Origin: Lepidurus packardi
Lineage: Eukaryota > Arthropoda > Branchiopoda > Notostraca > Triopsidae
Assembly (NCBI GenBank): GCA_023053545.1
Contig: JAKZAN010000004.1
Coordinates: forward strand, 1,364,001-1,428,000
Direction: 5' to 3'
DNA: 64,000 nt
Made by a program: the position numbers and the translations under genes. Every line of letters starts with the position of its first letter. The stretch's first letter is position 1. A model generated the notes under the pieces. The model ran no database searches and had not been told where the DNA came from. It was given only the letters and a program-made list of their open reading frames with translations. This document shows positions 1-64,000 of the stretch, piece after piece.

Positions 1-372
1 TCAAAGTGTGTAAGTTGTTAAACGTTCAAAAGACCGGTACAGAACCCCCTCCCGTAAGCAAATCTTACTTCTTTGGGTCCAGTAACTCCGCAGTGTCGGG
101 TTCAGACCTCGCGGCGAATCTGGGAAGGTGTTCGGTGATCGGAGCCATCCAAAAACCACTTTAAGATCCTCGTCGCTTTTCTGCTGAAAAGTAACTGACG
201 TCTCTTCTTGCTGGGGTTCCAAGGAACTTACAACTAGGTAAGCTGATGGATTAGCACAGAGCATGTCTGGGATATCGCAATCTTCCTCTTCTTCTGAACT
301 CTCAACTCCGTCATATTGCATTCCACATTCCCCACAAGGACGTCTAGGTAACGCATCAGCGTTTGTGTGTTT
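1..372 (-). pseudogene. Ty3/Gypsy pol fragment (RNase H end to integrase linker)
   Basis: Reading leftwards, the frame carries the junction typical of Gypsy polyproteins: a NADALPRRPC stretch like the NADALSR signature at the end of the RNase H domain, then an acidic spacer, then a segment resembling the linker before the integrase zinc finger (KICLREGVLYRSF). The frame is open to the window edge, so the integrase would lie outside. Upstream of about position 372 the reading frame continues to 459 but no longer looks like RNase H, so the element is probably 5'-truncated there. Class is inferred from motif order only. Confidence 0.55.
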
Positions 373-719
373 TTTGTATAAAGCATGGTAAGAACCATTT
401 TCCATTAAATAATACACTGTTCCATTAAAACAAATACATTTCCCATCAAATAAATACACATTTCTAAGTGCCTATACGTCTAACGCATGAACATTGGATT
501 ATGCCTGTCCCTCCGACTGGTTCTCAGGCGAGAATAGGTAGCAAGTTCCCTAGCATAGGCTAACCTCTTACTTTTACTCATTATTATTTGGGTGCAGACC
601 TCTAGTGGGGAAAGTTGCTCATGTACATTTTGCTGCTGCACCTTCAGGATATGGGGATCTGACATTAGTGTCATCTTGTGACAAAACATGATCAACTACT
701 TCGAGTACAAGGCTTATGT

Positions 720-783
720 ATAATTTCCGTTGACCTGGTTGATCCTGCCAGTAGCATATGCTTGTCTCATAATTTCCGTTGAC
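720..783 (+). other. 18S rRNA 5'-end fragment between 15-bp direct repeats
   Basis: Positions 733-769 match the universal start of eukaryotic 18S rRNA (ACCTGGTTGATCCTGCCAG followed by CATATGCTTGTCTCA), lacking one T of the usual GTAGTCATATG. The piece is bracketed by an exact 15-bp direct repeat, ATAATTTCCGTTGAC, at 720-734 and 769-783. About two bases at the left and one at the right junction are shared between repeat and rRNA. It is far too short to be a functional rRNA gene. It reads as an insertion of rDNA or rRNA-derived sequence with a target-site duplication. Confidence 0.85.
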
Positions 784-1164
784 GCATTGAAACCAATGTT
801 CGTTCGGCCACGACAGGATGAGAAGCACATATTCACACGCGGTTGTACTGTTAGACGGAACCAAATAACCACAATTACTTATTAAAAAACAAACAAGGAA
901 ACTTGAAGTATAGTTTTAAACGGGAAATTAAAACAATGTAGCTTAAACCCATTCGAAAAACGCCTAAAAGTTTTTCAATTATTCTTGTTTGGCAACGGGT
1001 TATTCTTCTTTTAAACTGCAATTTCTTATTACAAACTGCTTGATTGATATATTTTGAACCACGTGTGGTTCCCTGAAGTTAGACTTGGTGAAAAATAAAA
1101 TGATCTTGCAAGTGGTTAAGCAAATCTTTAGGTCCCTACCGCGCCCTAGGTTTGTGTGGACGTT
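784..1164. other. no gene seen
   Basis: AT-rich sequence with short chance frames only. No splice-linked exons, RNA gene or transposon motif was recognised. Confidence 0.5.
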
Positions 1165-2600
1165 CTCCTTTAATACGAAGATAATGTATCAACTAGAGTA
1201 GAATGAAATATAGCAAGGGAATCTGTTGGAAGGTCCTTGATGGTCCTTATTTCCACTAGGTTGACATTTTTGGTCAGTAATGTACTACTTGACTTATTAG
1301 GACTTTTAATGGAATAGTGTCCTGTAGACTTCTTTGACTACTGAAGCGATCTTTCATAAGAAACCAAGTTCTAGTTCACAAGGTCTCGGGAACTATAGGA
1401 GCAACGGTTGCAATGTAGAAAGTGTGGAAATCGTCTCCACAGCGTCACTTGTTTCTGGTCATAGGTAACTGAAGTTGGCTCTCATAATCAAGACCGCAAA
1501 TCGCACCGCAACTTGAATCTGTAACAACCTATATTGCCTCGGGTAAGTAAATATTGAGAAGAACTAGGATTTTTGTAATTATCTGTATTTTGCAAGTATC
1601 GAGAGTAAAGTACCCAATCAAAAGTGACGTTTACGAGGTGATTAAGATATTTACGAGGTTTCATTTAACAGACAAGAAATAATAAAACATTCTGAAGTAT
1701 ACTTTGGGTGTTTCTCTGATATTTTTTGTACAACTTTGTACAAAGACGCTTATAGTCATAAATAAATGGTAGATCTGATTTTACCATTATGCCTTGTTTT
1801 TGATTTGGTTGGTTTATTCTTACATTCAGCAATTTTTCATGGTCTAAAGATTCGTTGTTGTAGGTTTTTAAAACAGTACAGCATTTAAGGGTTGTTTAAA
1901 ATTGTATTAACGTAGGAAACGCTTAAGACCGACACATAAAGCCCTAATCGTCTTTTCTAGGACAAATGCTATATTACTTTAACGATTAAAACTTTTTTTC
2001 ATATTTTTTTTCCATGGGGAGCTTAACCTTTTTCGAAGTCTTCCACAAATAAGAAAGAGAACAAGATTTTTGAAGGCATTCTTCTTTAATACGAAAATAA
2101 TGTGTCAATCAGAAGCAGAATAAAATATTCCACAGATGCTATATTACTTTAACGATTAAAACTTATTTTCATATTTTTTTTCCATGGGGAGCTCAACCTT
2201 CTTGTAAGTCTTCCACAAGTAAGAAACCGAAAAAGATTTTTTAAGGCATTTTTCTTTAATACGAAAATAATGTGTCAATTAGAGCAGAATAAAATATTCT
2301 AAGGAGATCAGTGGGAAGCCTTGAGGGGCCCTTATCTCCCCGAAGTTGAAGTTGTTGGTCAATTATAGACTATGCCCTGACTTGTCAGAAATTATGATGG
2401 AGTGCTGGCGTCCTGTAGAATTCTTGGAAAAGCTACTGAAGCAGTCTGCCACAAAAAAACAAGTTCTCATTCAGAAAGTTTCGTAAAACACAGGAAGGAA
2501 CGGTTGTCGAAAGTACGGGAACCAGTTCCTATAGCGTGACGAGTTTTGGGGTCAATTTTACGAATATTGTGCACTTCAAAATTCGGAGTCATACCTTTGT
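1165..2600. repeat. diverged ~340-bp duplication (1165-1520 and 2260-2600)
   Basis: Two direct copies share many blocks in the same order, such as TTTAATACGAA, the GTCCTGTAGA block and the CAAGTTCT block, with substitutions and small indels. They are about 1.1 kb apart. An antisense frame at 2467-2766 overlaps the second copy but has no recognisable domain and the first copy does not preserve it. Identity of the repeat is unknown. Confidence 0.6.
1966..2300. repeat. tandem duplication, unit ~170 bp
   Basis: Unit one is about 1966-2130 and unit two about 2136-2300. Both start with ATGCTATATTACTTTAACGA, share CCATGGGGAGCT and CTTCCACAA blocks, and end with GCAGAATAAAATATTC. They differ by scattered substitutions, so the duplication is old. 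Confidence 0.8.
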
Positions 2601-4175
2601 TGCCCATAGTCGCTGAAGTAGAAACAAACCATAAAAACTCCGGCTGACCGTTGAGAAGGATGTGAAAGCATCCGTATAACGGTTTGCCATACTCTATTGT
2701 GTATGGTCGTGAAAAGGAATGCGATTGACTCATACAGTTAGCCCCGTTTTGACGGATAGCCGTCATCTATGTTTTTGATCAGCTTACGAAACAGTTTATG
2801 TAGATTTTTCCCTAAAGAAAGTCTTAATTGATACTAATAATTGCAATTCTCCATGATACAACTAGCTTATTGTGCAGAACAAATGATGTTAATAGAGGCC
2901 TGATTTCTCCTAAACTTCTCCTCTGCATTGGTACTTCGATATGCCTGTGTCATGACAATTGGAAGGAACGCATTTTATGAACCCATCATCTTCCAGAAAC
3001 TCCAGGCTTATTTGTTCTTTATAGGGGTTTGTCATTCCTAGATCTAATTCATACATTAAAGACAAGTTGTATATATAACTTTAATAGCTTTAACTTGAGT
3101 GGGGACAAAAAGCTGTTCTGAAAGGTTTGTCCATGTTAATGAACAGACTTTTCATAAAGCCGCTTGTGGCACTAAGATTCCTGACGCCAGTCACCTCTTT
3201 GATAAAAATCCATTACCAATATTGTAGCGAATGACCCTTTTCAAGACGTTGGCCTTGGTTAATTTGCATGTTTGGCAGTAAGTGGCGAAGGGATTTGGCG
3301 AAGGCAAGGTCGGGTCAATGAAGGACCAACGTTGAAAGAAGCAGATTCGCTAAGAAAGGTCGCCAAGTGGTACAAAAAGACAAGCAAATGTAAAGAAAAG
3401 GGAGTCCAGTTTTGGACAGCAAAGGAAATAAAGCATCAGGAAAAGGCGAACCGCGACAATATTTACAATTAGCTAACGCCGCAGGTGTCTGCGATATTGT
3501 ATAAATGTATTTGTATGCAATTCTGTTTTTTCTTTTTAATCTTTGTTTGCTTTATTTACCTTTTGGCAGTTTGAGTCACCTTTAATACTTAGCTAACTTG
3601 AAATGTACAGTGATTAAAAGAGATTATGAGTTATCTGCCGGTTCGTTAACCAACTATGAAATTAAAAAATTTTTCTTGTTCCCGTGTGTAAGGTTTCGCT
3701 TAATTATAAGCTCTATAAGGTTATCGATGTGTGAAAATATCGCCATAGATAATAATTTTCACTTGTCCGAAAAACACACACCTCTAGGGAATGTTTCGCA
3801 AACCTGACAGAGGGTCAAATAGGCACTGAAGTAAGGGCAAGGAAAAGACGTTTGGTGAGGTTTCCAATGTAACTTAGGAAAGAAGAATTTGAAGCCTTTG
3901 GTATAGCGTGTATTAACAATACGGTAACAACATAATGATTATAGTAGGAGATACGATTATATTATCGAGCACAATCCTGCAGTTTTATGTCGGTAGGAAC
4001 ATTTTGAAAGACTTTCACCGATTACAAGTCCTAGGAAAGGATTTGGCGTTTAACGAATAGATATAACAACACACACGTAACAGAGTAGTAAATTTTTTTT
4101 ATGAATGGATCTATGCTGGGATCAGAAAGTATTGGAAGTATTGGTATTTGAGTGCCTTACCAATCTCACGTTGTC
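2601..4175. other. no gene supported
   Basis: Frames of 60-70 codons at 3272-3472 and 3598-3807 have no domain, signal peptide or splice-linked partner and are probably chance. AATAAA-type sequence near 4100 could serve the gene that ends at 4176 on the minus strand. Confidence 0.4.
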
Positions 4176-5135
4176 TTAAAAGTGAACGCTAGCGGTCTGT
4201 TGGTCTCTCCAGAAGTCCATAATGGAAGGTGTAGGCTGAATTGGGATAGTCATCTGATCAAATTGTTCTTCAAGATCAAAGACGTCTAATACTCTACGTC
4301 TAGCTCCACACACAGGAGTAGGTTTACACTCCGCGCAGTCCGTTGCACCCATGCCCATGCCCATTCCATTATTCTTGCAAGTGCAACAGGTCACCGTCGT
4401 CCTTTGGTCAAGAGTCACAGTCGTGGTCGAGATCGAGGTCGAGGTCACCACTTGGATTTGGACAGGCAAGGTCGTGGTCACGGTCAGGGATTGCGTTACG
4501 CTCTCTGTTTGGGTAGACAAAGTCAGCGTGTCCGTTGTCGTCGACACGAAGGAGGCGGTATTAGCAGTGTAGATGGTCGTGGTACGCCCGTTCAGGAAGT
4601 TCGATAGTGCGTCTCCGAGAAGTCCCCCGCCCAGGCCAACGCCAGCGAAACCTGCGCCAACGTTACCGGGAAGCAAAGGAGAGAACAACTTCGCTAACCC
4701 TGCAAAGGTAGCTACGGCTCCCAATGGAATTAATATGGCTGCGGCGATTCCCATACCAATGGCTGCTCCAGTAGTGACCCCGGTATTGCCCGTAAACGAC
4801 GGTGATCCTTGATTCTGTAGGCCTTGCAAGTCGTTTCCGTCTACGTCGACACCATCATCGTCATCGAATTGCGCTTGCTTGGCTTGGATCTCAGTGACCA
4901 GGCGGTCGTGTGGGTAGTGCTGGCGGGGGTAAAGTTTTTCGGTCGGTTCTTTCGTATTCGATTGAGTCTCTGTACTGAAAAGGTCGTCTACTCGCTGGTA
5001 GTTGTACTCAGCTGTCCCCAGAGGAGTCCATGAAGGTTCCAATCGCAGGACCTGGTGTAGTAGTTTTGGTACTTGGAAGCATTCCACGGTCACCATTAGG
5101 ATCAACAAAAGAAAACTTCCTACCTTGATCAACAT
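4176..5135 (-). CDS. secreted Ser/Thr/Val-rich mucin-like protein, family member 1 (319 aa)
   Basis: Function unknown. The single open frame starts at an ATG and needs no intron. Seen in order: a hydrophobic signal peptide (residues 1-19); a conserved LEPSWTPLGTAEYNYQRVDD segment near residue 33; an acidic region (DDDDGVDVDG, about 91-100); a Gly/Ala-rich hydrophobic stretch (about 122-155) long enough to span a membrane; a Thr/Ser/Val stalk (about 185-250); a Cys cluster opening with CCTC; a basic RRR; and the tail motif IPIQPTPSIMD. Two tandem paralogues downstream share this plan. Stalk threonines are likely O-glycosylated by analogy with mucins (inference). Opposite-strand frames here only mirror the repetitive codons. 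Confidence 0.85.
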   Translation of the reverse strand: MLIKVGSFLLLILMVTVECFQVPKLLHQVLRLEPSWTPLGTAEYNYQRVDDLFSTETQSNTKEPTEKLYPRQHYPHDRLVTEIQAKQAQFDDDDGVDVDGNDLQGLQNQGSPSFTGNTGVTTGAAIGMGIAAAILIPLGAVATFAGLAKLFSPLLPGNVGAGFAGVGLGGGLLGDALSNFLNGRTTTIYTANTASFVSTTTDTLTLSTQTESVTQSLTVTTTLPVQIQVVTSTSISTTTVTLDQRTTVTCCTCKNNGMGMGMGATDCAECKPTPVCGARRRVLDVFDLEEQFDQMTIPIQPTPSIMDFWRDQQTASVHF

Positions 5136-6851
5136 TTTTCACTTTTACGTTAAACCTTTGACAATCAAAGTTTCTTATGAATTGACGTTTCTGCACTTTC
5201 TTAAACTTAAAGTTGAATTCTAAACTACTTCCATAGTTCTTGAGTGTCTTAAAGTATTGAACAGTTCCTCAGAGTGCAAGGAATGCCAGGAATCTGACGG
5301 ATTGGGTTGCAAATCGAGCATTTTAGCTAAAATTTTTGGACTCATTTTTGCGAATAACTAGGCCCAACCCTTTCAATGAACTACCAATAGTTACACGCTA
5401 CCATAATTCCTTTCACAACATGATAATGTTCTCCTTTCCTTTCCTTTTGGTATTTTTTTTTCTAAAAACGTGCAGCCCACACCAATTATGGGATAGACTG
5501 GCCCCGTTTTTTTCTTATGTTAGTTTTAATTGTGTGGTTCACGGGAAACTTCCAGGTTGTTTAACAAGGGGATAACCGCCTAGCTTCTCCCGTCTTACTT
5601 GTCTTCCATGGCAAAGTAAGCTGAGAAATTAGACCAAGCATGGTTTGAACGCTAACGGAGTTTCTGTGAGGATGGTCTATAATTTTCGTTAAAAAATGGA
5701 CACATAAAAGGTCTGCTTACCTATATGAGGTGTGTGGTTTAAGCTTTGCGATGGAACCAGTCCAACCACATAGTCTTTTTGCTTTCCCTTCGTGCTGCCA
5801 AATATTCCCAATTCCGTAATTGTGGGGGACTTGCGGGTTTGCACGTGAGGTCAGTAACACAAGTGAGGCATGAAGTATTACCCTTAAACGGCAGTAAGTT
5901 GCATACCTTACAGCTGTGTCCAATACCATGCACGTCTACTTAGTTGTGGTATTGACTGTAAACTCTAACTGCTAATACTAATTAATATTTAACCATTATT
6001 ATTAACTATACTTGTAACTTATAGTAACGTGGTGCAACAAGTTTTTTCCATTATGAACCTTTAGCCGGATCCAGAAAACCATGTTATTTCGAGGTATTGT
6101 GTATATTAATAATATGTATACTAGTTCCTTCCTAACTGGGCTTGCAGTATAACGAAAATTGCAAAAGTGTAAGCCCCGGAGACTTGCAGCAAAAGACCCC
6201 ACCAAAAGAACCATTTCCGCCAAGAAAGCTAATTTGACGAAGTTCTGCAGTACGTTCCCATCCGTTGGACTAGTTGTCTTTATTAAAGCACTTGAACTCG
6301 CAGATGAAGCCGCTATTACTTTTTTAATAATGATCCTATAACTGATTAGATATCGTAATGATTCACTCGTGAAGTGTTGGAAAAGCACAAATGCTAGTAA
6401 GATAAAAAGATAACCAGACTTGAGTGTGTCAAAAGTTTTTGGTTACCTAATAGTAATGGTGTTCTACGGTAGGGTTGCAGTTTGTTCTAACTATTCGATC
6501 CGTTATTATTAGTCTACATTTTTGTATATTAGTACATGACATTGTAGTGCTTTAGCGTTGGTAAGTTGAAAACCTTTATTTCATAGAAATATTTCTTACT
6601 AATTTCATTCTGCTGTTATCATCTTCTTGTATATTAAAATTTTCAAGAATTTTATAAAAGAGACGTAAATTGCGCAACATCGAAAACTATATGCATGCTT
6701 AGATACACACATTTTTTTTAATTCAAAGTATGGGTAAGCTTAAAGGGGATGCGGTCTAGCTAAGAAGACTAGGTCTGGTTATTGGAAAGGTAATTCAAGT
6801 TGAATCCCCGGAACATTTTTGGGGTAGATAATTTTTTGTGGTCTCGCCAGC
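5136..6851. other. no gene supported
   Basis: Several frames of 60-130 codons occur on both strands (for example 6002-6388 minus) but none shows a domain, a signal peptide with processing site, or spliced continuation. No RNA gene was recognised. Confidence 0.4.
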
Positions 6852-7698
6852 CCACGAACCTGTTTAGGTTAACAATGAACTCCCTGTGCCACATTTGGTC
6901 AAAGAGACGGGTTTATTTAATGGATGTCGAAAATAATAAAGAGGGGGAACGAAAATTTTGGGTTTAACGAGGATTCGAAGACGACAGGGTTTGCCGGTCA
7001 AATGGACTGTATTTTCTCAAGGTTGAGCTGAATGCGAATATTGCAGAAATGACAACACTGGGAGAATATCCGAGCCATTTTTTATAGTAGCAAAGGGTAT
7101 TGCGTTAAAGTAACGTCGGCAAACACATGTCTAAGTCAACGTTGGTAAAGATGATTAAGTCAGGTAAACGGAGAATATTCTGGAAAGGGTAGAATGGGTA
7201 AAGAACGTATTCGAAATATAAGCATAGGAATAGTCTGAAACATTCCACTGTGGTCTGGAAAACTCTGGCCCCTGTTTTGTACTCGTGTCTTAAGAACGCA
7301 CAGTCCACGAACCTGTTTAGGTTAACAATGAACTCCCTGTGGCACATTTGGTCAAAAAGACGGGTTTGTTTACTGGATGCTGAAAATTACGAAGAGGGGA
7401 ACGAAAATTTTGGGTTTAACGAGGATTCGAAGACGACAGGGTTTGCCTGTCAAATGGATTGTATTTTCTCAAGGTTGAGCTGAATGCGAATAGTGCACAA
7501 ATGACACCACTGGGAGAATATCCGAGCCACTTTTTATAGTAGCAAAGGGTATTGCGCTAAAGCAACGTTGGCAAACACATGTCTAAGTCAACGTTGGTAA
7601 AGATTAAGTCAGGTAAATGGAGAACATTCTGGAAAGGGTTGAATGGGTACAAAAAGGTATACGAAATATAAGCATAGGAATAGTCTAAACCATTCCAC
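6852..7698. repeat. direct duplication of ~395 bp (6852-7248 and 7305-7698)
   Basis: The two copies are highly similar, beginning with CACGAACCTGTTTAGGTTAA and ending with CATTCCAC, offset by 450-453 bp, with small indels and a 56-bp spacer. Neither copy encodes a recognisable protein; the best frames differ between copies. The repeat abuts a BEL/Pao relic and could be part of its degraded flank, but no LTR ends were identified. Confidence 0.8.
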
Positions 7699-7719
7699 AT
7701 ATTGGAGATATAAAACAAA

Positions 7720-8640
7720 CGTTAATAATCGGAGTTAGGTTCAAAAAGACATAGTTTAGCGGTTGGTCGGACATAGATCCCAAATTGTGTTTTAACTTCT
7801 ACGGTTCGAACTGTTCCATCCTTTTCGGGGTAAACTTTGATAACCTTGCCTATTGGCTAATGACCACGTGGAGTATTCGTATCGATAACCAAGTATTCGT
7901 ATTGATATCTCCAGGTTGAACGTTCGGTTGCTTTATGACCCATTTCTTCGTTCAGTCAAACATGGTAAATATTCTTGCATCCATCTTCGCCAAATTTGGT
8001 TGGTTATTGCTTGCGCAGCGCGCCGTCGTGACAAAACTTCCTTGTCCAAAACTACATCGGGAGAAACGTTGGGCTTGGAATTTCCGTGCAAGAAATGATT
8101 AGGCGTGAGCGGTTTAGGAGCATCGGGATCCATACTTAAATGCGTAAGCGGTCGACTATTGAGAAGGGATTCGGTTCCAGCGAAAACTGTTTGTAAGATC
8201 TCTTCATTACATTTTTGGCCTTTCAAAACAACGTAAAGCGCTGATTTCGCAGATTTAATTGTCGTTCCCATACACCACCGAAATGCGGTGTGGATGGCGG
8301 GGAGAACTGCCATTCAATTTCTTTGACGGCCATTGCATTCGCAATTTTTCGTGATTCCAATTGTTTATTCCTTCGATTAGTTCCCGTTCACCGCGATGAA
8401 ATTGGTGCCATTGTCGCTGATACATTTGGCAGGCGTGCTTCTTCGGGCGATAAATCTTCGGAAATAAAGAGGAATCGTCGAGTTTTTGGCAAACTTCTAA
8501 ATGAACGGCTCACGTGGTTGAAAACAAGTGAAAAGACATCCCCACCCCTTCTCAGACTAATTCCAAATAGCCAACCGCTTTTGCCAAAGATCCGCGGCTC
8601 CCTTAGCCTAAGATCGCGGCTCACAGTTTGACAACCACTG
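7720..8640 (-). pseudogene. BEL/Pao retrotransposon integrase, decayed
   Basis: In successive frames the minus strand shows the BEL/Pao integrase order: a VCQKLDDSS-like block and ISDNGTNF near 8410-8470, the AKSALY region and the NSRPLTHLSMDP ... LTPNHFLHG block (about 8070-8250), the WRRWMQEYLPCLTERR block (about 7940-8000), and the DUF5641-type C-terminal domain with TPRG, GKVIKVYP and DGTVRTVEVKT (about 7720-7900). At least three frameshifts separate these blocks and an in-frame stop interrupts the C-terminal domain. No LTRs, protease or RT were found nearby, so this is an isolated fragment. Class assignment rests on the block order. Confidence 0.85.
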
Positions 8641-9494
8641 GCATTGATGATTGTTTGATGACCCGAGAGATTAAAAAGGGCTTAATTTGTTTTTAAACAG
8701 TAATTGATGACCTGACACAAAACTGTAGGAATGCTTAAGCAGGTGTTAATTTACAAATACATTTTAATATATTCTAGTCTCTATATCAGTAGCATCTTAC
8801 CGCCTATTAAAACCTTAAATGTGCCTAGAATCATACAACACCAGTAGTTTTAGCGTTAGTATTCTACGTTAGTCATTAATAACTTATTATCTTAGTTAAG
8901 AAATAATTTGTATAATCATCTAATTATATAAGTGTTAAAAGGTTACTGTTAGAAAGAAGTATGGATTGAAACTGATTTACAAAGCAATGCCTTATGAGTG
9001 TGAAGTCGTTTTTCGTCTATTATAAGTGAACATAAATCTATTAGGAATGAAACGGCTGAAACCTCCACTTAGGACTGAAATGGAAACGCGTTAATTAACC
9101 GTTAATGAAATAATCAACTAAGACTGTACTTTTCAATACCATCCGCGAGCGAAGCTGGGTAGGGCCCCGCTAAGGGTGTATCACTTTAGATGTTGTAATA
9201 GGACTTCATTTGGCGTCGGCTCGATCAAAACTTTGTCAACTGGTTTAGCATTCGATAGGGCAACAGAATTTGCGTTGCATTTGATAGTCGGCAATGCATC
9301 TCGCAATTTGCATCATGCTTGGCAACCTATTCCAATACAGACTAACAGTCTCGAATGCATTTTTCGCTTTGAAATACCCCTTTTCAATGTTGTTCCCAAT
9401 TTGTATTGTCATTTTTAAGGTTATTCCAAATTACTCGCACTCTGACCTTTAGTGTTTTTCTTACAAACAAGGAATAGTTGCGATATAAGAAAGT
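8641..9494. other. no gene seen
   Basis: AT-rich spacer. A plus-strand frame at 9176-9418 has no domain similarity that I recognise. Confidence 0.4.
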
Positions 9495-9660
9495 AACACC
9501 AATGGACAGAGTTAAGCACACGCGCCGTAAAAGACAAGCTTATTATTCAGTTATGTATAGATACAATTAACTATTTTTGTTAGTTAACACCAATGGACAG
9601 ACTTATAGGACACGTGTCGTAAAAGACAAGTTTATTATTCAGTTAAATAGGCACAAGTGT
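9495..9660. repeat. tandem duplication, unit ~91 bp
   Basis: Two copies begin AACACCAATGGACAG at 9495 and 9586 and share GTAAAAGACAAG and TTATTATTCAGTTA blocks. The duplication lies just beyond the 3' end of the minus-strand gene at 9840. TTTATT in each copy gives an AATAAA-type signal on that gene's strand, so alternative polyadenylation sites are possible (inference). Confidence 0.75.
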
Positions 9661-9839
9661 TGTTGAGGTATGACGTTTTTAGTCATGTGCAAATATTTCA
9701 GTATTTTTAGCCAGGATCTATAGTTGACGACAACGACACTTGCTTCGATTTACAATAAAAAAGGAAGGAAACTTCCTTTACGGAAACGTTTCTCTGCTAT
9801 TTACTGCACTGGACCTAAACTGTGCGTCGTGGACAACAT

Positions 9840-11021
9840 TTAAGGGAGAACGCTAGTATACTGATGAATGTGCGCAATGTCCATGACCGACAGTGTCGGT
9901 TGTATGGGGAGCGTGCTAGTACTTGACTCAATTATGTTTTCCTCGTTGTCCGATAAGATTCTCCTTCTGCGGGATAAAAGACTACATTTGATGACTGCAC
10001 CGCAGTTGCAGTTGGGACCTGCGTTGCATACGCAACATGTCGTTGTGGATGTCACACTCACAAAGCTGGGCGTCGTAAGTGTTGTTGTTGAAGACGACGT
10101 GTAGCTAGAAGTGTACACGTTTGTAGATGTGACTGTGCTTGTCGTCCCAGTCGTCACAGATACAGTCTGAGTCGAAGAGAAAGTTGTGGATACACTAACT
10201 GTTGCCGGGGTTGGAGATACAGTATCTGTTGTGACGGACACGGACACGGACACGGACACAGAGACGGTTTGCGAAACTGACACTGATACAGATACCGATG
10301 TCTCAGTAGATGAGAAGGTCATGGTACTAGATGACGTCTGGGTTTCGGTCGAAGAAAAGGTTGCGGTACTGGAAGAAGTCTCTGTTAGAGTCGTAGGGAT
10401 ACTTATAGAGCTTATGGCCGTACTGGTCCAGATACTCCAAGCCGTCCTGGTATCGTACTCCGTACTGTAGATCGTTGCGGTGCGTTTACCAAATATTTTA
10501 TTGAACCCTTCGATAACGCCCATTCCTCCAAGTTGCACCTCTGCGAGCTGTGTACCATCCTTATGCACGTTTAATGACGGAAAAAGGCTTGAAACCCCGG
10601 CTAACAAAGCTACTATCCAGGGTGCAACAATGGATCCAACAAAGCCCAAACCTAGTGCCGCTGGTATTGCCAAGCCTGCTACGGCTGCCGGACCAAATTG
10701 TCCTAGGAATAGTCGGTCGTCGGCATCTGGTACTGATTCCAATTCAGCTTCCCTTTCCTGATATGCAGGGACTTCTGGATGGTGTTGGATTGGGAAATAA
10801 GCAACGTTATCAGGATGATTCGTATTCAACTGTCGTTCGATACTGGAAATATGGTCAATACGCTGGTAGTCGTGTTCCACTGTCTCCACAGGAGTCCAAG
10901 AAGGTTCCAGTTGCAGGATATTACGTAATATTCTGGGCATTTCATAGCTATTCACGTACAGTACACAATAAGCACTAACTATTAACATTAAGGTGGTTTT
11001 GGCTTGCCATACCTTTGCCAT
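9840..11021 (-). CDS. secreted Ser/Thr/Val-rich mucin-like protein, family member 2 (393 aa)
   Basis: Function unknown; same architecture as the gene ending at 5135. Intronless frame from an ATG. Signal peptide about residues 1-25; conserved ILQLEPSWTPVETVEHDYQR at about 32-51; Gly/Ala hydrophobic region at about 108-145; a junction KRTATIYSTEYDTRTAW; then a stalk (about 185-315) in which Ser or Thr alternates with Val, including two (SV)n runs. The Cys module reads CCVC ... CNCG ... KC, followed by the tetrabasic RRRR, a furin-type site, and the tail LPIQPTLSVMDIAH. The (SV)n tract is coded by near-perfect GTC/GTG-type repeats, so its length may vary between alleles. Alternation of beta-branched residues would favour an extended beta stalk (inference). 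Confidence 0.87.
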   Translation of the reverse strand: MAKVWQAKTTLMLIVSAYCVLYVNSYEMPRILRNILQLEPSWTPVETVEHDYQRIDHISSIERQLNTNHPDNVAYFPIQHHPEVPAYQEREAELESVPDADDRLFLGQFGPAAVAGLAIPAALGLGFVGSIVAPWIVALLAGVSSLFPSLNVHKDGTQLAEVQLGGMGVIEGFNKIFGKRTATIYSTEYDTRTAWSIWTSTAISSISIPTTLTETSSSTATFSSTETQTSSSTMTFSSTETSVSVSVSVSQTVSVSVSVSVSVTTDTVSPTPATVSVSTTFSSTQTVSVTTGTTSTVTSTNVYTSSYTSSSTTTLTTPSFVSVTSTTTCCVCNAGPNCNCGAVIKCSLLSRRRRILSDNEENIIESSTSTLPIQPTLSVMDIAHIHQYTSVLP

Positions 11022-14000
11022 GGTTTTGGCTCACTCGATTCACAAGGTAGAGTTGGATACTTTAGTGCTCCTTGTAAAATCTAGAGTATTTTGCTGCTCT
11101 TATCCTCGGATTGAACTGACTGCTCAATACGTAAAACTTCTAATCTACACTCGAAAAATTGTATAAGTACCTCCTTTTCTAGCCCAGCCTACTACCGCAA
11201 TTATAGGGAAAGACCACCGGAAAAAGTTCGTCGACATTTGTGACCAGCCGTACGGTCCTAATCCCAAGGCTATCCTTTTCAGGTTAGGCAGTGCTGACAG
11301 CAAGCCAGTCACCGAGTTCCAATCTTGATTCACACGATATGTATATAAGTACACAAGTAGGTAGGCATATTTTATTCCGTTTTTTGAACTTCTTGCGGCA
11401 CAGCTTTATAAATTTTTTGCCGAAAACAAGAGCTGGAATACGTATCTACATGGCGTGCTCTAATGTATCTAGTTAACGAAAACCCTAATCTACTTCTCTT
11501 AGCTCAATAGAAGTGAAGAACTAAAGAAACTGGTAAGACGATGTACCTAAACTATTTATTTTTACTTCTTACATCCCATTTGTCTTGCAGTCGCACATCC
11601 AATAAATAAAACGTTTTTGGAAAACTTTCAATTTGTCCCGTTACCGTAAGGAAAACTGTGGATATTCTTAGGGGTAAGTATTATAGAGGACATAGATTAT
11701 ATAACATAACCTGTACGATCCTGTGAACTTTTACTTTGTTCAAGGCTGCTGCTCTTGTATTAAGTTTCTATGCTCATCAGCAGCAGTTTTATTATGGATT
11801 TGGGTTAATCTTAATTTAAGTGGCATCTTCGCCGAAGATGAAAGCATCATGCCATGATGCCTATACACGAAGGTGTAAAACGATGGCTTTTTAAAACAAG
11901 TCTGTATTTTTTGTTTAATGATGAGGGAAGAATGGGTTCTAAGAATTCGAGGACGTTGTAGCATGACAAACCTTAAAAAAGTTTTGTTTTGTAATAAAAC
12001 AGTACTTCCAATATGAAACTAGAGACCTGCTTTGGAATACAGTTCGCCCTTGAATGACAAAGTTCGTCTGTGGTTTCTTGTATTTATCCCAGGTCTTTGG
12101 CCTAATTTTTAATTCGACAACGTTGATTATTAATCAAGGAAATAGCTTAAACACTTAGTATTCTCAAGGGTTAGTCACTCAACTCTCAAATTTTTTCATA
12201 TAAATCATTAGAATCGTCACGTCTAATTGAATGCGGCGTTATCTTATACGTCTACTGAATGCAAGAGCGCAGATTACTGCAGCTCAACGTGTGAAGTATA
12301 GCAAACGTGATGTGCTTGAAACTTTTCTACGCATGATCCACTACTTTTTTGTCCGGTAATGCTATTGGGGTTACAGTTCGTGTCCAAAGACGCGGAAATG
12401 ATACAAAGAGTTCCTATAGGTTTTCCGCTTCTTGAGCCCGAACTGCATTACATAGCAAAAGGCACACCTTTTACATACAGATAACTTTAAAAAGCTAGCG
12501 CAAGAAAAATACGTTAAAAAAGAGTGAAGAAAACATTCTTGACATTCCTTGCTTAGAAGGTCCTCCTCATATCATCTGGCACCCACATTCTATACATACT
12601 TAATTCTGCGAGAACCGGTTATTTCCAAACAAAATTATCTATTGTATTATTTATTATTATTTTTTTTTACTTTTTATTATTTATTACTTATCCAAATTAG
12701 ATATGTAAACCAGCATATACGCAAAGCAAAGTAGATAGCGAATCGTCTTTACTAAAGTAGTTCGGGTGATCATGAAGCTGAATAGGAAACCACTTTCCTA
12801 AATTTCCGGGAAGTTCGTAATTGGGAAGCACTCAAATGGATATCCCGCCTCTAAAGCTTACACGGAAGGATTGTTTGATGACGTCGTATAAGCTCGTCAG
12901 CTATCGAAGCATAGACTTGCGAAGTAAGCTTGCGGAATATAAATTTTAGCGTAAGCTAAACATGTTCTGGGTAATTTAGCAAGTACCTATTGGCTGTTGG
13001 ACAGGTCAATGTATATGTTTAATTATGCGATTGATAACAGGATTCCTGCGTGATGGGCAATACGATCATTGCAGCTATTTGGGCAGTCCCATAGATTCTG
13101 ACTAAATGCCACTTTAATTACTGCTAAAATGGGAGGCAGGTGTTCGTTTCAGTTTCAGTTTCAAGCCTTGGAAAAGTTACCCTACAGGGATGTTGAAGTC
13201 TCGCATATATCCTCTCCATATCGTATGGGAAGACCCCGGTGTAAAAACTCCTGAGCCTTAGGAAAGGAGTAAAGACTCCAAATTAAGGTTAGATTAGTTT
13301 GGTTACCTTAAGCTAGGTTACATTAGGGTAGGCTATAGATTTAGGTTAGGTTAGTGGGTCAAGGTCCGTAGTCCTTTGACGTATTGTATAAACGAGAATT
13401 AAGCCTTCTTTGAATCTTAGAGTCCTTAACCAATAAGGGAAGTCCTCTTCAAGTCGGAAGGTTATTGGTCAACTGATGGATTGTATACTGTCGGGGTCCA
13501 TAGCCCTTGTGTAAGGAACCCTTAGTCCTAGCGTCGGCAACGCGACACGAGGAAGACGGACCACGATAGAAGGAACTCAAAAAGTCCTTCTGTTTAGTAG
13601 TCCTTGCGTCTACGTCACGGTTAACGCTAGTGCGGTACTTACGAGAATGCGATACCCTCATCAGGGACGTCGCCAGGAATTTTCAAAGAGTTTTCGCAAA
13701 ACCCCTTTTTGAGCCCCCCCTTGTACCATTTTTAAGAACAAAAAGGACTACGTAACATCTATTTTTTATTACACCTTAAGCATTCAGATCTCCGCAAAAG
13801 TACTGTAGTTTCCGTTGCCTTACGCACAATAAATCCGGAAACCGTCCTCAAGATTGTGTATATTTACACTCGACAAATAAGCACACAAAAAACTCACTGG
13901 TGCGAGGAGAGTTTTTGTTTTTTTGTTTTTTTTTTAAATCAGTAATCAAAAGTAGATGCAGGTCACTTAACTTGGAAATGGGGGAGAAGGACACAGCTCT

Positions 14001-14778
14001 TGCTGACCGATGGGACAATACTGATTTAAATTGATTCGTTTTAAAGAAAAAAGTGAAAAAGTCGAATCTTCGACAACATCGGTTTTCTTAGAAAGGGAAA
14101 CTGGGCTAGGTGCTAATTACAGGGGACATTATTTGCCAAGGAAGTAGCTGCAATTTCTCTTTGTAGCATGGTTAAATGGCCTACACCATATGCTGAGAAA
14201 CGAGAAGCCCCATTTATACGTTTGCATGTTAAATTTCTCAACTTGATTTTTTTCCCTTGAAAGCTACATTAGATTAACACTTTCTTCTTTCCGGTTGACA
14301 TTTCGAGGCCCTTCCGGAAAACAATTGGTACATTATTTTTGGAAAACAATTTGGTACGCGTACTTAGCGTCAATGTAATTACGCCGCTGACCCTCATATA
14401 ACAGGAAACTCAACAAAAACATCCTAGCAATAAGGTACATGGGTTGGAGCTGGTTTTAGTTATGAGAGGGGCAAAAGTCTTGGTTTATCATTGCTTTCGA
14501 ACAGTGTCGCTATCTATTGCCCACGATGAGAAGCTAGTAGTAATTGCAGTTCGGTCTTCGAAAGTGGTTAGCAATAATAATGAGTTATTAGCAATGACTT
14601 AATACCGCAAACACAGCAGTATTGGGACTAAAAATAATTAGTAAAAATGTATTAGTGAAATTATAAAAGCTTGGAAATAAGAAATATGAAAAATTAAGTA
14701 TTGGTTAACTTCGTCTAAATTAACCAAGTGTCATCACAATTCAACACAAATATGGAGATTAATTTGTTCAGAAGGTCC
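11022..14778. other. gene-free stretch with degenerate TTAGG-like repeats
   Basis: No gene could be supported in 3.7 kb. Positions 13290-13365 hold scattered GGTTAG/TTAGG motifs, related to the arthropod telomere unit but too irregular for an array. Frames at 11740-11964 and 13449-13661 (minus) have no domain. The sequence is otherwise AT-rich. Confidence 0.45.
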
Positions 14779-15885
14779 TTAGAGGGCTCGGGTAAGCATC
14801 TGGATGTGCGAAATGTCCATAATGGCCGGCGTAGGTTCAATTGATAGAGTCCGCAGTTCGATTATTTCATTCAAGTCTCTTCTCTTTCTCCCGATGAGGG
14901 CGCTACATTTAATGAACCCTCCGCAGTTACAATTACTGTTGCTACTATTGCACTCACAGCAGACTGTTGTATTGTAGACCGTGTTGGTGACGGTAACGGG
15001 GACCATTAGTGTAATTACAGTGCTTGTCGTGATGGTAGCAGTAGCTGTGACTGTCACATTTGAAAGCAGTGTTGAAGTTTCTGTGACTGTGCTGGCTATA
15101 GATGTGCACGTAAAGGACGTACTAGTGACTGTGTTAGTCGCCGTTTGAACAATTGTAATCATCGTTGGAACTAGGACGGTAATAGTACTTTCGACAGTAA
15201 AATACTCTGTCAGTACCTTGGTGATTGTCTCAGCAGGAAGGGTTACTGCTGGTTCCGTAACAGTTGTAGTCGAAGTGGACACAAAAGTCGACAGCGATGT
15301 TGATACTGAGATTGACAGCGATACCGATACCGATGTTGTGGTTGACACCAATATCTTGGTGGCTTCAGAAACCGATGTCGAGGTCACTATCGATGTTGCG
15401 TAGATGGTATTTGCGCAAGTACCATAAAAGTTTTCCCTTTCTGCTCCCGACCCATAATAGTAGTAATTTAACCCTCCAGTCGTGAATAATGCTAAGGCTG
15501 TCAAAGGTAAAACTGCCGCGACAGCAACACCCACACCGACTATTACAGGTATTGACAATCCTGTAGAAGTACCAGGAATGAAATGATCGATTGGATGATT
15601 CAAGTACGGGTCATCAAATAAGGTCTGATCCAGGAGAAACTCGTCATTGTAGTTTTCTTTCTTCCGATCTACGGAATTTGGCGAAATTCGTTGGCCAATG
15701 CGGTGCGAATAAGATCTTAAACTGCGGTCAGAACTTTCCATGTCATTTTTGGATTGCGTCTCTGTACTAGTCGTCGAAAAGAGGTTCTTAAAGAGCACAA
15801 GGTCAGACACGTTTAAATTTGCCACTGATGCTATCGATAGAGCACTAAGTATCACTACGTACACCATTAGGAAATGTTTCACCAT
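14779..15885 (-). CDS. secreted Ser/Thr/Val-rich mucin-like protein, family member 3 (368 aa)
   Basis: Function unknown; third member of the tandem family. Intronless frame from an ATG with a signal peptide (about 1-22). It lacks the LEPSWTP block of the other two but keeps the STETQS motif, the hydrophobic stretch (about 111-136, VIVGVGVAVAAVLPLTALAL), a Tyr-rich patch, the TIYATS junction, a long Ser/Thr/Val stalk (about 165-315), the Cys module CCEC ... CNCGGFIKC, a basic RKRR site and the tail LSIEPTPAIMDISH. The stalk is less regular than in member 2 and contains several Asn-X-Ser/Thr sites. It is the most diverged copy. Secretion or membrane anchoring cannot be decided from sequence alone. 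Confidence 0.85.
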   Translation of the reverse strand: MVKHFLMVYVVILSALSIASVANLNVSDLVLFKNLFSTTSTETQSKNDMESSDRSLRSYSHRIGQRISPNSVDRKKENYNDEFLLDQTLFDDPYLNHPIDHFIPGTSTGLSIPVIVGVGVAVAAVLPLTALALFTTGGLNYYYYGSGAERENFYGTCANTIYATSIVTSTSVSEATKILVSTTTSVSVSLSISVSTSLSTFVSTSTTTVTEPAVTLPAETITKVLTEYFTVESTITVLVPTMITIVQTATNTVTSTSFTCTSIASTVTETSTLLSNVTVTATATITTSTVITLMVPVTVTNTVYNTTVCCECNSSNSNCNCGGFIKCSALIGRKRRDLNEIIELRTLSIEPTPAIMDISHIQMLTRAL

Positions 15886-17204
15886 TGTCAGGAAATCTCT
15901 AACTTCTTTGCATAAATAACACGCAACTATTTCGACTATACAAATAAGAAAATTACTTAGTCTGACACGAAGGGGTTTGCTTGGTTAAGGTTCTGAAAGA
16001 ATCTGAGGTGCTCAACATGTTAAATGGAGCTTTTTCCCATGCATTGACCACGCCTCTTTTGCTGCTTAGGTAGTAAGTAGTGTGCCCATGGGCAGTTACG
16101 ATGTCCATCACAAGCACCACCCAGAAGACTTGAGTAAACAAAAAAGAACCGCAAATCCACTAGATTGTGTAAAGCAAACTATTAGCAAGCTTGAAAAGAC
16201 ATAACAAGAGCAAAAATACGGAAATGATGAAAAATTCACAAAAACAAGTGTTACGGGTGATAACTGTTCTGGTGCAAGAGGCATCGGACCGAAAAAATGC
16301 GAACACTTTGGTTAGGTAAGGAACGAAGTTGGAGTGTGCAGCTTACGATATAGGCAACGACAACAATAAAGAGCATTGCACCTCCTTCTCCACTGATAAT
16401 TGAGGTGAACGAAGAAATAATGAGATTCGAAGAAATAAACACGAAATGCGTGTCCTGAACAGTTAGAAACCTTGATGAACCCATTCACATGTCATTGTAA
16501 AAAGGAGTAGTAATTATTATTAATAGTTGACGGGACTAGTATGGTCGTCAAGTTTTACCTGCTGAAGACAAACGCCGGAGATATTTTATGCTACTTCATC
16601 CTGCGTATCTATCTTTATTGCATAGGAAAGCTCTTTCCTATGTCATATTATTAAGGTATAATTTAGTCAAGAAATTTGGGAGTGATTTTAAATAGTAGAA
16701 AACATAAGTTTAGCATGCAAACATAGAAACAGAGCTTGGAGAATTTTATATTCATGCTAAGCCTCATAAAAATATTTTTAAAGAGCATATAAAATGGCTA
16801 TTATGGAAGCTTTACCCATGTTGTTGCAATATGCAAATGGTACGGAACGAACTAATTTCAATGTTTACGACTTTGGAGGCTTGTAACTTGTGAACTCTTG
16901 CGTATAACCACACGTGTGGACACTGCTACTCTTTAAGTGTTCAGTAGAAGTTATTGAGTGAAACATACGCAGACAAATTGTAGAGGTTTAATGAAGGCTT
17001 ACGGGCGTTTACGGGTGGGTAAGCTATGGTTACCACAGAAAGATTATTCCTAGACTGGACCAGGATTAGTTGGAGAATGAAGGAAGTGTATCTGACAGAT
17101 AATTGAGCTTTTAAAAGTTATATGGTTGCCGCATCCGCCCAAAATTATAGCTTCGTTGTAGCATTCGCGATGCTACAAAACGATGCTACAAATATATATA
17201 TATG
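15886..17204. other. no firm gene; possible small secreted-peptide frames
   Basis: Minus-strand frames at 15953-16141 and 16251-16484 contain hydrophobic leader-like segments, but the first has no ATG at its hydrophobic start and neither has a homologue I recognise. Both are left as unsupported. The rest is AT-rich spacer. Confidence 0.35.
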
Positions 17205-17370
17205 CACGACTCTTCTGCTGTGGCGAGTTGCTCTGGCCACAAGTGATGCACTTCTTGCACCACGCCATCACATCTTCCCGCATTTTGGGCCAGTAGAACC
17301 TCTATTTAAACTTGAATATGGTACACCCTACACCCACTTGAGCAGCTGTTGCATCATCATGATAAGTCCT
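17205..17370 (-). pseudogene. Gypsy integrase zinc-finger fragment, antisense to the next relic
   Basis: On the minus strand the frame reads a YHDDATAA block and then FYWPKMREDVMAWCKKC and ITCGQS, the H2C2 zinc-finger start of Gypsy integrases. Frames break between the two parts. It lies head-to-head with the plus-strand Gypsy relic that follows, so two copies or an internal inversion are involved. Confidence 0.7.
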
Positions 17371-17399
17371 TAACAGAATGCTCACCACCTTTCGCGGAA

Positions 17400-18375
17400 C
17401 TTCGGATTTAATAAGTGGGTATTACCAATTAGAGCTTGAGTCAGAGGACAAACAAAAGACCGCCTTCCAAACTTCTCAAGGACTTTATGAGTTCAATGTC
17501 ATGCCTTTCGGATTGTGCTGTACAATGGACCAAGTTCATTTCAGTGGCTAATGGAATTAGTGGTAAGAGTGGAAATCCTGTCCAATTTATTTGGATGACC
17601 TTATAGTTTTCAGCAGAACTTTTGAAGAACTATTTGAACGGCCCATAGCGTCTGCAATTCAATGCTTGACGAGACCAAAGAGTCGTTACTGTGTAACGCG
17701 GAAGGAGCTCCTGGCAGTTAAATTCGCTTCAGTGCAATTTAACCACTATCTTCTGGGAAGACCGTTTAAGCTTGACAGAGCCGTTATTGCGCAGTTATTG
17801 GGCCCAAAGATAGAATTTGAGTCTTCGTGGTGACGGGCTTTTCCGCAAATGGATTTTGACAAACGGATCTCCGCACCTGCCTCTTGTGCCTACAGTGAAG
17901 CAAGAGGAAAATCTTAAGAAGACCATGGTGATAATTCTGGGGCCCGTATGGGAAGTAAATAAATCTTAGAAAAATTGCGATCAAGTTTTTATTGGCCCAA
18001 GATGGGGAACGATGTTAAAGTGTGGTGTACGGGCTGTGTGACATGTGTGCAGCGAAATCCCCCATCCCAAAAGACTAGAACCCTGGACAACCTAGATTTC
18101 CGAGTGTTATTGTAGATTTACTGGGTCCTCTGCCTGAAACAACAGATGATTATCGCTATATTCTGGTTGCCGGAGATTTGTTCAGAAAGTGGGTGGAGGC
18201 ATATCCTATTCCAGATCAGGAAGCCAGTACTACCGCCACCAAGCTGTATGGGGAGTACATTAGCAGGTATGGAGTGCCGCTTCAGCTTCATTTCGATCAA
18301 GGTAGAAATTTTGAATCAAGAACTGTGAGCGAAATGTACCGATTGCTCATTTACGTCAGAAGAGAGTTCTGAGAG
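17400..18375 (+). pseudogene. Ty3/Gypsy pol, internally deleted and frameshifted
   Basis: Motifs appear in Gypsy order: the RT block [18 protein letters not shown] and MPFGLC (17400-17530), the RT catalytic YLDD box as IYLDDLIVFS near 17590-17618, RNase H pieces with SRYCVTRKELLAVKFA (about 17675-17750), the integrase zinc finger WCTGCVTCVQRNPPSQK (about 18020-18080), and an integrase core with FRKWVEAYPIP and GVPLQLHFDQGRNFES (18180-18320). Spacing is too short between RT and RNase H and several frameshifts and a nonsense codon intervene. No LTRs were identified with confidence. Confidence 0.85.
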
Positions 18376-19429
18376 ACGAACGGCGAGTTCTGTCTGGGCA
18401 CTGAGAGTAGTGAGTAAAGAGTGAGAGTGAAACGAGTCCTTTAGTCGAATTGATCAGGTGTCAAGTACATGCGACTTACCCGAACCCTGTTTACGTATAT
18501 TAATTTATTCCCCGGGTAGAATAATTTCATGACAATATAACAGAAAATACGTGAACTGAATTCCATTGCCAGATACTTGGAAAACTGACAAGCGCTCACG
18601 AAATCTACACGTTGGTATTGTTACGTTCCACTCCTTTTTAAACTCCGTTTATTCGCAACTCCCACTCCACAACAACACTACCATGACTCCAAGACAAATC
18701 TCCCTTAAAACCACTCTTCCTCCCGTCCTAACTCTCATTGACTCTTCCCTTTTGTCTTTCCCTAACTAACTACTGAATTGCCTCGCCCCTTGACCTTTTA
18801 TCCCCCTTCATTAGCCTCGGCCTGTCGCCCTCTCCGCAATCACCTTGCCATACCACATCGAGTCCCCAAAGACGACGCTTCGTGGAAAGCAGCCAAGGAG
18901 CCGGGGGAGCAACAAGGTTCAAAACGGGTACGGAATGCCACAGTATTTTTACTTTCTTACTAATTTCCTTTCCCAAATCTCTACTTCAGCAAAGGAAACT
19001 AAACGCTGTAAAATAAATAAAAGGAAATAGCAAATCAGTCTTTTTTATACTAAAAAATGGGCATAATATTTGTCTGATCTTCTGGTTTCCTTCTCGGGTA
19101 GTTTCATCCAATTAAAAATACCACAGTAAGCGTTCAGGAAAAATGAAAAACTCGTCAAAAACAAACCGGAAGTGGTTAGGTTCTTTTGCAGGGATTATTA
19201 ACAGGTAATACAGAACAAAAAATGCAAAGAACATATAAGTGTTAGATTTCGGAGTAGTTTCTGGAGAACAGCACAAACAAGAAAATCAGAAAAATATCAG
19301 AAAAAAAAATTGTATATGGCTCGTGTATTGTCGTACAATTCTTTTCTTTTTCTAAAATAAGTAAAAAGATTGGATTTCAGAATTCAAATTACTCAAAATT
19401 TCCTATGGGTCATGTTTAGCATTTCCCGC
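18376..19429. other. no gene seen; possible retroelement 3' flank
   Basis: Sequence after the Gypsy relic includes a GAGAGTGA-rich stretch (18400-18440) that may be LTR or untranslated element sequence, but no terminal repeat partner is present. The remaining frames are short. Confidence 0.35.
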
Positions 19430-19890
19430 TTTTATACAACCAATAATTATTGGAAGATCAAGCACTCCTGGGAAACGACCTGCCGATTAAGCGGTAAAAC
19501 TCTGATATAAACGTGAATCAAAAGAAGTAACCTTTTAAAAAAATTATTCTCCTCTAAGGTTACGTGCTTATAGAATCTCTGTGATATTGCTGATGATGTT
19601 GCCTATCCTAAAGTATAATCTGTATTGAAAAACGCAATATTTTAAAGAATAATTTGTCCCAAAGTTGGTTATGGGTATGAAATACAGTCTTGCATATATA
19701 ACGCACGTCTCAATTTTATTCCATTATTTCCTTTGTTTGAAGGTTCTAAAAGGCAACCAGAAATACGGCATTGTTACCCGTGTAACCAGAGAGCCAGTTT
19801 GAACGTTAGCCCTTCCCCTAAGGCTTGCGCCAACTGCTTTGCAGTTTCCTGCGTGACCGTTGTTTTCTAAGTGGCAGCATAATTTCTCAT
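19430..19890 (+). pseudogene. 3' end of a cathepsin L-like gene, pseudogene
   Basis: A block equivalent to the end of exon 6 (NYWKIKHSWETTC) is followed by a GGTAAAACTCTGATATAAA donor-intron sequence and then a damaged last exon, ending near TATCCTAAAGTATAA, the same 3' end as the cathepsin gene at 61032-62444. The active-site Asn region is altered and the last exon is out of frame. Similarity continues about 250 bp into the 3' flank, where it follows the minus-strand gene (TGGTTATGGGTATGAAATACAG). It is therefore a genomic duplicate rather than a processed copy. Confidence 0.8.
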
Positions 19891-19968
19891 AAACTTTAAA
19901 CTAAAAATAAATAATAAAAAAAATAGAAGAAGAAAAAGTATTTTCTAAAATATCTTAATAATATTACC

Positions 19969-20831
19969 TAGGCATCTATCTTTTTTTTTTTTTTTCTATT
20001 TAATCTCAGCGTGAGCAAAGCTCTTTGCCGATATTTATTTTCTTTCTTTCCAATTTTCTGTTTTACAATGTTATCACTATTTAAACTTTAAACCAATGGG
20101 CTTTCCTCTAAATGACTAGAGTAGTGCCCTCCCTTGTTTGTATATTTCGCGGGAGCTGTTTATGAAACTTTCAACTGCTGCAAAGATCTTCGGGTTTGTT
20201 AGAATGGTTTGCATATTGAAGTGAACTTTTTCTTTCGATAGTTTTTGAAGAAGGATTGCTCTTGGTTTGTTTAGCCACCTGCAATGGTAGAGAATGTGTT
20301 TGAGGTCTTGAGAACTTTGAGCGTAGCACGGGCAGCAAGGGTTGTCAGTCTTCTTTATACGATGGAGAAAAGCCAAGGAAGGATAGTGTAAACAGCGAAG
20401 TTTTATCAGGGTATAAATTGTGTGTCTGTTTAAGTTTAATTTGCAAATGGGTGAGGATTCAGGAGTAATTCCTAAACTTAACAATGTTGAAGTTTTTTTA
20501 GTCCAATTTTCCACCCATTTTTGTTTGAATATACTTTTAACTGTTTTTGGGATCTCTTGGGTTTCCCGATTACAGTTAAACTGGGAGACCAATTGTTCGA
20601 TTCGATATGAGCAAGTTGCGTATGAGGAATGACGAGGAGGATCCATGTTTCGGAGGTCTGCTGCATTTCTTGTTAAACCGAATCTAATCAGCCTTTCTTC
20701 GACGGCCAACTTCAGTGGAGGGATTCCAGTCTCTACTTCTAGGGTTGATGTTGGAGACGTTTTAAATGCTCCGGATATTATTAACAAGGCTTGGCGATGA
20801 AGGTATTTTAAAGTGGTAGGCATCTATCTTT
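19969..20831 (-). mobile_element. 5'-truncated non-LTR retrotransposon with poly(A) and 15-bp target duplication
   Basis: A minus-strand open frame (20116-20823) encodes the C-terminal part of a jockey/CR1-like protein: the post-RT block RQALLIISGAFKTSPTSTLE, then GIPPLKLAVEE, and a C-terminal Cys/His motif CCPC ... HILYHC. The 3' end runs into a T15 tract on the plus strand (19981-19995), a poly(A) tail on the element strand. The direct repeat TAGGCATCTATCTTT flanks it at 19969-19983 and 20817-20831; the last three T are ambiguous with the tail. The ATG that opens the frame lies inside the target duplication, so it is not the element's own start. Confidence 0.92.
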
Positions 20832-21232
20832 GTTTCATTTTAATCTATGACTTATTTAAAATTTTCATAACTTGGAACACTAAAAAAAAAAATTATGGAA
20901 AACGATATTGAAATAATGCACGCATTTCAATAGACTTGTATATATCCCATGTTTAACGACCATAATACGATTTCATTATATTGCACAGGAATTAGAATGT
21001 TTGAGTCCCAATTTGCCATGCTGTAGCGGCATAAGGGGTTCCAGTGGCATTGAGGGATACTCAGACATACACACGTACACATGTGTACGCAGTTGGCCGA
21101 GCAGTTGCGCATATTTTGCAAGCTCTAGGTAACTTAAAAGCTAACAAATTCGGCCTGCCCTATGTTTACCGTCTCGTTCATCAAACAAAAATACTAGCGA
21201 ACATAGAACTGACATGCACAGCGAAATATGAC
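20832..21232. promoter_or_regulatory. upstream region shared with the second cathepsin gene
   Basis: A block around 21055-21120 (CACACGTACAC ... GTTGGCCGAGCAGTTGCGCA) recurs in inverted orientation near 62645-62690, upstream of the other cathepsin gene. This suggests the duplicated unit carried its promoter. No individual binding site is claimed. Confidence 0.5.
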
Positions 21233-21240
21233 TATAAAAG
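21233..21240 (+). promoter_or_regulatory. TATA box of the cathepsin gene
   Basis: TATAAAAG lies 69 bp before the ATG at 21302. The paralogue at 62444 has the same element at nearly the same distance. Confidence 0.7.
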
Positions 21241-21301
21241 AAGCACTACGAGATCCCAAATGGCATCAGTATAGCTTCAACGACAAGCGAAGAATCTAGT
21301 C

Positions 21302-22717
<1,416 letters not shown>

Positions 22718-23570
22718 TCTAAAGTGGAAAGCGAAATATGTTTAATGATGATTTATCGTAACAGTTGGCTATGGGATATCCAATACTGTCTCACATGCAT
22801 AACATACGCCTGTCAGTTTTACTTTATCATTTCCTTCGTTTGAACGCTCAAAAAGACACTAGAAATACGGTCCTGTACCCCTCTTCATCTCTTCGTTTTT
22901 AAAGACGACATGCAAAGTGGCATTGCATCATCATCTGCTAGGGTAAGAGGCGAATCATTCCACTTTCAAAACAACACATATAAACAATGACAAAATAATA
23001 CACTGGCTTTTCAATACAACGGTCATGCTATCTAGTTCTAGACAGGACAATTAGCACATCAAATACACGTACATTTCAATGCAGTAGCAAGACACAATTT
23101 ATATTTTACTTTTAAGAAAAATACAATTTTTCAGTGTTCTTAAAATCCTTAGGCTTAATTTTCCCATTTTTTTTATTAAATCTGAAATTTTGTCATTGTT
23201 ATTTGTTTCCTGTATTATTTTTGTTCGCAGCCGTTGCCACAGCTGTGACCAGATTTTTTCGACCAAATGCATTTAATGTGAATACAAGTTTCCAGAGTAA
23301 CATGTCTGCATTAAACGTTTCCTTGAAGTTAATATTATTTATGAACTTTATGAACCTCGAGTCCCGGCATGCCAGACTTAACAGAAAGGCACAAAAAAGG
23401 ACTCAATCTTTTCCTGCTGATAGAGCTGCTGAAAAGGAAAGCAGAAATTGTCACTGTAAGTATACAACTCGTAGGGGAAGACCGGATCTTTATGGTTCAA
23501 AAGAAGCACCAGCAGCAGCTTGATGCTAAGCTAGAAGATCTGTTTAATAAATACACTCAAAGGCAATTCG
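22718..23570. other. 3' flank and spacer, no supported gene
   Basis: The first 160 bp downstream of the protease gene resemble the flank of the 19430 pseudogene. Frames at 23134-23523 and 23369-23623 overlap each other in different phases and have no recognised domain. Confidence 0.4.
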
Positions 23571-23630
23571 ATGCAAATGACTTGTTGCAAATGCAAATGA
23601 CAAATGACGTAAATGACAAATGATGCAAAT
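23571..23630 (+). repeat. short repeat with three ATGCAAAT octamers
   Basis: ATGCAAAT occurs at 23571-23578, 23591-23598 and 23623-23630 within an (AAATGAC)-like minisatellite. The octamer is the classical POU-factor site, but here it may be only a by-product of the repeat unit. Confidence 0.6.
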
Positions 23631-23639
23631 GACGTTGTA

Positions 23640-23770
23640 TTGAAATAGCTGCGGAGGCAGCGGCCAAGAAAAGCGGCGATCAAGAAGAATTTAATTGTTG
23701 TTTGCTAAGATTAGAGGAGGAAAATGAACTGCTGAATATGAAGGGAGACTTTTATAGCTGAACTGAACGC
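23640..23770 (-). pseudogene. first-exon remnant of a cuticle protein gene
   Basis: The minus strand matches the 5' leader and signal-peptide exon of the cuticle gene at 25793-25944 (AAATTCTTCTTGATCGCCGC, then an Ala-rich region). The start codon position reads ATTA rather than ATGA and the leader is frameshifted. No second exon is present. Confidence 0.7.
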
Positions 23771-25442
23771 AACTGAGCGAATGGAGCATATTTGACTAAG
23801 TTTCTAGTTTGCCTTGGGGAGAGGACTTGCCTTGCATTGTGCAGCGCCTTTCTAGTTTCTAAACGCAAAATTCATATCACCGCCATAAGAAAAGCTTTAA
23901 CAGACTGAAGAACCACTCTTCTTTTCTTTGCAGTACATGCAATTATGTAGGTAAAGGTCGTCTGGAACAGTCTCTAAAATGCCCTTCCCTATTTTCATAC
24001 GTTACAACTTTTCATATGTTACTATATTCCTAAAGTTTGTAAACTTATTTAAGCAATAATCGTTAAGTGTGCAAAATAGACTGTCTCCTCGTGGTGCAAC
24101 CTGGGTAACCCGAAATAGTCTATAATGTGTATACGTGTTGTGCTTTGACCTAGTTAATTCATCTTTTATTTTAAGCTCACATAGTTTAAAGCAATAGATT
24201 TAAATTACTCGCTTTGTAAACCGTCGTGACCTTTTTTGAACTGCACTGGGAGGTTTGCGAATGTACCCTTTCATTTTCTGGCCTTTTAGCTGAATATTAC
24301 TCTGGGGACCGAGAAGGTCGTCAGAAAACATTAACATTGGAAGATAGCCCTGTTAGCATACTGTGTAGTTAGTTATGATGTAGTTAGTTGTGTTGTAGTT
24401 AGTTTCCTTAGTTATGCATTGGGCCGAGCTTTACCTAATTTAAACATCTAAACTTATATTCTATCTAATAGGCCTGCGATATCGTGTTTCACCACACCTA
24501 AGTTTAGCAATACTACCTTGTTTTGCCTGACTATCCGTTTGGCCTGTTATATCAACTTTACGTGTTTTGCCAACCTACATTCTTTGTTTAAACAAAGTTA
24601 GCGAGATGAAGTTTGATCGCCCAGGAACAGCGATAGTATAAGCGCAAGGAAAAGGTTACACGGGAAACCGACGTGGTTGAGGCCCAGCTTGGACCAGCTT
24701 GGCCTCACAGTAACTCGACAATGAAATATGAAGGAGCATTTAAGTAAATACATGAAATTTATGTACTATCACAATATATAGATTACCTATTTACTGTGTG
24801 TACTGTTCTATGTATAAAGCCATTACAGATTCGAGTAGACTACTGGAATAAAAAGTCTTAGTAAAAACTAAGATTTTCTGTTCTTGTTGTTGTGGACAGT
24901 TATAATATCAATGAATTTTATTTGGTTCCATTGTCCAAACGAGAATGAAATTAGTAATAAAAAAGCCGTATTTCTCCCACTGACATCAGCTTTTTAGGTT
25001 TGCTACTCGCTTTACTTGGTATTGTATATTTCATTGTTGGGCAATTGAGACGCAAGCCAGATTAACGTGACGAGCCCTGCCTGACTGAAATGAACTTCCT
25101 ACGTTTACCCATTTTGTAGCCTTTATTTAAATTTGTGCAAATCTCTTTTCTCGTGTATGTTCGTATAATTTGCTTACTTATCACCTAATTCTTTGAAAAG
25201 AAAAAGATTAATAAGGAATAAAAAGCAAGGACTTTTCGGGCGTTCAATAGTGTTCTTAGTTTATCCGTAATTTTCGGTCTCAAAAAGTAAATATCGATTA
25301 ACAATACTAATGTCGATTTTTGTACGAATAATTTTTAATCCAGAAAGCGAGGAATAACTAATAATTCAGAGAAATTGAGGATACATAGATGTATTCATAA
25401 TAATTTAATCCTTTTAATATATACAGGATGGTCTGTAATTCT
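23771..25442. other. no gene seen
   Basis: AT-rich spacer. A small imperfect repeat of GTAGTTAGTT lies at 24366-24405. No exon, RNA gene or transposon motif was recognised. Confidence 0.45.
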
Positions 25443-25944
25443 CTAATAACGGGAAGGGCCAGCTGGGGCAGGGTTGGTCGGGGTACGGACGGTGGCCCAG
25501 ACAGCGGCGACTTCAGGGGTAAGTTGAGGGGCAACAGGCAAATGTTCACCCTTGGGTTGAAATCCGTTCTCGTCAGCAACCCAGGTCAGAGTGATACGTT
25601 GGCCATCGGCAGCAATCCAGTAAGAAGTTCCACGGTTGGTGTTGCCGATTTCCTTGTCAATTTGCTTCTGGACTTGGGCTTCTTCACGGGTCGTACCATC
25701 AGATAAGGCGTAGCTGTAAGTAGGCAACGATAAGTAAGTAAAAAAAGTGATTTCTGAGATTTTTAAGAATAAATTATGATTCTAAAATTTACCTCCATTG
25801 GCTGCTTCCATCGAGGTTACGTACATCGCTTTGGCTCACAACGGTGACTTCGGACTGCTTGCCGTAAGATGCAGGGGCTTGATTATAAGGCAAGCTAGCT
25901 GCGGAAGCAGCCGCCAAGAAAGTGGCGATCAATAAGAATTTCAT
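25443..25944 (-). CDS. RR-1-type cuticle protein (2 exons, about 140 aa)
   Basis: Structural protein of the chitinous exoskeleton, secreted by epidermis. Exon 1 is 25793-25944 and encodes a signal peptide (MKFLLIATFLAAASA) plus a short N-terminal region; exon 2 is 25443-25713. The chitin-binding Rebers-Riddiford domain (chitin_bind_4) shows VVSQSDVRNLDGSSQW, SYALSDGTTREE, and the RR-1 hallmark [20 protein letters not shown], followed by AVWATVRTP and a terminal RY. Splicing phase is consistent. It is the only undamaged cuticle gene of at least five copies or remnants in this window. Confidence 0.93.
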
Positions 25945-26004
25945 TGTTGATTGCTAAGATCAGAGGACGAGACTGAACTGACATTATTGCACTTTCGAAG
26001 ACCC

Positions 26005-26012
26005 CTTTTATA
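26005..26012 (-). promoter_or_regulatory. TATA box of the cuticle gene
   Basis: TATAAAAG on the minus strand, 61 bp upstream of the ATG at 25944, with a short leader conserved in the other cuticle copies. Confidence 0.65.
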
Positions 26013-27479
26013 TTACCTGCGGTTGTGAACGCTGTAGTCTACAAATTCACGTATAGAGAAAGGGAGGCGTTCTACTTTAGGAATCACTTCTACTTTCGAC
26101 TGTGACGAAAGATAAGAAATCTAAAACTTGTCCATAAAAGTCGGGGAGAGAAGGTTCATCCTGTGTGTTTTAAAGATGCGAAAGAGACTACAGTTCGTCC
26201 GAATCATGTGGGTGAAGGTCGTCAGGGAATGTGAACGTCTTTGCGAGAATGTGTAGATGATCTGGTTGAGTTATTTGGAAAAGGACTCGGTCCTTTTTTA
26301 GAAAGAAGGATTCTTGTAATATTGGAATGTAGTCATCCCAATCGCTCTTATTCTTTGCAAATTTATTTCATTTTTAGTATATTTTCATTATTATACCATT
26401 GTATTTTTTTTTCTTTCTACAATTCTTTCTTGAAGTAACGGTGCCACAATATTACATTGTAAAACTATTTTTCTATTTGTATTATAACTTTTTACAAATG
26501 CCTGTGGTCAAAGCGCGTCTAGTATTCTGTATTTATACTGTCATTTTATGGATATTTTCAAAATGTTTTATTGGCATAACAGAATAAACAGATACATAAA
26601 GAATACGCAACATTTAATGGTACAATTACTAGGAAATTCTTTTTATGTGCGGAGAATGAGAAACCTTTATTGACATGAAGTTATCCTTGTTACGCGTAAA
26701 ATCTTTTTTCGTAAGGTAAGGAGGCGGGTACGGTTGTGTGACTATAGAATGGTGTGACCACGTGATATATTTTCATTAGCTGGATTGTACGCGGAGGTCC
26801 AAGATGGCTGGCTCATAAGCACTGGATAGGTGAATGCTTTCAAAGCATGCGAGTTGGCATGTGTACTAGTTTTCTGTCCGTTTTTCTTTCTTGTTTTATT
26901 TAACATTTATTTTTGGCTCTGCTTTTATTTTCATGGTTGGTTGTGCCTACGCTTTCCGAAAGACCACGTAAGTAGTGAATCCATAGCGCAAAAATGGGCG
27001 TTTAAAACCAAGACCGCCGATAGCTTTAGCTCCTAGAACTTTGTAATAATGACTACACAGTACATGACAGTTGTACATCATTATGCAGTATGTTAACGCC
27101 TACTTGATTGTTCCAAGATTAGAGGGGTCAGTATCATCAATCAGAGCGAGCTGTAATTAAAGCGTCAATAAATCTTTAATTGTATTGTTTAGTGATTGGG
27201 ATTGTCATAGGTACCCAGAACTTAACTTAATTAGCGTGCAATTTTCTTTTGGATACTTTGAGTCGTTCGTGAAACTAGAGGGGGATACTGGTACTAAAAA
27301 AAAGTGTAGAATATTTAGCTATGCAAAGATTACATTCTTCTCTTATCTTTTCTACTATCTTTCTATTATCTTTATGAATAGAGTAAAAGTTGAAAGAGGG
27401 TAAAAGATTAAATTTACGTAGAGTCGCGATCCAAGTGTTTATTAATAAATACATCCCATATGTACAGGACATTTATATA
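26013..27479. other. no gene seen
   Basis: AT-rich, T-rich in places (26400-26480). Frames up to 72 codons carry no domain. Confidence 0.45.
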
Positions 27480-27900
27480 TCATTTAATAACGGGCAGGGG
27501 CAGGGTAGGCAGCGGGGGCAGCTTTGTAAGTAGGGGGACGAACGGTGGCCCAGACGTCAAGGATGGCTTACGGAACGGGAACGGGGGTGGGCAAGTGGTC
27601 GCCTTTGGGTTGGAATCCATTCTCGTCAGCAAACCAGGTCAAAATGATGCACTGGCCTTCGGGGTGATGAAATAAGATGATCCATGGTTGGTGTTGCCGA
27701 GATCCTTGCCGATCAGCTTCTGGGCTTGGGCTTCTTCGCGGGTCGTCTCGTCAGATCCGGCATAGCTATATAACATACAGTGATTAAGTTAAATGACTCC
27801 AAAAGGTGCTTGTAAGTAAAGTTTTTTTACCTCCATTGGCTGCTTCCATCTGGTTTTGCTAAAATCGTTTTGGTTCACGATGGTGATTTCAGGGCGTTTA
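27480..27900 (-). pseudogene. RR-1 cuticle protein pseudogene, 5' end replaced by a Tigger fragment
   Basis: Exon 2 (27480-27770) shows [46 protein letters not shown] and a terminal RY in separate frames; a single base is missing within the FITP/GQ region near 27665. Exon 1 (27831-27900) retains the conserved EITIV ... DGSSQW end but is cut off at about 27895-27900, where pogo/Tigger sequence begins. No start codon or signal peptide remains. Confidence 0.85.
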
Positions 27901-29445
27901 TCTCCTTAATTTTGTCCTTGTTCTTGAGGATAGTGCAAATCGTTGATGTAGATCGATTGTATGAGCGCGCTAGATCAGCTACGCTTACACCAATTTCTCG
28001 CTTTTCAATGATTTTACGTTTCATTTCTACAGTTACTTTTATTCTCTTACGGCTGTCTTCTTGTGGCTGTTTCTTCGGGTACATTTTTGCAAGGGTTACT
28101 AAACTTTGCACACAAAAAATACAAATAATGTCTGAACATAAGTTTAGAAAAATGTGTCATCACAGGCGACACTAACGTGCTAACGGTAAGAGTGCTAAAC
28201 ACAGACTGGCGCAATGACGCGGAAGTCCGGCTCACAAGTGAATCATACGTTACGTGACTTCCCTTTCTGCGTCACTCGTTATGCGAAATGTCGCTCGTTA
28301 AAGGGGGAGTAAGGTACGAAAAAATAAAAAAATATGTTATAGAGGAGACCAAAATAAGTGTTCTGGCTGAAGAACCCCTATGTCAATTATGCATATTAAC
28401 CGAGTAATTAATTATTTAGCGGTTTAAGCTCCGCCCCTTTCCGCCAAATTTCAAATTTTCCTATCCTTATAACATTGGCGGACAGTTGGCCGGAGGCCTA
28501 GCGACTTTACCTGTGAGCGCATTCAAAATCGATCCCAGATCTCATAGGGACCGTACCGTGACCTTTCTTTTGAATGCTTAAGCAGTTTTTTACGCGCTTT
28601 GGTTACTTCACAAACTTAATCACAAAAAACCACTTTTTCTTCGCGCCACGACGGGAATGTTCCGTTCTGTGGCTCAACGAACGTCAACGCCGCGAGCGTG
28701 GAGCTCACAACCTGTGTCAGGATAGCCTGCCGGACTAACCGAAGAATCCGAAGAATCGCTTGAAACACTATCGTTATCACTCATTTTAATTCAAAGCTTA
28801 TGAAGACACAAACTAATAAACTAAACAAGCGAATAGTCAGCACGTATACAAGACCACGCTTTGGAATGTCGACTTTGGATAACACGCGTTCCAAGGCTTC
28901 TTAGCCTAGCTCTCCCCAATATGTTAGTCCGGCAGGCTATCCTGACACAGGTTGTGAGCTCCACGCTCGCGGCGTTGACGTTCGTTGAGCCACAGAACGG
29001 AACATTCCCGTCGTGGCGCGAAGAAAAAGTGGTTTTTTGTGATTAAGTTTGTGAAGTAACCAAAGCGCGTAAAAAACTGCTTAAGCATTCAAAAGAAAGG
29101 TCACGGTACGGTCCCTATGAGATCTGGGATCGATTTTGAATGCGCTCACAGGTAAAGTCGCTAGGCCTCCGGCCAACTGTCCGCCAATGTTATAAGGATA
29201 GGAAAATTTGAAATTTGGCGGAAAGGGGCGGAGCTTAAACCGCTAAATAATTAATTACTCGGTTAATATGCATAATTGACATAGGGGTTCTTCAGCCAGA
29301 ACACTTATTTTGGTCTCCTCTATAACATATTTTTTTATTTTTTCGTACCTTACTCCCCCTTTAAGGGAGCAATTTTCCACATTTTTTTGCTCATTATGCG
29401 AATTACTCGTTATGAGAGGTGCTCGTTAAGAGAGGTTCCACTGTA
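27895..29445 (-). mobile_element. pogo/Tigger-like DNA transposon, 5' part only, interrupted by another element
   Basis: The minus strand starts at a TA (29444-29445) followed by CAGTGGAACCTCTCTTAACG, a Tigger-type terminal repeat with internal TAACGAG repeats. An insertion occupies 28302-29360. The transposase N-terminus follows (28111 to about 27900): KVTVEMKRKIIEKREIGVSV and LARSYNRSTSTICTILK, a CENP-B-type N-terminal helix-turn-helix. The frame ends abruptly at the cuticle pseudogene junction, so the catalytic domain and 3' end are missing. Confidence 0.85.
28298..29364. mobile_element. TTAA-flanked foldback element with 438-bp inverted arms
   Basis: Arms 28302-28739 and 28923-29360 are inverted complements of equal length; every stretch I compared was identical. 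They are separated by a 183-bp spacer. Each outer end begins AGGGGGAGTAAGGTACG and is bordered by TTAA (28298-28301 and 29361-29364), the target duplication of piggyBac-like elements. A minus-strand ATG at 28782-28784 opens a short acidic frame (MSDNDSVSSDSSDSSVSP) that ends after 36 codons, reminiscent of acidic transposase N-termini but too short to classify. It lies inside the Tigger remnant. Confidence 0.92.
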
Positions 29446-29940
29446 CTTTATTTTTAATGCTCTTCATTAGCAGGAAAGGTTCCGGACTTTGTTGTTATAC
29501 CATAACATAGGTCGAAAAATTGCGTAGTGAAATTGCTCCGAATCTAGTGAGAGTCGATAAGAAGGACTCTTCTAGTAAGAGAGTGAATCGCGGGATTATA
29601 ATTGATTAACGAAAAAAGCTGCTGCAATGCATTACATAAATCTATTGGTCTGTTGTAGGTATTCCTCAGAATACTAAAACCTTTGTAAACCTGATCCTTT
29701 GAAGTACTCAAAACGTGAAGACTAGTAACCAAAGAGCCCTAGTGGTATTTTAGTCAACTTTATTTATTATCATTTGACGCCCTTTACAATCTTTCAGCTG
29801 CGAGAAACAGAAGTTTAGTCATATAACAATTTCCAGAGAATACTAGCCCCATTTATATAGATGCTGTTTTGTTTTCGGGAAGAAGGGACAAGAAAACTAC
29901 TTAGCAAATACATTTAAAGCTCTTAAATATAAACTTTTAA
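29446..29940. other. no gene seen; 3' flank of the receptor gene
   Basis: Spacer between the Tigger end and the stop codon of the receptor gene on the minus strand. A 62-codon antisense frame has no domain. Confidence 0.45.
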
Positions 29941-31449
29941 TTATACGCTGATATTCTTTACATTCACTACTGTGAGTCCACGGCCTTGGTCCTGTGCGTA
30001 CTGCATAATGATCAAATAGTAGGTGATAATGGTGCCAAAAACCTGCAACAAGAATTCCAAGATTCAAAATAAAGTTTAATGAAAATTCTTACGGATGGAA
30101 TCATTTTCCTGCTTATTGTGAATACACCATAGGCGGTGATTTCCACATTCTTGGCAGTTATATGACTACGGAAAGACTGAAGCTGGACGTCCAAAGAACC
30201 ATGCTCGCCTCTGAAGTCCCCATCGGAAAATGGCATTCTCCCGACTACTTCTTTACACCTATTCACCTACAGAAATAAAACTTAAATGCTAACGTATAAT
30301 TAAAAAAAAAAACAGAAAATACGCTTACGGCTGTGGGGATTAAATCCGCAGCCCATATCACAAACAAAAGTTCAGCTATACGCTGAACAAGCATCAGTGT
30401 TGTTTTCGTAAAGACCATGCTTTCGCCAATATTTAGCTTAAGCGCGAATATTGAAACGTAATACAAACTGCCGAGGATATGCAAGAGTTGGCACAAAAGA
30501 TAGAGCAGCAAGGCCAAACCAGTGTAGGCGTTAACATCGCTGACTGCCTTTTCGAGCAGGACTGAAGTAGCTTGCAGCTTCTTAAGTCGATTGCGAAATT
30601 TCTGCGAATGGCCAACGTCATGGGTGGGAGATTTCTCCAAAATTTCAACTTGGTAAGAACAAGATTGGTCAGGATACAAGTCATGGGCAATTTTGTCTGA
30701 AAAGTCCTGGTAATAGCTGGCCAATGTGTGGCAAAACATGAACAGTTGTATCGGCAACATCCATGTGGATATAGAAAAAAATGCTCCCAAAAATTCGAAT
30801 ATGATGTTCCCAATCAAATGAATTCCGGTACCCAGTGTAAAAATTGGACTTCTTAGGGCTTCGGATTCATCACTGATAAAGTAAACCCGGATGATTTCAA
30901 ATATTATCTAATATTCAAAGTATAAGGTTTAATTTTAATTTTAGTTCTTCATAATACCGTTCGTACCGTTAGCGACTTCATAAATGTGAGAAGAAACGTC
31001 AAGCGCCATAACTTGTAGCTTGTGAAGGTTGAGCATAGAAATCCTTGGATTTCTGTAATAGTATTGAGAGCCGATTCTAAAGCCGCTTTGTTGGCAAGGC
31101 GAATACGTGGAATAAAAGTTGTGGAGCAAATCATGCTGCCAAAAAACAATACGTCAGCTAATGCATTGGGTGTGTTTCTTACTGTTTGATAAGTCAAGTA
31201 GTCGACTGTCAGAGTGATTTGTAGAGCAGTGGTTAGTACCCAGAGAACGGTAGCAACATGAAGTCTGGCGAACTGAATGTGAATATATCCGGAACTTAAT
31301 GACGTGACGAGAACAGGTAGACAACCCATCCATTTCAAGAGAGAGACAATTTTCAAAATAGCTAATACAGAACTAGGGTGATACACTTTTGAAGTGGACC
31401 CAGTGGGTTCCACTTTAGTCTTGCTTGCCTTGCTTGGTAATACCCACAT
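29941..31449 (-). CDS. gustatory receptor, insect-type 7tm_7 family (445 aa, 4 exons)
   Basis: Seven-transmembrane chemoreceptor of the arthropod Gr family, expected in sensory neuron membranes as a ligand-gated channel; ligand unknown. Exons: 30967-31449, 30329-30907, 30093-30266, 29941-30042, all phase 0, closing to 446 codons. Exon 1 begins at ATG (MWVLPSKAS); an upstream TTG in the same frame is not needed. Several hydrophobic helices are visible, for example around LSLLKWMGCLPVL-like text in exon 1 and the helix before FVIWAADLIPTA at the end of exon 2. The last exon has the Gr signature as GTIITYYLIIMQ (TYhhhhhQ). The exon 2 core IFTLGTG and the ELLFVIWAAD block are shared with the neighbouring receptor copies. 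Confidence 0.9.
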
Positions 31450-32301
31450 GTTTTTGGTTCGACTCTTGCTCAAATACTAACGAATTTGCACTCGGATAAC
31501 CTGTACAGCCTTAGTGCTTCTTCACTTTTTCGTCACGTGATAGGTATTTTTCTATAATGTATAGTTACATTCATAAGGGGAAAGTGTCCACCTTTTGTCG
31601 TTCTACCAAGTGGATGGGATGGCACCCTTCATAGAGCCAGCATTCAAATTTGAGAAGCAAATAGGTGGGTATTCCCTTGAGCTCATCGATTCTTGTTTTG
31701 TTGCTTCTAGTATATATTTTCAAAAAGGAATTCATCGCTTTATTATCGCGACGTTCCTTAAAGTCAAAATCAATTGTCATTCGTAATGACACAATTTTAA
31801 TATAAAAAGAAACTGAATAATTGAAGAATAAAAAGGACTGCAGTCTCTTAGACATAATTCCAATAAATTTGGAATATCGTAATAATCTTATGTATTTTAA
31901 TTAAAAAATATACATATTCGCAAAGGCTAAATAACGATTTTGACATGAAAATAAGGATGTAATGGTTTGCTGAATAAAGAAAAATATCTTAATTATTTCC
32001 AGAAACTACACTCAGAAGGACAATTGTTTGCTTGATTTTAATTACTCGTTGCTTTCGGTACTGTCGTTCCGATGCTATAGCCCTTTGCGTACCGTACAGT
32101 ACAATATTCGAACTGTTGATCGCTGTGTGGACGGAAGATAATTTCTTCCAATTTTCTTAATTTTTAAATTCTTTTAGTTTCTTTGGTCAGAAAGCTTACC
32201 TCAGAAGACTGGATTAAGCCACGACTCAATAAGAAATCAGAGATCATGTTTTTCGTTTCAAGTATTTATTAATAAATACATTTCCTATCTTTTTCGACAA
32301 T
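31450..32301. other. no gene seen
   Basis: Promoter and spacer between a receptor gene and a cuticle pseudogene. A minus-strand frame at 31571-31855 lacks any recognised domain. Confidence 0.4.
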
Positions 32302-32927
32302 TTAATAAGGGGCGTTGGTCGGGGTGACAACAGGGGCACGGTAGGTGTCGGGAGCAACATAGGCGGGTGCACGGTAGACGCTAGGGGTAGCATAGCCTGT
32401 GCACGGTAGATGGTGACGGCAACATAGGTTTGGGTAGCATATACAGAGGCAGTATAAGCGGAGGCAGAGTAGGTTGGGAGAAGGACGGTGGCCCAGACGG
32501 CGGCGACTTCTATTGTGTATTTGGGGGTGACGGACAAGGGGTCACCCTTGGGTTGGAATCCGTTCTCGTCAGCAACCTAGGTCAAAATGATGCGTTGGCC
32601 TTCAGGGGTAACGAAAAATGAAGACCCTCTTTGGTGTTGCCCATTTCCGTGCCGATCATCTTCTGGACTTAAGATTATTCGAGGGTCGTGCCATCAGATC
32701 CGGTGTAGCTATAAATAAAGTGGAATTAAGTTGAAAAAATCTTAAGATCATTTGGAAAAAAATTACCTCCAGCGGCTGCTTCCGTCTGGGTTGCGGACAT
32801 CACTTTGGCTCACGATGGTGATCTCCGGCTGCTTGGCATAGCCGGTATGCTCATAAGCCTGGTGTTGATAAGTCAAGCTAGCGGCGGAGGCAGCAGCCAA
32901 GAAAGCGGCGATCAAGAAAAATTGCAT
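32302..32927 (-). pseudogene. RR-1 cuticle protein pseudogene with several nonsense codons
   Basis: Exon 1 (32767-32927) is intact: signal peptide MQFFLIAAFLAAASA and the EITIVSQSDVRNPDGSSRW end. Exon 2 (32302-32708) starts SYTGSDGTTLE and then has TAA at 32675-32677 and again at 32669-32671, and TAG at 32577-32579 where the RR-1 Trp is expected (before [12 protein letters not shown]). The Tyr/Ala-rich tail is shifted between frames. A TATA-like GTATAAA lies upstream near 32995, so an inactive transcript is possible. Confidence 0.9.
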
Positions 32928-33713
32928 TGTTGTTTGGATGGTATGAGAGAATGGAGACTGAACTGGTCTGATCGAAGAAAGACGCTCGATTTTATACGTC
33001 AAGTGACATGGAGCTGGAATAACCTTTTAACGTATGCTTTGGTTTTAATTTGGCCTTCAGTAAAGGCGATCTAGTTCTAGGCATACCTTTTACTTTCATT
33101 TTATGTCCAGGACCAGGTATGTTCATCCTTTACCTCCCGTTAAAGAGACCTTATGACTTGACCATAAGGTCTGTGATTTCTCTATGCACATTTCAAGGAT
33201 AGTCCTGACCGTGTAGTACGTAGCCTCCGTACTTCATATTTTCATCTTTCCTTATAACATTCATATTGGCCGAGTGTAAGGTAGAAACATATTTTGTTCA
33301 TTAATTTTCCCAAGTTCTTCCATTAAAAGTACTAGAGATAAGTACTATGTATTAATTAAGTACTGTGTAAATTAACTGTGGCGTCCGAAAACTTTTTAAG
33401 TAGAAGTCAGCGCGTTAATATTGGGACGTCTGATTTTTATAAATGGTCGAATTCAGCAAGGAATTAGACGTCCATCCGAAGAATGGTAGATGCATTGTGA
33501 TTATTCTAGGTTTTGTTACAAAAAGACACAACAGGTATAGTCTACTAGAAAGGCGTGTACCCACGAGCCTCAGCGCGCGGACACAACTATTGCGTACAGT
33601 CCGTAGGCTTCTCAACTCGATATCCCTTCTAACAGGTCATTCAACTAATGACCTGCTCATTTATACGAATGGTGCGCATACAAATTATAACCGACTGATC
33701 AGTGTACGGGAAG
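32928..33713. other. no gene seen
   Basis: Spacer; frames at 33415-33730 on both strands have no domain or splice partner. Confidence 0.4.
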
Positions 33714-34950
33714 TTACAAACGAGTTGTGAACCACTTGTCAAAATCTTCCAAAAGCATACTAAAAGAGAAATTACTTTCAAAGAATACTAGCTCTAAGTT
33801 TATATAAATGGTGTTTTGTTTTTCGCGAATAAGAGAGAAGAAAGCTATTGTAGAAAATATATTTAAAGCGCCTAAATGTAAATTTGAACTTAAAGAGTGT
33901 ATATTAGTGAAAGGTTTACATTCGTAACAGTACGTGATAATGGTTCCAAGTATCTGCAACAAAAAAACTCAAACCAAACTTCGATAAGAATGTTCTTACA
34001 GGTGGAACCCTTTTCTTGCTTATAGTGAATAAACTGTAGGTGCTGATTTCCACATTCATGGCTGTTATATGGCTTCGGAAAGACTGAGTTGTATGTTCAA
34101 AGAAACGTGATCGTCTTTAAAGTCCCCATCGCAAAATGTTACTCCCAAGACTGCTTGCTTACGCCTGTTCACCTACAAAACGTAAACTTAAATGCTAACG
34201 TCAAAAAGAGAAAATACGCCTACGGCTGTGGAGATTAAATCTGCCGCCCATATCACAAACAAAAGTTCAGCTGTATGCTGAACAAGCATCAGCGTTGCGT
34301 TCGCAAAGAGAATGTTTTCTGTAGTATTTTGAAAAGGGACTTTAAACGCGTATCTTGAAAAGTGATGGAAATTAACGACAATGTGCAAGAGATGACTCAC
34401 AAGAAAGAGCAACAAGGCCATGCAAATATACGCATTAACATCGCTTACTGCCTTTTCAAGAAGGACGGAAGGAACTTGTAGGTTTTTAAGCTGACTGCGA
34501 AATTTCTGAGTATGGCTAACCTCATGGCTCATTGATTTCTCCAAAATGTCAAATTCTGGTGACTTCTCCAAATTTTGTTGACTTCACAATCCGCAAATTT
34601 TAAGTACACCTCTATGAGGCTAGGTATTATCTAAATCACATAGTCAAGTTTAAGTGCAAATTTAGTTTTAGTCCTTAAGAATACTATTAGGACAAGAACG
34701 TACCATTAGGAACTCCAGAATTAGGACAAGAACCGTCAATACCTAAAGCTTGTGAAGTTTGGGCACAAAGATCCCTGGATCTCTTTAATAGTATTGAGAG
34801 CCGATTCTAAGGCCGTTATGCTGGCAAACCCAATTCGGGGTATAAGGGTTGTCGAGCAAATAACGCTGGTAGTATACAATACGTTAGTTGATGCAGCAGC
34901 TGCGTGTTTTAGTTTTTCATGATGTGTCTTGTGGGTGATGGTCATGGTGA
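33714..34950 (-). pseudogene. gustatory receptor pseudogene
   Basis: Pieces of the same Gr plan as the gene at 29941-31449: an exon 1 piece with STTLIPRIGFASITALESAL (34736-34900), the second half of exon 2 with VLLEKAVSDVNAYICMALLL and ELLFVIWAADLISTA (34218-34571), exon 3 starting VNRRKQAVLGVTFCDGDFKD (34000-34173), and exon 4 ILGTIITY (from about 33957). The start and the first half of exon 2 are missing, exon 3 lacks one base near 34105, and exon 4 loses the Gln of the TYhhhhhQ signature. Confidence 0.88.
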
Positions 34951-35285
34951 TATGAAGAACATCACGATTACGATTACAATTTTGATTGTCGTCACGTCAC
35001 AATTTCGATTAGTGATTACAATTCGACTACGATTACAATGGAATCAATTAGTATAATTAGCATAGTAATTCGAGGAGGACTAGAAATTCAAGGCAAGTTG
35101 GCTCTGAAACTTAATTTAGGAGTTCCATTAGTTAGAATAATTATGGTAATAGTTCAGTATACAATGTAGTCATAATCATTTGAATATGCATGTCACAACG
35201 CAATAAGATTCAGAAATAAGATTTAGGTCTGTATTAAGTAGAAATTTCATAACCACAAGTTGATTTTAAAATTATAATTTCTTTA
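34951..35285. repeat. degenerate GATTAC-type simple repeat and spacer
   Basis: Positions 34955-35035 hold repeated variants of CGATTACAAT next to the truncated exon 1 of the receptor pseudogene. The remainder is AT-rich with no gene. Confidence 0.55.
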
Positions 35286-36885
35286 CTAGTGATCATCTTT
35301 CGCGAACTGCACAATGATGAGAAAGTAGGTGATAATAGCGCCCAAGACCTAAACCAAAAATTCCTTACTTTTTTAAGTTTCAGATCAACCTACCAGGAGA
35401 CCAGTGATAGGCGCAAGCCTATGTACGCTGGTTATGAACATTAAAAAAAGCAGAAGGGGTGTGATACTTACAGGCGTTATGATTTGCTTGCTAATGGTAA
35501 ATAAACCAAACGCACTGAATTCTATATTTATGGCAAGGATGTGTCGACGGAACCACTGAAGCTCCGCGAAGTGCAAGTTGTACTTTGTGACTTGGTTTTC
35601 GTCATGAAACATGATACACGGGAACGGCGTATTCATGATTTCTTGCTTGCATTTCTTCACCTGAAATGGAAACACATCAGTTTTAACATCTTTGGATATA
35701 TATTTCATTAAAAGAAATTATTATACTGCTGCAGTAAGAGTATCAGCCACCCAAATTATAAACAGCAGCTCGGCTACATCTCGAAATATATTCCGAATTA
35801 ACAACAACACCTGGAGCTCGTCAAAGCCCTCTCTATATGATAAAGATACAGGAACAACTGTTCGGAAAAACATGTGCAAACCGCCGAGAATGTTCACAAG
35901 ACGGCAGGTCATCAAAAGCAGTAATATCAATGCAAAGTACGCATCGACATCATCAGCCGCTCTCACAAGTTCAATTGAAGCTGATTGTAAGGTTTTAAGT
36001 CTGTGTTGTAATGGCCTAGTTGCTTGACGTCTTTCAAGGAAACTTCCGTCTTGTTTCAATGCATTCTCCAAGTCTTCAAGTTGGCAAGGATCGTTGAAGG
36101 TTAATTCTGTTTGAATCTTTTGCGTCAAGCACGTAAAGTATTGAGTGAATGTACGGCACACAATGTAAAACTGTAGCGGTATGACCCATAATGCCAGATA
36201 ACTATACAACAAATAGACTCCGTACACTATAGCTCCAACAGTGCCATTTCCTGTTCCCAAAGTGAATATTGAGGTATGAATCAATGCAGTCTTCGCGCTG
36301 GGAAACAAAACCGCTTGTACGACAGCGGGTAAGGACTATATTTATATAGAAACATTATAGTTAGTTAAAGAATCAAAACGAAGCCCACTTAGATTACCAA
36401 TATGAACTCCAAAATGATCGCTTTTATCCATAAAGGAAATTTTGAAGTCTCATCGAGCCTGGGATGTAATAACCTATGCAATTTGAACGCACTATTCAAC
36501 GCAGATTCTAAAGATTCTATGCGAGTGAGTGTAAGTCGCGGGATTACGATTGTCGAGCAGCAGAAGCTACCATAATACATTCCATAAACTAACACGTCAG
36601 TTACATGTAACTTTGTAAGAACAAGTTCTTGATATATTCGGTTGCGAAAATGGTTTGAAGTGAAATGGCCCATAACCAGAGCATGGTGAGGTAGTGCCAT
36701 CTAGCAAAACGAATATGCAAAAGGTTTGAAGTCTCGCTAGACCAGAGAACGGGTAAGTGACCAGTCCATTTCGAAAATGAGATAACTCTTAAAACAGGGA
36801 GTAGAAACTTAGGATAGTTGATCGCGGAAGAAGGGTTCGTAATTCCTTCGATTTTCGTAGTAAGATTCGTTTTGAAGAAAGACAT
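35286..36885 (-). pseudogene. gustatory receptor, complete except for one frame break in exon 1
   Basis: Gr-family receptor with exons 36398-36885, 35727-36335, 35472-35660 and 35286-35348. ATG at 36883-36885 (MSFFKTNLTTKIEG). Exon 1 is 488 nt; all other exons are multiples of three, so one base is missing, located between the FATEYIKNLFLQ and TDVLVYGMYYGSF segments near 36600-36612. Were it present the frame would give about 449 aa, matching the neighbours. Exon 2 carries IFTLGTGNGTVG, CRLVNILGGLH and ELLFIIWVAD; exon 4 ends with IITYFLIIVQF. Either a very young pseudogene or a sequencing error; typed as pseudogene because the window reads as broken. Confidence 0.85.
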
Positions 36886-37139
36886 CGTCTAAGCTTAACT
36901 CCTTTCGAGCTACTGAGGCAATTCCTTCAGGATGGGCACGTTAGAGAAAAGAAATGAATGCAATATATTGTACTTGAAGCTATAGGTATTTGCTTCCAGT
37001 GACGTTTGTTGCTATTTGCTCGCCCTGAAAGCTGTCTTCTGCCCAATTGTACTATACATTATGAACCAACAAAATCAATTTGTTGAATGAAAAAGTACCA
37101 CCCTGTGTGCTAAGTAATTTCATTAGCAGCTTTAAATTT

Positions 37140-37500
37140 TTGAAAGCTGAAAGCTCAAGTGTCAAATATGATAAAACTGGCTTTGAAGATTCAAACAACT
37201 TCTGTTTTGCAGGATGATTTTCGTTCGAGGCTTCTTTCGTGAACTTGCAATGATTAGGAAATACGTGACAATAGAACACAACATCTGAACGACAATATTT
37301 ATTGAAAGTATTACTCAAAATATAGAATACATGGACATTTTTCCTTCCTGGGTGCAAAATTTTCCTGCAACTTTGAAACAAGCCGTAGACAGTAATCTCT
37401 ACATCCATGTCAAGGATTTGCTTACGGAACCATTGAAGATGCGAGTCTTCCAAATTGTACTGACGGACTTGATGGATTTTTTTACATTTTTTATCATAGT
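37140..37500 (-). pseudogene. gustatory receptor pseudogene, exons 3-4 only
   Basis: Exon 3 reads RQYNLEDSHLQWFRKQILDM and DVEITVYGLF (about 37350-37500), homologous to the loop and helix of the intact receptors. After an intron, the last exon reads MLCSIVTYFLIIAS (about 37230-37290), with the TY signature but without the final Gln. Exons 1 and 2 are absent upstream. The next receptor-like piece is at 38590-38880. Confidence 0.82.
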
Positions 37501-37765
37501 GTTATTTTGCCTTACTTTCTCAAGCCTTCAAGTTGTGAAATTTCAATATTATCCTATATCTGCAACAAATTATTCACACCCGCACCCCGTTGAACTACCT
37601 GTCTCCAAGACAATTGATTCATATAAATTTTCTGCGTGTATACCCATGCAAATAGCATTTCCATTTGAGTTAATGGTAGTGCCACACGATTATTTGTTAT
37701 GGAAGCTTCATAGCTGCATAAACCTGCTTATAACCACACAGTTATGTAATGTACTTAAAATAAAT
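37500..37765. repeat. duplicated ~255-bp segment, second copy at 39178-39430
   Basis: Both copies share the blocks TTTGCC..ACTTTC.CAAGCC, CAAGTTGTGAAATT, AAGA.AATTGATTC and CCTGC..ATAACCACA-like sequence in the same order and orientation, with about 1.7 kb between them. The Kazal gene and a receptor remnant lie between the copies. Confidence 0.7.
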
Positions 37766-37894
37766 TAGATGTAATAATACTCAACACCAATTTCTTTAAA
37801 ATTGAAGAATCCTATTAAAAAAGAATAACGCAGAGCGACCCTGGACTTCGGTTAATATGTTCAGGGGCGTGGCCACTCGTCCTTATACGTCCCC

Positions 37895-37902
37895 TATATA
37901 AG
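37895..37902 (+). promoter_or_regulatory. TATA box of Kazal gene 1
   Basis: TATATAAG within CCCCTATATAAGGCATGTTT, a block conserved at Kazal gene 2 (43800-43820). The ATG follows 82 bp downstream of the box. Confidence 0.8.
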
Positions 37903-37983
37903 GCATGTTTAGCCGTCCAAAAAGCTCCATTACAGACTCATTTCTTTGCTAAAAACAGGTTAAAATATCACTGGATAAGAATC

Positions 37984-38289
37984 ATGAAAGCGTGGTTTGT
38001 AATTATCGTGACGCTAGGATGCCTATTTACGATTACTCAAGAAAGCCAAGGTAGAATCGCACATCATGTTCATCCTTGCGCCTGCCCAAGGAATTATGAT
38101 CCCGTATGTGGTGTTGACGGCATTACGTACGCCAACTGTTGTACTATGGAATGTGCGGGTAAGGCAGTGAAGGATGATTTTTATTCCTTTAAAAGATTTG
38201 CTAGTCAATCGGTAAAACATATATATTTATTTTCAGGAGTCTCAAAACGTCAGCATGGGCCATGCGATGGAGGAGACGACTCCCGGTAA
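37984..38289 (+). CDS. Kazal-type serine protease inhibitor, small secreted (75 aa, 2 exons)
   Basis: Exons 37984-38158 and 38237-38289 join in phase to 76 codons. Residues 1-23 form a signal peptide (MKAWFVIIVTLGCLFTITQE...). The rest is one Kazal domain: CACPRNYDPVCGVDGITYAN, then CC, ECAG and a final PC, the six-Cys arrangement with the VCG-x-G-x-TY core. Note the extra adjacent Cys (NCC), where family members usually have one. Such inhibitors block extracellular serine proteases; the target is set by the residues after the second Cys (here P-R-N), giving no safe prediction. The gene lies between two receptor remnants of opposite strand. Confidence 0.92.
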   Translation: MKAWFVIIVTLGCLFTITQESQGRIAHHVHPCACPRNYDPVCGVDGITYANCCTMECAGKAVKDDFYSFKRFASQSVKHIYLFSGVSKRQHGPCDGGDDSR

Positions 38290-38589
38290 ACGATCCGTGT
38301 ACTTTATCATACCAGCTAAATCCGCTCAGTTGTTTATGCTCAAGTCAAATATTGTAGTTAATTATAATGTTTGGTAAAACTGTTTTTCTATTAAAAATAT
38401 ATTTTGAACTGGTTTTACAATTTATGTATGACCTGGTGTCGACGAAGTACGTGCCAAAGCAGCAGTGATACGTGCAAGGTGCGTGAAGCTCTCATTTTTT
38501 TGCAAGTGTATTGTATGTTTTGAAAGTGGAAATGAGCACAACAAAAATAGTTCGAGAAATAAAATAGTCTGGAGAAATCCACCGAGTAA

Positions 38590-38880
38590 GTTTAAATTGC
38601 GCACGTAATAATCGGTTTACTTGTAATTTGTTTTTTAAGACCAGATTCCAAAGCGACTTTTTTCGTAACTGTAATCCTCGGGACAAGTGTTATTGAACAG
38701 AAATGATTATTATTAAAATATTGAACAAGAATAGCTCGTTACATGCATAGCGTGCACAAATGTCTTTGTATGCCTTTGTTGCATTGTGGTAATGGAGTAC
38801 AGCCAAACGAATGCTCAGAAGATATGTTCAGGACCATCTTGAGTTATGGCAGTAGGTTACAAACCTGTCCGTTTTGAGAA
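38590..38880 (-). pseudogene. gustatory receptor exon 1 remnant
   Basis: One minus-strand frame gives TLVPRITVTKKVALESGL (about 38641-38692), matching the STTLIPRIRLANKAALESAL region of the intact receptor. Further upstream, other frames give TDRFVTYCHNS and LLSIRLAVLHY, which match the KWTGHLPVL and IRFARLHY regions. Frames are broken between the pieces. With exons 3-4 at 37140-37500 this may be the remains of a single gene. Confidence 0.65.
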
Positions 38881-41048
38881 CGAGAGGATTCTCAATACAG
38901 ATTATATGCTGCTCATTAATGAGGAAGTAAGATGTCCAATCTCCTCTACTATGACTTTTAGTAGTAAACTGTAAACACCATCCTCGAAGTCTAACACTTT
39001 TCGAACTACTGATGAGGAAGTGGAGACGTGCGATATTTCAGGATGTTTAATACCAGATTATCTAATGAGCAAAACGATACAAGGGAATTGACGGGCGTTA
39101 CCCTTCCAAGTATCTATCATTCGAACAGCGAAACGTGTCATAGTGGCACGTTTGTTTGCTTTCTTTCAGTATCTCTTTTGCCTCACTTTCCCAAGCCTGC
39201 AAGTTGTGAAATTGCGGTTATTTATAAACGCAACAAACTAGAGTCTTCATGTTTACATGTCTTCAAGTCTACATGTCTTCAAGAAAATTGATTCGTATTA
39301 ATTTTCAGCGTTTATACCCATTCAAATAATATTTCCATGAGAGGTAATAGTGCTTAGTGTCATACGGATATTTGTTATAGCTGCGCAAACCTGCCAATGA
39401 CCACAACGTTATGTAATACTTAGAGTGCCTTTCTTAGACAAAATTTAAAAGAAAAATCGAAAGTAATAGACATTGAGTCGTATACAACTTTTGTTAATTG
39501 AATCACTTCCGAATGCGCTATTGTTCCATGAATGGGTAAATTTCCATGCCATTCTTAAAATGGTTTGACACGGGGAAATTAGGCAAAATCACGCCTTGGA
39601 GGAACGACAAGACAGTTTTGTTGCGACAAAATATTTTTGGATACCAAAATGGTTTTGTCTTCTTAACAACCGTCTCCCTCTGCCAATCGGAAGGGTTGTA
39701 GAGCCTTAGCAACATCCCTGATTTAAGTTTAAATTTTTGTCTTTCTCGCCCCAAAAAGTCTGTGGGCAGTCAAAACATTTAATTTTTATTTACAGACTGT
39801 TAAAATGCTTTAAAATGTATAGACTGTCAATGTACGAGTATAAACTTGAGTATTAACTCCGTTATTTGCGTATATCTGTTAGCACGAATTCCTTTTAACA
39901 CGAAAAAATATTCCGGTCCCTTCGATCTCGTGTTAAAGGTTTTCACTGTAGTTCTGTACGTTCAAATGTGGAAAAAATTAACAGTGTATTCTATTTTGAA
40001 AATGATAAATAAGGTAATTCATAATTTGTTAAATCAGTGCGAACTTTGGTAACATTACAATATTATCGGGTAGAATTATTGCTAATAATTCGATAAATTA
40101 GAATGACGAATTACAAGTAAACCTTGCAAGAATTTAAGTTACTTTCTTTTTACTTCAACAAAGATACGTTATCTAGGCATGATGATATTCTTGTTTTCTG
40201 AAATTTCACTCTATGACCTTTTGTCTCTCCAGCATGACGTTTTGATCTGAGACTTGAATGAGACTCACTCTCATTTCCATTGATTTTTCAGAACTTTTGA
40301 CCTGACCCGATCTAATTGACTTCTCAAGAACTTCCAACCATTTCAGACGTTCATTATACGACTTTACTGATATAAAAACCCTTGTACAAAGCAAAGAAAA
40401 GACTGCTGAAAACAGTCCGCAAACAGTTCGACAAACAGTTCGAACACAGTTCATTGCAGTCCGCAAATAGTTCGACGCATCCAAGGAGATAAATGCAATT
40501 TATTTATTTCCAAGTCTCGAGTGCTCTTAGTGAGTATTTTAGATATGATCGTTGCATAACGACTCACCCAGACCAACAGCTCAGATTACTACATAACACA
40601 TATGTAATAGGAAACGAAACTTTCTAAAAGTGATTGCCTAATGCTCTTATATTAGGCAACAGGATACGAAACTGATGTAAACAAGGACTGTGTGTGGTGT
40701 TGGAAAAAACGATTAAAAAATCCAAACCAGACGATGGAAATTCATTTTTGTTACTCTCCATTTAACCATCAAACAGCCAGAAGACCAGCGGTTAGGTGAT
40801 ACAAGCGTCAATCAAATAGATTCCTTTTGTATATAAAAACTATTCAATTGATGAACACAACCGTCGAAGATATGGCAACGCAATTCTCATTTGTAATTCG
40901 TGACCTTCTACTAGCCATCCCGTTTCATTACTGTCAGTGAACCAAGTAATTTTACAAGATAAACAAGCTTTTCATTGTTTCACTATTTCGTGGTTGATTT
41001 CCTGTAAACAAAACAACGCAGAGAGCCAACCTGGACTTCGGTTACTAT
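38881..41048. other. no supported gene
   Basis: Contains the second copy of the 255-bp repeat (39178-39430) and minus-strand frames at 39518-39754 and 40206-40484 with no recognised domain. An imperfect GCAAACAGTTCGA-type repeat lies at 40418-40475. From about 41010 the sequence is homologous to the upstream region of Kazal gene 1 (37830-37858), which places the Harbinger insertion within a duplicated promoter. Confidence 0.5.
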
Positions 41049-41519
41049 AAGCCTTTTCCAGCGACGGTTCAATTGTGCTGTGCCACGATTGTGCAAGGAA
41101 CAAGCTGTTCCAGCGTTTTTGTGCGTGCTTTTTGTGCCGCGCAATCTTGTTCCAGCGACTGTGCCTTGGACTGTGCGTCCAGTTGTGCTTCGAATCGAGG
41201 GAACAGCTAAAAAGCTGTGCCGCAGTTCTGTGCCCCGTTTCACTAGCGCGAAAATTTGAAGGGTGAAGGGAAAATGGAAGAGAAAATGACGTTCGTGCGA
41301 TTACTGTTTGTAAATTAATGAAAGCTTGTTTTTGGAAATACAAGAGAAAAGTGTGAAAGGAAGTTTCGATTTGACTAATTGACTTATGTGAACAGGGACA
41401 TCCTTAATTTGACCTTAACCTTGTATATCCGAATTCTTCTTTCGCTCTTTCTTGTATATATATTCCATCTTTGCTGTGAATACATTTAGTCTTTTAACTT
41501 GTGCCTACATAACTACACT

Positions 41520-42122
41520 ATGGATGATCTTACCATTGAAGAAATTTGTGACAAAGGAACTGTAGTTGAACACGATGAAGACCATTATGTTTTCAGTTTC
41601 ACATTTGACAACGGTAAGTATTGAACATTTTTTTAGCAAAAAAGTTTCTAAGAAAATGTTTGCCTTTTACCTTATACAGGTACCTCACAACTCTACGGTG
41701 TTCCGATTGAATGTATCCCCGAATATATTCTGAACCGCAATTACCCTACCGTACCAGAAGACAATGATCCACAACCAGCACAAGCTGATACACCATCCGT
41801 TTCTAGGCCCAGAAAACCTAACCGCGGAAATGAGCAGTCTGCAAGCGCATTGAAATGTATGGAGGATTTAAAGAATATCGAAGAGAGAAAGTATAACTTT
41901 TTGAAGGTATGCTTAAATTAGACGCGAGTGTTGTAGAACTAAATAATTTTGTATTCGGTATAGGAGCGTGAAGAAAAAAGAAATGCGAGAATTGAAGAAG
42001 AAGCCCGTTATCGAAGAGAAATGGACGCTCAGAAGCTGAAAGTAGCGGCGGACTTGGTAGACGCAATTAGAAATCTTCATAAAAAAGGACGCAAGAGACA
42101 ACGTAGCACTGATTCCGAATAG
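41520..42122 (+). CDS. Harbinger accessory protein (159 aa, 3 exons)
   Basis: Exons 41520-41613, 41680-41906 and 41964-42122 close in frame to 160 codons from ATG (MDDLTIEEICDKGTVVEHDE). In PIF/Harbinger elements the second gene normally encodes a Myb/SANT-like DNA-binding protein needed to bring the transposase to the nucleus and DNA. Here the N-terminal half shows no Myb/trihelix pattern; it is acidic with YVFSFTFDNG. The C-terminal half is a charged coiled coil (EREEKRNARIEEEARYRRE) ending with a basic nuclear-localisation-like KKGRKRQR, as in the tails of those Myb-like proteins. Further 5' exons before 41520 cannot be excluded. All splice sites are intact. Confidence 0.85.
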
Positions 42123-42198
42123 TTACTTGTACTGCGTTGCAATGGCATATACTTTTATCTTTATGATCCGGTCGTTATCTTTATGATCTAAATACACT

Positions 42199-43456
42199 TC
42201 AACTTCCAAGTAACTGGACAAGGCTATTTCGCTTCTGCATTCCACATATTTCATTAATCGCTCCTGCTTCGTCTTCGGGTCCATCGTCATCCTCAAGCGG
42301 GTCAACATCATTTTCATTGAATAAATCCACGTCTCTTTGCCGAATGCGTAGGTTGTGTAGAACACAGCAAGAAACTATAATCCGGATCACTCTTCTAACA
42401 TGCGCTTTTACGTACAGGAGTCTTCGCCAAATCATTTTCAAATCGCCGAAAGAATTCTCTATCGTTACTCTTGTGGACGAGTGCTTCCGATTAAACTTCC
42501 TCTTCTCGGGAGTATTCGCGCCTGAATGCTTGAAGGCTGGGATGAGCCAGTCAAGGCACGGAAATGCGGAGTCACCAAGAATATGGTAGGTGTCGTTCCG
42601 GAACAGACTTCTTCGATCAGTTGAAGCTGTTCTGAAGAGGCCTGAATTTCGAAAAACACGGGCATCGTGAACACTGCCTGGGTACCCGGCAAAAATGTAG
42701 GAGAATGCACGATTAGGAAGACACACAGCCAAAAGAATTACAGAATGAGAAAATTTTCTGTTCAAATAAGACTTCTGATCAATTGACGTAGCGTCTATCC
42801 TAATATGTGATCCATCAATGGCACCAATAACATTAGGGAAACCAGCGCGAAAAGAAAAATGGTCGGCAACAGACGGTTGTTCTTCAGGAGCTGGCCACTT
42901 GATAAATTCATGCTGATGCTGCTCAAGAATTGATGTTATTCTGTCAATTGAACGCCACACAGATGAAACTGTGCGGCCAAACAGCACCGATATTTCCCGC
43001 ATGGTACACTGATTAGCCAGGTACCATACGGTAATATAACACATTTCTTCCACGTCCATGGGCTGGTATAGCCACCACTTGCTGCGGTTCTTGGGCAATT
43101 GACCTCGCAGAAGGATACGAGGCAGGCAAATGTGGAACGGGTCATGCGAAAGTGGATCCGAAAAATATCCTCCAAGAAATGCGAAACTACATGTTTCAGG
43201 AAACTGCCACAGATATTTCTAGGTTATTAAAACTATAGGCAAAATAATAAGCGGTGTAAATCACATACCCCGAATTCCTAGCAAGTTGAGAATTATTCTT
43301 GACATGTAACACGTTGCAAGCAAGAGAAAACGCTGTACTTGAGCTCCCATCATCGTCGGAATCTTCATCTTCCATTAGTTCCAAAGAAGACTCTTCAACT
43401 AGCAAGTTCTGCAAAACTTCGTTAGCACAGAGGGCCAAAGCTTGTGATTCTAGCAT
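42199..43456 (-). pseudogene. Harbinger DDE transposase (HARBI1-like), one frame break
   Basis: Exon 1 43269-43456 (ATG, acidic N-terminus with MEDEDSDDDGSSS) and exon 2 42199-43218; the junction phase leads into FLKHVVSHFLEDIF and FRMTRSTFACL, the conserved pre-catalytic region. The downstream frame (LRGQLPKNRSKWW onward, 299 codons) is offset by one base, so about one base is missing near 43105-43120. The DDE_Tnp_4 triad is present: Asp in IGAIDGSHIRI, Asp in ILGDSAFPCLDW and Glu in TIENSFGDLK. The tail is acidic (DDDGPEDEAG). Because the rest is intact, either recent inactivation or a sequence error is possible. Confidence 0.88.
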
Positions 43457-43802
43457 ATTTTCTTAGACGCTGAAACGGAAAGAACATAAAAGGTTTACTA
43501 AACAATCAGAAAAACACAGAGTGCACACTTACCGTGAGTATTTAGTGAGTATTATGAAGAGTTTTACTTTGTTTACACTGGCTTTGGCTTGTCGACCATT
43601 TGAAATGTACGCACTTTCACACGGAACAAGCTGTTCCAGCGCTTTTGCTGGCACACAACAACAAATGTCTGAGAAACGCAAACATTGTGCCGCACAGTTC
43701 TGTTCCAGCGACGAACATGTAAACAATTGTGACGGCACAACGCACAATTGAACCGTCGCTGGAAAAGGCTTTATGTCCAAGGACGCGTCCTTATTCATCC
43801 CC

Positions 43803-43810
43803 TATATAAG
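43803..43810 (+). promoter_or_regulatory. TATA box of Kazal gene 2
   Basis: TATATAAG in a CCCCTATATAAGGCATGTTT block identical to that of Kazal gene 1. The Harbinger target duplication ends 28 bp upstream, so the box is kept but the more distal promoter is displaced by 2.7 kb. Confidence 0.8.
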
Positions 43811-43894
43811 GCATGTTTAGCCCTCCAGAAAGTGTCATTACAGGCTCATTTCTTTGCTAAAATTAAGTAAAAAAAATATCACTGGGTAAGAAAC

Positions 43895-44198
43895 ATGCAA
43901 GCGTGGCTTGCAATTATTACGACGCTAGTATGCCTATCGACAATTTCTCAAGAAAGCCAAGGCAGAGTCTTACATCACGGGCGTCATTGTGCCTGCCCAA
44001 AGCATCTAGATCTCGTGTGTGGTGTTAATGGCGTTACGTACGATAACAGTTGTATAATGGCATGTGCAGGTAAGTGATTATTGTAAAGGATTATTTGTAT
44101 TCCCCAAACGACCAGTCAATCAATTGCTAAATGTATATTTATTTACAGAAGTCCCGAAACGTCACCAAGGGTCGTGCGATGGGGAAGACCTCCAGTGA
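43895..44198 (+). CDS. Kazal-type serine protease inhibitor, small secreted (74 aa, 2 exons)
   Basis: Exons 43895-44069 and 44149-44198 join in phase to 75 codons. Paralogue of the gene at 37984: same signal peptide type (MQAWLAIITTLVCLSTISQE), same intron position and near-equal exon lengths. The Kazal domain reads CACPKHLDLVCGVNGVTYDN, SCIMACAE and a last Cys in GSCDG, with the usual spacing and no extra Cys. The reactive-site region differs (P-K-H-L instead of P-R-N-Y), so the two inhibitors may prefer different proteases (inference). Confidence 0.93.
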
Positions 44199-45046
44199 AC
44201 GATCCGAGTACTTCATCATACCAGCTAAATCAGCTCAGTTTTTTGTGTTCAAGTCAAGTTTTGTGAACAATACCTGTAGTTTTGGGTAAAACTTTTTTAC
44301 AGAAAAATATATGTGAACTGTTTTTATAATGCATTTGTATTTCTGGCCTGATATGATATTGTCACGCTCTTTTTTCGCAATCGATACACTATAGCAGTAA
44401 GGATGCCTCGTCAACCGAAGAATTACAGCCGCAGGAGTTCACTAACGATGCGGGAACCTCAAAATACAATAACGATTAACCATTTTTAATAGTATAAGAA
44501 ATATTAAACCTAAGCAGCTATTTCGCAATTGAGTTGTCTAGAAAATAATGCCTGTATGAAGAGTACCCTCATTGATTAATGAATTGTAAAGTGAAAGCGA
44601 AGTGCGTAGAAACCACAGTCCCGCATAGCTTAGCTTGTTGCACCCAAGCTACCACAAGATGGCGCGCAGGGCTTTGCATGGGGTTGTTAATGAACGCGTA
44701 TTGCTCCTACACATAAAACGGCACGTAGGATAACACTATAGCTAAGTACTCAATTTAGTTTAAGTTTTACTTTAAAATCATTCTAGAATAATGACAAGGA
44801 CAGGACAGTTTCCAAATTGTCAATTTTGCTTTTTTCTCGCATACATACAAAATTTATTTGCTTTTTAAATTTAAGAAGGCAAAAATAAGGAAGTTAGTAT
44901 TGTCTGGCATTCCTTATTAATGTTAACTACATTACTATACAAAATGTATATAAGAATGTTGAGTACTTTTTACGCAACAGTGTCTCTGGTTTCCCATACT
45001 ATTGTGTGATTGACAATATGAGCATACCCGATAAACGTTGCAACAA
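44199..45046. other. no gene seen
   Basis: AT-rich spacer between the Kazal gene and the convergent receptor gene. Confidence 0.45.
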
Positions 45047-46675
45047 TTAAATTAAAGTAGAATTTCCAGTGCAAGCGGGGGATGTGTCCTGATTATCGAA
45101 CTGCACAATGATAATGACGTACGTTGCAACTGCTCCAACAACCTAAAACACTCCCTTTTAGTGATGTAATTTCTTAAGAAAAATCAATAAAGAGACAATC
45201 AAATCTTACTGCTGGAAGAATTTTCCTACCAATTGCAAACATTCCGCAACCAGTAATTTCCGCGTCAACGCTCAAAACTTGGTTGCGAAACCAATGAAGC
45301 TTTTTATGGCCACGAAAGAGAAATACATCCAATATTAAAGAAAATAATAACTTAAGATTTATACCGTTCACAGCACTTACCTTGAGACTATCCTCAGCAC
45401 CCAAATCGTGTAGCAGCAATTCATCAACTTTTAGCTTAGTGTCTTTGACCTTAGAACTGAAGATTTAGTCGAAGTTTTAAATGAAGATCGAACTGGTTAC
45501 ACTCACGTTGTAGAAAAGCCAATCCGCTGCCCAAATAACTACTATAAAACTCATAAAATCGTGGCTGAAAAACAGCAGAAAACGGATAGTAGTAGCAATC
45601 CACGAAAAGTCTTGATGAAGGGTCTGGTTTTGCAGAATTTCTGATAAGAGTAAGTAAAGTGTATGCGATCCACCTATGAGATTCGTCAGTCGACATGTCA
45701 TGAAAAGTAGGAGAGGGAAGCTAAAGTAGGCATCAACTGCTTGGACCGCCTTCTTTAGCTTAATTGTGACTTCTTGCAAGTTTCTGATTCGCATAGAATA
45801 GGAGAGAGAACCGGACTCGTTCTCTTGCTTCAGGCCTCCAAGTTGGGTATCTTGAACGAGGTGCAATTGCTGGTTAATCTTCGATCTGAAGTGAGCAAAT
45901 TGATGACCAACAGTTTGGCAGATTACTAGCAATTGCATAGGGACTAGCCAAGACGCAGATAGGTTGTACATCAGTATTAGTATGTTCAGCGTACCCCTCA
46001 GGAAAAGATGGGATGTCCCAAAAATTAAACTCAAGCGAACGATGTCTTTGTTAGGGTTGTAATACTTGCACAATATTAAGAATAACTATTTTTGAAAATA
46101 AAGAAAGAGAAAAATAAAAAAAATCTTAATATATTAAGAGCTGAGAATAAGAAGAAGCTCGAATTATTCTTTCTCACCAAAATTGCATTAAGCAGGCCAA
46201 CGGGAATAAATGTCACGTACGAGAACTTCAACTTCTTCAAATTTGGACCCAGCAAATCACTTGAAGCTGATAGATAGTTAAGAGCTGATTTAAGGGATGT
46301 AATGTTCCATAAAGTTAAGCGAGGTACAACAATCGAGGAGCATAGAAAGCTTAGGTTGTCTAGCATGGCAACTACCTTCGTAGTAGAACTATCAAGGGAA
46401 AAGAATATGGCAAAGACCGTATCCACTAAGTCTACACACTGAAAAGCTAAGGTAGTAAGACAGAGAAAGGTCAAAACAGAGAAACCAGTAAAGAGAAGTT
46501 CGAAATCCTTCCCATTCTGAATTATCTGAAAAGGTAAGAGGCCTGACCAGTTGGTAATTCTCAAGACTTTCTGGATATTAATTACTGAACTACTACCGAA
46601 ACTGGATTCTGGTGATTGGTTAGGAGGACAAAAACTTTCAACTTTAGTTTGCCTAACTTGTTTCAGGCAATCCAT
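45047..46675 (-). CDS. gustatory receptor, 7tm_7 family (443 aa, 5 exons)
   Basis: Exons 46178-46675, 45507-46085, 45381-45449, 45210-45299 and 45047-45142 are all multiples of three and close to 444 codons. ATG at 46673-46675 (MDCLKQVRQTKVES). Exon 1 ends with the SIVVPRLTLWNITSLKSALN region; exon 2 contains LIFGTSHLFLRG, FMTCRLTNLIGGSHT and FIVVIWAADWLFYN; the last exon carries VGAVATYVIIIVQF, the Gr C-terminal signature. Unlike its neighbours it has an extra intron (45300-45380) splitting the former exon 3 between DSLK and LHWFRNQ. It is intact and well diverged from the gene at 29941, so it is probably a functional receptor; ligand unknown. Confidence 0.9.
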
Positions 46676-47089
46676 GGTGTGAGAGCCTTGGCTTCTGCGG
46701 ATGCACTGAAGGCCTTATAGGCAAAAATAGGTTAACACGGCTGTTCAATTTTCCGATAATAAATATTTAAGGAAGTCCTTTTGAAAGGTTTCTATTAAAA
46801 AAATTGTCAACTCATTTATGAGGTACAATTGCTACATAACCTATGCATATGACAATTTAATCTAGAAGCTTCAATAGATAAAATCCGGAAATTTGTCTTA
46901 ACCTAGAAAGATAATTGATTTTATTTGGGTAGTTTTAGATTCTTTTAGTTGCTTGGCCAGGAAGCTTAAGTCAGAAAACTGGCTTATACCACGACTCAAT
47001 AAGAAATCAGAATTCTGATTGAAGCCTTTGCGCTTCAACTGTTTATTAATAAATAAATTTCCTATCTAATTTTGGTCAACTCAGTAACG
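46676..47089. other. no gene seen
   Basis: Promoter and spacer region of the receptor gene; the stretch 46945-47060 resembles the 3' flank of the cuticle pseudogene at 32302 (CTCAATAAGAAATCAGA). Confidence 0.45.
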
Positions 47090-47255
47090 GGCGGGGGCAA
47101 AGTAAACAGCGGGTGCACGGTAGGCCACGGGAGCAACATAGGCGGGTACACGGTAGGCGGTTGGGCAAAACAGTCGGGGCTAGCATAAGATGAGGCAGAG
47201 TAGGTTGGGGGACGGACGGTGGCCCAGACGGCGGCGACTTCTGGGGTGTATTCAA
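47090..47255 (-). pseudogene. cuticle protein C-terminal fragment
   Basis: The minus strand reads YTPEVAAVWATVRPPTYSAS and then a frameshifted Tyr/Ala/Pro tail. It stops abruptly at about 47255, where unrelated sequence begins. The RR domain and exon 1 are missing. It lies head-to-head with the next cuticle copy. Confidence 0.85.
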
Positions 47256-47429
47256 TTTAAACTAAAGTAAAAGTAAAAACTGCGAGGGGTAAAGTTCGCC
47301 TTCCCCGAGGCAAGCTGCAGAGATGCTGGCAAAGTGTTGTGCATGTTCCAGTTGACCCACGCATAAAAGCAATAACTGTGGTTCAGCTTAATCAGTTCGA
47401 TCTCATTTTCCAAAACCTCCAAACCAACA

Positions 47430-47968
47430 ATGAAATTCTTTCTTCTTGCTGCTTTCTTGGCCGCTGCCTCGGCCGCTAGCTTGCCTTACCAACAACTTGC
47501 CTTGCCTTACCTTACTCTACCGGCTATGCTAGGCAGCCGGAAATCACCATCGTGAGCCAAACCGATGTCCGCAACCCAGATGCAAGCAGCCACTGGAGGT
47601 AAGCAAATACAGTCATCTTTTTGATTCATTAACTTCAAGTATTGAATTTCTTATAGCTACACCGGATCTGAAGCGCGACCCGTGAAGAATCTCAAGTCCG
47701 GAAGATGATCGGCACAGAAATGGGCAACACCAACCACGGATCTTCTTTTTTCATTAACCCCGAAGACCAACGTATTAAATTGACCTGGGTTGCTGACGAG
47801 AACGGATTCCAGTCCAAGGGTGACCACTTGCCCGTCGCCCCCGGATATACCCCTGAAGTCGCCGCCGTCTGGGCCACCGTCCGTCCCCCAACCTACTCTG
47901 CCTCAGCTTATGCTGCTCCCGTCGCCTATCGTGCCCCCGCTGTTTCCCCGGCCCCCACCCGCTATTAA
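47430..47968 (+). pseudogene. RR-1 cuticle protein gene with two frame breaks
   Basis: Exon 1 (47430-47598) begins with ATG and a signal peptide (MKFFLLAAFLAAASA), but loses frame in the repeated CTTGCCTTACC region before QPEITIVSQTDVRNPDASSHW. Exon 2 (47657-47968) starts SYTGSE and is again one base short near 47675, after which the frame is open through LTWVADENGFQSKGDHLP, YTPEVAAVWATVRPPTYSAS and a terminal PTRY. Splice sites and a TATA-like CATAAAAG near 47360 are intact. Two single-base losses in an otherwise perfect gene are compatible with a young pseudogene or with consensus errors. Confidence 0.85.
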
Positions 47969-48689
47969 ATTGGAGGAAAAAGTAAGGAGACTTATTTGTG
48001 AATAAATACTTGAAATGCAATACCTAATCTCTGATTTCTTATTCTGTCCTGGCTTAAACCAATTTTATGACTTAAGTTTTATGACCAACACGCACCTAAA
48101 AGAACTTAAAATTAAGTTAATTTTCTTTCGATAGGCATGTGGTGTTCGGAAAATGGTCAGAATTAATTTTAATTTTGCTCACTATAGTAAAGCAGATTGG
48201 CGTCTTAAAGTATCGGAACCTACTCCGGGTCTCCTGCCTAACATGCTGACATCTTAGAACAAATTACCGGGGAACTTATATGGGATATTGGGTTGAGAGC
48301 CTAAATAAGCGTAGAAGTAGCAGAAAGTGACACGGTTGGTCACTTGCAATACATATACCGATCAATAGTACTGCACAGTAGGCTACAGGACGGGAAGGTC
48401 TATAGCATCGGAATCACAGCAACGAACGCTACTAATAATTAAAACGAAGCTAAAAGTTGCGTTTTGGCCTTCAACATGTAGTTTCTGAAAATAATTCCGT
48501 TCCTTTTCTGTATTCAGCAACCTATTGTATCCGTATGCTCATATCATATTGATCGTTTAGCCTTTGATGAGAAATCTAATTTCTTTTCTTATTAAAATAA
48601 GGATGAGTACTAATATATTCTAAATTTCTTGGGCCACATCTAAGGTAAAATAATTTTTATATTCAATTATTAATTTTTAAGTAATTTTT
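47969..48689. other. no gene seen
   Basis: AT-rich 3' flank of the cuticle copy and spacer. Confidence 0.45.
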
Positions 48690-49165
48690 TTTTAACTTGT
48701 ACTACGTTACAAAACTGGCGCTTCAGATTAATTTTCAAAATGCTGCCGAAACCATTTCGTTGGTGAACGTAACGCAGACGCTTGTTCAGCATATAGCTGA
48801 ACTTTTGTTTGTGATATGGGCTGCGGATTTAATCCCCACAGCTGTAAGCGCATTTTTTGTACTGTATCTATATACCATATAAAGTAATTTTTATTTATAT
48901 ATAAAAATATAAATTTACTATATAGCATTTAACATTTTTTTCCATAGGCGAATAGGTGTAAGGAGGTAGTCGGGGGAATACCTTTTTGCGATGAGGACTT
49001 GTTGATGGGGACTTGAACGATGAGCACGGTTCTTTGGACGTCCAACTTCAATCTCTCCATAGTAGCATAACAGCCAAGAATGTGGAAATCAGCGCTTGTG
49101 GTTTTATTCACTATAAACAGGAAAATGATTCCATCCGTAAGAACATTTTTTATTGAAGTTTGGTT
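48690..49165 (+). pseudogene. gustatory receptor pseudogene on the plus strand
   Basis: The end of exon 2 is recognisable (VQHIAELLFVIWAADLIPTA, followed by a GTAAGCG donor at 48844), then exon 3 after ACCATAG-type acceptor sequence at 48947 (NRCKEVVGGIPFCDEDL, and further on EHGSLDVQLQSLHSS). A duplicated patch near 48990-49010 and a later frameshift break it. Exons 1 and 4 are absent. It is closest to the receptor at 29941-31449 but inverted. Confidence 0.85.
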
Positions 49166-49179
49166 TGAAGTTTGGTTTG

Positions 49180-49450
49180 CCTCCAACCACTTCGTAAACA
49201 AATCACCAACAACTAAAATGTAACGGTTATGGTCTCTTGTTTCGGGCAAGGGTCCCAAGATATCCATTGCAACAATGTCACTTGTAAATCTTGGGTTCAA
49301 GGGATTCAAAGGAGCCTTGGTCCTTTGGGACAGAGGATTTCGTTGCATACATGTTGAACAACTCTTGCAACAGTTCTCAATGTCCTTTCTCATTCCTGGC
49401 CAATAAAATCGCGAATGCAGCTTCAGTAAGATCTTCGTGCTACCCATATA
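49180..49450 (-). pseudogene. Ty3/Gypsy integrase fragment
   Basis: An open minus-strand piece with the integrase zinc finger (HSRFYWPGMRKDIENCC, STCMQRNPLSQ) and the start of the core (VAMDILGPLPETRDHNRYIL and LFTKWLEA, first catalytic Asp in MDILGP). It stops at about 49180 against the receptor pseudogene, with no RT or LTR. Confidence 0.85.
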
Positions 49451-49454
49451 GTTC

Positions 49455-50980
49455 CTACCGATCCCAACTCCTCTCTGGACATCTATCGCTTCAAAGTCGT
49501 ACTATTGGGTGCAACTTGTTCACCTTTTATCCTTCTGGCTACTCTCAACCATCATTTGTCGAATCATCAGAGCCCCATTGGCGATAACATCCAGAAAAAC
49601 ATCTACGTCGACAACTTTGTTACTGGTGCCAATACCGAAGAACTCCTTTCCCATTTGCCTGAAGCTATACGAATTTTATCTGCTGCTGGTATGAACCTAC
49701 GTCACTAGACTTCCAACAGTAACTTCGCGTCATCTTGCTATTCACCTTTATATATTGAACGGTGATCACCTCATCCCTAACGGAGCTGTAGCTTACTCAA
49801 CCTCAAATAAGACTTCAAATTTCCTCATCAGTAAGACACGAGTAGCATCATCCGAAGGTGAACTCATGTTACCCCAGCTCAAATTCCAAACATTATTTAC
49901 TGCTGCAAAACTCGTCTCATTTATTCACGAATCTATTCGAACTTCGAACCTACCTTCATCATCTGGACTGACTCTACAATAGCGCTCATTGGTTTTATAC
50001 TCCACCTTCTTCTCGACGTTTTGTTACGCACCGACTAAATCAAATTCAAAAATTTGAGCTAATCACCGAGCTAATCGCTGAACCCGAGCTATTCACCTGG
50101 AACTTACGACGAAGAAAACTCACCCAATATAACACCACTTGGCAATTCATCCCGAAACGGGCTCCGTGGTTCGGTGGATTATGGGAGCGACTGGTTGGAG
50201 TCGCCAAGACATTGTTGAAAAAGATTCTTGGACGCTCATTTCTTTCATTCCATGAACTTCAGACAATTGTGACAGAAGTAACCTCCATTTTGAATGACAG
50301 ACCTCTAACTTACGTTTCCTCGGACATCAATGACGAAAATGCCCTCACTCCTTCTCTCTGATTTTTGGATGTCGTATTCGCTCTCCAGTTTTCGCTCATT
50401 TGGAAACTGAATCTTTCAACTCCACGTCCAATGAGAAAACCCTTCCGAAAAGGTTTACTCTTCAGAAAAGACTAGTTGCGATCTACTGGAAACGATGGAG
50501 AAAAGAATGCCTAAAGGCTCCTTGAGAATCATTCTTGTAATCTTAATTCAAACCCTCGCTCCATTCAAACAGGTGACATTGTATTAGTTCACAACGAAGA
50601 GGAATGTTTGTACTGGCCTATAGCTCGTGTTGAACAACTCATCCCTGGAAGCGATGGAGTCATCCGAACAGCATCATCCGAACTACTAATGGAATTACTA
50701 ACCGCCCGATTACAAAACTCTACCCACTGGAAAGTAACGATAACACCGTCGAATCTACTCTATCTCCTGCTGATCTACCTTCTCTTGAGTAACTACTCCA
50801 GCTAGATATCGCCGAGAAGCAGCCAAACAAGCCTTGACGAAAATCCGAAGATGGATATAACAAGATTTAGCTCCTTGCTCAAGAAGATAATCAATGGCGT
50901 CAAAACTGGAAACTGGGACGTATAATGCAGCTCTTCCCTGTATGCGACGGTCACACACTTTATGAACGCTAATGGCGGAG
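49455..50980 (+). pseudogene. BEL/Pao retrotransposon pol, decayed
   Basis: Blocks in BEL/Pao order: RT with DLYRFKVVLFGATCSPFILL and the catalytic region as IYVDNFVTG (YVDD-type, second Asp changed to Asn; 49480-49700); RNase H-like ISKTRVASSEGELMLPQLKF (49830-49900); integrase C-terminal part with WQFIPKRAPWFGGLWERLVG and LNDRPLTYVSSDINDENALTP (50140-50360); and a DUF5641-like tail with TGDIVLVHNEEE, YWPIARVEQLIPGSDGVIRT (50570-50665). Multiple frameshifts, and the integrase core is missing. Confidence 0.88.
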
Positions 50981-51394
50981 TAATGGCGGAGTAATTACTT
51001 GCCTAAATATCCTCTTTATCCGATCGAAACAAATGTTTTGAAATTCTAATTACGAAAGGGGGGAGAATATTAGCTTATTTATGACGATAAAGACCCGCCT
51101 TTAAGAATGATCATAGCTCTCAAAGAAAGCAGCAACTTGCTGATCGAACAAGTTTTACCTCGTTAACTTTTGAAATAAAATCACTTCTCAATAAATTTAA
51201 TTTAACAAACAGCGTCCATAAGAACATCCCTACCCAACTATGAGCGAGTGGACTATGAGTGGACTACAACTATGAGCGAGTGAAAAGGAAACTTCGTTCA
51301 ACTACAAAACTAATACAGCTACTCCAACTCACTTCCAAATAATCAACCTGAAGAAGACCCAAAATATGACTCCGTAGTACATTTTTTACAACAA
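50981..51394. other. possible BEL/Pao 3' end (polypurine tract and LTR-like sequence)
   Basis: A purine run ACGAAAGGGGGGAGAA at 51052-51067 follows the pol relic and could be the polypurine tract, which would place an LTR at about 51068-51230. No second LTR is present to confirm it. Confidence 0.35.
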
Positions 51395-51660
51395 CCTGTC
51401 AGCCCTCGAGAAGTGGGGCAAACAACTACGAATGGAATTCGACAACGAAAAGACCAAAATAATCCACTTCTCAAGGAGCCGAACACTGAAAGAAGCCCCT
51501 CTTATCTGGGGAAGCACAGTGACCCAGCCGAAGGAGGTAGTAAGATACCTTGGCACGATAAATGAATCTAAGCTGCCACGGAACAAACACAGCCCTCGTC
51601 GAAGCACAGAGCAACCACATTGTAGAAAGGATTCGAAAACTATCAAAGTGCCTTACACAC
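51395..51660 (+). pseudogene. LINE reverse transcriptase fragment
   Basis: Plus-strand frame with LSALEKWGKQLRMEFDNEKT, KIIHFSRSR and VVRYLGT, the block after the RT catalytic site in jockey/CR1-like non-LTR elements. It is short, 5'- and 3'-truncated, and runs out of frame after about 51660. Confidence 0.75.
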
Positions 51661-51867
51661 AACACCAACCATAACTGTAATATAATTAACGCTTAGCTGT
51701 ACCCCCTGATTCCCTTTGAGACGCGAGACCTTGACTACGTGACTATACGCATAGGTTGACTAAGCAGCCTACGTTGACTAATTGACCTTTTACCTCTGAC
51801 CTTGTATATACATGTAGCCATGTTCTTGAATACAGTCAGTCTTGACCTGAGCATCGCGAATGCAACA
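51661..51867. other. flank of the Tc1/mariner insertion, no gene
   Basis: Sequence with TTGACTA/TTGACC repeats and CTTGTATATACATG; it looks like degraded retroelement or LTR sequence but cannot be assigned. Confidence 0.3.
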
Positions 51868-51869
51868 TA

Positions 51870-53509
51870 AGTACTATACCTTCCAAAAAAAACGAGTATA
51901 GGGAAACCACAGTGGTCTATTCCCCTACCCGTGGGATTAATTAAAGACTGCTTAACGAACCGATTTGTAGGTCTCCTGTCTAAAAACCAAACCGAAACGT
52001 ATAGAAAGCGGAATCCGTTTTAACCCTGGGCTGTAGAACAGAGAAAATACTCTTACAGAAATGCTCTTGCCAAACCCCTAGCTCTCCCCCCAAAAAAAAT
52101 TTAAAGTGAGCTGCTGGCTTTTCCTCTTAATATTTTGTAATGCCTCCACTGTTATCACGGCACATCTCCAATCTTCTTGGCATTGATTCTGCTAATGTGA
52201 TCCAAAAATCAGGGTCTTCCAATATTTCATCCCATACACGAAGGACTTGAACCCAGAGTTCTTCTTTTCCGCGTAAGGTCGAAGTGCTAATAAGAAAACT
52301 GTGATTTTTTTTAATTGATAGAAATTTTACTTTATCCTTCGCTTCAGCATGGCCCAGGCATGCTCTATCGGGTTGAGATCGTGTGATCGTGGAGGATGTG
52401 GTAGAAGCGTAATGCCTTGTTCAGTAAGATACGTTCTAACTGATCTTGCTGTATGCACAGGTGAATTGTCTTGCTGAAAAACCAAGGCATCGCCGAGTGC
52501 TTCGCGCATTATGGGAAGTTCTTGAGAAAGAATCTCGACATAATTTTCCGCATTCAGTTTTCTTGTGATTCTCGTAAGAGAACTAAATCCAGTAGTAGCA
52601 GAAAACCAGGCAAACGCAGATACTGAAAACCTCCCACTTCGGCAACTGTCCCTCAGCATCTCATCGCTATAGCGCTTGTTTCTCTAAGAAATTGTGCAAC
52701 TGATGTGATGATGAATCTTATTAGCCGAAGTAGTAATTACCTCTCGATAAACTATAGTAGGTTTGTTGGAAACAGAAGAAATTGTTGTTTCGTCCGAAAA
52801 AACAACACTTGCCCAATACTCATAATCCCGATTTCGGAATTGTTCGCAAAACCGAGCTCTAGCTTCTTTGTGTAGCTCTGACAGAATAAATTTCTTAGCG
52901 GGTCTTCGAGATCTGATACCTGCTTTCGCCAGAATTCTGGATCCTGTTTGCGTTGAAATATCATGTTCCTGGCCAGAAAGTTGAACAAGTTTTCTCATTG
53001 GCAAAGTTGGATATGCTACGGAAGCAGCAATCAAGTTGATTTTCTCATTTACGCTTAATATTTCTGGACGAGCAGAGCCAACCTACAATATTACATTGCA
53101 AATTCTGTTTAACAAACATTTTCATTCTTACCTTCCTCTCCACTTTTCCTTCATTTTCTTTCCGATTAACCCACCTTTGCACTGTTGCTTTGCTTACATT
53201 TAACCTCAACGCTATTTGTTTTATCGAAATACCACTATTTCTCATTCCAAGAATTTCTCCCTTTTTGTCTGATGTCAGATGAGGAGCCATGTTTATTAGA
53301 AACTGACATGCAAGTGTGATATAGACTAGTAATATTACCTTTCACAAAAATAACCCCACCTCGGAGAAACTAGGATTCTACTTTCCTTAGTTTTGGTTTG
53401 GTTTTAGAGAGGAGCGGGTTCGAACGAGCAAATTTTAATTAATCCCACGGGTAAGGATTAGCCCACTGTGGTTTCCCTATACTCGTTTTTTTTTGGAAGG
53501 TATAGTACA
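51870..53509. mobile_element. Tc1/mariner-type DNA transposon, ~1.64 kb, both ends present
   Basis: Inverted termini share GTACTATACCTTCCAAAAAA, then CGAGTATAGGGAAACCACAG and, after a few differences, TACCCGTGGGATTAATTAAA; similarity continues with substitutions for about 150 bp. TA flanks the outermost match at 51868-51869 and 53510-53511. A TA just inside, before CCTTCC (51877-51878, 53501-53502), is an alternative boundary. The element encodes one transposase on the minus strand and lies inside degraded retroelement sequence. Confidence 0.9.
52327..53290 (-). pseudogene. Tc1-like transposase with one nonsense codon
   Basis: Exon 1 53132-53290 (ATG; helix-turn-helix SIKQIALRLNVSKATVQRWV) and exon 2 52327-53082, joined by a 49-bp GT-AG intron; 304 codons in one frame, interrupted only by TAG at 52684-52686. 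The DDE residues are present: Asp in VVFSDETTIS, Asp in VFQQDNSPVHTA and Glu in HDLNPIEHAWAMLKRR. The second HTH region includes SRRPAKKF. The single stop between the first and second catalytic Asp would abolish activity. Confidence 0.9.
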
Positions 53510-53511
53510 TA

Positions 53512-54489
53512 ACCGTGAAGTTGAGACAGATTACCGCCTATCGAACTGCTCCTGAAAACTACGTTCTTACAACAATTCGCATCCAGAAATTAACTGGCCT
53601 ACTCCACCGGAGCAGCCAAGACACAAATCATATACCTCCTGCTCGGAAAGAGCAAGATGCCTCATGTCGACCACCTGGGTAAGCACTGTAGTACACGCAC
53701 AAGCCAAGCAGAAAATCCCTGAAATGGATCAAGGAAGCAGTGATGAAGTGGAAAAGCCGATGGGAAGGAATTGTGAGCCCCTTAAAAGACCTCCACATCT
53801 CCCAAAATTCTAGGGAGAAATCGTTTACACTTAAGCGCTTTAACAATTTTTTTAAATCACACAATAATTCACATACCGTAGCCTTTTCGAGTATAATCAA
53901 CAACAAAAACTTAATTAAAAAGCATAACCTGGAAGTCAAAAAAATAAAAACATCTGTCAGGATCAGGTTAATTATTGGACTGGATGATCAGGATTAAAGG
54001 AGATATTTTGTCGGATAACATAGGAAGAGCTGAGGAACACGAGGTCTGGTTTGGGGACGGAACAGGAGGGCGATATAACACAAGACTGGATTTGCACTGT
54101 TGCACAATACGCGAGAAACAAGCGCTGACTGGCGATCGCGACTTTTCGCTCCCCTTTTATAGGGGTGCCCGGGGTTGGGAACTCGCTGGATGTCGAAATC
54201 AACTTAGATATTAGTGATCTGATAAGAAAATTCAAAGGACGGGAAAATTAGCGTCGTTGGTCACGACAAATCTAGAGGGCAATAGTCATGTCGTATGCAA
54301 ATGGGCGGGACGGATGGACGGGTTTGAGCATCAGATCAGTGTCTTATTTGCTATGGTCGCGTCCTACCGCGTCAGTAAATTTGGCGTAAATTTGGCGAGT
54401 ATTTTGAAAAAAACTTGGCAACACTGGCCTGGTTAGTAACCAAAATGGAGCCAATTGCTGATTGGCCGTTAAGACACAGATCGGTATCG
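53512..54489. other. no gene supported
   Basis: Frames at 53740-53997 (plus) and 53628-53939 (minus) have no recognised domain. The stretch up to 54240 may be degraded retroelement flank. Confidence 0.35.
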
Positions 54490-54750
54490 CTTGTCAGCAG
54501 GGTCGTACCCAGAGGGGGGGGGGGGTTCGGGGGGTTTAAACCCCCCCCCCCCCCCCCCGAAATGTTTCCGCAAATGAAAAATATACGTTTTTCTAGCATA
54601 TGTACTTGAGAAGTTTATTTCAAATTGAGCTTTGGTTTTGTTTGACCGTTTTGAAGCTCGAACAACGCGATAACTTTTCTCCTTTTTCGTATCCCCCTTT
54701 CCTTACCGGAAATATGGTATACGACAAAAATAGGATTTCAAGTTCTCGGG

Positions 54751-54790
<40 letters not shown>

Positions 54791-54815
54791 TCCTGGGTAC
54801 GGGCCTGCTTGTCAG
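54490..54815. mobile_element. hAT-type MITE, 310 bp, with long G and C tracts
   Basis: Ends CAGGGTCGTACCCAG (from 54498) and the complement of CAGGCCCGTACCCAGGA (to 54807) form an imperfect inverted repeat. The 8-bp direct repeat CTTGTCAG flanks it at 54490-54497 and 54808-54815, the target duplication length of hAT elements. Next to each end is a G- or C-run: G12 and C18 around 54519-54558 and a C run of about 25 at 54757-54781. It has no coding capacity. Confidence 0.9.
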
Positions 54816-55347
54816 ACATAGATTATAAACAGTTTAAGTGTGAATACTCATAGCATAGAGTAATAATAAATAGAGAGAACATTGAGGCCTTTCCTTACGG
54901 AAAGTTTGTTACCACTTTCGAGAGCCCCAGGCTAACCCCATGAGAGGAGGAGGTTGGCCAGAACTTCTTGAGACAGCGGGAACTAAGAAAAACGGAGTTG
55001 AGCTGTAAATCGATACCAAATGGACTTGATCGATTTCTTTGCCTTAGCGGAGACCAAGCGGGAAATTTTTAAACATTAATCCGAATTATAACCGGATCAT
55101 AGCGACCATTTAGAAAATGCACATTTATATAATATAACGAGTATGTATAGAATACAAACAAAAAGTCGATACATGAAAAAAAAAGGGGGGGGGGGTTACA
55201 AAAAATGGGTTTTGACATTGCAAGCATAGGAATTTCCGACATAGGGATACGGAGGATTGATTTTACTCTTTATGTCAATTTTAACATTTCAAACATTTTG
55301 TAAACATTTCAAAATTATAAGTGAGGTAAATTTAAGGATTATACATG
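54816..55347. other. no gene; G11 run at about 55185
   Basis: AT-rich spacer with a homopolymeric A9G11 tract near 55177-55196. Confidence 0.45.
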
Positions 55348-55610
55348 TCAGTTTCCACTGAATATGGTGCATTTCTTGTTCACCTGCCTTAAAGTTCCAG
55401 AGTGCGTTTGGCTATTACGGGCGCGTGCGTAATGGTACAGTCTGGTGTTTAAATATTTTCTTACAACAAGACTAATAAAAAGTCGCCCATGTTTGTCCTG
55501 TCCTGACAACTGATTATCATGCTCGACAAGTGCTTTTAATATATATCCCTTTTCTTGGTAATTCTCAAACACGTAACTAACGTCATCAGATATAAACTGA
55601 AATTATAATA
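55348..55610 (-). pseudogene. possible transposase C-terminal fragment
   Basis: A minus-strand frame reads ISLVVRKYLNTRLYHYARAR and ends with TLRQVNKKCTIFSGN. The pattern of a helix with RLYHYAR followed by a basic LRQ-x-NKK tail resembles C-termini of some DNA transposases (for example THAP/P-element-like), but the match is weak and from memory of general pattern only. No upstream catalytic region is seen. Confidence 0.3.
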
Positions 55611-56851
55611 TTTGATTAAGCGCAACGATAAGATCACATTAGTCACATTAGTCCTAAAAAAGTACGTGTTCAATACACCAAGTTCTCAAATTCGTATATA
55701 TCGCTGCTGGTTGTAATTGATTCATGTTTATAATATTGTATTGCCATTTGAGAAGTTCTTAGTCAATAAGCTTAACCAACGATATCGATCTGTAATGTAC
55801 AGCCAATCAGCGACAAGGACTTGCTTCGCAATCTTACAGCCAATCAGCAGCAAGGACTCCCCTATGCAGTCCTTCCTTTTCGTGCATTTTGGTGTAACAG
55901 ACTTCTGACAGGGACCTTACCCCCTTGACTCATAGTATAGAAAAAAATTAATTCCAAAATTGTTTAGCTCAGATAAGCTAGCGAATCGATGTGTCCATAT
56001 TGCTATCGATTTACGTTTGAATTACGTATCGATTTACAGCTACCGTCGACAGGGATTTGCCAGGCGTTTTGGATGGGACAAGGTGTAATAGAATAAGATT
56101 ATTTTTCCCTTCTTGCATTTGCAACGCATTAAGTCTTCGTTTGACGTAATGTATGTCAGGAAATAGCTCTCCGTACCAAATGGTCTCGTGGTGGACCCAG
56201 AGGTCAAGGTGATCCCTTCCTTCTACCCCTAGGGATCCGTAAAGCTGCTACTAATTGACGCATTTAGGGATCAGATGTGCTACAAGCTTCTTGGTAGCTA
56301 TGCCGTTGTGTCTCGACTGCTCCAAAAACGACTGAGCTACGTTTCAACATCTAAGTTGAGCTAGGTTAAGAGATTAAGTTAGGTTAGGTCAGTCAGGCTA
56401 GGTATTAGGACTTCCCCCTCTCATTCCCTTTCCCCTACTAACTCCTTGTTGAGCTTATTAATAGGGTGCAGCACGTACCGTTTAAAGACGAGGAAAAACC
56501 TGATCTCTAAACCCGTAATTTAGTTACGTGTGATCCGCAATGGTCCACAATGTCCGCGAAGGTGGTGAAATAGTGAAGGCACAAACTGAGTTAACGGTAT
56601 CTTCCTATTTCCCAAACGTACCTATACGCCGCAAAGGAACGCCAAAATGACATTATTGCATGAGATTCGAGTATTGTGGAATTCACAATCCGTAATATCA
56701 AATTGGGTCGTCTAAATAACACCGTCCAGGGCAAATAGATCCTGCTTGCCGTCAGCCTTGTGGTACAGGAGAACACCCTTCCGCCAAGTTAGAATTTCGG
56801 TAGTATCAGGCTGAGACTACGATTCGCGCAAGAACAGGTCGAAGGCTTCGA
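55611..56851. other. no firm gene
   Basis: A 20-bp unit around ACAGCCAATCAGC recurs at about 55800 and 55838. Positions 56360-56405 contain TTAGG-like repeats. On the minus strand 56650-56790 one frame reads KGVLLYHKADGKQDLFALDG, which looks protein-like, but it hits a stop directly after and has no partner exon. Confidence 0.35.
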
Positions 56852-57078
56852 TTTGGGACCCATACTGTGCATTGCGTCATTTCCTTAGATGCCATCATCG
56901 GAGAGACCGAACATTGCATATCAGTTTGCGAGATGTACCAGGACGAAGTCACAGGTAACATCACAACAAATTGAATTGTGACCCATAGGATCTTGATACC
57001 AAATCTTTTGACAATGTAACGCATCTTATCAATTGAACCTACAAGTTTGTGTGTTTTTAATCGTTCGTTATACAGCTG
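56852..57078 (+). pseudogene. duplicated fragment of the adenylate-forming enzyme gene (exon 3 to intron 3)
   Basis: Near-identical to 57988-58212: the 3' half of exon 3 (HTVHCVISLD and ETEHCISVCEMYQDD in the functional copy), its GTAAC donor and the whole intron up to CGTTCGTTAT. It ends just before exon 4 would start. Upstream of 56852 the similarity stops. It cannot be expressed as a functional part of the downstream gene unless spliced in by mistake. Confidence 0.88.
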
Positions 57079-57323
57079 AGAGTCAGCAGATAAGGTAAAG
57101 TTTTTATAATATTACATTATGTATATGCTATCTGTTACCGCTGGATCAATGTGGGCTTATTTATAACAGTCACCTTATCTTTGGTTTGTGATCGAAAAGG
57201 GTAATATAAGGGAAGGCAATTCACGAAAGAAAGCTCTCAGCAAAACTTATAAATGCCCACTGCGAATTCCGTTGTACTGTATATCATAAAAGCGTTCACA
57301 ACCAACAGCTGTAAAGGCGAACG

Positions 57324-59927
57324 ATGGGTTCTACTGTTTCAACTCCCCGACCAGATAACTGGATTGAAGCTCCCGAAGTACCCGAAGTACCGGTCCACGA
57401 GCTAATTTTCAGAAGAATCGAGGAAAATATACAAAATAATGGAGATGGTGCATGGTTGGTAAGTTTTTAAGACATATAATCAATTTTTTTCTAACTGGAC
57501 TAACCATATTTTTGTAATTCTCCACAATTTTAGACTATGTCTGATACACAACGCGAGATTAAGTTCAGTGAAGTAATACCGAAAGTAAAAGCTGTCGCTT
57601 CAGCCTTGACGAAAAAGCACTTCCGCAAAGGGGACCTTGTTACCTTTTTTGCCACCAACAAAGTAGACTATTTTGTTGTAGTTATTGCTGTGTGGATGTG
57701 TGGTGGAGCCGTGTCCCTCATTAGCAATGAGACTTTAACAAGTAATAAGGTTAGGTTACCAGGCTTCTCTATAGTAGCCTTTAGCTTAGCTTCCTATATG
57801 CCACGATACCATAGAGAAGACAGAAAAACACTGACATGAATAGTGAAACAGTATAAGCTCTGAATTCCTCTGAAAGTCTGTTATTCTTTATAAATTAGGT
57901 ACGTTAGTAAGCACAATCAATAACGCAAATGCGGTTTTCATTGTGTGCGATGAAGAGTCCATTGGCCAGGCTCTAGAAGCAAAACAGTTGACCCATACTG
58001 TGCATTGCGTCATTTCCTTAGACCCCATCATCGGAGAGACAGAACATTGCATATCAGTTTGCGAGATGTACCAGGACGACGCCACAGGTAACGTCACAAC
58101 AAATTGAATTGTGACCCATGAGATCTTGATACCAAATCTTTGGACAATGTAACGCATTTTATCAATTGTGCCTACAAGGTTTGTGTGTTTGTGCTCGTTC
58201 GTTATCTAGCTTGTCCTAGTGATATTCAAATTGACTCCCGCAATGACATTGCGTACATGCCGTACTCATCCGGTACAACAGGATTGCCCAAAGGAATCAT
58301 GCACACATTCCGTACGCTGACGATTATGTTCTATAACATCACGTACGTGTTTTAAGTTATTTACTGGCAAAAACTATGATAATCGAGAGCCAATCCGTTT
58401 ACTGTTTTCAGGCGTCCTCCAATTCCTAACGTGAAATACCAACTCCGTAGCTGCAATTTCCACATCGGTGGATTGGTTGGATATCTCGGTGCACTCTTAA
58501 TGCACCTTCCAGCTATAAGTATGGAGCGCTACGACGACGAAGGTTTTTTCCGTACAATAGAAAAAGAGAAGGTAAAATTCAATCTTAAACTCAACTCTCA
58601 ATCCCTTTTAGTCTAACTTAATTATTCTTAATATTCTTATAAATAAATCATAATATTCTAATAAGGTGGGTTCAGAATGGCATGATGAGAATGGGAACAT
58701 CAATTCCAACGTTAATGATACATTTAATAGTCATTTATATTAAAATTAGAATCAAACCATCTTATTCCGCTCTTTAGCCTACTGTCGTATACGTGTACGT
58801 ATCCCAAATCGTTCGCATTATGAAGCACTTGGACCTCTCCAAGTACGACTTTAGCAGTGTAGTCGTACTGGGCGTGACAGGGTCCGGTATTCACTCGGAT
58901 TGGGAAGATGCGCTACGAAAACGTCTACCTAACCTCAAACGCGTTGTACAGGTATATTTTATGAAAAAAACTTAATAATTAGAGCGTTGTAAGATAAAGC
59001 TTTTATTAAAACCTTACATTTTAAAATTTGGATAGGGTTATGGGTTAACCGAGACCTTTATCATCACCGGCCTTGATTTCCTTAAACCCACTGGAAGTAA
59101 AATCGTCTTAATTTAATAGGCTTGAAGCCAAGGTATTGATTACATCCTGTATAAATCTTCTGCCAGTGAACAAAAAAGGGACTTTGGGAAAAGTTTTGTC
59201 GTTTGCTGAACTCGAAATACGCGATCCTGAAACTCAGCAACCTTTGCCAATTGGTCAAACTGGAGAGTTCTGGGTCAAAACAGCTATGATGATGAAAGGC
59301 TACTGGAAAAACCCCGAGGTATGTACAACATCATTATATTATGAATTGAACTACTGACTAATAGAATTATGTTTTATGTAAAATATAGGCAACAGCAGCT
59401 TTCCTTGTGGATGGCTGGCACCGCACTGGGGATTTAGGGCACGTTGATGAAGACGGCTACGTATTCTTCAAAGAAAGGTTGAAGGAATTAATCGAAGTCG
59501 ATGGCTACCAAGTAAATCTCTTTTTAATAATTTGCAAAGCAATATATTTTTGATTTTAGGTCTTCCCACAAGTCATGGAAAGCATATTGCACCTTCATCC
59601 TGCCGTTGCTGATGTTGCACTGGTGGGTAAACCAGACGAATTATACGGGAAAGTCCCGGTGGCTTTCATTGTCAAGAAAGACGGAGTTGAAACTACAAAG
59701 GAAGATATAGCGAATTTCATAAACTGTGAGTTTCAGGTCTTTTACTTCTCACTGATTTAAATGCTAATTACATTTTATTTTACCTTGCTGCTTTAAAACT
59801 CTCGACAGCGAGAGTAAGCCAAAGAGAACAAATCCGTGGAGGAATAGTGTTTATAGATTCCATCCCTCGCAATCATATGTTCAAGATCATACGTCGCGAG
59901 TTGCTCGAAAAAGTAAACGACAAATGA
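57324..59927 (+). CDS. 4-coumarate-CoA ligase/luciferase-like acyl-CoA synthetase (539 aa, 11 exons)
   Basis: Member of the ANL (AMP-binding) superfamily: activates a carboxylic acid with ATP to an acyl-adenylate and transfers it to CoA; the substrate cannot be told from sequence. Exons: 57324-57458, 57534-57741, 57899-58087, 58210-58342, 58412-58571, 58778-58951, 59036-59096, 59167-59318, 59389-59511, 59560-59725, 59809-59927, together 1,620 nt in frame. Motifs: P-loop YSSGTTGLPKG, YGLTET, GWHRTGDLGHVDEDG, KERLKELIEVDGYQV and, near the C-terminus, IPRNHMFKIIRREL, where the catalytic Lys is kept but the usual Gly before it is Phe. No SKL-type peroxisomal signal (ends VNDK), unlike firefly luciferase. 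Length is typical. Confidence 0.94.
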
Positions 59928-61031
59928 GACTTTATTAGTCTGATGAAAAGTGAATGAAGCTCAGTGACGGAATCCTAGATGAAACCGTTGCTTTTTGGAG
60001 ACTATGTGGACAATACGGAAAAAAGAAAAGTTTTCAATGAATAAAATTGTAAAGCTGACTTTTAAAATACGCTTGTTTTTTTGGCGTTGATGTTAAAGGA
60101 CACATTCTGAATTGCGGTTTCTAACGTTAGACTAACGATTACCTTTAGCCTTAGCTCTTCATGTCGTTTTAGCGCAAAAGTAACCGTTATTAACCCTCCT
60201 TACCGTTGAAAATATCTTATTTTAAGCGTCAACAACAGATATCTATCAATCTGTGGAATGATCATCTTCGAAAACAGTATATTACGCCACATAGAACACG
60301 ACGGGTGTGACGTATCACTGTAATCTCGTCACTAGTGTCGGTGTACTTGTTGCTAATTGTTGCTACCAGCGATGCTGGCCTTGCTGCTGTCTTCGCCAGC
60401 GAATGAGTCGGAGGTGCTTCTTCTTCGGAGGTGCTGAATTCGCTGTCTGAGGTCTTCCAGGGTGCTCTTCTTCTCCTCGAGTCTCTCCAAGGGACGTTAT
60501 TGACTAGATTTTTGCGATTAGAGCGATTTTTTGGAAGAATTCATTAAAGGAATCACATTCCTAGGGTGACTAGACTAAGCATAGTTCGACGAAAAACCGT
60601 CATACGCAATTTACCCATTGTCTTTGATTTTTTCGGAAAAATGTGCTACTACGTTTATCAGCTTGACATTAGCGACCTACACAGTCTGTGTTTGAGGTTG
60701 ATGCATAGTTTATTTAAAAAAATAAAGTTATGATGAGAGGGTTTGAGGTGTGTATTGAAAAAGTAATGCTTAGCTTTAGCATTGGCTCTTTCGTGACGTT
60801 GAAGTGCTAAGTAACCGTTACTGCAAGCGTTGGGGCAAGGGCTAACGGGCAAACTCGCTCTTTGATTGGACGGGTTACAGTGCCATCTAGTTCCTTTCTT
60901 TAACTTTTAAATAAAGGAAATCATAGACAAAAATTGACAGCTGTAAGTGTTATGCATGCAAAACTGTATTTGATACCCATAACCAGCTGTTCGGCACATT
61001 ATCCTTAAACATATTACGTTTTCACTGTAGA
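59928..61031. other. no gene supported
   Basis: A minus-strand open stretch at about 60290-60500 has a Ser/Glu-rich composition (SDSEFSTSEEEAPP) but no start or homologue. Positions 60120-60180 and 60770-60830 share an AGCCTTAGCTCTTC...AAGTAACCGTTA-like block, a weak repeat that also matches the flank of the 19430 pseudogene. Confidence 0.4.
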
Positions 61032-62444
61032 TTATACTTTAGGATAGACAACATCAGCAGCAATACCACAGCGATTCACTCCGCGTTCTAGAAGCATGTA
61101 GCCTTCGCGAAACGCAAATAAAAAAAAGTTACTACTTTTGTTCCATGTTTATATCAGAGTTTTACCGTTTAAACCCCAGGTTGTACCCCAGGAGTTCTTA
61201 ATCTTCCAATAATTAATGCCGTTCAAGGTACCATAACCGACAAGAAGTACGGCGTGGTTTGTAGCAAGCCTGCATTGACTTTCAGTATAGACTCCGCTCC
61301 TGCATTTTTGGAATGAGTTTAACTTGTCTTATATTTGAAAAAAATACATACTCGTAGAGTTTGTAACTCGGCCTTTCAGCGTCCATAGCGACATTCACTG
61401 GTCCCTGAGCTTCGACAAATTTAGTCATCAGCAGCCCCTCATTACCTTCCAGTTCCGTCCTTACGTACGAGGCAACGTTGCCAACTTGCATATTAGTCGT
61501 AAATCTGCAAGTTCCGTTCTTTCATATACAAACCACATAATAATATGTTAATTGTCAGTTTTAAAACATTGTGAAGAATAGTTCGACTTTTCAAGCAGTT
61601 ACCAGTGCCGTATAGGGATATGTAGTGTCTGAAGCAATACCAACGGTATTCTTTATCAAGTAATCATAGCTATAGCTGGAATCGCCTCCCTGGCAAAGAT
61701 TGTTACCATAACCCGTGCTGCAATCGACTAATTGCTGCTCACTGAAGGTTCTTTTGATGCCTGATTTCTTGCAATTGAAGAATCTACTCGTACAAAACAT
61801 GTCAATAATTTGAATTAGGTTAATTAATTAGGTATAGCTAAAAAATCTTGCTAGGTATACTCAAGAGCAGCAACAGTTGAAAAGGCATAACACGAACCGC
61901 AATCGCCCTGATTTTTTACGGGAGTCATGCAAGGATCCGTGCTGTGGTCAACCTGAAAGATATGAAACAAAGCGGTTTCAAAGGTGACAGATACGAGCAG
62001 GGTATTTCGACAACTTTACTGTGGCAGTCTGACGGACATCGACCAAGGAGTCAGCATCAATTGACTCTCCACTACGGGATTCAACCCTGGTCTTGATCGG
62101 TTTTCGAATGTTCCCGCATCTGGTACGTCTGTATTCTTCGTCATCCATGTCGGAAAGCTCGTTGTGAGCCAGCGTGTACGTCTCGAGTCCAGCGGCTTGT
62201 CTTGCATTGTGTTCCTCGATCAACTTGTTGCTCTTCGCGAAGTTCATGCGGGATTTGGCTTCATGCTCCTTGTTTTTGTAAATCTTTCCATGCTTCTCCT
62301 GGAATTGAACAAGAAATGAAAAATTAGACTGCAATAAAACTTTAAGTTTTAGTTTGTTACTTTGTATTCCTTCCACGCTTTGTCGGTGTCAGCCAAAACT
62401 GCCACGACTAAGCCAGCTAGTGCTAAGGCAAGTACAATCTTCAT
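61032..62444 (-). CDS. cathepsin L-like cysteine protease (335 aa, 7 exons)
   Basis: Paralogue of the gene at 21302-22717, in inverse orientation. Exons: 62361-62444, 62020-62298, 61861-61952, 61603-61783, 61352-61518, 61166-61299, 61032-61102; the five internal exons have exactly the same lengths as in the other gene. Signal peptide [19 protein letters not shown]29-type propeptide; catalytic Cys in [15 protein letters not shown], His in [10 protein letters not shown], Asn in [12 protein letters not shown]. As in the paralogue, Tyr replaces the usual Trp after the catalytic Cys. Likely secreted or endosomal protein degradation; digestive role is inference. Intact frame and splice sites. Confidence 0.94.
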
Positions 62445-62508
62445 GACTAGAGAGGTTCTTCACTTGTCGTTAAAGGTATAACGATGCCAGTTGGGATCTC
62501 GTCATATC

Positions 62509-62517
62509 CCTTTTATA
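62509..62517 (-). promoter_or_regulatory. TATA box of the second cathepsin gene
   Basis: TATAAAAGG on the minus strand, about 70 bp upstream of the ATG at 62444; same element and distance as at 21233. Confidence 0.7.
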
Positions 62518-63585
62518 GTCATGTTCATGCTGTACATGTCCAATGCTGTGATCGCTTTATTTAATTTGATGCACCAGACAGTAAACAAAGAAATGCCGGT
62601 ATTTTTTGTCTCTTAAGATACCTGACTAATTGTTATTTACTTCGTGCAGCTGCTCGGCCAACTGCGCACACACGAATACGTGCGTGTGTCTGTCTCCTTT
62701 AATTTAATTCTAGTTCTATCTAATTTATTGTATTCTGTTGATTTCTATTTTTGCATATTTTAACTATTTTTTTAATTTTGTGTTGTCTTAAGACAATACA
62801 AAATTACACAAATAATTAAACGGTTTCAGATCCCAGGCAGTGACGTAACGAGGGTGGGGCAGCCAGGACACGTGCCCTGGGCACCAACTTTTACGGGTGG
62901 GTTGGCATTTTCATGGTACCTGATAAAAAAAAGAGTAGAAAAAGGATTCTTAAAAAAATCTTATGAGCTGAAAAATGGACTTGGATGAATGCGTGAAGTT
63001 ACCATGAATACCATATTTTTTAAGCGAGGCGCCTTTTTTTCATTTGCCCTGGGCGCCATTTAGCCTTGTTAGCCACTACTCCTAGGCCACTATTTAGCCT
63101 CTACTCCTAGGCCAGATAACTGGATAGAGTTCCCAACGTTAATCGGCGTTGGATCATTCTAAAGGTTTTCCTTTTAATATAACCTTCTCTAATTGTATAC
63201 CTCTATTTGTGATTTGGCCTGTTAATTTAACATACTACACCTCCCAACGCACTACACCTCCTACCTTTATCTACACCCAATTTCCTACTCGCCTTCCCAA
63301 TTTCTTATTAAGTTTTATAGACTAAATCATGTAAGGTCATTCATAAATAAACAAGTTAGGCATCAGGATTTTAATCCTACACCCGCTATCTGAAAACGTC
63401 GAGTACTTTAAGTTACGTATAATGTTGTTGATCTGTTTTTAGTCAAAACTGTGCCATCTACCGGGCACATTATCGAGTATTTCTGACCATTTAATATTTC
63501 TGATTTTTTTTATAAAGGTTATTATTATTCTGAAATATACTTTCTATTGATCTTATTATTGGTAGAAAAAGGGAAAAAAACAAAA
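62518..63585. other. upstream region and unassigned repeat, no gene
   Basis: 62640-62700 is the inverted counterpart of the 21055-21120 promoter block. From about 62835 to 63085 the sequence (GTGACGTAACGAGGGTGGGG ... GCCCTGGGCGCC) has the look of a non-autonomous repeat, with GCCCTGGGC at both 62873 and 63045, but no clear terminal inverted repeat or target duplication was found. Confidence 0.4.
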
Positions 63586-63849
63586 TTACACCACTTCTAT
63601 TAGTTTAGTATCTTTAAGGTAGTCTACTAGACAGTTTCTTAACTTATATTGTCGTTCTGGTTCAATTTTCCCTAATCTTAATACATTTTCCATGTTAACT
63701 CCGATCTGTTCTACACTTCTCGATTTTTCTCTTTCGTGTCCATATGATGGGCAATACAGCAACCTGTGTTCCACTGTGTCTGTTTTTTCCCTACAGTTTT
63801 CACATATATCTGTGTCTTTAAGCTTAAATCTCTGCATCCACCAACCCAC
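63586..63849 (-). pseudogene. LINE C-terminal fragment (zinc-knuckle region)
   Basis: Frame with CENCREKTDTVEHRLLYCPS, the CxxC...HxxxxC motif found after the RT/RNase H region of R1/jockey-like non-LTR retrotransposons, then LRLGKIEPERQYKLRNCLVD to the stop. No RT lies upstream, so it is a 5'-truncated copy. An 8-A run on the element strand near 63510 may be its tail. Confidence 0.75.
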
Positions 63850-64000
63850 CTTTGCATGAAGTTACGTGTACTTCTTGTCGTTTATAGTCGTTCCGCGCCA
63901 TCTAACGGGTGCATGAAGTTACGTGTAAGTTTGATGTTTAAGTTTGTGCAAAGCCTACACCTACAACTACAGATGGCGTCTTATTTTCTTCCTCTTCTTG
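63850..64000. other. repeat GCATGAAGTTACGTGTA, no gene
   Basis: The 17-mer GCATGAAGTTACGTGTA occurs at 63854 and 63911 at the right edge of the LINE fragment. It is too far from any left partner to be called a target duplication. Confidence 0.5.

Follow-up and report, generated by a model that had tools for sequence, protein, structure and literature searches.

Three minus-strand open reading frames (A, B and C) in a 64,000-nucleotide stretch of the Lepidurus packardi genome (contig JAKZAN010000004.1, positions 1,364,001 to 1,428,000; the window) belong to a larger set of intronless genes, which probably represents an undescribed family, possibly confined to one lineage, of mucin-like proteins that are secreted or lie at the surface. 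Selection seems to keep sugar-ready Ser/Thr stalks in these proteins while the exact sequence drifts.

Gene family and genomic loci

The three reading frames were found where the initial annotation had placed them and with the plan it had described (Table 1). BLASTP connected A with B at E=1e-25 across the N-terminal half and 1e-07 across the C-terminus, and B with C at E=7e-09 across the C-terminus; the direct comparison of A with C was not significant (E=0.30), and the A-C connection runs via B. On these matches A, B and C are judged to be paralogous, beyond chance. The three-gene family proposed initially proved too small, as searches of the genome (108.6 Mb) revealed 11 family loci on four contigs, comprising ten open reading frames (A, A', B, B', C, D, E, F, F' and H) and one broken copy. 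A' (G000:C1:5731566-5732531) is a near-copy of A with a protein identity of 84-85%, and B' (G000:C6:9991871-9993685) is a near-copy of B that carries five copies of a 156-bp (52-codon) unit. Two relatives of C, D and E, both with open reading frames, lie on contig C1, as does C', the broken copy of C (G000:C1:5720039-5721106). A block with the gene order C-B-F-A was duplicated among three contigs, and different genes were lost from the copies.

The coding sequence, read from the DNA, is free of introns in all ten open members, and no intron-bearing relative, considered with a recent retrogene origin in mind, was found in the genome searches. Among the neighbours, which the initial annotation had called normally spliced, introns were seen by eye in one gene, a cathepsin-L-like gene at ~61-62.5 kb. 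An upstream block with TCAGA is common to C, D and E. Among the ten genes a TATA-like box was located upstream of D alone, so the promoter evidence is thin.

Table 1. Features of genes A, B and C (positions in the window, residues in the protein)
Feature	Positions	Strand	Remarks
Gene A	4176..5135	-	single-exon ORF, 319 aa; paralogy and 10-protein alignment
A signal-peptide-like hydrophobic N-terminus, residues 1-19	5079..5135	-	hydropathy highest at residue 2 (2.17)
A Gly/Ala hydrophobic segment, residues 121-146	4698..4775	-	hydropathy 2.18
A short Ser/Thr stalk, about residues 191-248	4392..4565	-	46% S+T
A six-Cys module, variant spacing, residues 250-276	4308..4388	-	six Cys invariant in 10/10
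A basic run RRR, residues 279-281	4293..4301	-	not R-x-[KR]-R
A conserved tail, residues 297-319	4179..4247	-	best conserved block between subfamilies
Gene B	9840..11021	-	single-exon ORF, 393 aa; paralogy and 10-protein alignment
B hydrophobic segment, residues 123-143	10593..10655	-	hydropathy averages 2.11 across 21 residues
B Ser/Thr/Val stalk with (VS)n runs, about residues 189-328	10038..10457	-	58% S+T, alternation z 3.7
B six-Cys module, residues 329-346	9984..10037	-	10-protein alignment
B RRRR, residues 351-354	9960..9971	-	furin-type R-x-[KR]-R
B conserved tail, residues 370-393	9843..9914	-	10-protein alignment
Gene C	14779..15885	-	single-exon ORF, 368 aa; paralogy and 10-protein alignment
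C hydrophobic segment, residues 114-134	15484..15546	-	hydropathy averages 2.55 across 21 residues
C Ser/Thr/Val stalk, about residues 161-308	14962..15405	-	48% S+T
C six-Cys module, residues 309-327	14905..14961	-	10-protein alignment
C RKRR, residues 333-336	14878..14889	-	furin-type
C conserved tail, residues 346-368	14782..14850	-	10-protein alignment

Protein organisation

A, B and C each consist of a hydrophobic N-terminus, a single later hydrophobic segment, a Ser/Thr stalk, a six-cysteine module, a basic run and a (Q/E)PT tail, and a common plan including the hydrophobic segment, the cysteine module and the tail was present in 10/10 open ORFs. The putative signal peptide and its cleavage were assessed by eye; a hydrophobic N-terminus was recognised in this way in A, B and C, as previously proposed, and a hydropathy peak >1.6 over 19 residues was found in five of the ten members, among these three in A and C only. 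The proteins span 319-610 aa, and in all of them the hydrophobic segment starts at residues 106-156. In the numbering of A, Pro137 is invariant, while 90% or more of the 10-protein alignment retains Gly127, Gly129 and Ala142. D alone shows two additional weak hydropathy peaks (1.73), both within its stalk.

The stalk varies in length from 76 to 362 aa and is low in proline (1-4%). Following it, six cysteines are invariant in all ten proteins, and an N-terminal Cys module is absent; N-glycan sequons occur within or beside the module in C, D, E, F and F'. Identity between subfamilies is highest in the tail (45%), with 42% in the Cys module. A furin-type R-x-[KR]-R sequence is present in six members (B, B', C, D, E and H), the remaining four having only RRR or RR, the latter in A'.

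Database and literature searches

In agreement with the initial annotation, which knew of no named family with this plan, no Pfam family matched below E 0.1, with the three and then the ten proteins, and no PDB sequence matched up to E 1. When matches of the ten proteins up to E 1 were considered, Pfam gave LST1 (best E 0.13) and Sporozoite_P67 (0.15) only, and NCBIfam gave seven families; 'ser_rich_anae_1' matched two of the ten proteins (best E 0.00025) and DnaJ models matched A at E 0.09-0.19. These NCBIfam matches were rejected as homology and are read as resemblance in composition or Cys spacing. Pattern-matching stretches were recovered from viral contigs (5 with B as query, 28 with the ten-protein alignment) and from bacterial and archaeal genomes (76 with B as query), none of which proved to be a relative at E 1e-3. 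The structure that AlphaFold predicted for A from the three window sequences was uninformative (mean pLDDT 35.7, pTM 0.15). No published description of the family was among the matches listed in the literature searches.

Selection on reading frames and stalks

The genes are real and their reading frames are strongly protected. In the three duplicate pairs A, B and F, which were picked because both copies are open, there were no frameshifts, where the indels of the flanks predict 9.3, 12.3 and 9.2, and no premature stops, where 15.9 were expected; all coding indels were multiples of three. Amino-acid constraint is weak, with dN/dS of 0.40-0.95 in the young pairs and 0.31-0.41 in older comparisons. 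The intervals for A/A' (0.73) and F/F' (0.95) include 1; the initial annotation had named a ratio near 1 between orthologues as evidence against the family, and the outcome is mixed, these two pairs being compatible with such a ratio while the protected frames and the older comparisons point the other way. Synonymous change also fell under the flank expectation in the A pair (o/e 0.78) and the F pair (0.68), so that in these pairs replacement change (0.70 and 0.74) is no more suppressed than synonymous change.

Within the stalks of the duplicate pairs, 23 Ser/Thr codons left their class against 72.1 expected (0.32 of the neutral rate). B/B' accounted for 7 against 39.7; this stalk alignment is repetitive and Ser/Thr matching could be inflated, but F alone still gave 6 against 21.4. 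The A pair was without such retention (10 against 11.0). Swaps between Ser and Thr were neutral (12 against 10.7 expected), as were exits from the Val/Ile/Leu class (14 against 14.4; o/e 0.97), and Ser/Thr outside the stalk was less constrained (o/e 0.72-0.83). It is the Ser/Thr class, and not the position, that is retained in the B and F stalks. Since Ser/Thr is retained and Val/Ile/Leu is free, the A pair excepted, an O-glycan-bearing mucin-like stalk is favoured over a valine-zipped beta fibre.

Proposed function and alternative explanations

In the mucin-like reading, the N-terminal signal would direct the protein into the secretory pathway, where the Ser/Thr stalk, with few charged residues, may be O-glycosylated into a rod that is stiff and hydrated. 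Disulphides would form in the six-cysteine module, which would cap or link chains, the Gly/Ala hydrophobic segment could serve as a membrane anchor or in chain-chain packing, and furin-type trimming would be confined to some members. The products may form a coat on the surface of epithelium, gut, cuticle or egg. A cleaved signal combined with a true membrane helix would place the stalk in the cytosol, which is a point against the mucin reading, as are the low stalk proline, the absence of Ser/Thr retention in the A pair, the whole-protein S+T of A, A' and F (below the cut-off for fly mucins) and the N-terminal hydropathy peak in five of ten members only.

That topology defines an unlikely alternative, a type I membrane protein with the N-terminal ~100 residues outside, the Gly/Ala segment spanning the membrane, and the stalk and Cys module forming a cytosolic signalling or phosphorylated tail. 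The segment is of transmembrane grade (hydropathy 2.0-2.6 over 21 residues in 10/10, with the invariant Pro), Val/Ile/Leu is retained in the class combining segment, signal peptide and linker (10 leave against 23.1 expected), and in 8/10 the 30 residues preceding the segment carry more negative charge than the 30 that follow; however, this charge order is reversed in H and equal in E, and the 30 residues after the segment are without net positive charge in 8/10, so the positive-inside rule supports such a protein weakly. A long Ser/Thr stalk, invariant cysteines and sequons also suit the secretory lumen better. The initial annotation had instead predicted an extended beta or adhesive fibre, and a silk-like or amyloid material of stacked (S/T)V strands is now considered quite improbable. 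Runs such as (VS)n speak for it, and alternation of (S/T) and V did exceed same-composition shuffles in B (z 3.7), as claimed, and in H (4.1), with weaker values in C (2.1) and A (1.9); against a fibre are the neutral Val/Ile/Leu of the stalk, the lack of excess in A' (0.1), the lack of alternating runs of at least six residues in A, A', F and F', and a hexamer microsatellite at 10234-10267 that makes up part of the (VS)n-type run in B.

Release of a secreted C-terminal peptide at the basic site, the other role first proposed, has the position of the basic run before the best conserved block in its favour, but the Cys module is conserved almost as well and a furin-type site in six of ten members leaves general release unsupported; we regard such a precursor as very unlikely. 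Scarcely more than marginal, and slightly less probable still, is membership in the 'Cladoceran-specific protein' (CS1/CS2) family near the Daphnia magna Pasteuria resistance loci. Gene duplication is common to both families, as are Ser/Thr residues with the potential to bear O-glycans, which are predicted for CS1/CS2 (PMC9894429), and C, D and E have Y-x-x-C soon after the hydrophobic segment. CS1 proteins, however, measure 239-365 aa, have their transmembrane domain close to the C-terminus, contain the motif YxVC or FxVC, and belong to a family said to exceed 100 members (PMC9894429, PMC11193740), whereas the hydrophobic segment here, compared by description, lies in the N-terminal half, the loci number 11, and neither motif occurs in the ten proteins, V never being the third residue of Y/F-x-x-C in C, D and E, the only members that have it. 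The view that these are duplicates in decay, or functionless ones, with no role as proteins is hardly credible: C' is broken and dN/dS is indistinguishable from 1 in two pairs, but all three pairs have kept open frames.

A bolder extension of the mucin-like reading, itself very improbable, is that these are fast-turning, block-duplicated surface glycoproteins selected for sugar-carrying capacity and not for sequence. They would then give gut cuticle or egg a variable coat that serves as decoy or for attachment in defence against spore-forming parasites, and the conserved C-terminal tail would be the docking element. The Daphnia host molecules bound by parasite spores have not been identified (PMC9894429). 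The genes, intronless and easily cloned, would supply candidate coat proteins open to direct testing, the parasite link being speculation.

Comparison with mucin-like proteins

Salivary glue (Sgs) genes are not known to have the plan of six cysteines, hydrophobic segment and tail. The Drosophila Sgs proteins are described as in some cases heavily glycosylated, with internal repeats and fast evolution expected (PMC6352337). The Drosophila Sgf1/Sgf2 'atypical mucins' come from clustered, lineage-restricted genes and have six or seven C-terminal Cys behind a region rich in Ser/Thr; they differ, when set against the family by description, in having 9% Pro, a length of 161-228 aa and a reported lack of glycosylation (PMC13373891). 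The insect mucin-like proteins JiangShi and those of the fly Muc genes are secreted, as is probable for the family, and resemble it in having a Cys-rich motif beside a long Ser/Thr-rich stretch; JiangShi has an N-terminal chitin-binding domain (PMC9339309), whereas none was found here. Low stalk proline, the internal hydrophobic segment and the conserved tail set the present family apart from insect mucin-like proteins. Homology searches readily overlook surface and mucus proteins that change fast, and here it is the composition of the stalk, not its sequence, that looks conserved.

Classical mucins have a proline-rich PTS domain with VWD or SEA (PMC1552070); neither domain was found in the Pfam scan of the ten proteins, and their stalk proline is unlike PTS. 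The fly mucin-like cut-off given in PMC13373891 (whole-protein S+T >25%, P >0.1%, length >300 aa) is passed by seven of the ten (B, C, D, E, B', F' and H), with A (19.7%), A' (20.9%) and F (23.1%) lying below 25% S+T.

Search and selection analysis

The whole genome assembly (108.6 Mb, 344 contigs) was searched with six whole proteins and the C-terminal module of gene B as queries. dN/dS was estimated by the Nei-Gojobori method with bootstrap intervals. Expected replacement, synonymous and stop changes were derived from a neutral matrix built from flanking DNA, and the flanks of each pair separately served as the neutral yardstick for changes of residue class in the stalk.

A family of at least 11 loci on four contigs

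The three open reading frames reported by the initial annotation (genes A, B and C) were present where it had placed them, and they proved to be paralogous, as it had claimed. A matched B over the N-terminal half (E=1e-25) and at the C-terminus (E=1e-07), and B matched C (E=7e-09); the direct match of A to C was not significant (E=0.30), so the connection between these two runs through B. Beyond A, B and C, nothing in the window matched below E 0.5. The family is nevertheless larger than the three genes reported, since B alone recovered at least 11 loci genome-wide. The five other whole-protein queries and the B module recovered the same 11 or subsets of them, the module as sole query finding 10 and missing A', and no query gave a 12th locus at E < 0.01 across the genome. 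Ten of the 11 loci are open (319-610 aa); C' is broken by a frame change close to its start and by an internal stop. The nearest match outside the family count is listed in the table.

In order along transcription, the members are C, B and A on contig C3, which carries the window; D, E, C', F and A' on C1; and B' and F' on C6, primes denoting near-copies. H lies on C2 and, with D and E, is among the more diverged members. Between contigs, the blocks align in segments that take in both genes and intergenic DNA, at about 77-89%. The simplest reading is that a block C-B-F-A would have been copied between contigs and then have undergone differing losses. The DUF5641-like fragment between A and B may have a bearing on array rearrangement. 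Long open non-LTR retrotransposon frames, recognised by eye, adjoin the C1 array (stretches L009, L010 and L012-L013), and further fragments of this kind lie within and beside it. Stretch L019, beside the C6 copies, holds two Cys-containing frames that are PAN/Apple-like by eye.

Reading frames are maintained

The initial annotation had named a dN/dS near 1 between orthologues as a ground for rejection. The young A and F pairs are indistinguishable from neutrality (A/A' 0.73, bootstrap 0.46-1.45; F/F' 0.95, 0.59-1.60), and dN/dS thus cannot separate amino-acid constraint from neutrality in them, whereas B/B' gave 0.40 (0.28-0.58) and the other unsaturated pairs 0.31-0.41 (C/D 0.34; C/E 0.41; D/E 0.40; A/B 0.31, with dS 2.3). 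B/H was saturated. Replacements pooled over the A, F and B pairs numbered 196 against 272.6 expected (0.72), with regional extremes of 0.52 in the hydrophobic part plus its linker and 0.87 in the stalk. Relative to expectation, synonymous change was 0.78 in pair A, 0.68 in F and 1.45 in B; in A and F, therefore, replacement is not the lower of the two.

From the indel rates of the flanks, 9.3, 12.3 and 9.2 frameshifts would be expected in the coding sequences of the A, F and B pairs, respectively; none was observed, all coding indels being multiples of three, and there were no stops against 15.9 expected. These pairs were picked for having two open copies, a choice that tilts the frame result in favour of intactness; the one broken pair, C/C', is given alongside: it shows one frameshift against 12.5 expected, which indicates that C' was broken recently. 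The family is real, its frames being distinguishable from neutrality even where amino-acid constraint is not.

Protein architecture and affinities

All 10 open proteins have a hydrophobic segment with an invariant Pro, a Ser/Thr-rich stalk, a C-terminal module with six invariant Cys, and an Arg pair or longer run followed by a tail. The putative signal peptide was assigned by eye, and an N-terminal hydropathy peak above 1.6 occurs only in A, A', C, E and H. Conservation between subfamilies is highest in the tail (45%) and Cys module (42%) and lowest in the region after the signal (24%). R-x-[KR]-R is found in only six of the 10 (B, B', C, D, E and H), which weakens the proposal that a C-terminal peptide is released at the basic site.

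Stalk Ser/Thr codons left their class 23 times against 72.1 expected (A, F and B pairs pooled). Retention was seen in F (6 against 21.4) and B (7 against 39.7), and none in A (10 against 11.0); the repetitive B/B' alignment may flatter it, but it persists in F/F', where indels are small. Beyond the stalk, Ser/Thr class exits ran at 0.72-0.83 of expectation. Within it, Ser-Thr swaps (12 against 10.7) and changes at Val/Ile/Leu (14 against 14.4) were neutral, although numbers are small and weak valine constraint would escape detection. An alternating-valine fibre, as had been predicted from the (S/T)V pattern, would be expected to keep its valines, and that idea is accordingly less attractive. 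The stalk spans 76-362 residues across members, includes a 52-codon unit in five copies in B', and carries extra Cys in F (11) and F' (13). A Ser/Thr class kept at free positions over a variable length is the pattern that a glycan-bearing stalk would show. The hydrophobic segment is hydrophobic enough to cross a membrane, and behind a cleaved signal such a span would put the stalk in the cytosol, but the Cys and Ser/Thr patterns favour a lumenal stalk.

The 10 proteins matched no Pfam family below E 0.1 and no PDB sequence up to E 1. Seven pass the fly mucin cut-offs as quoted in PMC13373891, and classical mucin domains were not found in any of the 10. A Cladoceran-specific family linked to parasite resistance, compared by its published description (PMC9894429, PMC11193740), differs in the position of the hydrophobic segment, motif and family size. 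As far as these searches reach, the family appears undescribed, and judged from sequence it is best read as mucin-like.

Other features of the window and genome

An arthropod host is consistent with the Kazal and cathepsin-propeptide domains matched and with weak matches, below the curated cut-off, to the 7tm_7 chemosensory-receptor family. In two places, Cu/Zn-SOD-like exons are followed just downstream on the same strand by Vitellogenin_N exons, as candidate single genes; in Daphnia, a SOD-like domain at the N-terminus of vitellogenins has been described (PMC2678069). Together, these features make a Daphnia-like branchiopod the probable host. Contigs C1-C5 and C42 hold 26 Cu/Zn-SOD-like matches, several of them grouped on C2 near 1.45-1.48 Mb.

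Locations of the family genes in the window and of other features (window coordinates unless a contig is named)
Feature	Location	Strand	Observation
Gene A	4176-5135	minus	intronless
Gene B	9840-11021	minus	intronless
Gene C	14779-15885	minus	intronless
Tandem repeat	1962-2299		170-bp unit, two copies, 91% matches
Retroelement-like fragment	7933-8313	minus	weak DUF5641 match, below cut-off
Exon cluster	30263-31476, 35721-36335, 45477-46085	minus	resembles arthropod chemosensory (gustatory) receptors; of 4 pieces scanned, 3 hit Pfam 7tm_7 (E 6e-05 to 1.5e-04), short of its curated cut-off
Kazal inhibitor domain	37819-38289	plus	
Transposase	42199-43218	minus	open DDE_Tnp_4 frame, E 2.9e-34
Homopolymer	54755-54781		unbroken run of 27 C
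Cathepsin propeptide exon	61978-62388	minus	visibly spliced cathepsin-L-like gene
Nearest non-counted match	C6:3215771-3216052		Ser/Thr-rich frame, E 0.0102 to gene D
L009	C1:5696958-5702230	minus	
L019	C6:10000993-10004718		
SOD-like, then Vitellogenin_N	C1:706141-707720, 710317-714694		
SOD-like, then Vitellogenin_N	C4:11908701-11908085, 11906792-11903280	minus
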